64,000 nucleotides of DNA, from NCBI GenBank assembly GCA_015501605.1, contig JADNRZ010000008.1:1550001-1614000 (forward strand), in the 5' to 3' direction. Shown one piece after another: positions 1 through 64,000 of this stretch (positions within the stretch are counted from its first letter, which is position 1; the number at the start of each line of letters is the position of its first letter). The notes under the pieces are model-generated. The model was not told the origin of the DNA and did no database searches. It saw only the letters and a program-made list of their open reading frames with translations. This stretch comes from Panaeolus papilionaceus (lineage: Eukaryota > Basidiomycota > Agaricomycetes > Agaricales). Position numbers and translations under genes: made by a program.

Positions 1-1957
1 AACTGTGTGCATTTGACGACGTCAAGGACGCGTTATCTTCTATAACTACACCTGAAGAGGCAAAAGGGTCTGGAGAATATTAGCTATTAGCAAACGTGCT
101 CTTTTTAGCACTAAGGTGTGTGTCGTACCTGTAAATGTACCAAATTCACTGGGAGGTGATGACGGAAGCAAAGCGAAATCTCCTGTGCGGCTTCCCAAAG
201 ACTCGGTCCCTGTCGTCGTCGTTATCACAGATTCGTGTCGACTCAATGAGGGCGGAACACGTCCAGGTCGCACGGGCTCAAGACGAATGTTATCGCGGCG
301 AGATGGAGCATGACTCAAAGGCATGGATGCAAGAGTCGGAGTCCGTGTTGAGGCGCTGTACTTCGTTGAGAACATGACTGAAGGCGCGGGAGTAGTGTTG
401 CGCAGAGGCCTATCAGGGCTGTCCCGCCCAAAGTAATATTCAGAGTTTGCGTAGGCCTTCGACGGCGCTCGGTTGCGCTGCCATCTCCGCCGCAGATGAA
501 GAAAGGAAATACAGCCGAGAGCGCCGAAAATGAGGCCCAGAACACCACCACCCACGCTGGCCCCTATGAGGGTTTTATCGGCGTCTGACTTCCGTCTGTG
601 GGAGATGTCAGAGTCTTGGATTCAGGAACGGCCGAATTCACATACAATGTGTCTGGTGCCAAACAATCCAGTGGACCATTCCCTCCGACTCGCAGTGGTC
701 CAGTTGCCCATTTCAATCCATCTCCAGTTTCAAGTGACAGGAAAAACCGTGATCCAACAGGCTTCATACAATAAAATGTTAGAGTGTGAAGAGGTACCTG
801 AGGCCAATTTTTACTCACCAGCTGAACTTCCCAGTTGATGGGATCTAATGTCTGCGAAGTAATATTGAATGGTGGATGATAACTGGGTGCCACCTATAAA
901 ATCTATGAGAAGAATCCATGAAGAAATTAAATTATTCTCACTGTGAGTGTATATGGTCCTTGACCACTCTGCGGCTTTACAGACAAACTGCGGCACTAGA
1001 TCGAAGAAAGGGTCAGTGAGCCAGGCCCTTTAACCACCAGAGGCATACAATGATACATACCTGGTCTATGTAGCCATATTGCGCCATCAACCCTGTCGGT
1101 ACCTTTGCTTCGACGGCCACTGTCGGAGGGGCTGTGAGGGTCCCGCACGGTGAATCTCCAGTGGCTGTTGAGTTGGCAATCATAGTGTACATTGCCTGGC
1201 ACCCCCCAGATACACCCCGAAAGTCGAACTACGATGGTAATGGGTAAGATGTATCGGGAATAATTGTTAGAGCAACCCACCATGCAAATCTGATACTAAA
1301 AACCCGGAATTGTCAGCAACATCGCTCAAGCGCTCACTTCAATCTTCATACCTGTGTGCCAGGAGCAAAAGGCACTTGCCAGCTCTGTGTCTCAGTCAGC
1401 TTGCGAATTGAAATTATTTAGAGAAAAGCATACGAAGCTATTCCCCAGTCCAGCTTCCACATAAAAAGGCGTATTTGAGGCGCTTGATAGAATGGGCTTA
1501 GGATTATCCCGGCTGCAGTTGATGTATAGCTTACGAGTGATATACTTGGAGGAAGTATGGAGCGACAGGACTAGGTCTAAAGTAAGGTGAGTTAAAAATG
1601 ACCTTCAAGATTCAGAAAATAATAATAACTCACCCAGTGTCATTACCAGCGTTCCTGCCCCACTTCAGCTGTATGACTTCGCATTGACCTGTCAAGATTA
1701 ATTCAGCTACACTCGAGTTTAAAATACTCGTAGAAGCGCACTTGTAATTGGAAGGGAGAGGGGCTGATTTGGTTTGTCGTAGTTAAATGAGAAACCCTTA
1801 TTATCCATCCAATCAGTTCATCATACGAATTGCGGTGCTCGTTCAAACCCACTGGATTGAGGTAAGGAAGGGTGACATCAGCGAGCGTGTTTTGGGTGGT
1901 CGTCAGGAGTAGTAGAGTCGCTAGCAGAGAACGTCGGGTGAAGGCGAATGCGCCCAT
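1..1957 (-). CDS. Single-pass membrane protein with secreted-type ectodomain (3' end off window)
   Basis: Twelve exons can be traced on the minus strand: 1957-1796, 1740-1634, 1576-1535, 1482-1434, 1384-1352, 1295-1281, 1228-1061, 995-942, 893-819, 761-646, 595-129 and 69-<1. Phases agree at every junction. The protein starts with a signal peptide (about residues 1-26, ending near TQNTLA). An ectodomain follows with motifs IQLKWG, PYFLQVYHS, VPFAPGTQ, YQICM, FDFRGVSGGCQ and HPPFNITS. Then come one membrane helix (GGGVLGLIFGALGCISFLHL), a basic stop-transfer (RRRWQRNR) and a Ser/Pro-rich cytosolic tail. I recognise this as a widespread basidiomycete surface-protein family of unknown function. 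Exon 6 is only 15 nt. The last exon is still open at position 1, so the C-terminus is missing. The exon chain is inferred without transcripts. Confidence 0.75.
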
Positions 1958-2040
1958 TTACATGGATCGTAGTAAGAGGAAAACCAGGACAGCAAGTCCA
2001 ACAGGGAACAGAAGAACTCAAGGGTTCCGTAGGGTCGGCG

Positions 2041-2048
2041 TTATATAA
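2041..2048 (-). promoter_or_regulatory. TATA box of the membrane-protein gene
   Basis: TTATATAA lies about 85 bp upstream of the start codon at 1957, a usual distance for a fungal core promoter. Called from sequence and position only. Confidence 0.45.
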
Positions 2049-2059
2049 ACCACCCTATT

Positions 2060-4243
2060 TTAGAATGACTTCCAACTTTCAAGGGACTAAGGGGGTCGAA
2101 ACTTGATGGGTTGACACACCCACAAGCACTCTGACAGCGCCCTCGTTCGGGTGAATAGCCGTGCGAATGACAAGATTAGATGTTCGGCGATTTGTATAGC
2201 AAACTTGGCGCCTTGCTGGTTATTAAAAGCTTCATTTTACCAGACATGATTTTTTGGGATTTGCTTTTCGTTAAAGTTACTGAGATATATGTTTAAAAGT
2301 GCCCTACATAGAGCAGCATGAATGTTAGAAAATTCTTGGTCAAGTACCTGTCCCTGAAACACAAACTGACCGTTTACCGCATTCGGGGCGGACATGTCAA
2401 GATGATACGGATTTTGACCAGTTGACCCTCGATGGCTATGCGATAAAGCAATGCATGTTGAATGCAAGCCCAAGCCGCCTTGATCTTCGTAGAGTCCGCT
2501 TGTTTCAACATTAAGCAACTGTATGGCCTACCATTGGAGACTTAAAGTGATCCTCAGTACGTCAAATCGAATCAACTGAACCGAAGTTAGCATGAAGAAT
2601 ATCAGTGCAATATCACTAGGGATCTATGACCCCGACCCTGGCGGAATACCTGCGAGTTATCAGTGAACCACATTCATACCCGTAGAGTATGATGGCCTCA
2701 ACACTCAATATTTGCGAATGAAGTAGGTGGTGGGGAAAGAAGAGTGTCCATAATCTAACCGTCACACCGGCTATCTCCCGGTGAAATGATGGGTCGCTTA
2801 TTATCCACGCTTATCCCACTCCGACTTCCGAGCGGAAACTCTTCTTCAAACAGTGACTTTACACTTGATCTGCTTACAGAATTTGTATAAGATCCTGCTG
2901 AAGTGAACCAAGTATTTGCGTAGATGATTGGACACAAAAAATGGAACCGATTAGTGGGGGAGAGCAGGCAGTACAGTGTCAGTGCATGTGGCATTAAACA
3001 GGAATGATGAACGGTCACCGTTCACTGGACCACATGAATCACAAGAAATCATATCATTAGAGACAGTCTGTAGCTTCTCTATCTGATGCGATCCGAATGG
3101 CATCTGTCCAGTTCATCACAATGCAGTGATTACTGAAGCTGAAGTATTGAATTGAATGACCAATGTCCTGTATTAATTGAGCCCTTTACATTTGGCTCCC
3201 AGCCTGCCATGGGCTTTCCGAGTGGAACTTCGATGAGGGCGCATTCCTGAATCAGGTCTCATAAATTATTTGAACCCCTTGATACCATTCTCAGCACGCA
3301 ATGTATCGCGCTCTCAAGTCGATGACAGCGTGTTGTGAATTTTCATGTTAGACCAACCTTTCCGCCTCATGTTCAGCCCTCAAAACTCTAATTTACGCTC
3401 AGTTGTGAGAATATTTATGTGCCTTGATTACTGTGTATCAGTGCTGCATTGGTGCGATAGTCCACTAAGCATTTAGCGCCCGAGTAGAATGCATAATACC
3501 CCACCTTTCAGTCTTTGTCTCGTTGTGGTTTCAATATTGAACGTCTTTTGCAACGGCAACGAGACCCATTGGGTGGGAGCCTTGTACGTGTTGCACGGAG
3601 GGATAGACAATGTCATCGAGAACTTAACCCAAGGGACCCATTCTTGGGCGAGTCCGTTCATGGTTCCAAACCGCGCTTGACCAAGGTTGACTTACATCAG
3701 CCTCCGAAAAGAATTAATGACCCACCGACAAAATCTCTTTCCTTCCCGTCGATGCGCCTACGCTCACCTAGTAGCGACAGCTGGGGGTAATGGCCTTGGC
3801 GGCTGAGGAGTGTAGGAATAGCGTACGGAGAACAGCTTCCTTCGAATGGCAAACGGTTCTATATCGATGTAGGGCGATCCGGGGCAAGAACTCCACCGCT
3901 TGTTGTTACACGGTAATAGACAATGCAGTTGTTGTCCTGGTGAGTCGCACCAGTGAGCTCCCCTTCTTTAACCCAGTACGCCACCCTAGGCATAATAATA
4001 CGAACCGACTAGTACTGCGGGGATGAGTCTTCTTCCGTAGCCGTTCTTTCATAATTATATATAGGGTGATAGAGTTGAATATTCACACTTCCCCCTCAAA
4101 GTCATCTAAGTGCCAGCCTGCAGATTTTGCGTATGCAACGCAAGCACGACCGGAGTCCCAACTTCTACTGGTAAGCTACTACTTCCACTTGTCGCTACCT
4201 TTGGCTTGCATCTGGGGGCTTCAACGAAATAGATAGGATATTC
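2060..4243. other. 2.2-kb interval without a recognised gene
   Basis: Both strands carry only open frames under about 95 codons, for example on the minus strand at 2237-2518 and 2755-3018 and on the plus strand at 3515-3790. None shows a domain I recognise or a convincing exon chain. Degenerate gene remains are possible but cannot be named. Confidence 0.4.
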
Positions 4244-5026
4244 ATGATGTCCCTCTTCAAGAAGCAGCGTAAAACCCCTCGACCCCTGATTTGCGTCTCA
4301 ATGCACGATGGTGACGGTGACGCGCCAGACGGCGACTTACCCCCGAGCTTTTATAATCCGTCAGACGAACGCCCACGCAAGCTGCGGAAGCAATCACAGC
4401 GCGCGTCTTTACCCTCCAAGCCCTCTTCTCACTCCACAACACGTACACATGAAACAGACAACCTGAATGATTCCTTGACACTTACTGCCAATTCTAACTC
4501 CAAGGGAGGCAATCTGGCGACCTTGGGAATCGCAGAAGCTGTCTTCGATCCAAATTACTACACCACCTTACTCCTTCAGGCATCCGACGCGCGCTGCAAG
4601 TCACAAAGCAACCCATCAACACCACCCCCTTCGCCTTCCCGATACAGCCGGTCGAACACTAATTATATCGACGATAGATCACCCCTCACTCCACCATCAA
4701 CACCACTCAATCAAGACTCTCTACGTTTGAAAGGGGCTCAAATCCTTTCCAGCTCCTCGGATGACAGAAATTTGGCTTTGAATAGAAAGGCCAGCAGGAT
4801 GTTGGATCCGATTCTCGAAGGGGTCACCTACGACGCTATTTTAACATCGACTTTAAATAAAACCCTGGGGAACGACGATGATGACCATTTAGTTCCACCA
4901 ACACAGGTTCCGCCCAATACTCCCGCACCCGTCATCCAAGAAGGAGGATTTGCTTCGTTGATGTGCTTAAGCGTCGCTATCATGGAGGGGAAGATTCATG
5001 ATTTGCCTGATATGTCAATCTATTAG
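4244..5026 (+). CDS. Hypothetical Ser/Pro-rich protein, 260 aa
   Basis: A single uninterrupted frame of 260 codons begins MMSLFKKQRK and ends LPDMSIY. I do not recognise the protein. Residues 1-90 are charged and serine-rich, with a basic stretch (RPRKLRKQSQR) that could be a nuclear localisation signal. The middle is proline/serine low-complexity (STPPPSPSRYSR, LTPPSTPLNQ) with several S/T-P sites that could be phosphorylated. The more conserved-looking parts are AEAVFDPNYYTTLLLQASDA near residue 100 and a short hydrophobic C-terminal segment (GGFASLMCLSVAIMEG). An acidic DDDD run sits near residue 215. The absence of introns is unusual in this window. Codon choice looks ordinary, which supports a real gene. 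Confidence 0.55.
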   Translation: MMSLFKKQRKTPRPLICVSMHDGDGDAPDGDLPPSFYNPSDERPRKLRKQSQRASLPSKPSSHSTTRTHETDNLNDSLTLTANSNSKGGNLATLGIAEAVFDPNYYTTLLLQASDARCKSQSNPSTPPPSPSRYSRSNTNYIDDRSPLTPPSTPLNQDSLRLKGAQILSSSSDDRNLALNRKASRMLDPILEGVTYDAILTSTLNKTLGNDDDDHLVPPTQVPPNTPAPVIQEGGFASLMCLSVAIMEGKIHDLPDMSIY

Positions 5027-5232
5027 ATTTCGCAGTGTTCCTTAAAGGTGTAAAATCCGAGTGACACACTACTAGTATGTGCTGGTCTTTGTAACTTCTG
5101 CGTAAGATGTAGCTGTGTACCTACTTCAAATTTGAATCTTGTCCACCCAATAGCAGAAGTACAAAGTTCGAAAGTCATTGCCTAATATACAAATTCAACA
5201 CTTATAACTATTGACGAAGATCTTCCCTTGTA

Positions 5233-7825
5233 TTAGTACAGATATCGGAACCCCTTCCTTCGCTCCATGGCTTGCTCGAATGTGATACCTTCGAGTCTCG
5301 CAGCTTCCTCGACTCTCGCTCTATTTGCCCCTTTCATGGCAGCCCTTTCATCTGCGTCAAGCTTGCGGTTTTCACGGACAAGCATTTGTCTCATAACTAT
5401 GTGCATGATCATTCGTGCCGTTATAGGCCTTCAAAAAGGGGTATTAAACTTACTGAAGGCTAGAATGGTGCTGAACACAAGTGCGCATAGAGAGATGATC
5501 ATGGATTGATGATACAGGGGACCCCACGAGGACTTCCAAGCGTATGATCCCATGCTGCGGTGAGTAATTGAGCTCAGAAAAACATCAAATGACAGACACA
5601 CGTACACATTTCCAATGTTTCCAAATCCATTGACCACACCTATAGCCGCTGCGCGCTTCCTAGATGATCGAGTTATCAGAACTTGCTACGCGCAACTCAT
5701 ACGCATTAAACTCCTCGAAGACTCACGCAGGTGGTCTTGGAATAGCATTCGATACCCAGACGAGAGTCATCGCGAAGCCTGGAACTACACGTCAGTACTG
5801 ATAGTCACGCAACGACGATCAGGTCACGGACCAGCATCCCCGAAGGCCATCAAAAACATCGCGACATAGCGGCCAGCGTTCGATACGGTGGATAGCGCAA
5901 TGATAAACCCAATGTTGGAGAACCACCACCACCCAGTGATATGGTAAAACCGTTCCCCTGTCTTATCAGCGTGCCATGCATTTAAACAGGTTAAAATCGA
6001 AGCAACAACCCAAGGAGGTCTGCAGGGGATTAGTGTCGTCAATGGGTGATACAAATACAACAAGAGTCCACATACGCTGCGAGTAAGAGAGCGACGGTCG
6101 TACTGACTCCCAAAGATTGCGTAAGTCTTGGTAAACGGGCAGTAAGCATGCTTGCTCCCTTGGCGATGTAAAGCAGGTTGAGTGTACATACGTTGGGAAG
6201 AAAAAGACAAAACTCAATCCGAGGAGCTGTGACATTGACATCAAAGAAAAAATGGCAACTTTGGGGTCTTTGATGGCCATAATGAGACCCTGCAATTGAC
6301 TGTTCGAGTCCTATCAGAAATTATATCGGTGAGTTTCATTGCTGACATACGAGTCTTCGACGTTGTCCTTATCCGCCTCACCCGCGTCTTCAGCGAGGCG
6401 CACTTGTGCCAAACGTCTCTCAAACGGAGACAGCCAGCGCGTGTTGTGAGGCTAAAAAGGTGAATCAGTTTTGGGACCAAGGGCATTCAAAGACGCGCCA
6501 ACATAATCGGGGAGTAACCACCTATCTCGAAGGGTCAATAAATCAACCCTTGAATAAAATTGATGGCAGCTAGACATACACACTAATGAGCCCAACGATG
6601 ATGGTCAAGGCACCCTAACATTGTATTTTCAGGTTACAGTGGTTAGACGTGCCATTCCTTGACATAAAAACGTTGAAGTACCTCAATAAAAAAGAGCCTG
6701 GTAATATAGCGCCGTTAGCATTGTCAAAATTGTCGATGGGTGCAAGGGGTTTATACCATCTCCAGGCCCGTATACCTCTTTTCCCCTCCATGTTGGCCAA
6801 AATCCCTGCAGCCATAAGCTATCATCATTGGGGGATAGTCAACATATGCATGTGAACACAGTCACTTCTGTTGATAAATACATAGCGCTCTCACCGTGCC
6901 AAAAGCGTTGGCAATCAGGAGGCCAGCGTATAAAAATGCAGAACGGAAAGCCAATTCCTTTTAATAGTCATCAGTACCTATGTAAGGAATGAAAGAACCA
7001 ACCCCTACCTTCTTTGTGTACCAACGGGAGAGGAGGAATATTGCACCGGGGTAGAACGCAGCTTCGGGTAACCCGATGAAGACACGGCATGCAATAATAC
7101 CAGCGAAGTTTGTGGTAATCTTCAGGCGCAAAACGAAAATCATTAGAGAAATACATTTATCAGTAATTTGAAAGCAAACCCCAGTCAAAGCACTGGTCAA
7201 TCCCCATATAACCGTGCAAGTACCGATGAACCATGATGGTCTTTCAGTATTCAAAGAACGGAAGAATCTTCAGAGACCTGCAACCAGCGCTATTACATCC
7301 GATGATTGCATACCTGCTGACTTTATTAAGGATCTGGGACCGAAAGATTATAATTAATTATAGAACAATGGAAGATTCTCCTGAGACCGACCATATTCGA
7401 AGGTATTTGAGCAGGGCAATAGGAGGCAAATAGAATCGCAATGACGGTTGCATATTGGAGGTCTAGGACAGATCAGCACAATAATCACGATGGGCAACTC
7501 TTTAGGTTCTGACCGTTGATGTGAAGATCTTGCTGCATTCCCTTCAACCTTGCCGTAGTCACTCCATTGCGCTGCCCATGACGAGGGATCAGAATAGCTG
7601 CTTAGTAGGGAGAGGGTTTGTAGGACGTACATCGATAAAATTCATGATGAAGATGATGAAAATTGTCGGCAACAGCCTCGTATCCAACTTTCGTACTAGC
7701 TTTTTCTCTGCCAGTAATCGCTCTGGAGATCCTTCTTCTGGGAGTTTTTCACTCCCAAATGCTGTCGAAGATGCTTTGTAGACGTCTTCGGTGACTGAGG
7801 CATCGCTTGTACCTTTCTCGGACAT
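5233..7825 (-). CDS. MFS transporter, allantoate-permease (Dal5)/ACS family, copy 1
   Basis: A multi-exon gene from ATG at 7825 to TAA at 5233. The N-terminus is a hydrophilic tail ending KKLVRKLDTRLLPT, then TM1 (FIIFIMNFID) spliced to RNGVTTARLKGMQQDL, the typical Dal5-family TM1-TM2 loop. Later exons give LQYATVIAILFASYCPAQ, the TM4 region ending WGLTSALTG, FAGIIACRVFIGLPEAAFYP, the central loop HNTRWLSPFERRLAQVRLAE, and PKVAIFSLMSMSQLLGLSF. The C-terminus is RRKGFRYLY. Known members of this family (TC 2.A.1.14) import organic anions such as allantoate, nicotinate or pantothenate across the plasma membrane with protons. The substrate cannot be told here. No frameshift or in-frame stop was found in the reconstructed exons. 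It lies immediately downstream of a close duplicate at 8449-11000. Confidence 0.85.
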
Positions 7826-7875
7826 GATAGCAAAGGAAGAAACCAGGTATACGCAGCAGAGAGAGCATTGCGGCC

Positions 7876-7884
7876 TTTATAAAG
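7876..7884 (-). promoter_or_regulatory. TATA box of MFS copy 1
   Basis: A TTTATAAAG element is 50-60 bp upstream of the ATG at 7825. The duplicate gene has a TATATAAAG at almost the same offset, which supports the call. Confidence 0.5.
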
Positions 7885-8448
7885 TAGATTTAATAGAGAC
7901 GGAAGAAGAAGAATGGAAGATAACAGAAGAATTTCACCGGCACCAGTGTGCGTCTATTTTTTGCCTCGCTCGATCTTTGCAAATAAAGTGGAGATCTTCT
8001 GTCATGTCGAAGCTCGAGGCGGGTGTGGTGACACAACATGTAAACAAACCGGCATACATACGTAGTCAGAGAACCCATAGCTTGATCGCCGTTCGAAGGG
8101 GGAATTGAGACGCACCACAAACGACGTACTTGATCATAGGACCGACCCATGGAATTGATGAAGATGTTCGTGGTGCGACCTTCAGATATGGATCAGTATA
8201 CAGTATACTGGCTAGCTGGATAAACTTGGGGTAAACTAAAGAGCTGGCCGAGGGAAAGCTCCGTCGTAAAACTTTACTTAAGGCGGGTAGGGCGCAGCTG
8301 AGACGATCCTCTCGAATATTACATGGAATATCCAGGGCATCAAAGAAAGATATCCGAATGATTTGGCATTGATAGTCAATATTCTTGAAATTGTGGTAGT
8401 TCAATATTTCGTTAATATATTCGAGCTGCAGTCCGAATGGTTGTTGCG

Positions 8449-11000
8449 TCAGTACAGATAACGGAATCCTTTCCTTCGCTCCATCGCTTGCTCGAAGGTG
8501 ATACCTTCAAGCCGTGCAGCCTCCTCCACTCTGGCTCTGTTTGCCCCTTGCATGGCAGTCTGTTCATCTGCGTCAAGCTTGCGATTTTCGCGCACTAGCA
8601 TCTGTCTTATAACTGCGCGCATTGTTATTTTTGTGACCAGAGACATCCTATGAGATTAAGCTCACCGAAAGCCAGGAAGGTGCTGAACACAAGTGCGCAT
8701 AGAGAGATGATCATCGACTGATGGTACTCCGGACCCCATGCGGCCTTCCATGTATATGATCCCATGCTGTATTGGGAACTTGAGATATCGAATCAAATAA
8801 CAATTCACATTCCGGACTCACACATTGCCAATATTTCCACACCCATTCACAATGCCTATGGCTGCTGCCCGCTTTCTAAGAAATCGAGTAGTCAGAGAAC
8901 GGTGGGACGAATCCAGGAGGGGTTAAACATGATCGAAATTCCCAGAGACTTACGCTGGTGGTCGAGGAATAGCGTTCGAAACCCATACAAGAGTCATCGC
9001 AAAGCCTAGCATTCAATGTCAGTCTTAGCCATCTTGTACGAGTGAATAGACAAACCAACGTAGCCGCAAGCGAAGAAAAACAGCGCGACATAGCGACCGC
9101 CAATCGACATGGTAGATAGAGCTATGATAAATCCAAGGATGACACCCCACCACCAGCCCGTGATGTGGAAGAATCGTTCCCCTGTTTTGTCTGCATGCCA
9201 TGCGTTCAAACAGCAAATAACCGATGCAACAATCCAAGGGGGTCTGCACCATCCGTGATGAGCATACTCATTGATACGCTATCAGTTTCACTTACGCTGC
9301 AAGGAGAAGTGTGACAGTGGTATTAAAGCCCAGAGTTTGCGTAAGCCTTAATAAATGGGTTAGCAAAAATCCTTTGATCACGGGTTGAAGCGAGGGTTAC
9401 GTTGGGAAGAAAAAGACGAAACTCAATCCGAGGAGCTGAGAAATTGTCATCAAAGAGAAAATGGCGACTTTAGGGTCCTTGATGGCCAAAATGAGTCCTC
9501 GCAATTGGCTGTGCAACAAGCTAAGAAGTCGTAAGAAGCAGTGAGATTCAAGAACTCACGAATCTTCAGCATTGTCCTTATCCGCCTCTCCTGCATCTTC
9601 AGCAAGGCGCACCTGTGCCAGCCGTTGCTCAAATGGAGTCAACCAGCGTGTGTTGTGAGGCTTTATATCGATCTCAATTTAAAAGGTCGCAGGGCATATG
9701 AAAAAATACTGACATAATCTGGGAGGAGCCACCTGTCGCGATAGCCTGGTCAATATACCCCGAGGTGAGTAACGCTATGGAGATCTGGACATACATGCTA
9801 TTCAGCCCAATCACCATCGTCAGAGCACCCTTATTTAATTTAGTCAGATTGCACTCTCATATACTTTGTCGCGATGTACCTCTATAAAAAAGAGCCTGAT
9901 AATACAGCATATTGACTAGATTTAGCTTCGTCCGAAGTGTAGATGGATGAAGCGTGACGTACCATCTCCAAGCTCGAATACCCCTCTTTCCTTCCATATT
10001 GGCCAAAATTCCAGCAGCCATGAGCTATCGTCGCATTGAGACATTGATGTTTAAGTCCTGGTTAATGTGGTGATATTATACAAGTCCTCACCGAGCCAAA
10101 AGCGTTGGATATGAGGAGACCCGCATATAAAAATGCAGAACGGAAAGCTAGCTCCTTCAAGATTCATGAGTACGCAACCGCAGTCACAAATGAAGAAATC
10201 CACCTTCTTAGTATACCAGCGAGAGAGAAGGAAGATGGCACCAGGGTAGAAGGCAGCTTCCGGTAAACCGATGAATACACGACAAGCAATGATACCGGCA
10301 AAGTTTTTGGTGATCTATAAGACGAAACGGATCAGGATTTGAGACTCAGTTTCAAGTCAGTGAATGACTTGCCCCAGTCAGAGCACTTGTTAGTCCCCAC
10401 GCTACCGTACACGCACCAATGTACAACGACGGCCTTTAGGGGAGATGATGTCAATAATGGCTTAGATACTCGCACATTCGAATGCACCCGGCAAAAACAC
10501 ACATACCTGCTGACTTTATTGAGTATCTGGAACGAAGGTTAATTATAGAATGTCGGAGCTTTCTGTTAGGACTCGCCATATTGGAAGGTATTTGCGCAGG
10601 GCAGTACGACACAAAGAGAATCGCAATAACAGTTGCATATTGGATGTCTAGGACGGGTCAGTGATAGGAGGGTGACGAAATTCGAGGTTCTGACCGTTGA
10701 TGTGAAGGTCTTGTTGCATTCCCTTCAACCTTGCAGTCGTGATTCCGTTGCGCTAGCGAGGGATCAGCACGATGAATTGGTACACCGCGGGGCTTTGAAA
10801 TTTACATCGATGTAATTCATGATGAAGATGACGAAGATCGTAGGCAGCAGTCTGGAATCCAGCTTTCGCACTAGCTTCTTCTCGGCCAATAGCCGCTCTG
10901 GAGACCCTTCTTCAGGGAGTTTCTCATTCCCGAATGCTGTCGAAGACTCTTTGTCGACGTCTTCGACAACCGAGGCGTTGCTTGTACCTTTGTCAGACAT
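8449..11000 (-). CDS. MFS transporter, allantoate-permease (Dal5)/ACS family, copy 2
   Basis: Tandem paralogue of the preceding transporter, ATG at 11000 and stop at 8449. Its N-terminus differs from copy 1 at few positions (both share SPERLLAEKKLVRKLD), and the C-terminal exon (8449 to about 8588) carries NRKLDADEQTAMQGANRARV and RRKGFRYLY. TM1 ends IMNYID and splices to RNGITTARLKGMQQDL. Other exons give IQYATVIAILFVSYCPAQ, RPSLYIGACTVAWGLT and HNTRWLTPFEQRLAQVRLAE. Exon order and phases match copy 1. Two introns here appear to start with GC (GCGAGT after PSNM, GCAAGT after SALTG) where copy 1 has GT (GTCGGT, GTTTGC). Predicted role is proton-coupled uptake of a small organic anion. Duplication may reflect dosage or substrate divergence, which is inference. 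Confidence 0.85.
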
Positions 11001-11045
11001 GGTGGGTAAAGTAAGAAACCAGGAAGTGGAAAAGGCATTGTGGCG

Positions 11046-11054
11046 TATATAAAG
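11046..11054 (-). promoter_or_regulatory. TATA box of MFS copy 2
   Basis: TATATAAAG lies about 45-55 bp upstream of the start codon at 11000, in the same place as the element of copy 1. Confidence 0.5.
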
Positions 11055-12554
11055 CAGATGGAGCCAAGTTGGAGAGAAGAGTTGGTGATGACAGAAGAAT
11101 GCCGGTGCGTGGCTATTTTCGCCTATGGCTATCGTTGCAAACAAAGCTGGTGCCTATCGCATTCCACGCAAGGGATTAGATACGGATCCAATGACTCAAC
11201 CGTAATAAAATGTATGGCCAGAGAAATCGTGTAAAGATATGGCGTCCAGCTGGTAATCTTGCGAGACGTGAATATAATCGCTTCTTGGAGGGAGGGGAAT
11301 CGAAGGTCATCAGAGCTATAAATAGCTGACTTCCGCTGGTCATGGGGTTGGAGGGGATGCCACCTTATAATATAGAGCGTCATACTGGTCGGCTGGATAA
11401 ACCAAAGAACAGGCCGCATAGAAAATAGATGAGAATTAGGACGTACTTATGAATAATGAGGACGGCAATATTGGATCAGGTGAGCGTACGCCGAACGAGT
11501 CTGGAATTATTCAACATATATAAATCCTTTTCGTATCTCAAGTTCATCGACTTTTGCTTGTGTTGTCCAGATATCGTGACCATCTCCGTCAGAAATTGAT
11601 ATTGTTTGAGAGAATTTCCATGTGAGAGGCTGTATTGGGCGGAATTTGTTCATGATGTGGAACAGCTGCCTTTGAATTGCGGCAGTTCGACGCTCCTCCT
11701 ATGCTGAAATGACGAGAAAGGCGCGATTTTGAAGCCTGAACAAGTCTGTGAGAAATGAAGATCTGTTTGAGCTCACACAAATAACAAATATGGGAGAGTT
11801 TCTGAGAGTTTACCAGTTTACCCCTGGTCCAGTAATAGTCTTCTTTGAATAAATGCCCCAAAATAAAGACGTGCTGTATTAGGAATCACGAAGTTAGATA
11901 AAAACTTTTGAAAATACCTGGAGAGATTTTAACAGCTTTGGGTGAAGTCGCGCTGGAGATGGGTGATATCAAATGTTGATAATAGTCAATGATAATGAAA
12001 GTGAACTGCCACTTACTCATGATTACAAGGGTCCACTTCTGTCCTTACAATACGATCCCCGAGACCCATATCGAGCAAAACATCATTCCAGTTTGGCGAC
12101 ACATGCGCAGGCAGCGTTGTGTGATGCATGAAACCTCGATTTACAGCGTGCCAGAGTGCGATTTGATGACGTTAAGGAGCCTGATGGAACCGAATATCTG
12201 CCACAGAGCCCATGAACTCTAAAATGTTGACACCAGGGCGGTGAGGTTAATGAATTATCTGGGGCACAGATGAGTTATATGAAACACCATAAACTGCGAG
12301 AAATGTTACAAAACAACGTGAACTGCGTGAATGTAACAGGATCACTGGCCTCATGGCACACCTCATCGACCACGTTCATCGCAACATGGTGAACTTGCTG
12401 CGACAACGTGACCATACGACAGTCCCTGCAATTTCTCTTCCAACAAAAAGCGCGAGGTCTTCCAGAGGTCTTTCTAACGACATACCCATCACCATCACGG
12501 TCTTAACTGACTGACATCCCCCACCTTACTACCACCGTTTCTTAATTTCGTCCA
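11055..12554. other. Intergenic 1.5 kb, no gene recognised
   Basis: Contains the upstream regions of MFS copy 2 (minus) and CC-1 (plus). Open frames are short and lack recognisable domains. The stretch 12440-12554 is C/T-rich, as is common just before fungal start codons. Confidence 0.45.
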
Positions 12555-14939
12555 ATGTTCTCCGTATCCAAATTGATTGGACGCAAAACGCGGACAACTA
12601 AACGCGCCGCGACGACTGGTTCGGATACGCCCACCTCCAGGCTATCTGCTCTCCCCGACCTCGACAAGCCTAAGCCTTTGGCCGAGCCAGCAGCCTCCAG
12701 CTTGCTCCTTTCTACTACCCCTGCCCCTATCGTCCTCCCAACCACCGAGACACCACCTGAGTCTACCCGTGCATCCATCGCCCTTGAGAAGGAGAGCCCG
12801 ACCATCCCTGCATCCACTACACCAGCAGTCGTTGCCCGACAGGCCGCAACCCCAGACCCTGTCGTCGTATCATCCAAGCCATCACAGGAAGCCTTATCCG
12901 AATCTAGCGTCAAGGTCCCAGGCCCCGACTCAGAATGGGCCGTCCTGGACCCAATCCGCGCTGACACTCCTAAGGTGAAGGAGGCTGAGGCTCAGGCCAA
13001 TTCCCTTGAAGAGAAACGACAGGCTGAGAGGATCGCGTCCCTGGAGACCGAAGTGAAGGGTTTGAACGAGAAAGTTCAGCTTGAGGAGAAGCAGCACGCC
13101 GAGAAAATCACGTCACTGGAGGGCGAGATCAAGGGTATGAGCGAGCAGATTCGCGTTCGCGAAGAGGAGAACAAGGTCTTGAGGACTCAGTCGGAGGAGC
13201 ACAGGAAGGCCTTCGAGGCTGCTCGGTCCCAAGCCGAAGAGGAGGCCAGGCGTTCCGCAGAGCAACAAAAGCAGCAGGCTGCCCGATTCGAGGAGAAGGA
13301 ACGCGAGGCTCAACGATCTTCATCCAACTTCACGTCCCAGATCAAAACCCTCACCGCCGAAAAGCAACAGCTATCACAGCGCCTCACGTCTTTGGAGAGC
13401 GAGCTCGAGACGATCCGGGGTGACGCCAAATCCAAAGTCGCTGTCATCACCGACCTCAGGCAGAATACCCAGCGACGTGATGCTGAGGTCAAGCAGCTCA
13501 AGGAGCAGACTTCACAGCTTCGTGCATCGTTGGAGGAGGAGAGGTCCAAGAAGAAGGAGGAGACGACTCAATCCGAACGGGCATTCGCAGCAGAGAAGTC
13601 TCGATTGGAAGAGCGGGTGGCGCAGTTTGAGAAGGAGAAGGAGGGTCTGGAGATGGAGATCGCCGTCCAGAGGGAACAGCTTGCGATGATGGAGACTAAG
13701 ATCTTGGGTACCGGAGAGGAATCTGGTCAGCACAGGCTCGAGAACCAGGAGCTCAAAGACGTCATCGCTCAGCAGGATCAGGAGATCAACAGCATGCGGG
13801 CGCAGCTCACCGAGCGCATGGAGCAGATCGGGTCTCTGGAGACCAACGAGGACAACCTTATCAACCGCTTCATCCAGCTCCAGGGCAAAATCGACGCCGT
13901 CGAGCGCCAAAACCGTGTCATGCTCGACCAAGTGCGTCAGCAATCCGACGAGCTCATCGTCAGGTCGAGCGGGGACGGCAATGGCCAGATTTCCAAGATG
14001 ATCATCGACATCCGACATGGACCAGTGGGAGGGAGAGTTGAGCAGGCGGTGCGGGTGATCAAGGTCCTCAACGACGAGATCTACCAGACGGCTGCGTGCT
14101 TGGCGGACAGCGTAGTGAACCTCGAGAAAAGGTTCGTGAGACCAGCCCCGAGCGACAACGCGCTTAGTATGGTCGTCGAAGAATCTCTAAAGTCTGTGCT
14201 TGGAACAGAGTTGCTCAAGGCGCTGGTGGACGAGGCACCCCTCACAGGAGCCGAGTACAACAACTTCTTCATCCAGACTGCCTTCCAAGGATGCCTGACC
14301 GCCTGCTGTTGGCGAATCATCACTTCATGGTACCCAATGGAGTGGGAGTATGGTGACTTCCTTGCTGCTCTGTATGAGAGGATCCGTGGAACGAGTACGT
14401 CTTTTCATTTTCCCTCATGGTGTGGCATAACCTAACGCGATTGTTTATCAGGTGGGGTATCAAAAGCGATGCAGTGGAGACGACTGACCCAGCAGAGCTG
14501 CGTGTCGAGTTCCAACAGCGTCCTCAGCAGCAGGCTGCTCACATACATCATTCAACCTCTCGAGGAGGTAATGGGCCTATCTGGATGGGCCAAAACCGTC
14601 GAATCAGAGCAGATGATGCAAAACTTCCACAAGAAGCTCTCCGAACTCGTCGCGCTGGCACTCCAAGTCAATAACCTGGCTGCGACAGGCGTGGTGGGGG
14701 GCAGGCTCGACCCGACGCTTGTCAAGGCTGGGAACATCTTGGATCCTCGCCTCATGGTTGATGACAACACCAACGAGTCGGATGATTGTGCGAGCGTGTT
14801 TTCGTACGAGGCTTTCTCCCGGGATAGCGAGGTCGTGTGCACCTTGGCCCTCGGTATGAGGTGGGTCGAGGACTATACGCAAAAGGAACAGGTTTTCTTG
14901 AAGCCTCGCGTCTTGTTGAGGTCCGCTCTTGATGGTTGA
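12555..14939 (+). CDS. CC-1: long coiled-coil protein with conserved C-terminal domain, 775 aa
   Basis: Two exons, 12555-14394 and 14452-14939. The 57-nt intron has donor GTACGT, branch CTAAC and acceptor CAG. Residues 1-135 are Pro/Ser/Thr-rich and disordered. Residues about 140-470 form an uninterrupted heptad-type coiled coil rich in E, K, Q and R. The remainder is a C-terminal domain shared with CC-2 to CC-6: a helical part with VKVLNDEIYQTAACLADSV-like sequence, then the intron at the family's conserved position (RGT/SGVSKAMQWR), then a distal part ending VCTLALGMRW and VFLKPRVLLRSALDG. It is the most divergent and longest member and lacks the LLDVRT motif. No membrane segment is seen. 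I know of no characterised homologue. Oligomerisation through the coiled coil is the only safe prediction. It has no Hsp70-like gene beside it. Confidence 0.85.
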
Positions 14940-16125
14940 ATATTAGAAACAAAAAATGGGATGGGCTGCGGAGATTGGGCGACACGAACTGAGAAAGCGG
15001 ATTAACTTATGTAGTCTTCCCTAATTATTTATATTGGAACATCAGCGCTCATAGCTACTTCATGTGCATATTTTTCTTTGAATGGTTATCAGTTTCTCTG
15101 GGTAATGCTGTAATGGGAGATAAACCTACAAGACCGAAGACTTTATGTTTAACCGTTGTATGGATGTTGGCGCTTGAGGTTTTGCCTATCACGGATTCCC
15201 ATGGACGCCCACTCTAAAACGCAGGATGAGTAAATCATAAGAACAAATGGTAAGTACGAACCTTGCAATCAAACGATTAGCCGGATGCAAACTCCGAGTC
15301 AAGGGGCGGACAATGGATGGCCTTGTAACTTCCCTGGACAACGGAACGGTAACTCGCTCAAGTGCAAAACATGGGGCAAGGACGCGATTCGATAACAGGT
15401 TCATTATCTCCAAATCAAGACCGCTAAACACAACTACCATCACCACATGTCGAAAACGACATGATCTCATCTCTGACAGGAGATCTCTTGATCTAAAACT
15501 TATCACAAGAGCACGCTCGTTGCCAAATCTCACGAGTCATGATCATTGTTGACTGAAATGCAGTTTGGAGTGAGCATTACATAAACGGGCGAAAATGAAA
15601 AAAGTCACATACCCTGCTACAAGTCAGAAGCAACCTTATGAGGTCTTCAAGACAGCGGCGTTGGTGTGTTTGAATAAACACCTCAAGGGGCGTAATCACA
15701 ACGTTCGCGGTTCATTAAATGATTATCTCCGAGGTTGGGACAAAGAGAACGGCAGCTTGGGATAGATTAGATCATATGTCCAAAGTGGCGGTGGCAGTTG
15801 AAGATGTAAATGCGGAAAGGGGAGGGGTATGTCGGGGCGTGATCAGGGGAGGCCGAAACGATGTTGCCTTTTTAATCACACGAGGCAAGGGCGAAGGGGT
15901 AAGCAAACGCGGTGCGTTGAACTGCGAGGGTGGGGTGTGGAAATCCAAAACACCAAAGGTTTCAAAGGATCACACGTTTTCACCTCATGGCACCTCTCAT
16001 CCAGAGCACCCAAAAGACAGAGGACGCGTCAAGGTTTAGGTTTCCCTACGAAGGGCAGGTCCGTCCATACCATACACACTATATCGTTCCCCCAGCCCTA
16101 TTCTTTTTCAACCTTGTATTCTAAT
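14940..16125. other. Intergenic region between CC-1 and CC-2
   Basis: About 1.2 kb with no recognisable gene. A plus-strand frame from 15829 reads into CC-2 without a stop, but it lies upstream of the CC-2 start, has no family similarity and follows the promoter-like C/T-rich stretch poorly. I treat it as noncoding. Confidence 0.45.
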
Positions 16126-17543
16126 ATGCAATCTTCAACACCGCAACTGGTTTCTTTGCCTCATTCTTCTTCTACGTCGCGTATCGGGACATACGTTGGT
16201 ATTGTTGGTTTTACTGCCATTACCGCTTTTGGCGCTTGGAAGGCTGCCAATCTTTGGAGACAGTTCCAACGATCGCGGGAACTCGATCAGGACACATGTA
16301 GGCGACAGCAGAAAGAGCTGAGCTTGCTCCGAATTTCGCTGGACGAGAGACAGGCCGAGGTGGAGGAAAAGAAGAAAGCCCTCAAATCCAGTTTCGACCA
16401 GCAGGAGCGAATACGCGCCAAGCTACAAGAGCAAGAACGCGAGACCGAGACCCTCAAACACCAGAACCGAACATTGTCCGACAAGGTCAACCAACTCACA
16501 ACACTCAATCAGAAGTCGGAGGCCGAGCTGGCGCATGTCAAGGGAGAGTTTGAGGACACAGCAGAGTTGCTGCGCAGGCGGACAACCGAGTTGAAGGGCG
16601 CACAGACATTCTTGACTAAAGCTGACCAGACTTCTGGTGCAGATGTGATTCGGTTGGTGGAGGAGCTGAACGCGGAAGTCATGCAGACGGCCGCGACTAT
16701 GGCTGAGGGTTTGCAGATCGAGGAGAAGAAGCTTCATCCGGGCGGCAAGGAATTGGAGTCAAATGAGATGAGGGAGGCAGATGCGAGGACTGAAGAGTAT
16801 ATTGGTCCTCGATTGACGGAGCTGTTGAAGACCTCGGAGCATTACGAAGACCCCATCTTGATCCAAATTGCTCTTCAAGCTGGCATGACGGCCTACGTTC
16901 ACTGGGCGATTTCTTCTTGGTGCTTCGAGAGCCAGGACGACGAACACATGTTGAGCGAGATCTATGCACGGGTTAGGGAGACAGGTATGTCACTGAATCA
17001 ATTTAGATGGTGATGAAACAAGCTCACCTGTTGATCCATTTTACAGAAGAACAAGCTGTATCTGGACGATGGCGGCAATTGACTCGCACACACCTGCAAC
17101 GCATGTTTGTGCCAACACCAGATATCTCGGTTGGTCTGATAGAAATGTTCACGAATGTGTTCATGACTGCCGGACTTAAAGGCGACGCTGTGACGATCCA
17201 ACAGCTCCTCCTGAACAATTTCTCCGACAGAATCAACCTTGTTTGTCGACTCGCCCAACAGCTGAACAAGAACATTGGCGAAGGCGTCACTTCTTGCGAC
17301 TTGGAGGTTCTATTCATTGCTGATGGTGCACCGTTCCATTCCCATACAATGGAAGACAGTGTCGGTTCTGAAGGCCTAATAAACGACCAAGAACACGTCG
17401 TTTGCACCACCGACCTCGGTCTTGTCCGAGCAGAAAAAATCTCCGGTACAGTTGGAGATTGGCATGAAGCTGTACTCCTCAAGCCAAAAGTCGTGCTTCA
17501 ATCAGGGCTTGCGGGGTTGATTGGTGAACAGGCCATGTTCTAA
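16126..17543 (+). CDS. CC-2: membrane-anchored coiled-coil family protein, 451 aa
   Basis: Exons 16126-16984 and 17047-17543, with a 62-nt intron (GTATGT...TTTACAG) at the family's conserved site (RET/EEQAVSGRWR). Near the N-terminus (residues about 23-41) a hydrophobic segment, GIVGFTAITAFGAW, is followed by a coiled coil (residues about 48-155). Next comes the family signature: ELKGAQTFLTKADQTSGADV, VEELNAEVMQTAATMAEGL and the distal domain ending VVCTTDLGL and LLKPKVVLQSGLAG. This is the only member with an obvious membrane anchor, so it probably faces the cytosol from a membrane. That is inference. A recent duplicate with an inverted middle lies at 26840-28339. The start was chosen because the hydrophobic segment and similarity follow it directly. 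Confidence 0.85.
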
Positions 17544-18036
17544 ACGTGGATGACCTGGACATTTTGGACGCATCTTTGGGGATATTTCCTTTATTTAAAC
17601 ATTCCTATAAGATTTATGTATCCCTTCGTCAATATATCGATTAAAACCATTATAATTTGAATTACTCACATTTCAACAGCTCTCTGGCGATGACTAGCAG
17701 CATAGGTTACAATATCAGCCCCTTTTTTAAATGAAGTGTGCCACCCCATTGCAAACATATTTCCATGTCGAGTGCAGAGCGATGTCGGGGGCGGGGATAG
17801 GGTATGGAGATTGGGGAACTGAGTCTGGCGATTAGGACAGTGATGATGATTAAGTTTGTCCTGTACATTTCGAAAGGTTAAACGTCACAATAAGTAAATG
17901 AAATGAGGGGATAACGTTGAAGAAAGTGAAGAATTTGGTGGAATGGTGCCAGGTGGTGAGAAACAAGAATGATTTCAATGTTCATGACCGGTGACCACGG
18001 AACAATTGTTCACGTACTTTGAATTATGATCCCATG
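17544..18036. other. Intergenic, CC-2 3' flank to hAT element
   Basis: AT-rich 3' flank of CC-2. The first 120 bp are duplicated with the gene at 28220-28339. No gene is recognised. Confidence 0.45.
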
Positions 18037-18044
18037 TCACTGCT
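18037..18044 (+). repeat. 8-bp target-site duplication, left copy
   Basis: TCACTGCT directly abuts the left terminal inverted repeat and is repeated exactly at 19682-19689. Eight bases is the duplication length typical of hAT transposons. Confidence 0.9.
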
Positions 18045-19681
18045 TAGTGTTGCCGCGAGCGAGTTTAGAGCTAACTCGAGCTGATGAATTTTCAAACCCC
18101 GACGAACTCGGGCTCGACTCGACTCGAGCCCAGCTCGGAGCTACATCACGACTCGTCCCAATTTGGGATGTCGGCAGTTCGGCTCAAGCGCTCCTGAAAA
18201 ACCTCAGACAATTAGACGGAGAGTGGTAAATATTATCGAAATTATATGAATGTATGTATAAGACTAGCAAGAATTACAATCTATTTACTCCCCTCTCCCC
18301 ACTGCTGCTTCGATTCATCAATGTATTTATGAAGGAGTTCTAGTTTGCCCTCATTGAGGAGTTTCTCGATGTGCTCCTGATCCATGTCCAGAACGGCAAG
18401 TTCTTTCTTGGAGCAGATGAGGTTATCTGTGAACGAAAGGCGCTCATTTCGAAACCGATACTCCATGATCTGGAGTTGCTCCATCCGAATGTGACCAAGA
18501 TTTGCCCAACGTAATGTGTCTGTTTCTTTACTTGATGAAAATACACGCTCAGAGGGAACGGCGGAAGCTTGGATTGGTAGCACGTCAAGACAGAGTCTAA
18601 ACAGCAACGGGTACTGATGTCTCCGTTCCTGTAAAATCAAGAATATATGTTAGTTTGATAAGCGCGTCATAATTCAAAGATGATAACTCCCATACCTGCC
18701 AGAATCGAAGCAGATCAAGGTCCATGGCATCTTCGTCACTCATGGGCTCAGTTGCTTCGTAATCTGAAAGTTCTTGTGTGACTGCTGCTTTATGCTCCTC
18801 TTCACTGATATTAGATGTACTCAATGATTCTGATGTGTCTGATGTAGGTGAAGGCGGTTGTGCTGAATGTTCTGCGAACGTTTGTGGTGTCTCTGAAAGG
18901 TGTTGGTGGTGTTAATGGAGTGGGTGGTACATAATGAATATAATGATAAGGATTATAAGATGTAGGAATATATGTTGAAAGAGTGGCTTGCTGATACAGA
19001 TGGTGTGCGTTATTATATGGTGTTCCATGGTTATAGTGTGAGGCAGATTGATTATATGGGACATATGAGGCGTAAGGAGTGGAAGATTGTTGATTATTAT
19101 TGTAACAATTACATGGCTGGGATATAGGACATAAGCATGGCCGTGTAGCGGAAGACATACCAGTGGCGATGATGCCTGAATCATCGTCGTCATCTCTCTT
19201 TTATACCCTATCCCCAAGTCACCAATCCCGACGCCTTTAATCCACATTCAACAAACAAAGACGCGTCGCGCGTCGCAAAACGTGATATTCTCTGGTTTAT
19301 CGACGCTTTTCGATGGGGTTCAATCCCTGCATTTTGTGTTGAGATCAGTGGCAATTGATGAAATAAATTGAGGTACATACGCTAAGATGCATGGCGATAT
19401 GCAAAATTGCAGATAGTGGGCACGGTTGTTGAAAGAAATGGGAGGGGGGGAGGCCAGAAATTTTTGCGACGATGGCGACAGATGGAAGTAATGGAAAGAG
19501 ATGTTGAGTGAGCAAACTCCTACAGTGCGGCAGGTGTGTCGGCATTCCCACTCACATCAAAACTGTTGGACTAATGCGGTCGAGCGAACCAGAGTCAGCT
19601 CGAGTCGAGTTGCCTTTTTAGAAATCTGTCGAGCTCCGAGTTCAACTCGGCTCGAGCTAGCTCTAGCTCGCGGCAACACTA
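18045..19681 (-). mobile_element. hAT-type DNA transposon, 1,637 bp
   Basis: The element begins TAGTGTTGCCGCGAGC at 18045 and ends with the exact reverse complement at 19666-19681, a 16-bp perfect terminal inverted repeat. Subterminal CTCGAG/GCTCGA-rich repeats follow inside both ends. It is bounded by a perfect 8-bp target duplication. Inside, on the minus strand, is a coding region for a hAT C-terminal dimerisation domain without room for a full transposase. It therefore looks like an internally deleted element. The intact target duplication and identical termini suggest fairly recent insertion. Confidence 0.9.
18281..19158 (-). CDS. hAT transposase remnant: Pro/Tyr-rich N-terminus plus hATC dimerisation domain
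   Basis: The C-terminal exon (18628-18281) encodes the classic hAT C-terminal dimerisation fold: YPLLFRLCLDVLPIQASAVP followed by SERVFSSSKETDTLRW. It is joined by a 67-nt intron (18629-18695) to an acidic segment ending MDLDLLRFWQ, as in complete hAT transposases. Further upstream is a frame starting MSSATRPCLC, rich in Pro, Tyr, Ser and Asn. Its junction to the acidic segment (near 18895) needs a frame change I could not assign to a clear intron. The DDE catalytic core and the BED zinc finger are absent. It cannot be an active transposase, but it could dimerise with one or be a relic. Confidence 0.6.
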
Positions 19682-19689
19682 TCACTGCT
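19682..19689 (+). repeat. 8-bp target-site duplication, right copy
   Basis: Exact copy of the left-hand TCACTGCT, immediately outside the right terminal inverted repeat. Confidence 0.9.
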
Positions 19690-20039
19690 TGGTGATCTTC
19701 ACTCTTCTTCCCTCCACCTCGCCTTAGCAGTGTCTCTTCCGACGGCTCGCGTGGCTCCTTCGGGTTGCCTGTACACGTCGGAGACTATATGTAGGTTTTC
19801 TTGAAAACCCTGATGGTGCTCCAGCCACCAACAGCTTGTGTGGTTTCCCTTAAATTGGAGGTACTCACTCCTTCAACGTTGGACTCTCTGGATATTGCCT
19901 AGAGTCTGCGTTTTCAAACCTGTACACCCTACGGCGCTGGACGGGACACCTGAGACATTGGAATATGAATGGGTCATCGCCGCCGACAACGACAACGACG
20001 ATAACACTCTCTACATCTTTATTACTCTTGGATGATCCC

Positions 20040-21030
20040 GTTTATCTAGCCTCGGCGGTGCCTCAGGCTCAGAGTACCAGGCATCGGAAAAGAACGACGA
20101 CGATGACATAAAGCAGGAGGAACAGGATCCTGAGCCATCAGCGGAAGTAGTCACAAGCAGTCGCAGAAGAACCTCAGTTAAGAAAAGCTATGTGGAAAGT
20201 TCGCCTGAGCACGGCGATGATATGGAACTTCCAGCACCTCCCAGAAAGGGCCGGAGAGCACTTCAGGATGTCGACGACGACAACGATGAAGAAGAGGTTA
20301 CACACGTTCGGCGGTCCACCAGACCAAGAGGAGCACCTGTCGAAGATGATGACAAGGACGAAGCACCGACATCAGGTCTACTCTTTCGTTCACGCAACTC
20401 CAATAAGAACCTGGAAGGCTTTGTCGTCTCCGACGACGACGACCGCAGGTACAACACTAGAAGCCGAACCAAGCCCAATGGAGGTTCATCCTGGCCCCAG
20501 TGCACTGGCGGACGAGCAACTCGCAATTCGAGGCGCGCAGCATCCAAACGCACAGATCAAGACGTAGACTTCAATCCCGAACAGCATAGCGACTCTGATG
20601 AATCTATGGATGCTGAAGGGTCTCTAGATGACGCGCCAAGGACCTCTTCTGAGCCCGAACCCGAGTCCGAACCCGAGAGAGATTGGGAGCCAGAGTAAGA
20701 AAACAATGGCTGTCCGTAGTCCCTCCGACAACGCCAGCCCATTAATTATGCCATTCCCCCTCCCCTGGAGGATCTACCCAAGCCTCCACCACGACATTCT
20801 GGTCCCAAAGGAGGCGGCCGCTCAGGGCATAAAAGCAAAAGTAGAAGTTTAGGCTGGAGTGCAAGCAGGGCAGAGTTGGGGAGGTGGATGGGGACGCCGC
20901 ATGACGATTCCGACGCTCCTACGAGAACGCCGTGTAAGCAACCATTCGGTGACTTTGGTCCCTTCAGTCCTCGCAGGTGGCATAATGGGTGATCTCGCAG
21001 CTGGGACAGTGTCCATCTACGTTATCTAGA
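20040..21030 (+). pseudogene. Relic of the N-terminal region of a Yta7/ATAD2-type AAA-ATPase
   Basis: One frame reads from about 20046 as an acidic/basic chromatin-type sequence (VRRSTRPRGAPVEDDD, RRYNTRSRTKP, DSDESMDAEGSLDD). It hits TAA at 20696 and TAG soon after. The same frame then continues as SLRQRQPINYAIPPPLEDLP, SRSLGWSASRAELGRWMG and DDSDAPTRTP, the segment that precedes the AAA modules in basidiomycete Yta7/ATAD2 proteins. A further frame change is needed to read GGIMGDLAAGT, where similarity stops. The AAA domains and bromodomain are absent. Two nonsense codons, a frameshift and the truncation mark it as dead. Yta7-type proteins bind histones and regulate chromatin. The intact gene presumably lies elsewhere. 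Confidence 0.7.
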
Positions 21031-21052
21031 AATGCCAGCTTGATCAAGAAAG

Positions 21053-22680
21053 AACATCGATTTGCACGATTTGAGGCCAGTAGATGTGTTGATACAGGGA
21101 TTTGTAGCGTGCAAGGTCATTGTGAAGCAGTTGTACCCTTATCTTGAGGTGAGTCGTATTGTTCTACCTCTTGTTGTGGTCTAACTTCCTTGAATTGGTG
21201 CCATGGAATCGCAGATAGTGAGAATAATACTGCCAGAGAGACGGCCAAGCTCGCTACCGTCATCCAGGTGCCATTTAGGTCAGGAAATCAGTTCTTGGGT
21301 GAGGGTGGTCTGAAGGTACGTGCATGTTTCACCCATGTCTTGTCCCCCTTCCATCCCATACCTCGGTACCGACACCATTTTTCTTATATTTCATGGTCTT
21401 TTATGTTTACTACGAGTTACTAACGAGTCTATAGGATATCTACTACGCTACCTGCGACAAAACCAGCGTCATAGCTGACCAACACGCCGATCTGGGACGC
21501 ACGATAGGTAGCTATCGTTCGACACCTTCGCAGACTCACTACGGAGATTAGCCCATACCAAGGTGGGTCATTTTTACGCATCATCATGCCTCTTATTTTT
21601 AACTAAGCCGCTGACAGAACGTTCAACGACACAGGCAAACTCGCCACTTCCATCGTGAAGGAGAGAGAGCAATCAACAAGGCTCGTCGGCGAACTCGATA
21701 ATGGCATATCCATGTTTAAGAACACGCCTATGAACCTTGAAGTTAAATCTGACCCATAGGCCTCATCCCTCTCTCTCGCCCCCTTCTCATCTTCCACCAG
21801 CTACGTTGTTAACCAAGCCGTCTCTCATCACCTTCCATGCCAAGTCTGCAAAGAAAATCTCCTCCAAAAGTCCATCGTCATGATGCAACAAACCAGCACC
21901 CACTTCGAAGGCTGCATCGTCCGAGCTATCCAATCTGCCTGGGCCACAACTGCCGAAAGGCAATTCTGTGCCTCCGCAACTTCTCAAGCTGTGTACCATC
22001 AGGTCGCGCCTCAGCCTACTTCATCCTCATCCCTGCCGGTTTCCTCCACGTATTCGCGTCTTCAGATCCTAAGGTTCAAGCGTCGACTCAGCTTACGTTT
22101 TTGTTGTCCCTCCGACAGTACTCTTGGTCCTCCTGCGCCTTCCAAGTCGCCTTCTCACAAGTTCCATATCGAGGGAAGGAAGGAAGGACAGTTTGTGTAC
22201 AAGTGGAAAGGCAGACTTGCTCAAAGGTCTCTGCTCCACCTCCCTCGGTGGCTCATCACGCATCACATCCCTTGGTGGAGGAGGCGACGCCAAAGCCTTT
22301 TCCTTCCGCGCACATGAAGCCGCAAAGAGCTGATGGAGTGGTGGAACAATATACAGATGGTGTGCGCTTGGTAGCTCGTTGCGCATGATGTGGTGGACTG
22401 CAAGGGCCCAGTTGAGCAGGCTGCGAGGAATATGGGATATATGGAGGTGGTGGTGGAAGGAGGAGTTTGAGGAATTGGAGGTAGTGGAGGAGAGGGGTGC
22501 AGGGAGGGTAGGACCGGTTGTGGGTAAACGCCTGGGTGGAAGGATGGTGGAGGATAGGCATGAGGGAAGTTAATAGTTATGTTGAGAAGGCGAGGGATGT
22601 TTGCGACTATGTACATATTAACAAGATTCGGGTTTCCTTCATGGACAAGAACGCTTTGACGAAAAAGGATTTGCCGTTGC
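21053..22680 (+). pseudogene. Relic of an Slm1/Slm2-type BAR-PH protein
   Basis: Fragments appear in order but in different frames. They are LRPVDVLIQGFVACKVIVKQ (to an intron donor at 21149), VIQVPFRSGNQFLGEGGLK, DIYYATCDKTSVIADQHADL, FNDTGKLATSIVKEREQSTR with FKNTPMNLEVKSDP, NLLQKSIVMMQQTSTHFEG with IVRAIQSAWA, LIPAGFLHVFASSDPK, SHKFHIEGRKEG and KAFSFRAHEA. These match the membrane-curving BAR-like part and PH domain of the Slm proteins, which bind PI(4,5)P2 and act with TORC2 at the plasma membrane. At least three frame changes, several stops and a lost acceptor (CCAT where an AG is expected near 21205) make it non-functional. It abuts the Yta7 relic with no normal 5' end. Similarity fades after about 22390 and the right edge is uncertain. 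Confidence 0.75.
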
Positions 22681-22862
22681 ATTGTTGAACACGATTCGTA
22701 TTCTGCTACTCTGTTTGTAATAGGGAGCCTTGCTTCAGATTTTCTTTATTTCAAAAAAGCCGACATAAGCTTATCTCAGCATGGTGGTGGGTCAGAGTTA
22801 CTTGCGTGACGCATCTTTCATTCTACATCTTGTTGTTGACCAAACCGTTATCTCTAAAAACT

Positions 22863-25030
22863 ATGGACAGGAGTGAGTCGTTGCTTTATTCTCTCTCAAT
22901 ACAATTCTGAGCGTTGCATCTTTAGAAATTGTTGATCTTAGCGATGCTGAACTCGCCTCCCTTGGATTTTTGGGAGATGGTGAGTCTCTTCCCTTCTGCA
23001 GTGCCATCCCTTACTTATTACTGACCATCCACCTTGCAGCTGCTTCCCCTGGAATGATTAAAATTGTCGAAGCAATTAAAGCCCATCCCGGACAACTAGG
23101 ATGTCAGCCCTCTCATCTCCTATTTCTTTTCATGAACACTTACTCACACGCTCATTCTCAGATGTATCCTGCCTCATGCTTGACTGCCTGAAAAGGCAGC
23201 ACCCCCCTCCAAATCCCCAACAGGATGTGCCTAAGTCTACCCAGCCACCACCTAATGCTCCTAGGTTTCCCATCCGAGTCTCTCCTACCCACAGCTCCGA
23301 CTCCGATCATGATGTTCACACCCTTGTTGCTCCCCACCTAATCTCCAATTATGAAAGGCACTATTATTACCACGGAATCTCTAGGAACCCTCCGAAACTC
23401 CTCTACAGATCTGACCTGGAGACAAACCCATTCCCTATCCCTCAGCAAGGCACTCATTTCTCCAAGATTCCCTACAAGACCGTCAATGGCGTCTTCAACA
23501 CCCCTCTCAACCCCATCTGGGATACGCAAGTTTTTCCTCGGGTCTCAGCAGCGATGAAGACCCATGGTATCAAGTGGTCTTCAATTAATACCGCGCGTTT
23601 CACCACTGTCACGGATCACAACATTACCACTGGTCCGATTGTCATCTGGATTGCTGTCCGTCCAAACACAACCACTTCCGAGGCTCTTCGCGATGCAAGC
23701 CCTGCTATCCTTAACATCTTTACCAAATTCGAGATCATGGATGTCGTCCTGGAGTGGTATGAGGGAGAGATGCACCACCTGGCTGGCCCATCCCTTATGA
23801 ACGTTGTGAACCGAACCAACCCCACATTTGGCTTGAATCACGCTTTCAATACAGGCTTGGGGATCCCCATTGCCAGGGAGTCGGACGGCGCCCAGGGCAC
23901 ACTCACCTTCCTGTTCAAGGAAATGAAGACGAAGGAGGGGAAGGTTAGCGACAGGGTCCTTGGCGTGACGAACAAGCATGTGGCCTGCAAGGTCACAACA
24001 GAGGACTACGAATTTAACGGGACTGATCCGCAGTACATTCTTGTATGTGGTGAAGAGCGCCTCCAACGTGCCATTGCGCAGATTGAGAAGGCCATCAGCA
24101 CAGGCCTACGCAACGCTGTCAAACTCGTTGAAGAGGTTTCTGGGTTGGAGGCCAAGGTTGGAACACCTGCGGAGGACAGCAGGTCCCTAAGGCGGATCAG
24201 GACCGAACTAAAGGACCTGGAAGAAGACAATATGCTGCTGGAGACCTTTTTGAACGAAATCAATCGTGAGTGGCAGAATGGTGAATCGCGAAGGTTAGGC
24301 ATTGTCGAGTGGGCACCAAAGATATCCGTCGATGTGGACCACTGCTGCTATACCAGGGACCTTGCCACAATTGTCATTGATCCGTACAAGCTGGTGAATT
24401 TTGAGAGGAATGTAATTGATCTCGGTGAGTCCTGTTCTTCCTCTCCTGCTCCCTTGCCCTTCCACCTTCCATGCTCTGTTGTTCAAAATCTCACGTACTA
24501 ACTTACTAATACCCGACTTTTCAGGAGACAAGTTTACAACCAGTGAGCTTGAAGATCGCTTCTGGCCTCATGATGCCACTCGTCAGGGCAACACGATCCC
24601 TGTTGACCACCAGCTCCCCATCTTGCGTGCTCTCCCTCATAGCCTCACCATCCAACCAGACACCGTGGACGAGCGTGGGGAACCCCTTTACGTTGTCGGG
24701 AAATATGGCAATGCCACTAATCTTACCTTGGGATGTTACTCTGCTATGTCAGGCTACAAATGCAACGAGTTTGAGGAAGAGTCCAGGGAGGTTGCAGTCT
24801 ACAATTATACCAAAAATCAAGGGCATGACTTGGAGACCCACAATGATTTCTCTGACTATGGAGATTCTGGCTCCCTGATCTTCACTGGCTCTGGCGATGG
24901 ACTTGCTATGTTACACTCTGGAACGCCCTATGGTACCCACAGTCATGTTACTTTTGGGACTCCTCTGTGGTGGGTCATGGAACAGATCCGTACCAGGTAT
25001 CCTTTTGCTGAGTTCTATGGCATCAACTGA
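22863..25030 (+). CDS. Trypsin-like serine peptidase homologue, 631 aa
   Basis: Five exons with consistent phases: 22863-22872, 22926-22979, 23040-23102, 23162-24424 and 24525-25030. After a short N-terminal helical region (IVDLSDAELASLGFLGD, MIKIVEAIKAHPGQLG) and a Pro-rich linker comes an alpha/beta segment (KWSSINTARFTTVTDHN, GPIVIWIAVRPNTT). The peptidase part follows. The likely triad is His in GVTNKHVACK, Asp in TRDLATIVID and Ser in SDYGDSGSLIF. A coiled-coil insert (LKDLEEDNMLLETFLNEIN) separates His and Asp. There is no signal peptide, so it should be intracellular. I recognise this as an expanded agaricomycete family of uncharacterised serine-peptidase-like proteins. Activity is inferred from the triad only. 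It lies between the Slm1 relic and degenerate sequence, in a rearranged part of the window. Confidence 0.8.
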
Positions 25031-25285
25031 AACGACAAGTGAGCAAGCTTGAGCACATCCAGATACCATCATGCTTTCCCACATCAGCCACTCTCATAGT
25101 GTACTTTTCTCGCAAGCAATACCATGTACAATAAAAATCGATTAAGGTATAATACAATCAAAGTATAATACATACAACAATTTGCATCAGGTCAAAGTTG
25201 GTCCAACGTTGTCGCCCATGCATACAGTTCAATCAAAAACTGATTAAAAGAAATTTCTTCGTTGTTGATATTGTTGAAAAAAAGC
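25031..25285. other. 3' flank of the peptidase gene
   Basis: AT-rich, with AATAAAAATCG-like polyadenylation context near 25130. No gene is seen. Confidence 0.35.
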
Positions 25286-26839
25286 TCATTCAAGTCGTAG
25301 TCTATCATGCATCGTGCATGACACCTCCAGCTTCAGGTGAGAAAACATAAATAGATCTAGAGCAGTAATCCAAGTTTTAAGTAACTGACACGCCAGCTGC
25401 ACCCCCGGTCGTTGTTGTCCCCGTCCCCGCCGCCGCCGCAGTCCCGCTTGTCGCATCCATGGCCGTAGCGGTGGTAGTAGTGGCAGTAGAAACCCTCCTC
25501 GCCGGCGCCCTCGTCGCACTCGCATTCCATTCATCCACAAACAACGTCCTCCCAACCCCGCAGCCACTGCATTACTCATCTTCCTCACATCCTCACTCAT
25601 TTTCCTCGCCGGAACACCCAGGCCTTCTTTCTTTCTTTCTTTTGCTTCTTTTTCGGGGCTGACCCGCCCTCCGCTCCTCCTCCTGTCGTATCGTCCATGG
25701 GGTCATCTCCTCCTCCACCCCCAATAGCACCTGTAGTAACACCAGCGGAGGAGGACAAGCCGTATGCACCGAGCCTCACCGCCATCTCATCCTCTCTCCG
25801 CTTCTCAAGCGCAGCAATCTGCTCCTGTCACCGAGGTGGTGGTGGTTAACTTGTCGTATTATTTAAGACCGGAACAAGGTTCATCACCTCCTCCGTCCTA
25901 TCTTCAGATTTAACAACCACCGACCCAACTTCACCGGTCCTCCTACCCATCCTACCCCTCCAGCTGCCGCTGCCGCCGTCGTATTCCCCACCCCATGTAC
26001 CGTCCCAAAAACATCCTCATCATCCCCACCTTCCTGTCCCACCTGCTCTCCTTCCTATGCTTAGCCGCCCTAATCATCCCCTCCACCTACTCCTGCATCC
26101 TCGCCCCAACGCTAGCACCATATAAACAACACTTCCTCTGGTATTTTGGAGACTTTGTGGTGAGTGAGCCCGATATCGCACCGCAGCTGAGAGAAACTGC
26201 ATCTCAAATGCCAGTCTTTGAGGCTGTTTGCGGGTGCGAACTTCGTAGACTTTGTAGGATTGTTGCGTGCTGTAGGCTGTGCGTTTGTGGGTCGTGCATG
26301 CGTTGTGGGGATTCTTCGGCCTGTAGGGATTAAATAGATTTAATTCAACCATTTCCTCAAAAGAAAAGGAACCACAACTCACTCTTCAATCAACCCCCAC
26401 ACTCCCCAAATGCGTCACTCAACGGAGCAATATTCCTGTCCCCCGTCATGACTACCCGCATTCGCCACCGCTTTCACATTCGTCGTCGCACCCCCCGCTC
26501 TGCCCCGCCGCGGTAGTAGTGAGACTATCCCTGCTCGTCTGATATGACGTGGAAGCGTTGTGGTCGTCGTGTTTGTGTTCGTGCACGCAGACATACCTGC
26601 ACTCTCCGACTGAGTCCAATAAGTCTGCCGAACCATCGGTGTAGGTGTCTGCCCTTATCCTACCTGCCCCACCTGTGTCGTGGACAGTATCGCTCCTGCC
26701 GTTGGAGCAGCACCAGGAGCGGGCATTACCAGTGCAGTCATGGACGGTGTACTCGACATCTTCATGAGCGTAGTAGTGATGGGGGTAGCACCTGCATGTG
26801 TACCGGTGGGGTGGGGTAGGGGTTGTGATTGGATTCCCT
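25286..26839 (-). pseudogene. Low-complexity coding-like remains, not recognised
   Basis: The minus strand carries fragments with coding character: a helical segment EQIAALEKRREDEMAVRLG, a Gly/Asp-rich stretch, a basic stretch APKKKQKKERKK, then SEDVRKMSNAVAAGLG, and upstream Thr/Ala-rich pieces (TPSMTALVMPAPGAAPTAG, QTPTPMVRQTYWTQSESAG). They sit in different frames with stops between them, and I find no splice sites that join them well. It may be one degraded gene whose 5' part was cut by the CC-2 duplicate that begins at about 26840. No function is proposed. Confidence 0.3.
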
Positions 26840-28339
26840 TATTTTCTTTTACGTCGCGTATCGGGACACACGTTAGCATTGTTGGTTTTACTGCCATTAC
26901 TCATTTTGGCGCTGGGAAGACTGCCAATCTTTGGAGATAGTGACGCCCTCACCAATGTTCTTGTTCAGTTGTTGGGCGAGTCGACAAACAAGGTTGATTC
27001 TGTCGGAGAAATTGTTCAGGAGGAGCTCTTGGATGGTCACAGCGTCGCCTTTAAGTCCGGCAGTCATGAACACATTCGTGAACATTTCTATCAGACCAAC
27101 CGAGATATCTGGTGTTGGCACAAACATGCGTTGCAGGTGTGTGCGAGTCAATTGCCGCCATCGTCCAGATACAGCTTGTTCTTCTGTAAAATGGATCAAC
27201 AGGTGAGCTTGTTTCATCACCATCTAATTGATTCAGTGACATACCTGTCTCCCTAACCCGTGCATAGATCTCGCTCAGCATGTGTTCGTCGTCCTGGCTC
27301 TCGAAGCACCAAGAAGAAATCGCCCAGTGGACGTAGGCTGTCATGCCAGCTTGAAGAGCAATTTGGATCAAGATGGGGTCTTCGTAATGCTCCGAGGTCT
27401 TCAACAGCTCCGTCAATCGAGGACCAATATATTCTTCAGTCCTCGCATCTGCCTCCCTCATCTCATTTGACTCCAATTCCTTGCCGCCCGGTTGAAGCTT
27501 CTTCTCCTCGATCTGCAAACCCTCAGCCATAGTCGCGGCCGTCTGCATGACTTCCGCGTTCAGCTCCTCCACCAACCGAATGACATCTGCACCAGAAGTC
27601 TGGTCAGCTTTAGTCAAGAATGTCTGTGCGCCCTTCAACTCGGTTGTCCGCCTGCGCAGCAACTCTGCTGTGTCCTCAAACTCTCCCTTGACATGCGCCA
27701 GCTCGGCCTCCAACTTCTGATTGAGTGTTGTGAGTTGGTTGACCTTGTCGGACAAGGTTCGGTTCTGGCGTTTGAGGGTCTCGGTCTCGCGTTCTTGCTC
27801 TTGTAGCTTGGCGCGTATTCGCTCCTGCTGGTCGAAACTGGATTTGAGCGCTTTCTTCTTTTCCTCCACCTCGGCTTGTCTCTCGTCCAGCGAAATTCGG
27901 AGTAAGCTCAGGTCTTTCTGCTGTCGCCTACATGTGTCCTGATCGAGTTCCCGCGATTGTTGGAACATTCTGCGAGTTGGAGGTTCTATTCATTGCTGAT
28001 GGTGCACCGTTCCATTCCCATACAATGGAAGACAGTGTCGGTTCCGAAGGCCTAATAAACGACCAAGAACACGTCGTTTGCACCACCGACCTCGGTCTTG
28101 TCCGAGCAGAAAAAATCTCGGGTACAGTTGGAGATTGGCATGAAGCTGTACTCTTCAAGCCAAAAGTCGTGCTTCATTCAGGACTTGCGGGGTTGATTGG
28201 TGAACAGGCCATGTTCTAAACGTGGACGACCTGGACATTTTGGACACATCTTTGGATATTTCCTTTATTTAAACAGTCCTATAAGATTTTATGTATCCCT
28301 TCGTCAATATATCGATTAAAACCATTATAATTTGAATTA
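26840..28339. pseudogene. Duplicate of CC-2 with inverted 1,026-bp core
   Basis: Three blocks match the CC-2 locus. 26840-26940 is forward and equals the membrane-anchor region (16162-16263). 26941-27966 is the reverse complement of 16264-17289. 27967-28339 is forward again and equals 17290 onwards, through the stop codon and about 120 bp of 3' flank. The inverted block has the same length as its source, 1,026 bp. The gene's first 16 or so codons are missing. On the minus strand the inverted block has a fresh ATG at 27968 (MFQQSRELDQD). It reads through the coiled coil, the conserved intron and part of the distal domain before an unrelated tail, TISKDWQSSQRQNE. It therefore lacks the anchor and the last 85 or so residues. 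Only a handful of substitutions are visible, so the copy is young. The block ends about 150 bp before CCT8. Confidence 0.9.
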
Positions 28340-28490
28340 TATGACTTACCTGTATTTCTACGTCGACAATTTATGATGGTGGGCAGAAGAAAAGTTGTTA
28401 CCGATGTGGCTGTGCTGATATGATGCTGTGTTGGCTGCAGAGCTTGTCGAGATCGAGTCTTGTCTTGAACCACATCTACAATCCTACAAA

Positions 28491-30502
28491 ATGTCGTTAA
28501 AAGTACCAAAATCCAACAACCTTCAGCTCTTCAAGGATGGTTACAAGCATCTGCAAGGATTGGATGAAGCTGTGCTGCGCAACATCCAAGCAGTGAATGA
28601 GTTATCAGATCTTGTGAGGACGAGTTTCGGTCCTAATGGCGCGTTTTTTTCACGTCTTTTATCCTTGAACGCGTCTTAATTATTGAGTTTAATTATAGGC
28701 AGAAACAAACTGCTCATTAACCATCTTGGACGTCTTTTTGTGACCTCTGATGCGGCGACGATAATTCGAGAGATCGAGGTCGTTCATCCCGCCGCTAAAC
28801 TATTAGTCATGGCGTCGCAAGCACAGGAAGCTGAGGTGCGTTGAATTATTATAGATTTTAATAAAGGTATTAAAACTTTGAAATATTAGATGGGAGATGC
28901 CACGAATATGGTTCTGATCCTTGCTGGCGAACTTTTGAAAAAAGCAGAGAATCTGCTTATTATGGGACTTCATCCAAGTGAAGTGATCAAAGGTTATGAA
29001 CTCGCGTCGATAAAAGCTCAAGCAGAACTTGAAAGTGCGTATCTTATTTTCTAAATTGTGGTCACCATGATCTGATCTCGATATAGAGCTCCCAACGATT
29101 AACCTCCCTTCACCCATGACACCTGCTTCTCTTGCGGAAGCACTCAAACCCGCTATCGCATCCAAGCAATACGGATCTGAAGACAAATTGGCTGCTCTCG
29201 TGGCTGAGGCTGCCCTTTCAATTATGCCCCAAAACAACAAAAACTTCAACGTCGACAATGTCCGTGTCGTGAAGATCATGGGAGGTAGTTTGGCTGGAAG
29301 CAGAGTTGTCCAGGGTATGGTGTTTGGGAGGGAACCTGAAGGTTAGTATTTTATCTCTTAACAAAGATTTACGACTCTAAAGTGTTGCATAGGCTCTATC
29401 ACGAAGGTTAAAAAGGCCAAGGTCGCTGTCTTCACTTGCGCGTTGGATATCTCCCAAACAGAAACCAAGGGCACAGTGCTGATTAAAAACGCAACGGACA
29501 TGCTCAACTTTACCACTGGTGAAGAGAAGCAGCTAGAAAAGGTACGTCCTCTGCACAATCGTATCATCTTTTGAAGCACACTCATTTTGTTCAGATCGTC
29601 AAAGAAATCGCCGATTCTGGCATCAAAGTCATCATCGCCGGTTCAACGGTTGGAGACCTTGCGCTACACTATCTCAACCGATTCGGCATCGCCGTCCTCA
29701 AAGTCCTCTCCAAATTCGAGCTTCGCAGACTATGCCGCGTCGTTGGCGCAACACCCCTCGCCCGTGTCGGTGCCCCAACCCCTGAAGAAGCCGGTATGGT
29801 CGACGTCTTCGAGACCATCGAGATCGGTGGCGACAGAGTAACAGTCCTACGTCAACTCGGCGCCCAGGATGAAGGTTACGACCCTACATCAGGCGAAAAG
29901 ACAAGAACCGCGACGATCGTGCTGCGTGGTGCTACATCTAACCATCTGGATGATCTTGAGCGTGCGATTGATGATGGTGTCAATGTGATCAAGAGTTTGT
30001 TGAAGGATCCTAGACTCGTTCCTGGTGCTGGCGCTTCGGAGGTGGAGTTGGCGAGGCGCGTGGATGAGTATGGGAGTGGTTTACGAGGACTTGCGCAGCA
30101 TGCTGTGAAGAAGTTCTCTAATGCTCTCGAAGTTATTCCTAGGACGCTTGCGGAGAATGCTTTGGGTGGTGCTGAGGGCAATGAGGTTCTCAGCCGTCTG
30201 TGGGCTAAGCACGAGCAGAGGGGTGGCGAGACCTGGGGTGTTGATGTTGAGGTAAATTTTTTTCTTTATCAACACGTGTAAAAATTCTAAAGCTTTAATT
30301 CTTCGTCCAGGCTGAGACAGATGGCACTCTGCAAGCCGACAAGCACAAGATCTGGGACTCACTCGCTGCCAAGAGCTGGGCAATCCGGTTAGCCGCTGAA
30401 GCTGCCAACTCCGTTTTGAGCGTGGACAGCATCATCATGAGCAAACCTGCTGGTGGACCCAAGGTTCCTCAGCAGGCGGGTAACTGGGACGAAGATGATT
30501 AG
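28491..30502 (+). CDS. CCT8: Chaperonin-containing TCP-1 subunit theta (CCT8), 560 aa
   Basis: Seven exons: 28491-28638, 28699-28835, 28890-29034, 29087-29341, 29393-29541, 29595-30251 and 30311-30502. All phases agree. The protein starts MSLKVPKSNNLQLFKDGYKH, as CCT theta subunits do. It carries the group II chaperonin motifs: RTSFGPNGRNKLLINHLG, SDAATIIREIEVVHPAAKLL, MGDATNMVLILAGELL, the apical region KVKKAKVAVFTCALDI, and the equatorial GAGASEVELARRVDEYG. The length matches yeast Cct8 (568 aa). It forms one of eight positions in each ring of the cytosolic TRiC/CCT ATPase, which folds actin and tubulin. Intron 1 (28639-28698) appears to use a GC donor (GCGCGT), the only option that restores the invariant GPNGRNK. 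The upstream region was invaded by the CC-2 duplicate. Confidence 0.95.
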
Positions 30503-30640
30503 TCGAGTCCTTTCCTTACTCCGCCATGTTCTTCTCTACACCCCTTACCGTAGACTACTTCAGCTAACCTCCAAATGCAATGTAATATCCTAACATCATT
30601 GATTTTCCTTTTCGTTATCTTATCATTTAGTTGCATCTGC

Positions 30641-30648
30641 ATCTAATC
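30641..30648 (+). repeat. 8-bp target-site duplication, left copy (MITE)
   Basis: ATCTAATC abuts the left terminus and is repeated exactly at 31379-31386. Confidence 0.88.
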
Positions 30649-31378
30649 TAGTGTGGCCGTTGGTTTGCTCAAAGCGGGCTCCTGACCGAAGCTGAGCCAA
30701 AATTAACCGAGCTGAGCTGGTGATGACAGCTTGTCGTCATCAGTGGTTCAGCTCAGTTTTAGGCTAGCCTTTCCCTGATTCGAGCTGGTTGAGCTTCCGC
30801 TTCATGCCTTGCTATGGAAAAGGCCCAAAGGGACACAAAAACAGACTCCCAACACCCCTTCCAGTCCACCTCATCTTCTCAAACTTAAGCATGCTGCTTT
30901 ATTAAAGGCCTTTTGAATGTGAGGAGGGATACGTAGAAACCTATTTGCCATAAACTTAACACAGGCATGAATTTTTAAATCAGCTCCTTTCATTTCCCAA
31001 CCGTGGGAGTTCAAGTTTGTCATCCATTCAATCCAATCCTTGTGCACCTCTTCATCCTTCTCGTCTTTTCAACCACTTCCCCAAGAATGACTGCTTCACC
31101 CAATCTTGCTCTTCATTGCACAACCAAGCATAAGTATCCATCCTGGGACATTGAATTAATAATAATAGTAGCGGAGGCAAACGGTGAATTATCTTATATC
31201 CTAATCTACCAAATATGTATAGTATCTAAATTGTGAACTGACAGCTGAACCAGCTTGAGCTTGAGCTAAGGAAACATGAACGTACATCAAGTAGCTTCGG
31301 AACCGGTTCAAACTCCAGGCACCAGAAAGCTGGTGTGAGCAAGCGAAAACTGAACGGAGCTGAGCTGCGGCCACACTA
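30649..31378. mobile_element. Non-autonomous hAT-type MITE, 730 bp
   Basis: Starts TAGTGTGGCCG and ends with the exact inverse, CGGCCACACTA (11-bp terminal inverted repeat), with subterminal GAGCTGAGCT-type repeats, inside a perfect 8-bp target duplication. There is no transposase-like frame. The termini differ from those of the hAT element at 18045-19681 by one base in the first 11 (TAGTGTTGCCG), so one transposase family may mobilise both. It lies between CCT8 and the next gene and interrupts neither. Confidence 0.88.
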
Positions 31379-31386
31379 ATCTAATC
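31379..31386 (+). repeat. 8-bp target-site duplication, right copy (MITE)
   Basis: Exact copy of ATCTAATC immediately outside the right terminus. Confidence 0.88.
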
Positions 31387-31534
31387 TTAGAGATGCGTGG
31401 GGACATACAGTCGCGTATATTGACCCTGCACTGTTCCTGCTTTCCTCGTTGCCAACTTCATCAGCGTCCCTGTATGGGCCATGCCCGTCCTTATCAGCTC
31501 CTAATAATAATTACAAACCAAATTCATCTAAAAT

Positions 31535-34118
31535 ATGGGTAAATCTAAAGCGAAGGGCTTCAAGCTCAAGGTTAGTGATCCCCACTACGCCATCGAGCCT
31601 AGAGCAGAGTGGCGCCCATCTTGACTCGTTCAGCACCCTCAGTTTGCTTGTGGACTTAACTTTGATTCGTTCCATTTCAGCAATACAAAGTCCCGTCAAC
31701 TAAATGGGTAGTTCTCGTCAATGCATGGGGCTTTGATGGACAATACACACAAGAGAGATTCAATCAAATCTGCGTTTGGTTTGAGTTTTTGTTAAGGGTC
31801 GAGTATCCGAAGTTTGCAAGAGTGAAGACTGTGTACTATCAGAAGACGGTATGTGAATCCTTTAAATTATTGGACTCGAAAAAATCTGATTATTTTGCTT
31901 TTTGGTAAATTGTCTTCCTTGACCACAGCATCATCGCTTTATCATCGAGCTTCCGAAGGAAATCGAGGGAATTGGACGATACCTTGGAGCATACCATGAT
32001 CAGTCATTCTTGAAGCAGGGATCTGCTCAAAAGCCAAATATGCAGGTTGTACTCTTGTATGAGTATAAATACGCTTCATTCGGCAGTCCTGCATCGACGA
32101 GTAAGTACAACATGCGTTCTCAATTTGGTTTCCAGCGTCCAATTTATTCGGGGTTCAACTTGAAATTATAACAACTCAACTCGGCTCAACTCACAACAAT
32201 CCTTGATTTTTCTTGTTTCATAGATTGGTCTGAAGCATACCCAACTTATGCAACCAAGGATATTCCTCCCGGCATACCTCTCAAATCCCTATTCGATCCT
32301 CCTCTTCCCGCACCAGCACCTCCCATAGATTGTCCCTATGCTCAGCCCAATCCACCCCGGGTTGCTGGTATAATATACGGACCACCAAAGCCAGAAGCAC
32401 TACCTTCTGTTTTTGATCCTAACCCAGTTGTCGAGGGAGGTGTTTCGGTTGCGAAATTCAAATCTCACCCTGAAGTAACGCATAGCAGCTCGGCTGTGCC
32501 CCGTGAAAACTTGGCTGGCCCAAGTCGAACCCATGCTCGCGATGAGGAAAGGTCCCCAGAGCCGTCTGGTTTTCATCTCCCTCAGGATTCAACTACAAGA
32601 ATTGAACGTCCTCCATCTGAAGATGCCATGGATGATGCTACATCAGCCGTGAGTTTCTCGCACTGCATCACTCTCAAGTCCTACCCTTGCTCATCTTCGT
32701 CATAGTATACGCCTTACAGACCCACGGCTCACTACACCCAAGAGCTACGTTCTCGTGTCGCGACAGAAAAAGGAAATGAAGGAGTAGCCACACCACCCCG
32801 TGTCATTCCAAAGGTGGACCCATATGAAGCAGGTAAACGTCTCGTCATCTCAATTTCATATGAAATTTAATGACAAATACGACTACGGTACAAAGACAGT
32901 GATGCTCAACAATTCCTTCAAGGGTCTTCTCAGCAAGACGATGACGCGGACGACTTTCTTGAAGGGTTAGGAATCTCGTCGACTTCGCACCAGACTCAGC
33001 AGTACTGGGACGACCCCGAACAGGCTGAATTCCCTGGCAATGAGGACAGTGATGATTATGAACCTTTGGCAGAAATGGAAGCAGCTGCTGCTGAATTGTT
33101 AGCCCTCATGGCTGGCCCACCAATGATGACACCTGATCTAGATTATGGTATGAGTCTTCTTGTTCTGATGGTTTGGAAATGTTTCCTAATTCTTTCGATA
33201 CAGAGGAAGAAACAGCTCCAGAACCACATGCTGAATTCGACGAGGAATCCGATCGTGTTGAACCAAAATCCGAAGAAATGGCGGTTTCTGTCAAACTTGA
33301 GCCGGTGGAAGAGGGTATGTCAGGTAAATCTTTTTAAGCTGATGAATGCACTCGAAGTTGACGTTGGCTATCTTTAGATTACGAGCCACCTCATGACCTA
33401 GTGGCCGCCATTGCAGCAGTCGCCGATTCTTCTCAATACGATGAAAGTACTGGTATTTTCAATTCGGAAGACACAAACACCGATACGGTTATGCACGAGC
33501 CAAAGAAAGAAGGTCAGCTTTGTGGTTTGCCTTCATCACTCTTCTGCTGATTGGCTCCTCTACGACATTTAGAATTTGTCCGAGTCAAATCAGAACCCAC
33601 CGATGATAACGATAGTGGCCATCTCCACCAGCATGTGAAATCTGAGCCTCAGGACGCTGATTGGAGAAGACATGACCCAGCTGGATTGCGCTTTGCAGAA
33701 GGTGGAGACCGCAAACAGATGAAGAATGAACATGATGATGTGGTTATACCAGGTCGAAATTGGGACAGAGCCAGAGATGTGCGTAGTTCGAGAGACGACC
33801 CACCTCGTGGTCAACGTGTGGGGCACCATCGTACAGAGTCTAACTCACGGTGGCGAGACCGCCGAGACGATGAACATCAATGGGGCAGAGATCAAAAACC
33901 GAAAGGTTGGAGGCATGGTAAGAATGACTTGTATTGAAGTATTCATCCCTCCACCCTCTGATACTTGCAAAGATTACAGTGACCACCATCAACATGACCG
34001 CAAACCCGTTACCAGCTTCAATAGATATGACAGCCGAGACAGGCATCAATATCGAAGAAGGTCACGCTCTCGGTCCCCTCCCAGACGACCCAAACTGGAA
34101 GATGGTTATAGGAGGTGA
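31535..34118 (+). CDS. Hypothetical nuclear-type protein with SUMO-like and RS motifs
   Basis: About ten exons. The start is MGKSKAKGFKLK, joined at 31681 to YKVPSTKWVVLVNAWGFDG. The first ~130 residues look folded (QICVWFEFLLRVEYPKFARV, KTHHRFIIELPKEIEGIGRY). The rest is disordered: Pro-rich (FDPPLPAPAPPIDCP), acidic (QDDDADDFLEGLG, NEDSDDYEPLAEMEAAAAEL), then VKLEPVEE, VKSEPTDD and VKSEPQDA, which fit the SUMO consensus psi-K-x-E. The C-terminus is Arg/Asp-rich and ends RRRSRSRSPPRRPKLEDGYRR-like, an RS-type tail. For the last intron I chose acceptor 33972 over one a few bases later because it keeps this RS tail (stop at 34118). I do not recognise the family. The composition suggests a nuclear RNA- or chromatin-associated protein, which is inference. 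Confidence 0.7.
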
Positions 34119-35595
34119 TGATGGCTCGAATATTTTTATGTATTTTACTTGTCCCATCTAATATTTTTGGGGGATGATGGCCCTTATTTATTCAAATCTT
34201 CTCTGAGAGATATCTTGATAGCATGTTTAGTATGCTTGTCATATCCATAGGAATGAGCCGAGAAGAGGTTTTGGGTGTCATGAAATGGATGTAACTTGTC
34301 CCTCGTCCTCGTGAGATAGTTTTAGTGAGTCTATTCTGCGGCGTCTTTGAATTCTTCAACTGATTATTGCACGACAGTGCTGCTATGCATGGAGGCTACT
34401 ATTCAAATAGGTCCAGTGTCTGTAAAATTACTCGATGCACCAATGGATAGAACCCCCAGAAATGGTCTGTCAATACAAAGAAGCGAGTCTGCAGGTTGTT
34501 CCCATGAATGCTTCCCAGTACTTTCGCCGAGTTATCCTATATATGCCTCGAGAATAATTTGACGGCAGATTTTCAGTCTCTATCAGGTGAGAATGCAGCG
34601 AAAGGAGCCTCGATGGAATTCAACCTCGACACTTCGAAACCACGTTGGGAACGATAACACTTACATCATGCTTTGCATGGTCACTTTTTCGGACATTTTT
34701 AGGCGATCCCACAGCGTTTGACTCTGCTTTTCTATCTAAAGTGGAAGCCTGTTGATCAGTCTTCTTGAGGATGCTTACGAATACCACGTCAAATGTTCCC
34801 CCGGTGAAGACATACTGATGATGACCCCCGATCGCACAATTTTACCGCCTTGGACCTCAATGCGTTTTCAAATTCCACCGAAATCACAGTAAATCCTGTG
34901 GAAAGCTTAAATACGGTCTTACATCTCGTCTCTTATGCTCATCAACAGGGACCGACCAGTCATCGTTAAAGAAGTTGGTAAGAGATGTAGTTTATACTCG
35001 CTCTTGCACTTTTTCTTACACATATCTAGTACGACGTTGGCGCTCGTAACTCGCTCTTTGTCAATGTCCACGGTCCAGCGATACGCATGATACCCGATCA
35101 TTAAACAGATTCATGGGAATGCTACACTCTCTGACCGATGTTTCTCACTTGAACAGCCAGAAGTCGACCATAGTCAGTAAAGGTGGACATGCTGGGGGCC
35201 TGATACGGACCAAGAAAAATGGTTAGCGTCTAAGAAACGGCCAGGCGAACCTCTAGATCTGCCAGAAACCAATGTTGCATTCGATAAGCCCCTGGTAAGC
35301 TCTGGTCATGGAAAATCCCAGTTCAAACCAACTGACCACGAGGTTCTTTGCATGATGAGCTTCAGTTTTCCCCTTCGCTGAGACGAAAGTTGCTGGGGAT
35401 GGACTTCACAGAGCATCAGATCAAGCTTTCCCAGTCGCGCACACATGAGTCGAATAAAGCAGGAGAAAGTAATGATTCATGAGCAATGACGAAGAGTACA
35501 ATGTAGTAGCAGCTACCTAAAAGCGGATCGATGAGCCCTGAAAACTACAATCGTAATCTAGGCACTAGGTACATGCGAGGTGTTCATGAAAGGGT
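34119..35595. other. 1.5-kb interval without recognised gene
   Basis: Only short open frames and scattered GT/AG sites. No domain motif is recognised on either strand. It includes the 3' flanks of the convergent genes at 31535-34118 and 35596-36555. Confidence 0.4.
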
Positions 35596-36555
35596 TTAGG
35601 CGTGGGTCAAGAGACCGGGGCGGTAAGGCAGGAGGCCGTAGTCACCACCAGAGCTGGGAGACCTGCCCTGGTAGAGCAAGCGGAGGTTGCAAGCGTCGAT
35701 GGTGTTGGTCTGATCGGCACTGTCACGGATGAGTTCACCATGAGAAATGTCGTTGGTCCAGGAAGCACCGCTGTTCGCCTTGCCAGCGAATGGGTTGCTC
35801 TCAGTAGCGGCATTAGGGGTCCAGCTGCCACTGAGGCTTGTAGCAGTGAACGAACGGAAGTAACGGCCTTGACTGCCAATGGCCTCGACGACCATGAGGT
35901 ACTGCTGCTTGCCCTTGACGGTGTAGACCTGGACGGCCTCGAAAAGGTTGTTGGTGGAGTCGGACAAGACAGTCACGTAGTTGGAGCCGAAGCTACCAGG
36001 GAAGTTGCCAATGGGCATGGAGGCGCGGTAGATCTTGCCGTTGTCACCGCAGAAGAAGAGGTACATGTTCTGGCTGTCACCAATGACGGCCTGGTCAATG
36101 GGGCCGGTGCCAGATCCACTGATGGATCCAGTGAAGAGAGTGTTGGCTCCCGACCAGCCGTTGGGGTTGGTGGGGTTGCTGCTTGTCTTGTACGAGAACG
36201 CAGTGGGTCCCCATTGGTACGCCAAGACCCAGATGTTCTTGGGGGCGAAGAAGAAGAGGGATGGTGCGACGGTGCCTTGGGTCATAGCAGTCTGGGTGGC
36301 GGAGCCCAGCTCGTTGAAGTTGCTGACAAGGCTGAAAGCCATAGATCCCCATGAGGAGCCGGTGTTGTGGGTGGTGGCGTAGACGAGATGTTTTCCTTGG
36401 TAAGGAGCAGTGGTGAAGTCCTTGAGCGAAACCCAGCCATTCTTGGGGGTGGCGAGCGCGCCAGAGGAGGTCCAGCGGTAGGAGGAAGGAAGGCTGCACT
36501 GGGCAAGTGTGGATGCCGCAGATGCGAGCAAAGTAATGCAGATAGTGGTCTTCAT
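35596..36555 (-). CDS. GH62 alpha-L-arabinofuranosidase, secreted, 319 aa
   Basis: Intronless frame. An in-frame ATG ten codons upstream gives a less typical leader, so I start at 36555, where a clean signal peptide begins ([19 protein letters not shown]). The mature enzyme shows GH62 landmarks in order: [20 protein letters not shown] followed by [81 protein letters not shown] and [20 protein letters not shown]. By family knowledge the Asp in KDFT, the Asp in GPIDQ and the Glu in LFEAVQVY are the candidate base, modulator and acid. GH62 enzymes invert and remove arabinose side chains from arabinoxylan outside the cell. No carbohydrate-binding module is attached. The length is normal for a single-domain member. 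Confidence 0.93.
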
Positions 36556-36612
36556 GTTAGGAGTGATGTGAACGAGTGACCACAATGACCTCTCATAGTT
36601 CCAGAGGTGGGG

Positions 36613-36620
36613 TATATATA
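36613..36620 (-). promoter_or_regulatory. TATA box of GH62 gene
   Basis: TATATATA sits about 58-65 bp upstream of the start at 36555, a strong core-promoter match typical of induced secreted-enzyme genes. Confidence 0.55.
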
Positions 36621-36624
36621 CTCC

Positions 36625-39600
36625 CAGATGGAGCCTGAGGGTCCTACAAACAGTCGCTAGTCGCGCTTCTGGTGCACGGGTGGTATCCAGAACGCTCAGG
36701 TGGTATTAACGCAGCACCTGGGTGGTGTCTGTGCATGGCCATGCACTGTATTTTTGGCTCGAGGAGCCAGCAGAGTGAGGTTCTGAAGTGAGGAGGGAAG
36801 CCTTCGTCTGTCATAGCCCTAGTATTCTTACCGACGACAAACCGTGAATGAACCGGTGTCCCCAAGTCCCAATTTGCCTGGGTGAAAGCAATGAAACATC
36901 ACTCCAAGCTCGTCCGACCGGGCCCCCAGACTTTTGCTCAGAAGCTAGGTCAGAGTAGCCTATTTATAGCCATGATCAAGTAACGCGCACCTACGTATAC
37001 TCTTAGAATGAAGATTTACATTGCAGACTGGTCTTCGCCCGCAAAAATACCGAACGCGAGCGCGCCTGTTTGGGCGATCGATGGTCAGACTTCCAAGCAA
37101 ATTACAGTGCGTCTATCACCCAGTATTGGTAGGCTGAGAGGATGACCTTTAAAGTACCAAGCCTTGCTGCTGTTCCACCCACGTCGAATATCTGATACAT
37201 CTCTGCAAGACACAACATGAATGAATCTTGATAAAATGTTGTTGAATTTTCCGAAAACCATAAGTTCATTAGCACCCGGACGCGACCATGGTATCAGGTG
37301 AGCGCTTTAGTGTCTGCAACCGTTTTGGGAAGATATGTTAAGCCGACTTAGGAGGTTTAGAAGTTTGGAGAAGTTGCTGAGAAGCATACCTCGAGCCGAG
37401 TCCCGAGGAAGCAATGAAGCATGTCCATTGACTTGCAGATGGAACAACACCGCCACTGCCACGAGATCATGGAGTTTATACCCCACAAAGTTACAGGTTA
37501 TATAAGGGAGCCTAGAGATGGAAGAGGGTGGCGAGCTTGGTAAACAATAGCGGAGCACAGTAGAACTCACAGTCAAATGTCAATTGTTTCTACCGAGACT
37601 GAAGTGTATGATGAATAGACTTGGGAGGGGTCGGGACTAAATAATTTTTGAAATTTTGCTAAAAATAGGGAGAGTCTGGGGTCAAAACTGGTCAAAATCG
37701 CATCGCCATCGTTCGTAGGCGCCACGTAGGGAAGAAAAATTACTTTATTAGGTGATTTGTCAGCAATCTTGTCCAAGTTGGCGGATTTGAGGCGAAATTC
37801 TTGGATAAGATATCGTTATTTGCTTGGTCGCGTGCAATAGGGAGAGGTTAGGGATGTATTGGTTTAGGATCTTTGAATGTATTAGATTCTCGCGATGATA
37901 TGGATAACAAACTATGAGACTTCAGAGTTTGTGAGGGTGCGGGGGACCGGGGTCGTTTGGCAGACCTCCCGAAAATTCGGAAGACACGTGATCTCAGCGC
38001 GTCAAAGCTCTCGACGATTCGCGTCGGGCGTTTGCGCGAAACACGCTCGAGATCACGTCTGCTGCGTTCTGAATGAAACACGCTGCCAAAAGACCTGAGC
38101 GTTAAGGTAAGCCGAGGCAATCCGAACTGGATTCCAAGCGGCCGTCCCAAGCACTGAGGGAGAGGGTGGGCGGGTAAAAAGAAAATGCAGTTCTAAGCTT
38201 GTTTCCTGCGCGCAGGAGATTTTTACGCAGGGAAAAAGGTCGAATGAAAATTTTATGAAAGAAGACGCGTTGAACGGTGTATAACCGCCTTGCGCATTCA
38301 TTATTTGGCGCTATCGCTATTGATAAATATGGCACGCTACGCTATCTCACTGCATCTTATCCTCTGATGAGGCTGCGCCTCATCCCGGAATAAGACCTTG
38401 CAGGAGCTTCCTGGGGCCTCGTAGAATTCACAAAGGAATTTCGAAGTTGATCGATAATTATTGATGCAAAAATCAAAAATCATCCGAGAATCAAATCCGG
38501 AATCGCGTCAAAAACCTCCCAGAATCTGAGGCTGACATCCCCTACTGTGATGCTCAATCAAAGTCGTGATCGCGGGCTCTCTTCCACTACCACCAGCCTT
38601 GTTCCCGCATGGAGGGTGAATGCACTGTCGACCTTTCTTCTTCCACTAATACCACCAACAGTGATCTCAACACTATTAGGACCTTTTTTCTCCCCACCAC
38701 CAGTGTTCTCACATAGCGCATGAACTGCATCAGCCCTATAGCTTTGTTTTAAAATTTACTAATTACTTTTTGTACTTTAGCACAACAAATGGGTCGTCTA
38801 CGATGAGTGCTTGAAATAGTCTGACTGGGGAGCGATGCAGGTTGTGATGTTTAGTTTTTGGATACAATTATACCCAGAGGATTTACATTATTTTATGTTA
38901 ATTATAAGCGTGTCGTAAGTTGTACGAGCTGGACTCTGCAAAGCACGAATCGGGGCATTTAAGCAGTAATTAAGCGCCATGCGCGCTACGAACGCCCCCA
39001 TCATCATTACCTTATACTCATACGTACGTGTGGTTTGTTCCGCATATTTTATTCGACGTGGCATCTCTCGAGCTGCTTGTGGATATGAAGTCTTTTTAAG
39101 AATGGTTTCCATTAATTTCAGAGGGGGTATTTTGAGTCTTCTGTAAATAGGGGCATGCTTATCGTTGAACTGGGCCGCCTCAAGAACCATCATCGATCAT
39201 CAGTGGACCGCGTTTGCAGCCCTTCATTATAGTCGGCGCATTTGCCGGGCACGCAAATCTACTTACATCGAGAATTAGGGACTGTGGCGGACAATCATCG
39301 GTCCCTGTCGCGCCACGCGACTCTGGAGAAATCTTGGACTCGAATGGCGACCTTATGACCAAGGATCTCCAAGCCGAGAAGTGCAACGTTCCAAGTACTT
39401 CAACTCACCACTGTGCTTATTTATGCCCATATCTCTGTTGTGTTGATCGAACTCACCGTGTGACCCACTGCTTCGAGTGGCTTTTGATGGTTAGGGGCCA
39501 ACTTTCTGTCGTGGCGGAACATCTCCGGCTTCGACCTCGCTCGAAGACATCATAAAACAAATTACCCGAAACACGGGTGTAGTCTTTGAATGTTTAAAAG

Positions 39601-39655
39601 ATTTACAGAGCTGACCCCAGCCCTCTCAGCCACTTTGATCTCAATATTAGTGAAC
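36625..39655. other. 3-kb interval without recognised gene
   Basis: No convincing coding region. Frames are below about 115 codons and show no recognisable motif. It holds the upstream regions of the divergent GH62 and CE16 genes. A perfect small hairpin (GATGAGGC-TGC-GCCTCATC) lies at 38366-38384. Confidence 0.4.
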
Positions 39656-41289
39656 ATGCTCAGGGTATCTAGCTTGCTTGTCTCTCTTGTTTCTCTTCTT
39701 CCCCTGGTGTCCTGCCAGTCACCACTTTACGGACAGTGTGAGAACAAGTTCCCTTCATACAAATTATTGACTTTATTGACTTGCGTGATGAAGGCGGCGG
39801 TCAAGGATATACAGGCCCCACGACCTGCGTTTCGGGGTAAAAATCCTTGCTGATATGTTGCCTTCCTTATCTTACTTACTTGCTCTTCTAACTAGCGCTG
39901 TCTGTACCTACTCTAATCCTTGTGAGTCTGGCTCTATTTTTTGACTTAGTTATCTGCTAAATGAGCGCTTCAGACTATAGCCAGTGTGTGCCAGGGACAG
40001 GAGCAACCACGACCCGTACCACGACCCCAGTACCCACCTCCACCACACCCCCATCCTCGAGGGGACCTAACTTCTGGTTCAGCTTGTAAGCAGTTATATG
40101 GCAGCAATACCCAATCAACCAAACCCTTATTTGACAAATACTTGCAGTGGTGATTCTTACACTTCGACTGGTTTCTCTGCTACGGGAACTCGTCCTAATA
40201 ATGCTAATCCTATCGGGAACCCCAACTTCCCCGGATACCCCACCACTCCTGGGGCTAACTGGGTTGGATGGCTCACCTCAACTTACAACAGCTCGCAGCT
40301 ATTCACTTACAACTACGCAGTAGGAGGAGCTACGATTGACCAGACCATTGTTCCCCCGTACTCTTCTAACATTCCCTCCGTCGTTCAACAAGTTACGACG
40401 TTCTTGAACTCTGTTGGCAGCAAGCCATCAACCACTCCATGGACCAGTAGCAACGCTCTGTTCTCTATTTGGATTGGTATTAACGATCTCGCTGCTACAT
40501 ACGGCAGGGGAGGTGACCGCGGAGCGTAAGATGGTCCGCTCCGAGTCTTTCAAATAACCTTTTGTTGACATATTGAATAGATTCTCTGACCAACTCCTCA
40601 ATTCCGAGTTTGCCCAAGTTAAGAAGCTGGTATGCCTTTATAAATGCCAAGTCGTCGGATTGCCCTCATTGCTTTCCAGTACGACGTTGGTGCCCGCAAC
40701 TTCCTCTTCGTCAATGTGCCCCCGGTCGACAGGTCTCCTCAGGTAAGCTTCTCAGCACTCGTGGTGTGCTATGTACTGAATGCGATATGTTGCATTAAAC
40801 TCCTTAGCTTCTTGCGCAGCCTACTAACAACCAGGCTGGACTTCGAACCGTTATTCAGGGATTCAACACCCGTTTAGCAGCCAAGGCTGCGGCATTCGCC
40901 TCAGCAAACCCCGGAGTGCGTCTACCATTTTGTTTATTTGCTTCGAGATATTAATAATTACCCCTATATCTTAGGCCAAAACATGGGTCTACGATTCTGC
41001 CTCTCAATTCACCCAGATTCTCAACAACCCACGCAACTACGGCTTCCGTGACGCTACCACTTATGGTGCTGGCTCGGATATCTTCTGGGGGTAAGTCTCT
41101 GAATGCCAAGCATTTTCTCCTGCTAAGCGCTTATTTTCAATGCACTTGCACAGCGATAACTACCATCCCAGCTGTAAGTCATCCTCTCTCAAAGCGTCGA
41201 ATCGTGTATTGATTATGTTTTTAGCTCCTGCTCACAAGCTCTTCGCACAACGGGTCGGCCAGCAAGTTCTTGCAGGCACAATCTGGTAA
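39656..41289 (+). CDS. CBM1-linked CE16 acetylesterase (SGNH/GDSL), secreted
   Basis: Many short exons from ATG 39656 to TAA 41289. The signal peptide (MLRVSSLLVSLVSLLPLVSC) leads into a fungal cellulose-binding module: SPLYGQC, GGQGYTGPTTCVSG, AVCTYSNP and YYSQCVPG, cut by three introns. A Thr/Pro/Ser linker (TTTRTTTPVPTSTTPPSS) follows. The catalytic domain has block I with the nucleophile (FSFGDSYTSTGF), block III GIND (FSIWIGINDLAATYG), ARNFLFVNVPPVDRSP, and the terminal Asp/His block FWGDNYHPSSPAHKLFA. This is the CE16 pattern. Such enzymes deacetylate xylo-oligosaccharides outside the cell, and the CBM1 tethers it to cellulose. With the GH62 gene 3 kb away it suggests plant-cell-wall degradation. 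The frame appears intact throughout. Confidence 0.9.
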
Positions 41290-41907
41290 ATCATTTGCGG
41301 AGTTGACTCATAAGTCGGGCAGAGGGTTATAAAGGAAGTTACATCGTAGATACATAGTACTTTAGCATGATGTTTATCGTCTACCCCTGCCTCTTTCGAG
41401 GATAAAGTTCTGTGGTCGGAATCGACGTAGTTTCCAAAAACGACTTCGCAAGAATCCCCTGGAATTGGTTTAAAGCTTTCATGAAGGATCGGTTTGAATT
41501 TGTTGAGCACTGCCCGAGCTTTAATTCTCTCAATGTTTTGGACTTTCCGTCCTATGTATGTATACTACGTTTTTCTATTCGAGACCGCAGACCATATCTC
41601 TGACCCACGTGAGGGGACCCTGACATCCGTTGACAGCCAATTCATCCATTTTTAGAGCTTAACACAGCCTTAATCCCCTCTGCAACACAACCATGAACGG
41701 CACAGAACACAATAAACACCGTGTACAGTGCACTGTCTTGAATCCACACGGAATATTTATTGAGCTTTGTCCAATCAATAATCCCTTCCTCGAAAGCAAT
41801 GCTTCGGGAGGGCCGTAATGACAATAACTTGTCATAATCGATAATTGTAGGACCCTGCCTCGAGGCGGTATCACCATGATTCGACGCTTCACATTCACTA
41901 GGATAGG
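41290..41907. other. Intergenic, CE16 3' flank to HL-1 promoter
   Basis: No gene recognised. The right end is the HL-1 promoter region. Confidence 0.4.
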
Positions 41908-41915
41908 TATATAAG
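41908..41915 (+). promoter_or_regulatory. TATA box of HL-1
   Basis: TATATAAG about 61-68 bp before the HL-1 start codon at 41976. Confidence 0.55.
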
Positions 41916-41975
41916 GAGCCATGCCGGACTACCATCTACCTTTCCCACAACCATTGCACTTCATCGCAGTCCACC

Positions 41976-44472
41976 ATGACAACCCCCGCTCGTTCAGCTT
42001 ATCGTGGCCTACGGCGAAAGCTAGTTCTAGCCTTTGATGTTGGTACAACTTACAGTGGGATCTCATACAGGTATTTATCGCAAAATTCATGTTGACCTTG
42101 GGCGCTTCTTTGATATCGTGTTCAACAGTATCCTGGATCCTGGCATCGTACCAGAAATCAAGCCTGTAACACAGTTAGTATTGGCTTTGGAAGAGTGCAA
42201 TGAGATGCTAACGCGCTTTTGCATAGATTTCCTGCCCAGGAGTACATCAGTGGAGCATCCAAGATTCCAACAGTTATCTACTATGATCAGTCTGGCAAGG
42301 TGCGGGCGGTTGGAGCAGAGGCAATGAGAGAGGGAATTTACGAGATAGCTGAGGACCAACAATGGATCAAAGCAGAATGGTGAGCACTGGGCAGCTCACC
42401 AACGCGTCAATGACCGTATTGATACTTGTCTATGTACAGGTTCAAACTACACCTTCGTTCCAAGGTTGGAGCAGGCCGCACTGTCACAAACGAAATTCCT
42501 CCCTTGCCTCTCAACAAAACTGTCAACGAAGTCTTCGCCGACTTCTTGCGTTACCTTCTGGAATGCGCGTCCTCGTATATCCAAAGCACTCATGCCAATG
42601 GCGCAGACCTCTGGTCATCTGTGAAAAATCAGATCGATTTCGTGCTTTCTCATCCAAACGGATGGGAGGGTACGCAGCAGAGTGAGATGCGTAAGGCAGC
42701 TGTTTTGGCTGGATTAATACCGGACAATGTGAACGGGCATTCTCGTCTTTCCTTCGTCACTGAAGGAGAGGCTAGTTTGCACTTCTCCATCCAAAACGGA
42801 CTTCCTTCGGGCGCCATGAAGGTGGGTAGCATAATTTTATTGTGCTTTGTGGCCTAGGACGGATGCTAAAGTGTGCAGAATGGGGACGGTGTTGTCATTG
42901 TCGATGCTGGTGGAGGTACTATCGATATCAGTTCGTACAGCAAGAGTACGGGTGCTGGCAAGGATACTTTCGAAGAAATTGCTGCTCCTCAATGTACGTT
43001 TCAGAGTTGCACTGTTTTCATTATCATGCTGACGTATACTTGAAGGTCATTTCCATGGATCAGTCTTTGTCAGTATTCACGCACGTCTATACTTGGAGCG
43101 TATGTTTCATTTTCGTTGAAGCTGTGTCCATTTCGATTTTTGTTGATGTCTTGTACAGAATACCTCGCAGAATCCAAGTTCATTGATGATCTCGACCACA
43201 TTGTCAGGCAATTTGATAAATCGACAAAACTTCGTTTCAGAAATGATACTGAGCAGCAATACATTCAATTCGGGTCGTCAAGAGATAACGAAGCCGCTTA
43301 CAACATTCGATTTGGTCAACTCAAGTTACAAGGGTACGTCGTTTTTATTGTCTGTCCCAGGGATACTACTCACTTTATCGAACAGAACTGATGTTTCCGC
43401 GTTCTTCGAGCCTTCAATCGACTGTATCAAAAAGGCTGTAGTCGAGCAAAGCAAGACGTCTCACAAACCCATTTCTGTAGGCAATTTTGTTTTATGAAGG
43501 TCTCTCTGCCCCACATCTAAACGTCGTTTACCATTGATTCATTCAGCATGTCGTGCTTGTTGGTGGCTTCTCCGCAAACGACTGGTTATACGAGAAGGTT
43601 CAAACCGCACTCACCCCTCTTGGGCTCAATATTCTCCGCCCAGAAAGTCATGTGTAAGGCACCTTTTAATTCGTTGTGGTCCCCGTTGACCCTGATGCTA
43701 TTTTTAAACTTTTGTATTGACTCCATGGCTTTTTCACAGTAACAAAGCCGTCTCTGACGGAGCCATTTCCTTCTACCTCGACCACTTCGTTCGTACTCGT
43801 GTTTCCAAGCTCACATATGGAAACTTCTGCCACATCCCATTCGATCCAAATGCTCCAGACCATCAGCAGCGAGTCAGCAAGACCTTCATTTCTGTGTCTG
43901 GGAACAAGCGAATCAGCGATTCGTTCGACATCATTCTACCGAAGGTGCGTCATTTTTAATGATACCAGAATCAGGTGTTGAGCTGTATTTTTCAGAACAC
44001 ACAAGTATCAGAGACGAAGGAGTTCCGCAAGTCGTATTTCAGGGAGTCAGAGTCGAAGTCTGAGTTTAGGAGCGCGTCGTTCTCTGTTTGGTGTTACAGA
44101 GGAACAGTGGCTGAGCCAAAATGGAAGGATGTCGATACCAGTACGTCCAATTCACAACCCGTTTGTGCTGCAGATTTCTGATCTACAATAACAGAGAACT
44201 ACACCAAGCTGTGCACGATCGAAGTGGACTTGTCACATCTTCCTTTGCAGCCCCGAACCAAGCCAAGTGGGGGCGGAAGCTACTACCGATTGGACTACGA
44301 AATTGTGCTGTTGTTCGGTTTGACAGAGTTGAAAGCACTCGTTTCATGGAAGGAAAATGTAAGCCCCCTCATTTCATGTCCTTCGTCGCGATCTTGACCT
44401 ATTCGGCAGGGAGCGGAAAAGCGAAGCGTTACCAAAATTGTTTATGATCCCGATACCACCAATGATGGATAG
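41976..44472 (+). CDS. HL-1: Hsp70/actin-fold ATPase, HSPA12-like
   Basis: A gene with about a dozen exons. Residues 16-31 are the phosphate-1 motif LVLAFDVGTTYSGISY. Next come ILDPGIVPEIKPVTQ, the conserved VFADFLRYLLECASSYI and LSHPNGWEGTQQSEMRKAAV (an HSPA12 hallmark), SFVTEGEASLHFSI, phosphate-2 VVIVDAGGGTIDISSY, HFHGSVFVSIHARLYLE, adenosine motif VVLVGGFSANDWLY and NKAVSDGAISFYLDHFVRTR. There is no canonical Hsp70 substrate-binding domain or EEVD tail. After the ATPase comes a small beta-rich region (LDYEIVLLFGLTELKALVSW) ending IVYDPDTTNDG. It is the most divergent of the four and lacks the extra 3' intron and 14-nt exon of HL-2 to HL-4. It is followed head-to-tail by CC-3. Confidence 0.85.
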
Positions 44473-44910
44473 GCAGTTTCTTGAACTCGTTGTATCTTGC
44501 AGTCCGGTTTTGTATACCAGTTTTGATTTCTTGTATGTAGTTGTCATCTGAATCCCGTATTTCGTATAATAACATTCTTCTGATGTCCCCCGCCTGCCGA
44601 CGCATGTTGATATCATTACCTCTTACCTACAAAGATAAGAGCAGATTCATCATGCGTCAAGAAGGTCCCTGAAACACTGGCTAATCTACTTAGTCCAGTG
44701 CATGCGTCCTGCACGATAAGGAGTCAAGTCTGATATACTACGTACTGAAACCACAGAAGGCCAAACACGCACGGAACACGTTGATCGGGCACGAGGTCGT
44801 GTAGCTGCGAAGTCGCGTTGCCCAACATACAACTATGTTGTTGTATATCACCTAGACCCAATCGCTTCTTCTACCTTCTCCATAATCACCACCCCCAACG
44901 ATCTACAGCT
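44473..44910. other. HL-1/CC-3 intergenic region
   Basis: About 440 bp between genes on the same strand, holding the CC-3 promoter. No coding content is recognised. A frame from 44818 runs into CC-3 but adds a non-conserved leader. Confidence 0.45.
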
Positions 44911-46725
44911 ATGCCAGCTTTCAAAATAGACAGCATGCGCAAACTCTTCGAGAAGAAACCAAAACAGAATAGACAACTCATGACACCGAGCACGACGCCT
45001 GGAGGCACGATCCAGTCGGAGTTGGAATCCAGGTCACCTATTGGACCGCCCACCGAGCAGAAAAATGGTGCGGGTTCGGTCAAGCAGAAGAAGGGACTCC
45101 GGATGCCGAAGAAGTTGTTCGAGTCGCTGACCCGAAAGAAGCCAAAACACGACGCGATCCCAGAGCGACCAAGCGCGGAGGTGTTTCCCGTGTCTCCACA
45201 CGAACATAAGGATCTCCCTTCTATTCCACATGCTCAAGTCCTGGATATTGCACCAACTCCTATTCCCATACCAACTTCCAGTTCTGCCCCTATTCCCGTT
45301 CCCGCCCCCGCCCCCATCTCAGTCTCAATAACTGAACCGAGCATCCCCATTATCGCACCTCCCAAAGCCGCGGTTCCGATTATTGCTGAACCTGTGCCTC
45401 GTACGCCAGAAAAAAGTCCTATATCCCCTACAAACAGGCCCAATGTCGCTGAATGGATAGCTGAGAAGAGAAGAATGGAGGTGGAAATCAAGCAATTGAC
45501 GGGGCGAATCGCAGCAGATCAGGAGAACTTGGTAGCGATGCAACGTGCGCAAGATAGAGAGAAGGCAGCCTCCAAAGGACTCCAAGTGCAAGCTCAGTCC
45601 CTCAAGCAGTCGCAGGACGCCGCGACTCAAAACGCTCGTGTTTTGGAGACTCGTTGTCGAGAGTTACAGGACAAAATACAGCGCATGGAGCTAAACATGA
45701 GGGAGAAGGCCAGAGCAGCAGAGGAAAACCAGGTGCAATTGCAGGCGTTGCTTGATGTGCGGACGAACGAACTTAAAGGGGCGCAATCCTTCTTGACGAT
45801 GGTGGATACGTATTCGGGAGCTGATGTGGTGAAGATGGTGGAAGTGCTGAATGCAGAAATTTTTCAGACGTCGGCGTACATGTCAGAGTTGGTGGAGGAG
45901 GTTCTACCAGACGAAGCCGTGCGGGTTAGATGGGAGGACTGTCTTACACCAGAGGCGTTGGCAGGAGTTCGTGCTGAGGTTGGCGAAGAACTTGTAGCCT
46001 TCATTGGTAGGAAGGGTCCAGAGATCCGTGATGATACACTTCCCCTTCAAATCGCGATTCAGTCCATTTTGGTGTGGTGGTCGGCGTATATGATCAATGG
46101 GTTCTGTGACGGAATACCTGGAGAGCAGATGATGAATTTGTATGAAAATATCAGAAGGACAGGTTTGTGCTCACCTTACTGCCACGATGAGAACATTAAT
46201 GACGTATCAAATTGATATATAGAACCGCAGGCAGTGTCGGCCAGATGGAGGGCGATTACAACAAAACAATTAGCTGGCACCGCTAGGTCGTTAAATAACG
46301 ACGTTATTCTTCGCATCCTGATAGGACTGTTGAAGATGGGAGGTTGGTCCGCAGATCTCCAGACATCTGCTAAGAGCACCACGGCTATTCAAGAATCCAT
46401 TTCCATCATCGAGAAGGCCTGGAAAGACATCCGAGTAGCCGCCAAAGAAGGTGTGATATCCTGCGACATCGAGCTCGTATACAGCAAACCGGGTTTACGA
46501 TTTGATTCCGAGTACATGGAGGATTCCTATGTCGATGGCGAAACCGCAACATTAGACTCCGACTCGCCAGATGACACAGTTCTGTGCACTGTAGCACTTG
46601 GGCTTAAAAGGTCGACAGCTAAACCTTCGCCCTCTGGACTGAATGAATTCCAAGAAGACCTCTTGGTAAAGCCCAAAGTAGTTCTTTCTTCTTTGTTGTT
46701 GCAGCTTGAGGATTTTAGTCACTAG
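44911..46725 (+). CDS. CC-3: coiled-coil family protein, 584 aa
   Basis: Exons 44911-46162 and 46223-46725, with a 60-nt intron at the conserved place (RRT/EPQAVSARWR). The N-terminus is basic and amphipathic (FKIDSMRKLFEKKPKQNR), then Lys-rich (KQKKGLRMPKKLFESLTRKK) and a repetitive Pro/Ile stretch (IAPTPIPIPTSSSAPIPVP). A coiled coil spans residues about 200-290. The family signature follows: LLDVRTNELKGAQSFLTMVD, SGADVVKMVEVLNAEIFQTS and PLQIAIQSILVWWSAYM. The distal part has ILIGLLKMGGW, VISCDIELVYSKPG, VLCTVALGLKRS and LLVKPKVVLSSL. I start at 44911, not the in-frame ATG at 44818, because other members begin with a similar short amphipathic leader. It is paired head-to-tail with HL-1. 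Confidence 0.85.
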
Positions 46726-47306
46726 AACACCTAAAATTTACATAGCAGGCAAGGCGCTATTTTGCTACGACCCGTCAAAAGACCTGGGGATTTAACTATA
46801 ATTTTAGTGTATTTATAGAAATATTTATACCATTACTCACTCTAATTTTCCGGCTTGATATTGAGGTCAAGCGATACGACGAAGATATGATTGCCATTGA
46901 ACGTTGTTGCAGGGTGGTGGTGGTCAGCATGGAACACCTGTGTGACCAACTTGGATATTGTGACATTGCCCCTTTCCCTTCTCCCATCATGCACACCAGA
47001 GCATGACAGCTGGAACCTTCGACAACATCATTTAAATTTAAATAAATATGGTGCAAAAGAGCTGCTAGAAACATGAATTCGCGCCAGAAGTGACTACAGT
47101 GAATACAGGACGTTGGGGGAATCAGAAGGATTGAACATCACGAATGGATCATTTTACTGATTTTTTTTATCATTAGGAATCGTGTCAGTGGTCATGAAGG
47201 AAAACAGTGCATTATTCATAAAGGTAAGAATATTCGTTTTGTATATAAAATGCGTCGCAAACATCTAGTAATTCACTGACTCTACGGATAGGCGTACTAT
47301 GTGTAC
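46726..47306. other. Convergent intergenic region CC-3/CC-4
   Basis: About 580 bp between two converging CC genes. AT-rich, no gene recognised. Confidence 0.5.
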
Positions 47307-49031
47307 TTAATCACCCATATTGAATGCGATACTAGCAAGAGCTACCTTGTTCTTGAGAAGAATCTCATCTCGAGAGTGGTATCGGCCACTATCAGTCGAC
47401 ATATTGGTGGCCTTTGCCAACCCAAGACCTAGGGAACAGAGAATCTCTTGCCCTATGAGGTCCCTCGACTGTACCCTCCTTCCATTCGGATAGTTATTCT
47501 CCATGGACACTTGAGTGAAGCTGTCGCCTGGAGAACTTGCTATCAGCCGCATATCACAGGACATGATGTACTCCCCAATAGCGACCTTGATCTTGGTCGC
47601 AAGCGTCTCGATTTCTCCAAGGGAATTGTTGACGGCGGAGATACCTTCGGAATCGAACCTCGACCATCCACCCATTTTCAGAAGACCAAGAATTGCCTGG
47701 AAGAGGTCTCGTTTAGCGTTAGGTGTCGACAACGCCCTCTTTGCCACATTATTCGATGTCATCACCCTCCACCTGGCAGCGACCACCTGCGTTTCTGGAA
47801 AGTTTCGCGTCAGACACCTCATGACATCCAGAGAAGAAAAAGAGCTACCTGTTTCCTTGATTTGGTTGTACAACACATGCAATTGCTTCTCCCCACCGAA
47901 TACATCAACGAGGCACAAGGACCATTGGACGAGACAGGCTTGCAAAGCGAGTTGGAGTGGGAGTGTATCATCACACATACGGAGGCCTCTCGTCGCGATG
48001 ATGGACATCAACCTGTCACCAATGACGCTAGCAAGTGGTTCAATCGCATCCGTTGGCAAACACTCTTCCCATCCACAGCTGTACGCTCCTTTTGGAGGTC
48101 GGGAGCTCTCCACAAGATCAGCAAGGCAGGCTGCAGTCTGAAAAATCTCAGTGTTCAATGCTTCCACCATCTTCTTGACGTCGTATCCGGAGTATTTGTC
48201 GGTTAGAGTGAGGAATGCCTGGGCGTGATTCAAATCTTTGGTCCGGACGTCCAACAGCTCTTGCAACTGTATCTGCTGTTTTTGGGCTACGCTTTGCTGT
48301 TCCACCATCCTTTGCTTCAGGTGTTGGGACATGTTCTGGAGTTCCTTGTTCTGTGACTTTAGGCGCTGATTCTGGTCATCTAACCTCTCGAATGCTTTCT
48401 GGTACGTCTCGCGATTACGCCACTCCCTTTCCAGCTCCCTCATGCTGTCGTTGTTGCTTCTCCAGGCAATGTCCTTTTCGGTGGTCAACTTAGCGAGCTG
48501 CTTCCTCGTCTCGCATGCCCTTTCCTCTAGCTTGCGAATCTTGGCCCCTAAATCCCGACCCTTGGCCTCTGATGCCGCCTTTTCCTTCCTTAGAGTGGCT
48601 AATTGCCCATGTGGCTTTGTCGATTTCCTCTTCTCAGGGGATGTCTCTCCGCCTTCCGGTGTGACTTCCTCGTCAACAGGTGTCGCTGGTTGGGGGTCTT
48701 GCGCGGGTTGCTGCTCTGCAGGAGTCGGAATTCGTGGAATCGATTCAGCGGATTGGTGTGCCACTGAAAGGTCATCAAAGGACTCGCAAGAAGACGTCAT
48801 AGGCTGGTCAATGGCGACTACATCGATATCACTGAAAGAGTCCTGGTCGGTAGAGGATGTGGAGGGTCGTGTATCGTCGCCAAGTGGTTGCTTGTGTGGA
48901 GGAGCTTTCCTCAAGACGGGATTCTTTGTACCAGATTGACTGACAGGAATCGACTCCTTGGATCGCGTTATACGACCTGAGCCGCCTGAAGTGGGGTTGA
49001 AAAAGGAGACAACTCCTTTGATAGCCTGCAT
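47307..49031 (-). CDS. CC-4: coiled-coil family protein, 556 aa spliced
   Basis: Start at 49031 (MQAIKGVVSFFNPTSGG). A frame opening at 49160 adds a leader unlike its relatives. Residues 1-130 are disordered with an acidic Ser/Asp patch (SSTDQDSFSDIDVVAIDQP). The coiled coil covers about 140-265, followed by LLDVRTKDLNHAQAFLTLTD, SGYDVKKMVEALNTEIFQTA and PLQLALQACLVQWSLCL. The distal domain has ILGLLKMGGW, IMSCDMRLIASSPG, ILCSLGLGLAKA and ILLKNKVALASIAF. The family intron is present at 47795-47848 (GTAGCT...TTTCCAG) but is 54 nt long with no stop, so an unspliced transcript would encode 18 extra residues. It is head-to-head with HL-2. Confidence 0.85.
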   Translation of the reverse strand: MQAIKGVVSFFNPTSGGSGRITRSKESIPVSQSGTKNPVLRKAPPHKQPLGDDTRPSTSSTDQDSFSDIDVVAIDQPMTSSCESFDDLSVAHQSAESIPRIPTPAEQQPAQDPQPATPVDEEVTPEGGETSPEKRKSTKPHGQLATLRKEKAASEAKGRDLGAKIRKLEERACETRKQLAKLTTEKDIAWRSNNDSMRELEREWRNRETYQKAFERLDDQNQRLKSQNKELQNMSQHLKQRMVEQQSVAQKQQIQLQELLDVRTKDLNHAQAFLTLTDKYSGYDVKKMVEALNTEIFQTAACLADLVESSRPPKGAYSCGWEECLPTDAIEPLASVIGDRLMSIIATRGLRMCDDTLPLQLALQACLVQWSLCLVDVFGGEKQLHVLYNQIKETGSSFSSLDVMRCLTRNFPETQVVAARWRVMTSNNVAKRALSTPNAKRDLFQAILGLLKMGGWSRFDSEGISAVNNSLGEIETLATKIKVAIGEYIMSCDMRLIASSPGDSFTQVSMENNYPNGRRVQSRDLIGQEILCSLGLGLAKATNMSTDSGRYHSRDEILLKNKVALASIAFNMGD

Positions 49032-49315
49032 TTGACAGTGAAGTAGGGGGTTATGTGGTGGACGTTGGAGGAAAGGATTGTGGCTAGGTCCTGTGGTCGT
49101 TTCGTTGTGAATATAGGTTTCTTGATGACAAAGGACCTTTGTCCCCAAGAGTGCAAACACACTTTACCGACACCTCGACAATGCTTATCGCCTCCCTTTG
49201 TTGTTATCTGGTGAGATATAAAAACCAATTTGTCGTTTTAATTGTCGTTCATCTTTTTACCGGTTTCCTAATCCTCAACGACATATCAACACAGTTTTAT
49301 CCTCTATTACCCACC
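49032..49315. promoter_or_regulatory. Divergent promoter CC-4/HL-2
   Basis: A 284-bp interval between opposite start codons. A TATA-like ATATAAAA lies at 49217-49224 on the HL-2 side. The ACGCGT element found in the other two divergent promoters is not present here. Confidence 0.6.
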
Positions 49316-51904
49316 ATGTCAGAGTCCATTTTTACTAGAAAGCCCTACAGTGGCACCAAACGTAAACTTGTCCTCGCCTTCGATGTTGGAACCACGTTTA
49401 GTGGAATATCATACGCGTTGGTTCACTTTCTCTGGTGCTGTGCCCGTACATAGATGTTCTAACATCCGCCACTCTCATCCAGAATCTTAGACCCCGGCAA
49501 GGTTCCTGAAATTCGAGGCGTCACACAGTGCGACCCCTTTATGTTCTCATATGCCATTGTTGAATATTAACTTTTTTTAAGATTCCCTGCTCAAGAAAAC
49601 GTTGGCGGAGATTGCAAGATTCCAACCTTGCTTTACTATGACGCGAAAGGCGATGTACGGGCAGCTGGTGCTGAAGCTAGGGACGAGGCCATCGAAGAAA
49701 TGGCCCAAGAAGAGGGTTGGACCAAAGCAAAATGGTAAATCCTGGGCGCGATTCTTTCAGGCTTACCAGGGCATTCAACTGATTACAATCCAGGTTCAAA
49801 CTTCACCTCGGTGCAAAGACGGCAGCCAACGCCCACGTCACCTCAAATATCCCCCCACTTCCTCAAGGAAAAACTCCCATCAGGCCTCTTTTCTGACTTC
49901 TTGCGCTACCTTCGTGACTGTGCTCGTTCTTTCATCGAAGAAAGGCACGCAAATGGAGTGGCTCTTTGGAGCTCTTTGGTTGACGAGGCTGATTATGTCC
50001 TCACTCATCCAAATGGTTGGGAGGGTGGACAGCAGCAGATGATGAGGCAGGCTGCTATCAAAGCAGGCCTTGTTACCAACGACCCCAAGGGGCGATCCCG
50101 TGTTTCGTTCTTGACCGAAGGTGAAGCCAGTCTTCACTTTTGCATACAGAGTGAGATGACGACGGACGCGATCAAGGTACTTGCTTTTAAACTGTGTGTC
50201 TCTGTTCAAGGACTTATCCTTTTTGTTGAGGACGGCAAAGGCATTTTGGTCGTTGACGCGGGAGGAGGAACCATTGACATCAGCGCTTACCGATATGTGA
50301 AAGATACGGGTTATGAAGAAGCAGCTGTCCCTCAATGTGAGTATTCTCTGTCACTTTATTGATATCTCAAACTCATTGCTGTGTATCAGGCCACGTTCAG
50401 GGGTCAGTTATTGTTACTTCCCGTGCAGAAGCGTTTCTTGAGGGTGAGCCACCACCACTTTCTTTTACCTTTTTAACAGGCTAATGTAAATATTCAGATT
50501 ACCTCAAAGACTCCAAATTCTCGGGTGAAGCGAAGTACATTGCAGAATCTTTTGATAAAACGACGAAGCCTGTATTCAGGAACGTCGAGGATTGGCAGTT
50601 CATCAAATTTGGCTCTCCCAACGACCGTGAGGACGACCTTAACATAAAGCGAGGCCAACTCAAACTGCCAGGGTACGTCAGATTTTTGTTTATGCTTTAA
50701 ACTTCTGACTTTATTGTCTAGGACGACAGTGGCGGAGTTCTTCCAACCATCTGTGGATTGTATCATTAACTCTGTCGAGGAGCAGATGAAGACGGCTCCC
50801 GATATTAAGGTGAGTGTAGTGCTTTTGTACTTCTCTATTTTGCTGATCGTATATAATTCATAGTCTATTTTTCTAGTTGGAGGATTTGCTGCGAACAGCT
50901 ATCTCTTTAAGAAGATCAGGGATAAATTCTCTCCCGCTGGTGTTGATGTTTCTCGACCTGACCCGAACAGAGTGTTAGTATTACACTGATTTTTTCCCAG
51001 TTGATCGTCGTACTGATTCAGCTTTAGGAACAAAGCAGTGGCGGAAGGCGCTGCTTCCTTCCATTTGCACCACTTTGTCTCTTCCAGGATGGCAAGATTT
51101 GATTATGGGGCATTCCTCAATGAGCACTTTGATGCTACAGTCCCTGCCCATCAACTCCGTCGCCGTACCGCCTTTGTGAATTGCATTGGGCAGGCGATGC
51201 TTCCGGATTGGTTCAGCAACATATTGACCAAGGTATGTTGATTTAAGTTTCTGGTCTTGATCTGGTCTAAATTGCGAGCATTAAGGGTACCAAAGTGGCA
51301 GAAACCCAGGAATTTAGACAGCCCTTTTGTGTGACCTCCTTGTCGAAAGATAATCTTAAGAAGGTTCAGACACGTATCGTTCATTATCGCGGTCTAGTTA
51401 AAGGAATTGAGTGGCGGGACGAAGACCCTGGTAGGTTATATGACCTGCGACTCGAAACGAGGTCTGCTCACTGTCTGCCTGCATCGACGGGTCCTAGATA
51501 TGTTTCACACTTTGTGCTATGTTGAAGCAGATACATCGACATTGAGCGAAACTCTGGAACTCGAGGAGGAGGCTGTGGGCCACTCAACAGTTGAATGCTA
51601 CAGACTAGACTGTGACATTGTATTGACTCTGGGTACCACAGAATTTAAAGCTCATATCGCCTGGAAGGAGAACGTACGTGTCACAATGTACTCTTTTCCT
51701 CTCTTACTCTAATTTTCTCATCCTTTGTACTCCTTATAACGATAGGGCATCGAGAAAACGTGAGTATGAAACACGAGATCTGATCCAAAAATTCGCTCTG
51801 ACTTCATTTTCTTTTCCTCCAGAGGTCCCGCAGAGATAATTTACGATGTCGACCCTGACGACTGCGAAGAATATGATGATGATGATGGCAGCGATATGGA
51901 TTGA
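49316..51904 (+). CDS. HL-2: Hsp70/actin-fold ATPase, HSPA12-like
   Basis: ATG 49316, stop 51904, about 13 exons. Phosphate-1 KLVLAFDVGTTFSGISYA has its Asp at residue 23. It is followed by ILDPGKVPEIRGVTQ, FPAQENVGGDCKIPTLLYYD, FFKLH-like strand, LFSDFLRYLRDCARSFIEER, LTHPNGWEGGQQQMMRQAAI, SFLTEGEASLHFCIQSEMTT, phosphate-2 ILVVDAGGGTIDISAYRYV, HVQGSVIVTSRAEAFLE, NVEDWQFIKFGSPNDREDDL, VGGFAANSYLFKKIRDKFSP and NKAVAEGAASFHLHHFVSSR. There is no Hsp70 substrate-binding domain. The C-terminus is acidic, IIYDVDPDDCEEYDDDDGSD. A 14-nt exon (51746-51759) encodes GIEK plus two bases. It is expected to bind and hydrolyse ATP in the cytosol. The partner candidate is the divergently transcribed CC-4. 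Confidence 0.87.
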
Positions 51905-52143
51905 TTTTAAGGGGGGTTTTGAGGACGCAAGCAGATGGCTAGACTAGACACATAACAAGATAGGCTTCAAGTCTAATTCCGCGTTATATTGGCATTTTAG
52001 TTTTTATCAATAATATCGCTTTCTTTCACGAGTGCATGTACCCTCGTCGCTAATTCCATTATATTCGTATGAGAGCATATTTATTATTAGGGGTGATTAG
52101 TACATAAAAGCGATCAGAACAATTTGAAGCAAGCACAAGAAAA

Positions 52144-53963
52144 TTACTCTATCATCTTGACATCCTCGTCCGGAATATCCGAAGAGCGCAGGGCAGAAAC
52201 GAGAACGACCTCAGGCTTGAGAAGAAGTTGCTGTGCTACTTTGTATGTTCCGCCTTCACTTGGTTCAGCCTTCGATTTCTTCAACCCAAGCCCCACCGTA
52301 CACAACGTCATTTCCTGAGGCCCTTTCCGTTTGGACGCAGCGGTACGCCCGCAATTGTCTTCGCTATTGGTCATGAAGGAGGGGTCGAAGAGGACAGGCT
52401 CTTGATATATCACTAAGTCGAGGTCGCAAGATATTATTCCCTGCTTGATTGCGATTTTAATTTCCATGGATAGTTTGTGGATGGTCGACAAGGAATCTTC
52501 AATGCGGCTTACGGCTTCTTTATCCTGGAGATCTGCATACCAGCCTGCCATTGCGAGCAGACCCAGCACGGCGGCTCGTACGTAGGTTTTTGGGGGCTTG
52601 TCGAAGAACGTCTGGAGCTTCTGAGAAGTGATCGCCCTCCATTTGGCCGAAACAGCTTGTGTCTCTAAAATTACGGGTAGTTAGGAATAAACCCAAGGGC
52701 AGCCGAAAAAGTTGGGCACTCACCAGATGTTCTAATATTTTTATACAGAAATTTAAGAACACCCCCGGCTTCTCCACCACACAACAGGCTGACATTATAT
52801 TCTGCCCAACCCGCGAGAAGCGCTTGAAGACCTATTTGTAGGGGGAAAGTGTTTTGACGTATTGTTGGTCCCTTTTGCTGGAGAAAAGATACGAGATCAG
52901 GACCAAGATTGAGTTCGACAAACTCCCGGGCATTGGTTTCAGGAAAGCATGCCTCCCAAGCAAGACACTCTGACTGCTCTTTGGGTAGGTCTTCGACTAA
53001 GTCTGCCATGTAGGCCGATGCCTGGTTTATCTCGGCGTTGAGGTGCTGCACCATACTAATTACGTCTGAGCCTGAGCATGAGTCGGTCGTAGTCAAAAAC
53101 TGCTGCGCGGCGCTTAATTCCTTTGTCCTGACTTCCAACAAAGCATCGCGCTCTTTCGAAGTGCGAATGTTCTCGTCCTCTGCGGCCTCCATACGAGAGA
53201 TACGTTTCTCCAGTTTCCTGTGGTAGACGTCAGCCTGTTCAATCTCGCGCCTTTGCTTTGCGTAATTAGCTTCGGCCCTCTGCAACCGGTCTTTGAGATC
53301 TCGTTCCACAGAACCCATGGAATTGATGTATCGTTGTAATTGCTCGACCTCTTTCTTGAGCTCTTCATTTTCAGTCTTTAATCTTCGAATTTCGTCGTCG
53401 CTGCTTTCTACGATGACTGGAGGGGAATCAGAAGATGATTTTGCTGCGTTTTCACCTGTTGAAATATCCATAGCACGCTCCCTGGGGGGTAACTTTCTCG
53501 TCTGTCGTGGTGGACCAAACCGGGGGTTGTCATTTGAACCCATGGCGCTCGCTCCTTTAATTCGAAGACCTTCCTCTGAAACTGCGTCAGTTATATATGC
53601 TCGCAGACGAGCATTAGCAGTTAAAATACCTTGACCATTGACATGAGAATCCACTCTGAAAGTAAATCCAGAAGAGGTGTATTGCTTGACTCGCTTGGGT
53701 GGCAAATCGTTGGAGCCCTTGTACTTTTCCCGTCTTTCAAAATGAATATTTTTGTCTTCATCCCCTCGCGATTCACCTTTTTTCGGTTGGTTCATCGCAG
53801 TTAAACCGGGCTTTTCAAGGATTTCGAAATCCGAATCAACTTCCGAGTCAGGCACAGTGGTTGCATCTCTGGAGTGTCGTGTTTTCCCCATCTCAGAATT
53901 CTGAGCTGGCGTAGATTCTGAATGAACTTGACGCATTGCACCCTGGAAGAGGCTTTCCAACAT
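52144..53963 (-). CDS. CC-5: coiled-coil family protein, 586 aa
   Basis: Exons 53963-52724 and 52664-52144, with a 59-nt intron (GTGAGT...TTTTAG) at the conserved position (RTS/ETQAVSAKWR). The amphipathic start MLESLFQGAMRQVHSE is followed by a disordered region with DSEVDSDFEILEKPG, a possible SUMO-interacting-type acidic/hydrophobic patch, then PPKRVKQYTSSGFTFRVDS. The coiled coil spans about residues 190-280. Signature: LLEVRTKELSAAQQFLTTTD, SGSDVISMVQHLNAEINQAS and PLQIGLQALLAGWAEYNVSL. Distal part: VLGLLAMAGWYADLQDKEAV, IISCDLDLVIYQEPVLFDPS, TLCTVGLGLKKSK, LLKPEVVLVSALRSS and DEDVKMIE. Head-to-head with HL-3, and closest to CC-6 by eye. Confidence 0.87.
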
Positions 53964-54173
53964 CGGTCTCTGATGAAAGCAGGAGGTAAGCTCTGACGCG
54001 TCGAACGTCCCAGGCGTGACATTTACGCACTAATTAGAGCATCACGGAACTACGCAGTGGTTGATGTTTGCCTCTCTCCACCACCAGCATCGCGAAAGAA
54101 AAGGCTAATTCACAACACTTCGCATTGTCTCTTCCTTTTAAGCTGTCCTCGTAAATAATACTCTAACTTGGTA
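53964..54173. promoter_or_regulatory. Divergent promoter CC-5/HL-3
   Basis: A 210-bp interval. It contains ACGCGT at 53996-54001 followed by GAACGTCC, and TTTACGCACTAATTAGAGC from 54022. Related words occur in the CC-6/HL-4 promoter, which suggests shared control of the pairs. ACGCGT is the core recognised by MBF-type factors in yeasts; use here is inference. Confidence 0.6.
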
Positions 54174-56743
54174 ATGTTGGCGACACCCTCAGCAAGGCCA
54201 CCTTTTAAAGGGAAAAAGCGCAAATTGGTAATCGCATTTGACGTCGGAACAACATATAGTGGGATATCATACGCGTTAGTCATTTTTTATAATGTCGAAA
54301 GGCCGTTCTAATCGATTTTTCTTCTTCCTGGATAGTATTTTGGATCCAGGACACGTCCCCGAGATTCGAGGTGTCACACAGTAAGACTCTTCCTGAAACC
54401 CCTGCATAAAAGATTTTTTTTACAATCTTTGCAACCAGATTCCCGGGCCAGGAAAACGTCGGAGGAGACTGCAAAATACCGTCAATTCTCTACTATGATA
54501 GCGCAGGGATTATGAAAGCCGCAGGCGCTGAGGCGAGAGACGAGGGCATTGAAGAACAGGCAGCGGACGAAGGATGGTTTAAAGCCGAATGGTAAGAATC
54601 TTGACACCATAATAAACAGAACAGATAGCAATTTTGACTCAATGCCCCTCCAGGTTCAAACTCCATTTACGGCCGAAGACCAAAGCGACGGCCCATTTGA
54701 ATGGGAAAATCCCTCCGCTTCCTCCTGGCAAAACTGCCATCACAGTTTTCGCGGATTTCCTTCGTTATTTACACAAATGTGCACGGTCTTATATTGAAGA
54801 ACGCCACTCCAACGGGGACGAAATTTGGCGAACCTTGAGGCCAGACGCTCACTACGTCCTTACACATCCCAACGGGTGGGAAGGTGCCCAACAAAGTCAG
54901 ATGAGACAGGCAGCCGTTCTCGCCGGTCTAATCAAGGACAGCAGGTCTGGAAATGCTCGTTTGACCTTCCTAAGTGAAGGAGAAGCAAGTTTGCATTTTT
55001 GTGTCGGTACTGATCTCACTACAGATTCTATCAAGGTAATTTGCGCTGTCTTCGTTTGCGTTATTAACCTGTCCGCTCATGCCGGTATATCACAGGGAGG
55101 GAAAGGCATCCTCATCGTAGATGCTGGGGGTGGAACGATTGATATCAGCGCATATAAATATGTTCCAGATTCTGGTTATGAAGAAACGGCGGTTCCCCAA
55201 TGTAAGGGTTTCCTTTCAAACCAATACGATTGTCTTTATAATTGTCTTAGGTCATCTTCAAGGATCTATCACAGTAACAACGCGAGCAGAAGCATTCCTC
55301 AAATGTAAGGAGTCATCCTTCAAATATAAGTATGAATATATAACGTTTCACTGACCTTATTTTAGCTCTCCTTAAGGGATCCAAATTCTCGGAAGATGTA
55401 AAGCATATCGCAGAAACCTTCGACAAATCCACGAAACACGTCTTTAGAAATATCAAAGATTGGCAATATATCAAGTTTGGATCACCCAGTGACCGTGACG
55501 AAAGTCGCAACATCCGTCGTGGTCAACTTAAGCTAACAGGGTAAGTCCTGTTAGCCCCTATTTTGCCTTCGCGACCTTAATTAATTGTTTCTCACGCATT
55601 AGCGCTGAAGTTGCTGACTTCTTTACTCCTTCCGTCGAATGCATTATCAAGGCCATTAAACAACAGCGGAACACAACATCTGCGGATATTAAGGTGGGTT
55701 CAACATCAGATGTAATACAGGCCTTGCTCTCATACCATCTCACGTAGTCTGTCTTCCTTGTTGGCGGATTTGCAGCCAATACGTATCTCTTCAACGAGGT
55801 AAAAGAGAAGTTTTCTTCCAAAGGCCTGTATGTATCTCGACCTGACCCCAATCGAGTGTGAGTGTTCGATCTTTGTGTCCGCATGTTTCTAAATTGAAGA
55901 CACTTTAGTAATAAAGCGGTGGCAGATGGTGCTATCTCATTTTATCTTGGTGGCATTGTTGCCGCTAGGATGGCAAAATTTGATTATGGAACTGAAATGT
56001 CAGTGCCGTACAAAGCCACCGATTCGGCACATCAGAGTCGTGCCCGCAATGTCTATGTTGATTGTCTTGGAGTACCAAAACTTCCTGGTCGATTTGATAA
56101 GATTTTAGCAAAGGTGTGTGCATACTCTTGCGCGCCCATATCTTGATGACTATTGCTCAATTTCGTGGCTCAGGGGGTAAAGGTAACAGAAACAGAGCAT
56201 TTTAGACGTAGTTACTGTCAAATATCTTTGTCAAAGGCGAGTCTAGCAAAGATCAGCATACCAATTACCTGTTATCGGGGAAAGATAAAGGATGTGGCAT
56301 GGTTTGATGAAGACCCAGGTGAATATCAACGTTCAAATGCTCCTACATTTCTTTCTTATCACCGACGCTCCATTAGATATTTTTCATACACTCTGCCACG
56401 TCGAAGCAGATTTCAAACACCCCGAGTCCCGTATCCGTGGCGAGGGTGAAGACGCGATAAAATATTATCAAGCCGACTTCGATGTTGTCTTGACTTTTGG
56501 AAAAACGGAACTTGCGGCTCACATAGAATGGGAAGAAAAGGTAATTGATCCCTCTACACCGTCGTACATTCACTGTGTTGATTTTTTTCCTTTATTAATT
56601 ATTGGATATTTAGGGAGCCAAGAAATCGTGCGTAGCAACTTTTCATAAGGGTCCGATTCTCGACGCTGATTATATTTTGTCACAGGAGTCCGGCATCCCT
56701 TGTTTATGATTTGGATGCTGATGTACCTTCCTCTGCGTATTAA
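54174..56743 (+). CDS. HL-3: Hsp70/actin-fold ATPase, HSPA12-like
   Basis: ATG 54174, stop 56743, about 13 exons. Phosphate-1 KLVIAFDVGTTYSGISYA (Asp 23). Then ILDPGHVPEIRGVTQ, FPGQENVGGDCKIPSILYYD, VFADFLRYLHKCARSYIEER, LTHPNGWEGAQQSQMRQAAV, TFLSEGEASLHFCVGTDLTT, phosphate-2 ILIVDAGGGTIDISAYKYV, HLQGSITVTTRAEAFLK, KDWQYIKFGSPSDRDESRNI, SVFLVGGFAANTYLFNEVKE, NKAVADGAISFYLGGIVAAR and ADFDVVLTFGKTELAAHIEW. A 14-nt exon at 56614-56627 encodes GAKK plus two bases. The tail is SLVYDLDADVPSSAY. All ATPase motifs are intact. It is close to HL-4 along its whole length, indicating a tandem duplication of the CC/HL pair. No localisation signal is visible. Confidence 0.88.
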
Positions 56744-57874
56744 TCATGGCTACATTTCTACTAGTAGATTCTTCTCCAACGACGCTTCGTTGATTACTTT
56801 ACTTACTAATAACGCACTCCCGTATTGACTCTTTAATGCCGCGCCGGTGATTGCTCGAACACTGTTTTGGACGCTTTAACATTCACCAATTGCACGGTAT
56901 TTACGCTCTTAGCCCTCGTGTCGTTGATTGCATATTTTAAGTACTTGATCTTAATACTACTAAAAGCTTCCACTATGCAAACAGATATCAAGAGGCATGA
57001 GGACAATATATTACACGTCACGATACGTGCACAGCAACAATGAAACGAACTTTTGGTCTCGAGGCATCAATGCATCAACGGTCATTAGAAGCGTTGGACG
57101 GTTCGATTCCCAACGACAACTCATGAGCACCCAACGCAGACACCAAAACAGCCTCCAGGTTCAAAATGACTTTATCATTTGTTTTAAATTTTCCATTTCT
57201 CCTCCGCGTTGTTTTATCCTTGTTTTCTTCAGCCCCAGGTGCCACCGTGCACGGTATCTCGTCTGCAACGGCATCGAAATCTCACTTGCAGAGCCGGTCC
57301 TGAGTGGGATAGACAAGGGCTCACCATAATGCAATTTAGCGCCACAATTTACGAGAGGGAGCGCACTTGGTGACTATTCTATTACCTTGTGCGCTGCTGA
57401 ATCCTCAGGTGCAATTATCGATGTGTACGTAATAGGGGTAGAACGCGACGCGTTGTGATTATTTGTTTGTCTCAGGTCTGGATCACCGAAATCCCCGAGC
57501 CCCTATTTCGGTCACCAATGAGTGCAAGTCCCTCTCCACCTTGCCTCCACGCCACCGGCTTGACTTCTCTGAGTTAGCTGTATAAAATATGTCCTCTATA
57601 AAAAAGAAAACATTGAAATATGCATTGCATGGTTGTGCAGCTACAGTTGATTCATAGCTCACGAAGCCCCAACACGGCCTAAGCACCACCAGTTCGAACA
57701 TGAAAGTCTCGCTACACCACCTTAAATATCGTCGATGGTGTCCAAAAAAACATGATTTAATATTGAAGTCAAAGTCATGATGAGTATAAATTCGTTCTTT
57801 GTAAGTATGATATCGTGGAAAGGTGAGGTTACTTAGGGATAAGAGGGTGCAATTGAAAGGCGGAAGCAGTCGGT
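56744..57874. other. Convergent intergenic region HL-3/CC-6
   Basis: About 1.1 kb without a recognised gene. It holds CGCGACGCGTTGTGATT at 57444-57460, which recurs downstream of HL-4. A GGTTCGATTCC word at 57100-57110 resembles a tRNA B box but no tRNA can be folded around it. Confidence 0.5.
57444..57460 (+). repeat. Repeated 17-bp word downstream of HL-3
   Basis: CGCGACGCGTTGTGATT is identical to the word at 62795-62811 beyond HL-4. Its first ten bases also occur in the CC-6/HL-4 promoter at 59708-59717. Confidence 0.7.
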
Positions 57875-59692
57875 TCACTCTTCCATCTTGACATCCTCGT
57901 CGTCTACGTCTCCCGAAGTATGCAAGGAGGAAGCGAGGACGACCTCGGGTTTCAAAAGCATCTGCTGGACGATGTCGTATTTCCCTGGGTTCTTTTCACT
58001 TTGCACAGCAGTGGACTTTTTTAACCCTAGTGCCACCGTGCACAATGTTTTTCCTGTTGATGCTGATGCTTTGCTGCCATTGTTTCCGCTGTCGGTCATG
58101 GTCAAAGGGTCGAATTCGACGGGGCGGGAGACGGTGGCAATGTCAAGATCGCAAGAGACGATGCCCTGCTTAATGGCGACCTTGACTTCCATTGCAAGCT
58201 TGTGGATCGTCACCAACGATTCTCCTACGAAAGCGACAGTTTCTTGATCCTCGGGACTCCAGCCAGCCATTGCTAGAAGACCAATGAGGGTGGGTTGTAT
58301 GAGATTCCCCATATTCTTTTCAAGTGTCGGATGGAACTTATGGGAGGTGATAGCTCTCCACTTCGCAGAAACGGCCTGGGTCTCTGAACATTTCCAAATC
58401 GCTATTTAGTGCAAATTTCTATCGGAAAGAGGGAGACTTGCTTACCCGTTTGCCTGATGCGCTGGTATAAACTATCGAAAGCGTTCCTGACGGATGTCTC
58501 TCCAGCGTAGAAACGACTGATATTAAAATGAACCCATCTGACAAGAGTGGTTTGGATGGCTGTTTGAAGTAGAAAGGTGTCCTTGCGAATCGCGGTTCCC
58601 CTTTGCTTCAGGTATGTCAAGATATCTTCACCAATCGTGAGTGAGGCGGAATGCCTCAGTTCTTGAGGCATAGCTTTCTCCCAAGGCAAGCACTTCACGT
58701 TCTCTTCCTGGAGGTCTTCGATAAGGTCTGCCATGAAGGCTGACATCTGCATGATCTCGGCATTGAGTCGTTCCACCATGTTGATCACGTCCGACCCAGA
58801 GCACGTATCGGTCATAGTAAGGAACGCCTGGGCGGCATTCAGCTCCTTTGTTCGGACGTCCAACAGCGCATCTCTTTCTCCGCAGGTGCGCATATGAACA
58901 TTTGCCTCGCCTTTTATTTGCTCAAGCTGCGATTCGATACTTGCACAATACTTTTCACACTGACTGAATTCCTTCTTCGTCTTCTCATGTTGCGTCTCGG
59001 CACGTTCCAGTCGGCTCCTTAGCTCTTGTTCCATGGCCTGAAAAGCACGACGTTGTTGATCGAGCTCCGCTTTGAGAAGCTTATTTTCGTCCTGTAACTT
59101 GTGATATGCGTCGGCGTCTTGGTCGGTATACATGTCGTGTTGGGGCATAGTGCGAGAATCCCTGGAATAGCGGTCCTCGTCCCTGTAGGACTCGCGACGT
59201 TCCCAATCCGGTAATTTTCTCATTTCGCGAGGAGGATAATGGCGGTCGTGTCGGTCACGGTCATTTCTAGGTGGTGGGGAGCGGTAACGTTCCTTTGACT
59301 CCCTTTCATTGGTGTATCCTGGTGAAGGTTATGAACAAATCTTTACACGATAATTAGCCAAAGTTAGTGTGTTGAATAAACCTACCTCGACCCGCATAAC
59401 GACGTTCAAACTCATTGGAAGACCTATGCTTGTGCCGCTTGGAGTGCGAACTGGTCGAACCTTCGCGTTTTTCTCGGAGCTCATACCGCGAGCTATCCTT
59501 AGAGTCAGACTGTCGGTATCGCGATTTTTCGTCTGGCCTTTCAATTTGAATGATATCCAACTCGTCGGAGTCAGATGATGGTATTGCCTCTGTGTCTGTG
59601 ATGGGCACTGTGTCTTCCATTTTCTGAGACTTCTGAGAAGGCATAGAGTCGGGAAGAACGTGGCGCACGGCGGCAAAAACAGAGTTGAACAT
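57875..59692 (-). CDS. CC-6: coiled-coil family protein, 562 aa
   Basis: Three exons: 59692-59386, 59318-58446 and 58383-57875. Phases agree. The start at 59692 gives an amphipathic leader, MFNSVFAAVRHVLPD. The N-terminal part is highly charged, with SSDSDELDIIQIERPDEKSR, and Arg/Asp/Tyr-rich (RNDRDRHDRHYPPREMRKLP). The coiled coil is about residues 195-280. Signature: LLDVRTKELNAAQAFLTMTD, SGSDVINMVERLNAEIMQMS and LLQTAIQTTLVRWVHFNISR. Intron 2 is at the family site (RQT/ETQAVSAKWR). Distal part: LIGLLAMAGWSPEDQETVAF, IVSCDLDIATVSRPVEFDPL, TLCTVALGLKKST, LLKPEVVLASSLHTS and DEDVKMEE. It has an extra 5' intron (59319-59385) relative to CC-3 to CC-5. Head-to-head with HL-4. Confidence 0.87.
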
Positions 59693-59938
59693 TGAATGTC
59701 TGTGAGTCGCGACGCGTAACGTCAAGGTCCTTTGAGGTGAGAAAGGGAGAAGGATTTCTTAATGCAGAACTGTGATATTATTAATTAGTGCATGACAGGG
59801 TCGAATGCGGCTTAAATTGAAACCGCTAACTTGCCACTGGCGGGTTCTGGTTCTAACCTCTCCTACCTCTAAGCAAAATTTTACGCATTAATTTTCATTG
59901 TAACCTTGTACAACATTCCATAAACGCAAAGAAAAATT
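59693..59938. promoter_or_regulatory. Divergent promoter CC-6/HL-4
   Basis: A 246-bp interval with CGCGACGCGT at 59708-59717 followed by AACGTC, TTAATTAGTGCATGAC at 59781-59796 and TTTACGCATTAATT at 59880-59893. All three have counterparts in the CC-5/HL-3 promoter. Confidence 0.6.
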
Positions 59939-62548
59939 ATGGCTGCCACTGCATCAAAGGCGCCTTACTCTGGGAAGACGCGCAAGCTGGTCATCGCGTT
60001 CGATGTTGGGACAACATTTAGTGGAATATCCTACGCGTAAATTTTCCTGCATTTGGGGCTCGAGGAAACACGGTTTTAACTTTTAACTGTGCCTTTTTTA
60101 TATGATTTATCCTTTGGTAGTATTTTAGATCCAGGACGCGTTCCAGAAATTCGGGGAGTAACTCAGTAAGAAGCTTTGCCAGCGTCTTTCATGAAAGACT
60201 TTTTTTTCTTAAAAAATGCAGGTTTCCAGGGCAGGAAAACGTCGGTGGAGATTGTAAAATTCCTACTCTCTTGTATTATGACAATCTTGGAACCCTGAAA
60301 GCGGCGGGTGCCGAGGCGAAAGACGAAGCTATAGAAGAGCGTGCTGATGAAGAGGGCTGGTTCAAAGCAGAGTGGTGAGTGAAGTGTTTTCAACGGTAAA
60401 AAAAAAAGGTAATAAATTCTGACCAACGCAACAGGTTCAAGCTTCACCTAAGACCCAAGACATCAAGTACAGCCCATATCACGGGGAAAATCCCTGCTCT
60501 TCCACCAGGGAAAACCTCTATCGTGCTCTTCGCCGACTTCTTACGTTATTTGTATAAATGTGCCCGCTCCTATATCGAGGAACGTCATGCTAACGGGGCG
60601 GAAATATGGCGTTCGCTTCAGGCAGACTCTCACTTCGTCCTCACTCACCCCAATGGATGGGAAGGTGCTCAACAGAGCCAAATGAGACATGCAGCTATTC
60701 TGGCGGGCCTGATTAAGGATGACGCTGCAGGACACTCTCGTATTTCCTTCTTAAGTGAAGGTGAAGCAAGTCTCCATTTCTGTGTGCGCAGCGATTTGAC
60801 AACAGAGTCGATAAAGGTATTTAAAATTCTCACTTCATACATCTACCGCAGCTGACGCTATTTTTTCTCCTACAGGGTGGAAAGGGAATACTTATTGTCG
60901 ATGCAGGAGGCGGAACCATAGATATCAGTGCGTACAAGTACGTGCCTGGTGAAGGATACGAAGAAACCACGGTACCGCAATGTGCGTATTCATCCCGATT
61001 GATATCCACCTCCAACCAATGCTGGTCCTTTCTTCAGGTCATCTTCAAGGATCCATCATGGTCACCACTCGCGCAGAAGCCTATTTGAAGAGTAAGAAAT
61101 GATCGTGGTCGCAGAACCTTCTCTTCCTAACCATCTTTGCTACATAGCGTACCTCAAGGGTTCAAAATTCGCCGATGATGTCAAACATATTGCTCAATCG
61201 TTTGACAAGGCGACCAAGCACGTCTTCAGAAATATTAAAGATTGGCAATATATCAAATTCGGCTCTCCGAGTGACCGAGACGAAAGTCGTAATATTCGCC
61301 GTGGACAGCTCAAATTGACGGGGTATTTATTTTTTCGTCTTGGTTAAGCGAGCAGGAATGCTTATTTTTCACTCATCTAGTGCCGAGGTTTCAGACTTTT
61401 TTAAACCTTCTGTCGATTGCATCATTCAGGCTATCACGCAGCAAAAGAATACAGCTTCTGCAGACATTCGGGTGAGCTGACAGTGTCCATGGAACCATGC
61501 GACTGAAACTCATTTCTTGTCGCCACAGTCTGTCTTCCTTGTTGGGGGTTTCGCTGCCAACACATACTTGTTTAACGAAGTGAAAGACAAGTTTTCCTCA
61601 CAAGGCATTGACGTATCCAGACCCGATCCTAATCGAGTGTGAGTACCCACTTTTCTGATAGGCAATCAGACATGGGTTAAGCTCATCCATTTCCAGAAAT
61701 AAAGCCGTTGCAGACGGGGCAATATCATTTTATCTGGATAATTTCGTCACTAGTAGGATGGCAAAGTATCATTATGGAACGAGATGTCGGACATTGTACA
61801 AAGCTACCGACGCGGCTCATCGCAGTCGTGCAAATACCGTGAGCGTGGATTGCGTTGGCAGACCGCAGCTCCCAGGCTACTTTGATAAAATATTGTCCAA
61901 AGTAAGTTTTTACCAAACTGCCGTTCGACGTTGTTGGTCTTATGATTCATTCCTCTTTGTTACAAGGGTACCAAAGTAACAGAAGTAGAAGAATTCCGTT
62001 GTCCCTACCTCAACGATTCTTTGAATAAAGAATCACTAGCAGCTGTGAATACCACGATTTATTGTTATCGAGGAGGACTTAGAGATGTGGCATGGTTTGA
62101 CGAAGATCCAAGTGCGTTTGGTCCATATCTCTTCCCTCCTTGTTCCTAATGAGAAACATTCTGAAAAGATATGTTCCATTCCCTCTGCACCGTAAAGGCA
62201 GACGTAACGAATCTGGTTAAAGCCCTGAAGCCTATCACATATGAGGGCTCAGGAGACGGATCGTTGCAGTATTATGAAGTAAACTACGACATAGTCATAA
62301 CCTTTGGTAAAACTGAATTTTCGGCCCACGTCGAATGGATGGAAAAGGTACTTGTCTTTGGGATTCTTAACTCTCTGAATCATCGCTCACTGGTCACCTC
62401 TCTTTTGAAATTCTAGGGCGTCAAAAGATCGTGAGTACTCATTTTAGTTGAATCGTTGAGCGGGCTCTGAATCATTTTTAACACTGCCAGGAGCCCCGCA
62501 AAGCTAATTTACGACGCAGATGCAGCTATACCATCCGCCGCATATTAG
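59939..62548 (+). CDS. HL-4: Hsp70/actin-fold ATPase, HSPA12-like
   Basis: ATG 59939, stop 62548, about 13 exons laid out like HL-3. Phosphate-1 KLVIAFDVGTTFSGISYA (Asp 22). Then ILDPGRVPEIRGVTQ, FPGQENVGGDCKIPTLLYYD, LFADFLRYLYKCARSYIEER, LTHPNGWEGAQQSQMRHAAI, SFLSEGEASLHFCVRSDLTT, phosphate-2 ILIVDAGGGTIDISAYKYV, HLQGSIMVTTRAEAYLK, KDWQYIKFGSPSDRDESRNI, SVFLVGGFAANTYLFNEVKD, NKAVADGAISFYLDNFVTSR and VNYDIVITFGKTEFSAHVEW. The 14-nt exon is at 62417-62430 (GVKR plus two bases). The tail, LIYDADAAIPSAAY, resembles that of HL-3. No defect is visible. Function is unknown: ATP-driven remodelling of, or signalling through, the neighbouring CC-6 product is a hypothesis. Confidence 0.88.
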
Positions 62549-63199
62549 ATTAATCGTTCGTTCGGTGGGCCCCTATGCTCCACCTTATTTTAGTGTACTT
62601 ACCCATAACCTTCTCTGCGCCTGCACAAGCTCAATTCTGTGCACCATCTGCACAGAGTCATGCCTTCTTGATATTGCATAATCCACTACTAATTACTCTT
62701 ACTGTTACACTTTTCCATCTTTTTATATCTCGTCCTTCAGCATAGCTACAAATTTGTTGATCCAGTTGGTATCGCCATAAGGGCAGATCTAGAGCGCGAC
62801 GCGTTGTGATTGCTTGAGGGGAGAAGGGAAAGATGTAAAGTCACAACGTGTCACACGCGCGTTTCTTTCTCCAACCACCACCCCCCTGCACCTTCAAAAA
62901 TGGCAATCATATCTAAGATCTTCGTAGTATCGCTTGAACTCGATATCAAGCTGAAAATTTGAAATGTAAGTATTGATATAAATATTTCTAGGAAAAGTCA
63001 AGTGTACGCCCAACCCGGACGGGTTGCACGTCAGGTTAGGTGCGGGTACGGGTACAGGTTGGCTTCGGCGTGTTGTGCGCAGAGAGTGAAAACGAATAGA
63101 GTTGTTATTCCTACCTACCACCTCTCGAGGCGCTTATATACATGTAGGTACTATTTATCTAAAATATTCTATGGGTACGAAGTAATACAAGAGTGAGCG
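62549..63199. other. 3' flank of HL-4, no gene recognised
   Basis: Contains the repeated word at 62795-62811. A GC-rich patch at 63010-63070 with CCCAACCCGGACGGGTT-type inverted words may be part of an old transposon end, but no partner end was found. Confidence 0.4.
62795..62811 (+). repeat. Repeated 17-bp word downstream of HL-4
   Basis: Identical to 57444-57460; the surrounding 15 bases upstream are also similar. It probably marks the end of the duplicated unit or a shared regulatory site. Confidence 0.7.
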
Positions 63200-64000
63200 C
63201 TAAGACGACGAGTGCAAATGATTTAATGTCAATTGTTGGTCGAAATAAAGTTTGTCGTCGTCACCCCAAGGCGAATTGCTATTATGCAACTTGAAAGGGG
63301 TTAATTAAACAAGATCAATCAGGGACATATTTTGGTAGATTACATACCCAATGAGATAGAACCGAGTAAACCATGGAGACCTTGCTTTGTACAAGGGCTT
63401 CAATATTACCCAACACAAGAATCTTAGACTGCCAGAACATCCCGCCTTTAGCACCTTGATCTCCTTCCACACTGTTGAGTGTAAGAATGAGAAAGCACCA
63501 TGCAATTCCATTGGTTATAGCCCCACGAATGGTCTGCTTTCTGGAGGACAATTAAGCACCCAGCATCGAGTAAGAGTCCTGCGCTTAAATTACGCTCACC
63601 TTGATTGTCTTGCACAAGCATACATCTCAGCAATTACCTGAGGAATATGCTTTTCGAGATGTTTTTTGGGTCCTTTGGCTTCGGACACAAAGAGGTATGA
63701 GTGCCTGCATTCTGTGAGTGCTAGTTTTTTTTTGCGGAACTTGTCTGCAAATAGATAACAACTCATAAATACTGCTCTTGACGAAACAAAAAAAAAAAAA
63801 AAATTGTACGTACAAGCGTCTTTCTTTGATGTGATTATGACCGCCCAGTCGACACGGCCATGCAAACTGTGTGTGCTTGTGTCTGACAAAGGGACAGGTG
63901 GCACAAATTGCTCAGGCCTTAAAACCATAGTATGATCGGGAGGAACTAAGGTAGAAATGTGTCGGAAATATGTATCAATCCATATTCTCACTACTGCCTC
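63200..64000 (-). CDS. PD-(D/E)XK nuclease-like protein (5' part off window)
   Basis: Minus-strand exons enter from the right edge in an open frame: VPPVPLSDTSTHSLHGRVDW followed by AVIITSKKDA. An intron carrying a 16-base A run follows. The next exon is KKKLALTECRHSYLFVSEAK followed by GPKKHLEKHIPQVIAEMYA. Another intron leads to RGAITNGIAWCFLILTLNSV and EALVQSKVSMVYSVLSHW. The Asp of GRVDW and the Glu and Lys of SEAKG fit the D...E-x-K active site of PD-(D/E)XK nucleases, and QVIAEMYAC is the usual following helix. I recognise it as a common basidiomycete restriction-endonuclease-like family. After SHW the frame either stops at 63315 or splices (GTATGT donor) to a last exon ending at 63200; I prefer the latter. 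DNA cleavage is not shown. Confidence 0.6.
63788..63803 (+). repeat. Poly(A) run of 16
   Basis: Sixteen uninterrupted A residues, inside an intron of the nuclease-like gene on the opposite strand. Simple repeat; length may vary between individuals. Confidence 0.8.

Follow-up and report, generated by a model that had tools for sequence, protein, structure and literature searches.

Divergent two-gene units, each joining a putatively HSPA12-type Hsp70-like ATPase (HL) to a coiled-coil protein (CC), recur in the genome of the dung mushroom Panaeolus papilionaceus, and the linked genes are old neighbors that have duplicated together. Nine such units were found and their number exceeds chance. We slightly favor the view that each unit is a co-inherited module in which the CC protein complements a lidless HL protein, much as Zuo1 does for Ssz1.

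HL and CC genes in the window and across the genome

The window is a stretch of 64,000 nucleotides from contig JADNRZ010000008.1 (positions 1,550,001 to 1,614,000). Spliced models at 41,976-62,548 agree with the four HL and four CC genes read there in the first-pass annotation, arranged as HL1/CC3, CC4/HL2, CC5/HL3 and CC6/HL4 (Table 1). The reported layout of three divergent pairs and one head-to-tail pair was likewise recovered, the intergenic lengths in Table 1 being ATG-to-ATG gaps. The models of HL1, HL3, HL4 and CC3 are identical, in every letter, to annotated P. papilionaceus proteins. Two HL genes carry apparent lesions as assembled: the frame of HL2 breaks in exon 4, which has 383 nt vs 382 nt in HL1, HL3 and HL4, and HLc has an in-frame stop.

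Table 1. HL and CC genes of the window and the regions between divergent partners
Feature	Position	Strand	Description
CC1	12555-14939	+	distant CC-family member, 775 aa; without HL neighbor
CC2	16126-17543	+	CC-family, 451 aa, hydrophobic stretch near N-terminus; without HL neighbor
HL1	41976-44472	+	HSPA12-type Hsp70-like ATPase, 597 aa, 13 exons; identical to BJ165DRAFT_1403442
CC3	44911-46725	+	coiled-coil protein, 584 aa, 2 exons, head-to-tail after HL1; identical to BJ165DRAFT_1403443
CC4	47307-49031	-	coiled-coil protein, 574 aa, single exon; divergent partner HL2
CC4/HL2 intergenic	49032-49315	.	284 bp common to both; putative bidirectional promoter
HL2	49316-51904	+	Hsp70-like ATPase, 14 exons; frame broken in exon 4 as assembled
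CC5	52144-53963	-	coiled-coil protein, 586 aa, 2 exons; divergent partner HL3
CC5/HL3 intergenic	53964-54173	.	210 bp common to both; putative bidirectional promoter
HL3	54174-56743	+	Hsp70-like ATPase, 600 aa, 14 exons; identical to annotated protein
CC6	57875-59692	-	coiled-coil protein, 562 aa, 3 exons; divergent partner HL4
CC6/HL4 intergenic	59693-59938	.	246 bp common to both; putative bidirectional promoter
HL4	59939-62548	+	Hsp70-like ATPase, 604 aa, 14 exons; identical to BJ165DRAFT_1527075

The array extends beyond the window, and half of the HL loci found in the genome (9 of 18) have a CC gene head-to-head within 1 kb. When the CC set was shifted jointly 20,000 times (by at least 2 kb), the mean was 0.006 such HL loci and the maximum 2; in 468 local slides the maximum was 4, one of which was the unslid pair on C2. 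Pairing is not strict, as had been proposed from the window: a neighbor of the other family within 1 kb is found at only 10/18 HL and 10/31 CC loci, leaving 8 HL and 21 CC loci alone, and no HL hits were found in a separate CC array (C70:1.066-1.176 Mb). Strict pairing was therefore dropped as a family-wide rule. Linkage in other genomes was judged from the locus-tag numbers of one sister species, P. cyanescens, with a mixed outcome: the likely orthologues of HLc and HLd bear the consecutive tags 003484 and 003485, and CCc lies between the two genes in P. papilionaceus.

The regions between divergent partners may hold promoter activity common to both genes. No three-unit heat-shock element was present in the nine intergenic regions, and heat-shock control of the pairs was dropped on this ground; the two-unit TTCnnGAA occurs once in the region of pair c and once in that of pair d. 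A word resembling TCGATAAA (nine bases, at most one mismatch) was found in 7 of the 9 regions, but shuffled sequences reached 6, too weak an enrichment to claim.

Predicted architecture of the two proteins

Fifteen of the 18 near-complete HL loci were modelled for motif alignment. The phosphate-1, phosphate-2 and adenosine motifs are intact in 14 of these, HLf being degenerate, and the first-pass reading of intact motifs holds for all four HL genes of the window. The proteins are nevertheless too diverged for the Pfam HSP70 model: HL1 and HL4 score 12.7 bits vs a gathering cut-off of 20.6, and HL3 gave no hit at the E 0.1 level. UniProt or NCBI names several close homologues “Heat shock 70 kDa protein 12A/12B”, and the putative HSPA12 assignment comes from these names. 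Of the 7,994 protein-database candidates scored for HL4, at least 1,380 are relatives; the named entries among the 120 listed bear basidiomycete species names, as judged from names alone.

The predicted structure of HL4 aligns to ATP-state BiP over 13-596 (460 residues), vs 338-352 residues for the ATPase-only chains listed. HL proteins are thus predicted to keep the ATPase core and an SBD-beta-like sandwich. Within the HL4 model, 422-586 is beta with short helices only, and the helical SBD-alpha lid is absent. The earlier statement that HL proteins have no canonical substrate-binding domain therefore stands for the lid, whereas an SBD-beta-like part is predicted from the comparison with BiP. 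Resemblance to DnaK and BiP would accordingly cover the modelled core and SBD-beta; HL differs from them in the missing lid, in the absence of the EEVD end and in falling below the Pfam cut-off. HL resembles HSPA12A and HSPA12B in its ATPase motifs, fold and homologue names and in being too diverged to reach the Pfam cut-off; it differs from them in its clustered expansion, where it sits closely head-to-head with a coiled-coil gene, and in the SBD-beta-like domain of its predicted structure.

Between the two sister species, HL orthologues of the inner array diverge more strongly (HLc 68% and HLd 70% identity) than HLa, HL1 and HLh (87-96%). The SBD-beta-like part is fast-diverging. This faster divergence of the beta part is not special to pairing: the gap is missing in the paired HLa/HLh (68 against 72%) and present in HL1/HLh (39 against 62%), HL1 being outside the paired clade.

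For the CC proteins the prediction is a variable N-terminus that is probably disordered, followed by a long coiled coil, a helical bundle and a beta part modelled only weakly; in the CC3 model the last three are a long helix (182-296), helices (303-494) and strands (535-566), the last at low confidence. The GrpE layout is also a long coiled coil, a helical bundle and a small beta part. This order of elements would suit a CC protein acting as nucleotide-exchange factor or co-chaperone of HL as a stress chaperone, but that role appears very unlikely to us, as Foldseek found no match of the CC3 model among solved structures at E 0.001 or better (a result compatible with a GrpE fold), the beta part is poorly modelled and the intergenic regions lack the three-unit element. 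CC proteins could be assigned to no known family or fold. The J-domain HPD motif occurs in 0 of 20 CC sequences, some partial, and no J domain is among the Pfam matches of the CC members scanned (5 CC at E 0.1; 21 CC-family rows at E 0.01); the missing HPD indicates that CC, unlike Zuo1, is no J-protein. Nor is a Zuo1-like N-terminal peptide evident, as a hydrophobic N-terminus is not a consistent feature of the CC proteins.

The CC family appears fast-changing at the sequence level, the sole P. cyanescens CC found having 50% identity to CC5. Relatives were found in P. cyanescens, Phanerochaete and Hymenopellis, a lower bound on the spread of the family. The alignment search, which scored only the 7,988 candidates with most words in common, returned 2 proteins, and its candidate set was probably flooded by coiled-coil words.

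Shared history of the pairs and other readings

Across the nine divergent pairs the distances among HL proteins mirror those among CC proteins (Mantel r 0.86, p 0.00015). The HL-CC linkage is old, since saturation has been reached or nearly reached at synonymous sites. In the tree HL1 lies outside the paired clade, alongside proteins from Psilocybe and Galerina, and adding HL1/CC3 to eight divergent pairs (e left out) lowered r from 0.85 to 0.21 (p 0.19). The head-to-tail HL1/CC3 is therefore not co-inherited and is ruled out as an equal fourth pair: the HL and CC duplication histories match for the nine divergent pairs and fail to match here. Co-function, which the first-pass annotation had drawn from pairing, is accordingly supported for the nine by mirrored distances and old linkage, and HL1/CC3 lacks such a joint history.

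Mirrored trees could also arise from segmental copying alone, if one chance pair of HL and CC neighbors had been copied repeatedly and the proteins were unrelated in function. Copying of CC genes alone has also occurred: the 1,627 aligned bases of CCm and CCa (280 gap positions) show 94.5% identity, and in the CC tree CCn and CCo cluster with CCh. Such passive hitchhiking is possible, if on balance unlikely. Synonymous sites at or near saturation imply long co-residence while both genes were under constraint, all nine pairs, including one that lies on a different contig, keep the head-to-head layout, and HLe still has CCe as its partner although its identity to the nine other HL proteins compared is only 41-45%.

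Fungal NLR and heterokaryon-incompatibility loci are clustered families with fast turnover that expand by birth and death, and the HL/CC array is likewise clustered with fast turnover. HL might then be a variable sensor or switch, its lidless SBD-beta-like domain reading non-self peptides or proteins, with the ATP cycle switching on CC as a signalling or membrane-acting partner. The lesions in HL2 and HLc, the divergence of inner-array orthologues, the fast SBD-beta-like part and the fast CC sequences would fit this self/non-self or immune role. Relaxed constraint would give fast divergence too, however, and the members scanned differ from those loci in lacking NLR, HET and repeat domains: Pfam scans of 3 HL and 5 CC (E 0.1) and of 21 CC-family rows (E 0.01) gave no NACHT/NB-ARC, HET or death-fold match. 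We consider this role unlikely, though the likeness to fungal allorecognition loci drawn in the first-pass annotation fits the fast turnover. That the units are selfish pairs, with CC a poison restrained by HL, would suit compact two-gene units in a partly decaying multi-copy array but is scarcely credible for genes that are old and constrained and whose scanned members show no domain recognisable as toxic.

A candidate two-gene module

For the most part the partners were duplicated as units and stayed linked, which suggests that HL and CC of the divergent pairs act as one machine. In the module we favor, both genes would be read outward from one intergenic region (210-284 bp in the window) and each CC would serve its own HL as a dedicated partner. 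Its coiled coil may form an oligomeric scaffold, and a CC segment would bind and stabilise the lidless SBD-beta of HL, as Zuo1 does with Ssz1; in such a physical complex ATP state, ligand binding and CC state would be coupled. This narrows the earlier proposal of CC as a substitute for a missing substrate-binding part, since HL is predicted to keep the SBD-beta-like fold and to miss the lid only.

Ssz1 is described as a lidless Hsp70 with a complete SBD-beta, stabilised by its dedicated partner Zuo1 (PMC7083937). The HL model resembles it in missing the lid and keeping SBD-beta, and structures of the ribosome-associated complex are among the Foldseek matches of HL4. The two systems differ in that CC misses the HPD of the Zuo1-type J domain and in that many parallel HL/CC pairs stand against one conserved complex. 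Counted against the module are also that tandem duplication of a unit yields mirrored trees without interaction, the HL1/CC3 exception and the unpaired loci, the weak placement of CC4 and CCe in the CC tree, the HL2 and HLc lesions, the CC N-termini, the beta-part gap and the consecutive P. cyanescens tags.

A full-text literature search, which was not exhaustive, found no account of HL-CC pairing. Part of the HL family has a candidate partner next to it, and the layout allows each pair to be tested in turn, the unpaired paralogues serving as controls. If the non-self recognition reading were true, the array would be a recognition system not described before in fungi. Should the pairs form complexes, they would offer a handle on the role of the HL family in fungi and, along with Ssz1-Zuo1, a second case in which a dedicated partner completes a lidless Hsp70.

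Gene models and census of the HL and CC genes

Spliced models of the HL genes (HSPA12-type Hsp70-like ATPases) and CC genes (coiled-coil family) were built by script and then corrected against paralogues. A second program guided by HL4 recovered the HL3 model residue for residue, and four annotated Panaeolus papilionaceus BJ165DRAFT proteins are identical, letter for letter, to HL1, HL3, HL4 and CC3. We infer that the assembly is that of strain CIRM-BRFM 715, a decomposer of grassland litter and late dung whose published genome is described in PMC8480192. Identity is 49-74% among the HL proteins and 20-45% among the window's six CC proteins. As the first-pass annotation had claimed, the phosphate-1, phosphate-2 and adenosine ATPase motifs are intact in all of HL1-HL4. 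The annotated models P0017 and P0012 omit residues near the HL2 frame break and the HLc stop (see table).

The same genome was queried with CC6 and CC2, with HL4, and with more distant members of both families (two CC proteins and one HL). Our own compilation of the matches gave at least 18 near-complete HL loci and at least 31 CC loci. It counts two weak adjoining matches on contig C36 as two loci and excludes the broken CC2 copy along with two fragments of HL genes. A head-to-head CC was found at 9 of the 18 HL loci: the main array contains HL2, HL3, HL4, HLa, HLb, HLc and HLd, HLe lies some 32 kb beyond it on C70, and HLh is on contig C2. The start-to-start gaps are 284 bp (pair 2), 210 bp (pair 3), 246 bp (pair 4), 242 bp (pair a), 123 or 216 bp (pair b), 365-371 bp (pair d), 445-571 bp (pair e) and 248 bp (pair h); for pair c, an assumed CC start was used in the pair counts. 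Against these nine pairs, chance pairs averaged 0.006 and never exceeded 2 in 20,000 joint shifts of all CC genes, each of 2 kb or more (mean 0.005 and maximum 9 with tiny shifts allowed). When only the local CC genes were slid, the largest number of pairs at any of 468 steps was 4, one being the unslid C2 pair. The pairing is nevertheless not as strict as had been proposed: half of the HL loci have no head-to-head CC, and CC copies and a CC array occur without an HL. Given the resemblance of CCm to CCa and of CCn to CCh, a CC gene can spread without its partner.

Broken, unpaired and neighbouring features (C70 and C2, contigs of the P. papilionaceus genome)
Feature	Location	Strand	Observation
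Broken CC2 copy	window 26833-28216		Broken and partly inverted; a piece on the minus strand matches CC2 residues 45-287 at 97% identity and is adjoined by a plus-strand repeat of the CC2 3' end
Chaperonin gene stretch	window 29523-30281		TCP-1/Cpn60 type (Pfam E 2e-58)
Glycosyl hydrolase	window 35599-36612	-	GH62 family
Esterase gene, partial	window 40071-40526	+	GDSL type
HL2 exon 4	window 49794-50176		383 nt against 382 in the other three HL genes; frame broken, as assembled
HLc	C70:1628900-1631366		In-frame stop
HLf	C70:1704132-1706462		All three ATPase motifs (phosphate-1, phosphate-2, adenosine) degenerate; the HL gene is probably decaying
CCm and CCn, without HL	C70:1643164-1644620, C2:612228-613637		CCm shares 94.5% DNA identity with CCa; CCn shares 79% with CCh over a looser alignment
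Distant CC array	C70:1066729-1176958		About 11 more distant CC-family genes, mostly same strand, without HL neighbour

Duplication history and divergence of the pairs

An HL tree of 35 rows (15 of our own, 5 from P. cyanescens and 15 others from 120 listed) placed h, a, b, 2, c, 3, 4 and d in one clade with their P. cyanescens counterparts, and grouped HL1 with HLf and Psilocybe and Galerina proteins. The CC tree resolved as b, c, d, (5,6) and 3, (a, h), with weak placement of CC4 and CCe. The proposed shared duplication history holds for the nine divergent pairs, whose HL and CC distances co-vary (r 0.86, p 0.00015; r 0.85, p 0.0001 for the eight without e), but not for HL1/CC3. With this pair included, the correlation was r 0.63 (p 0.016) for all ten and r 0.21 (p 0.19) for the nine without e, which makes HL1/CC3 an adjacency of another kind.

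The HL/CC pairs are old, with constraint on both genes. Synonymous differences between the compared HL paralogues are at or near saturation (HL3/HL4 pS 0.80, pN 0.16), and the last 350 residues of CC5/CC6 gave pS 0.73 and pN 0.30. Orthologue identity between P. papilionaceus and P. cyanescens is 90% for HL1, 96% for HLh and 87% for HLa, and only 68% for HLc and 70% for HLd. In most comparisons the HL beta part has diverged further than the ATPase core; HLa/HLh and the orthologues of HL1, HLh and HLa show no faster beta part. Such C-terminal change may be common in distant Hsp70 relatives, so we take the fast beta part as only suggestive.

Identity in the HL beta part and ATPase core
Comparison	Beta part	ATPase core
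HL3/HL4	56%	83%
HL2/HL4	44%	70%
HLd/HL4	57%	77%
HLc/HL4	46%	74%
HLb/HL4	40%	71%
HLa/HL4	39%	66%
HL1/HLh	39%	62%
HLa/HLh	68%	72%
HLc, HLd orthologues (two Panaeolus species)	55%, 63%	73%
HL1, HLh, HLa orthologues	87, 98, 88%	91, 96, 87%

CC relatives are present in P. cyanescens, Phanerochaete sordida and Hymenopellis radicata, so the CC family predates Panaeolus. Nearness of HL and CC genes in other genomes, expected by the first-pass annotation, receives a divided answer from the P. cyanescens tags, the only ones covered. Taking tag order as gene order, the CC gene CVT24_006232 and the HL1 orthologue CVT24_006226, six tags apart and on contigs both 117,563 long, are compatible with a conserved cluster, but the consecutive CVT24_003484 and CVT24_003485, likely the HLc and HLd orthologues, count against strict pairing in that species.

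Comparison with Ssz1-Zuo1 and candidate role

Ssz1 is described in PMC7083937 as an Hsp70 without the helical lid but with a complete substrate-binding sandwich (SBD-beta), stabilised by Zuo1, its partner in the ribosome-associated complex, the N-terminus of which occupies the Ssz1 substrate-binding domain as a pseudo-substrate. The predicted HL structure has the same gap, the lid being missing, and CC is the linked candidate to fill it; the gene linkage may reflect a physical HL-CC complex. Unlike Zuo1, CC lacks the J-domain HPD motif, which was absent from 20 CC sequences, some partial. As CC is not a J-protein, HL/CC would resemble Ssz1-Zuo1 in principle without being a member of that system.

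Assigning a dedicated partner to an Hsp70-like ATPase is a known kind of arrangement; no report of the HL/CC pairing was found in the literature searched, whose coverage excluded most subscription journals. An immune or allorecognition function is a possible role for HL/CC, and would explain both turnover and divergence.
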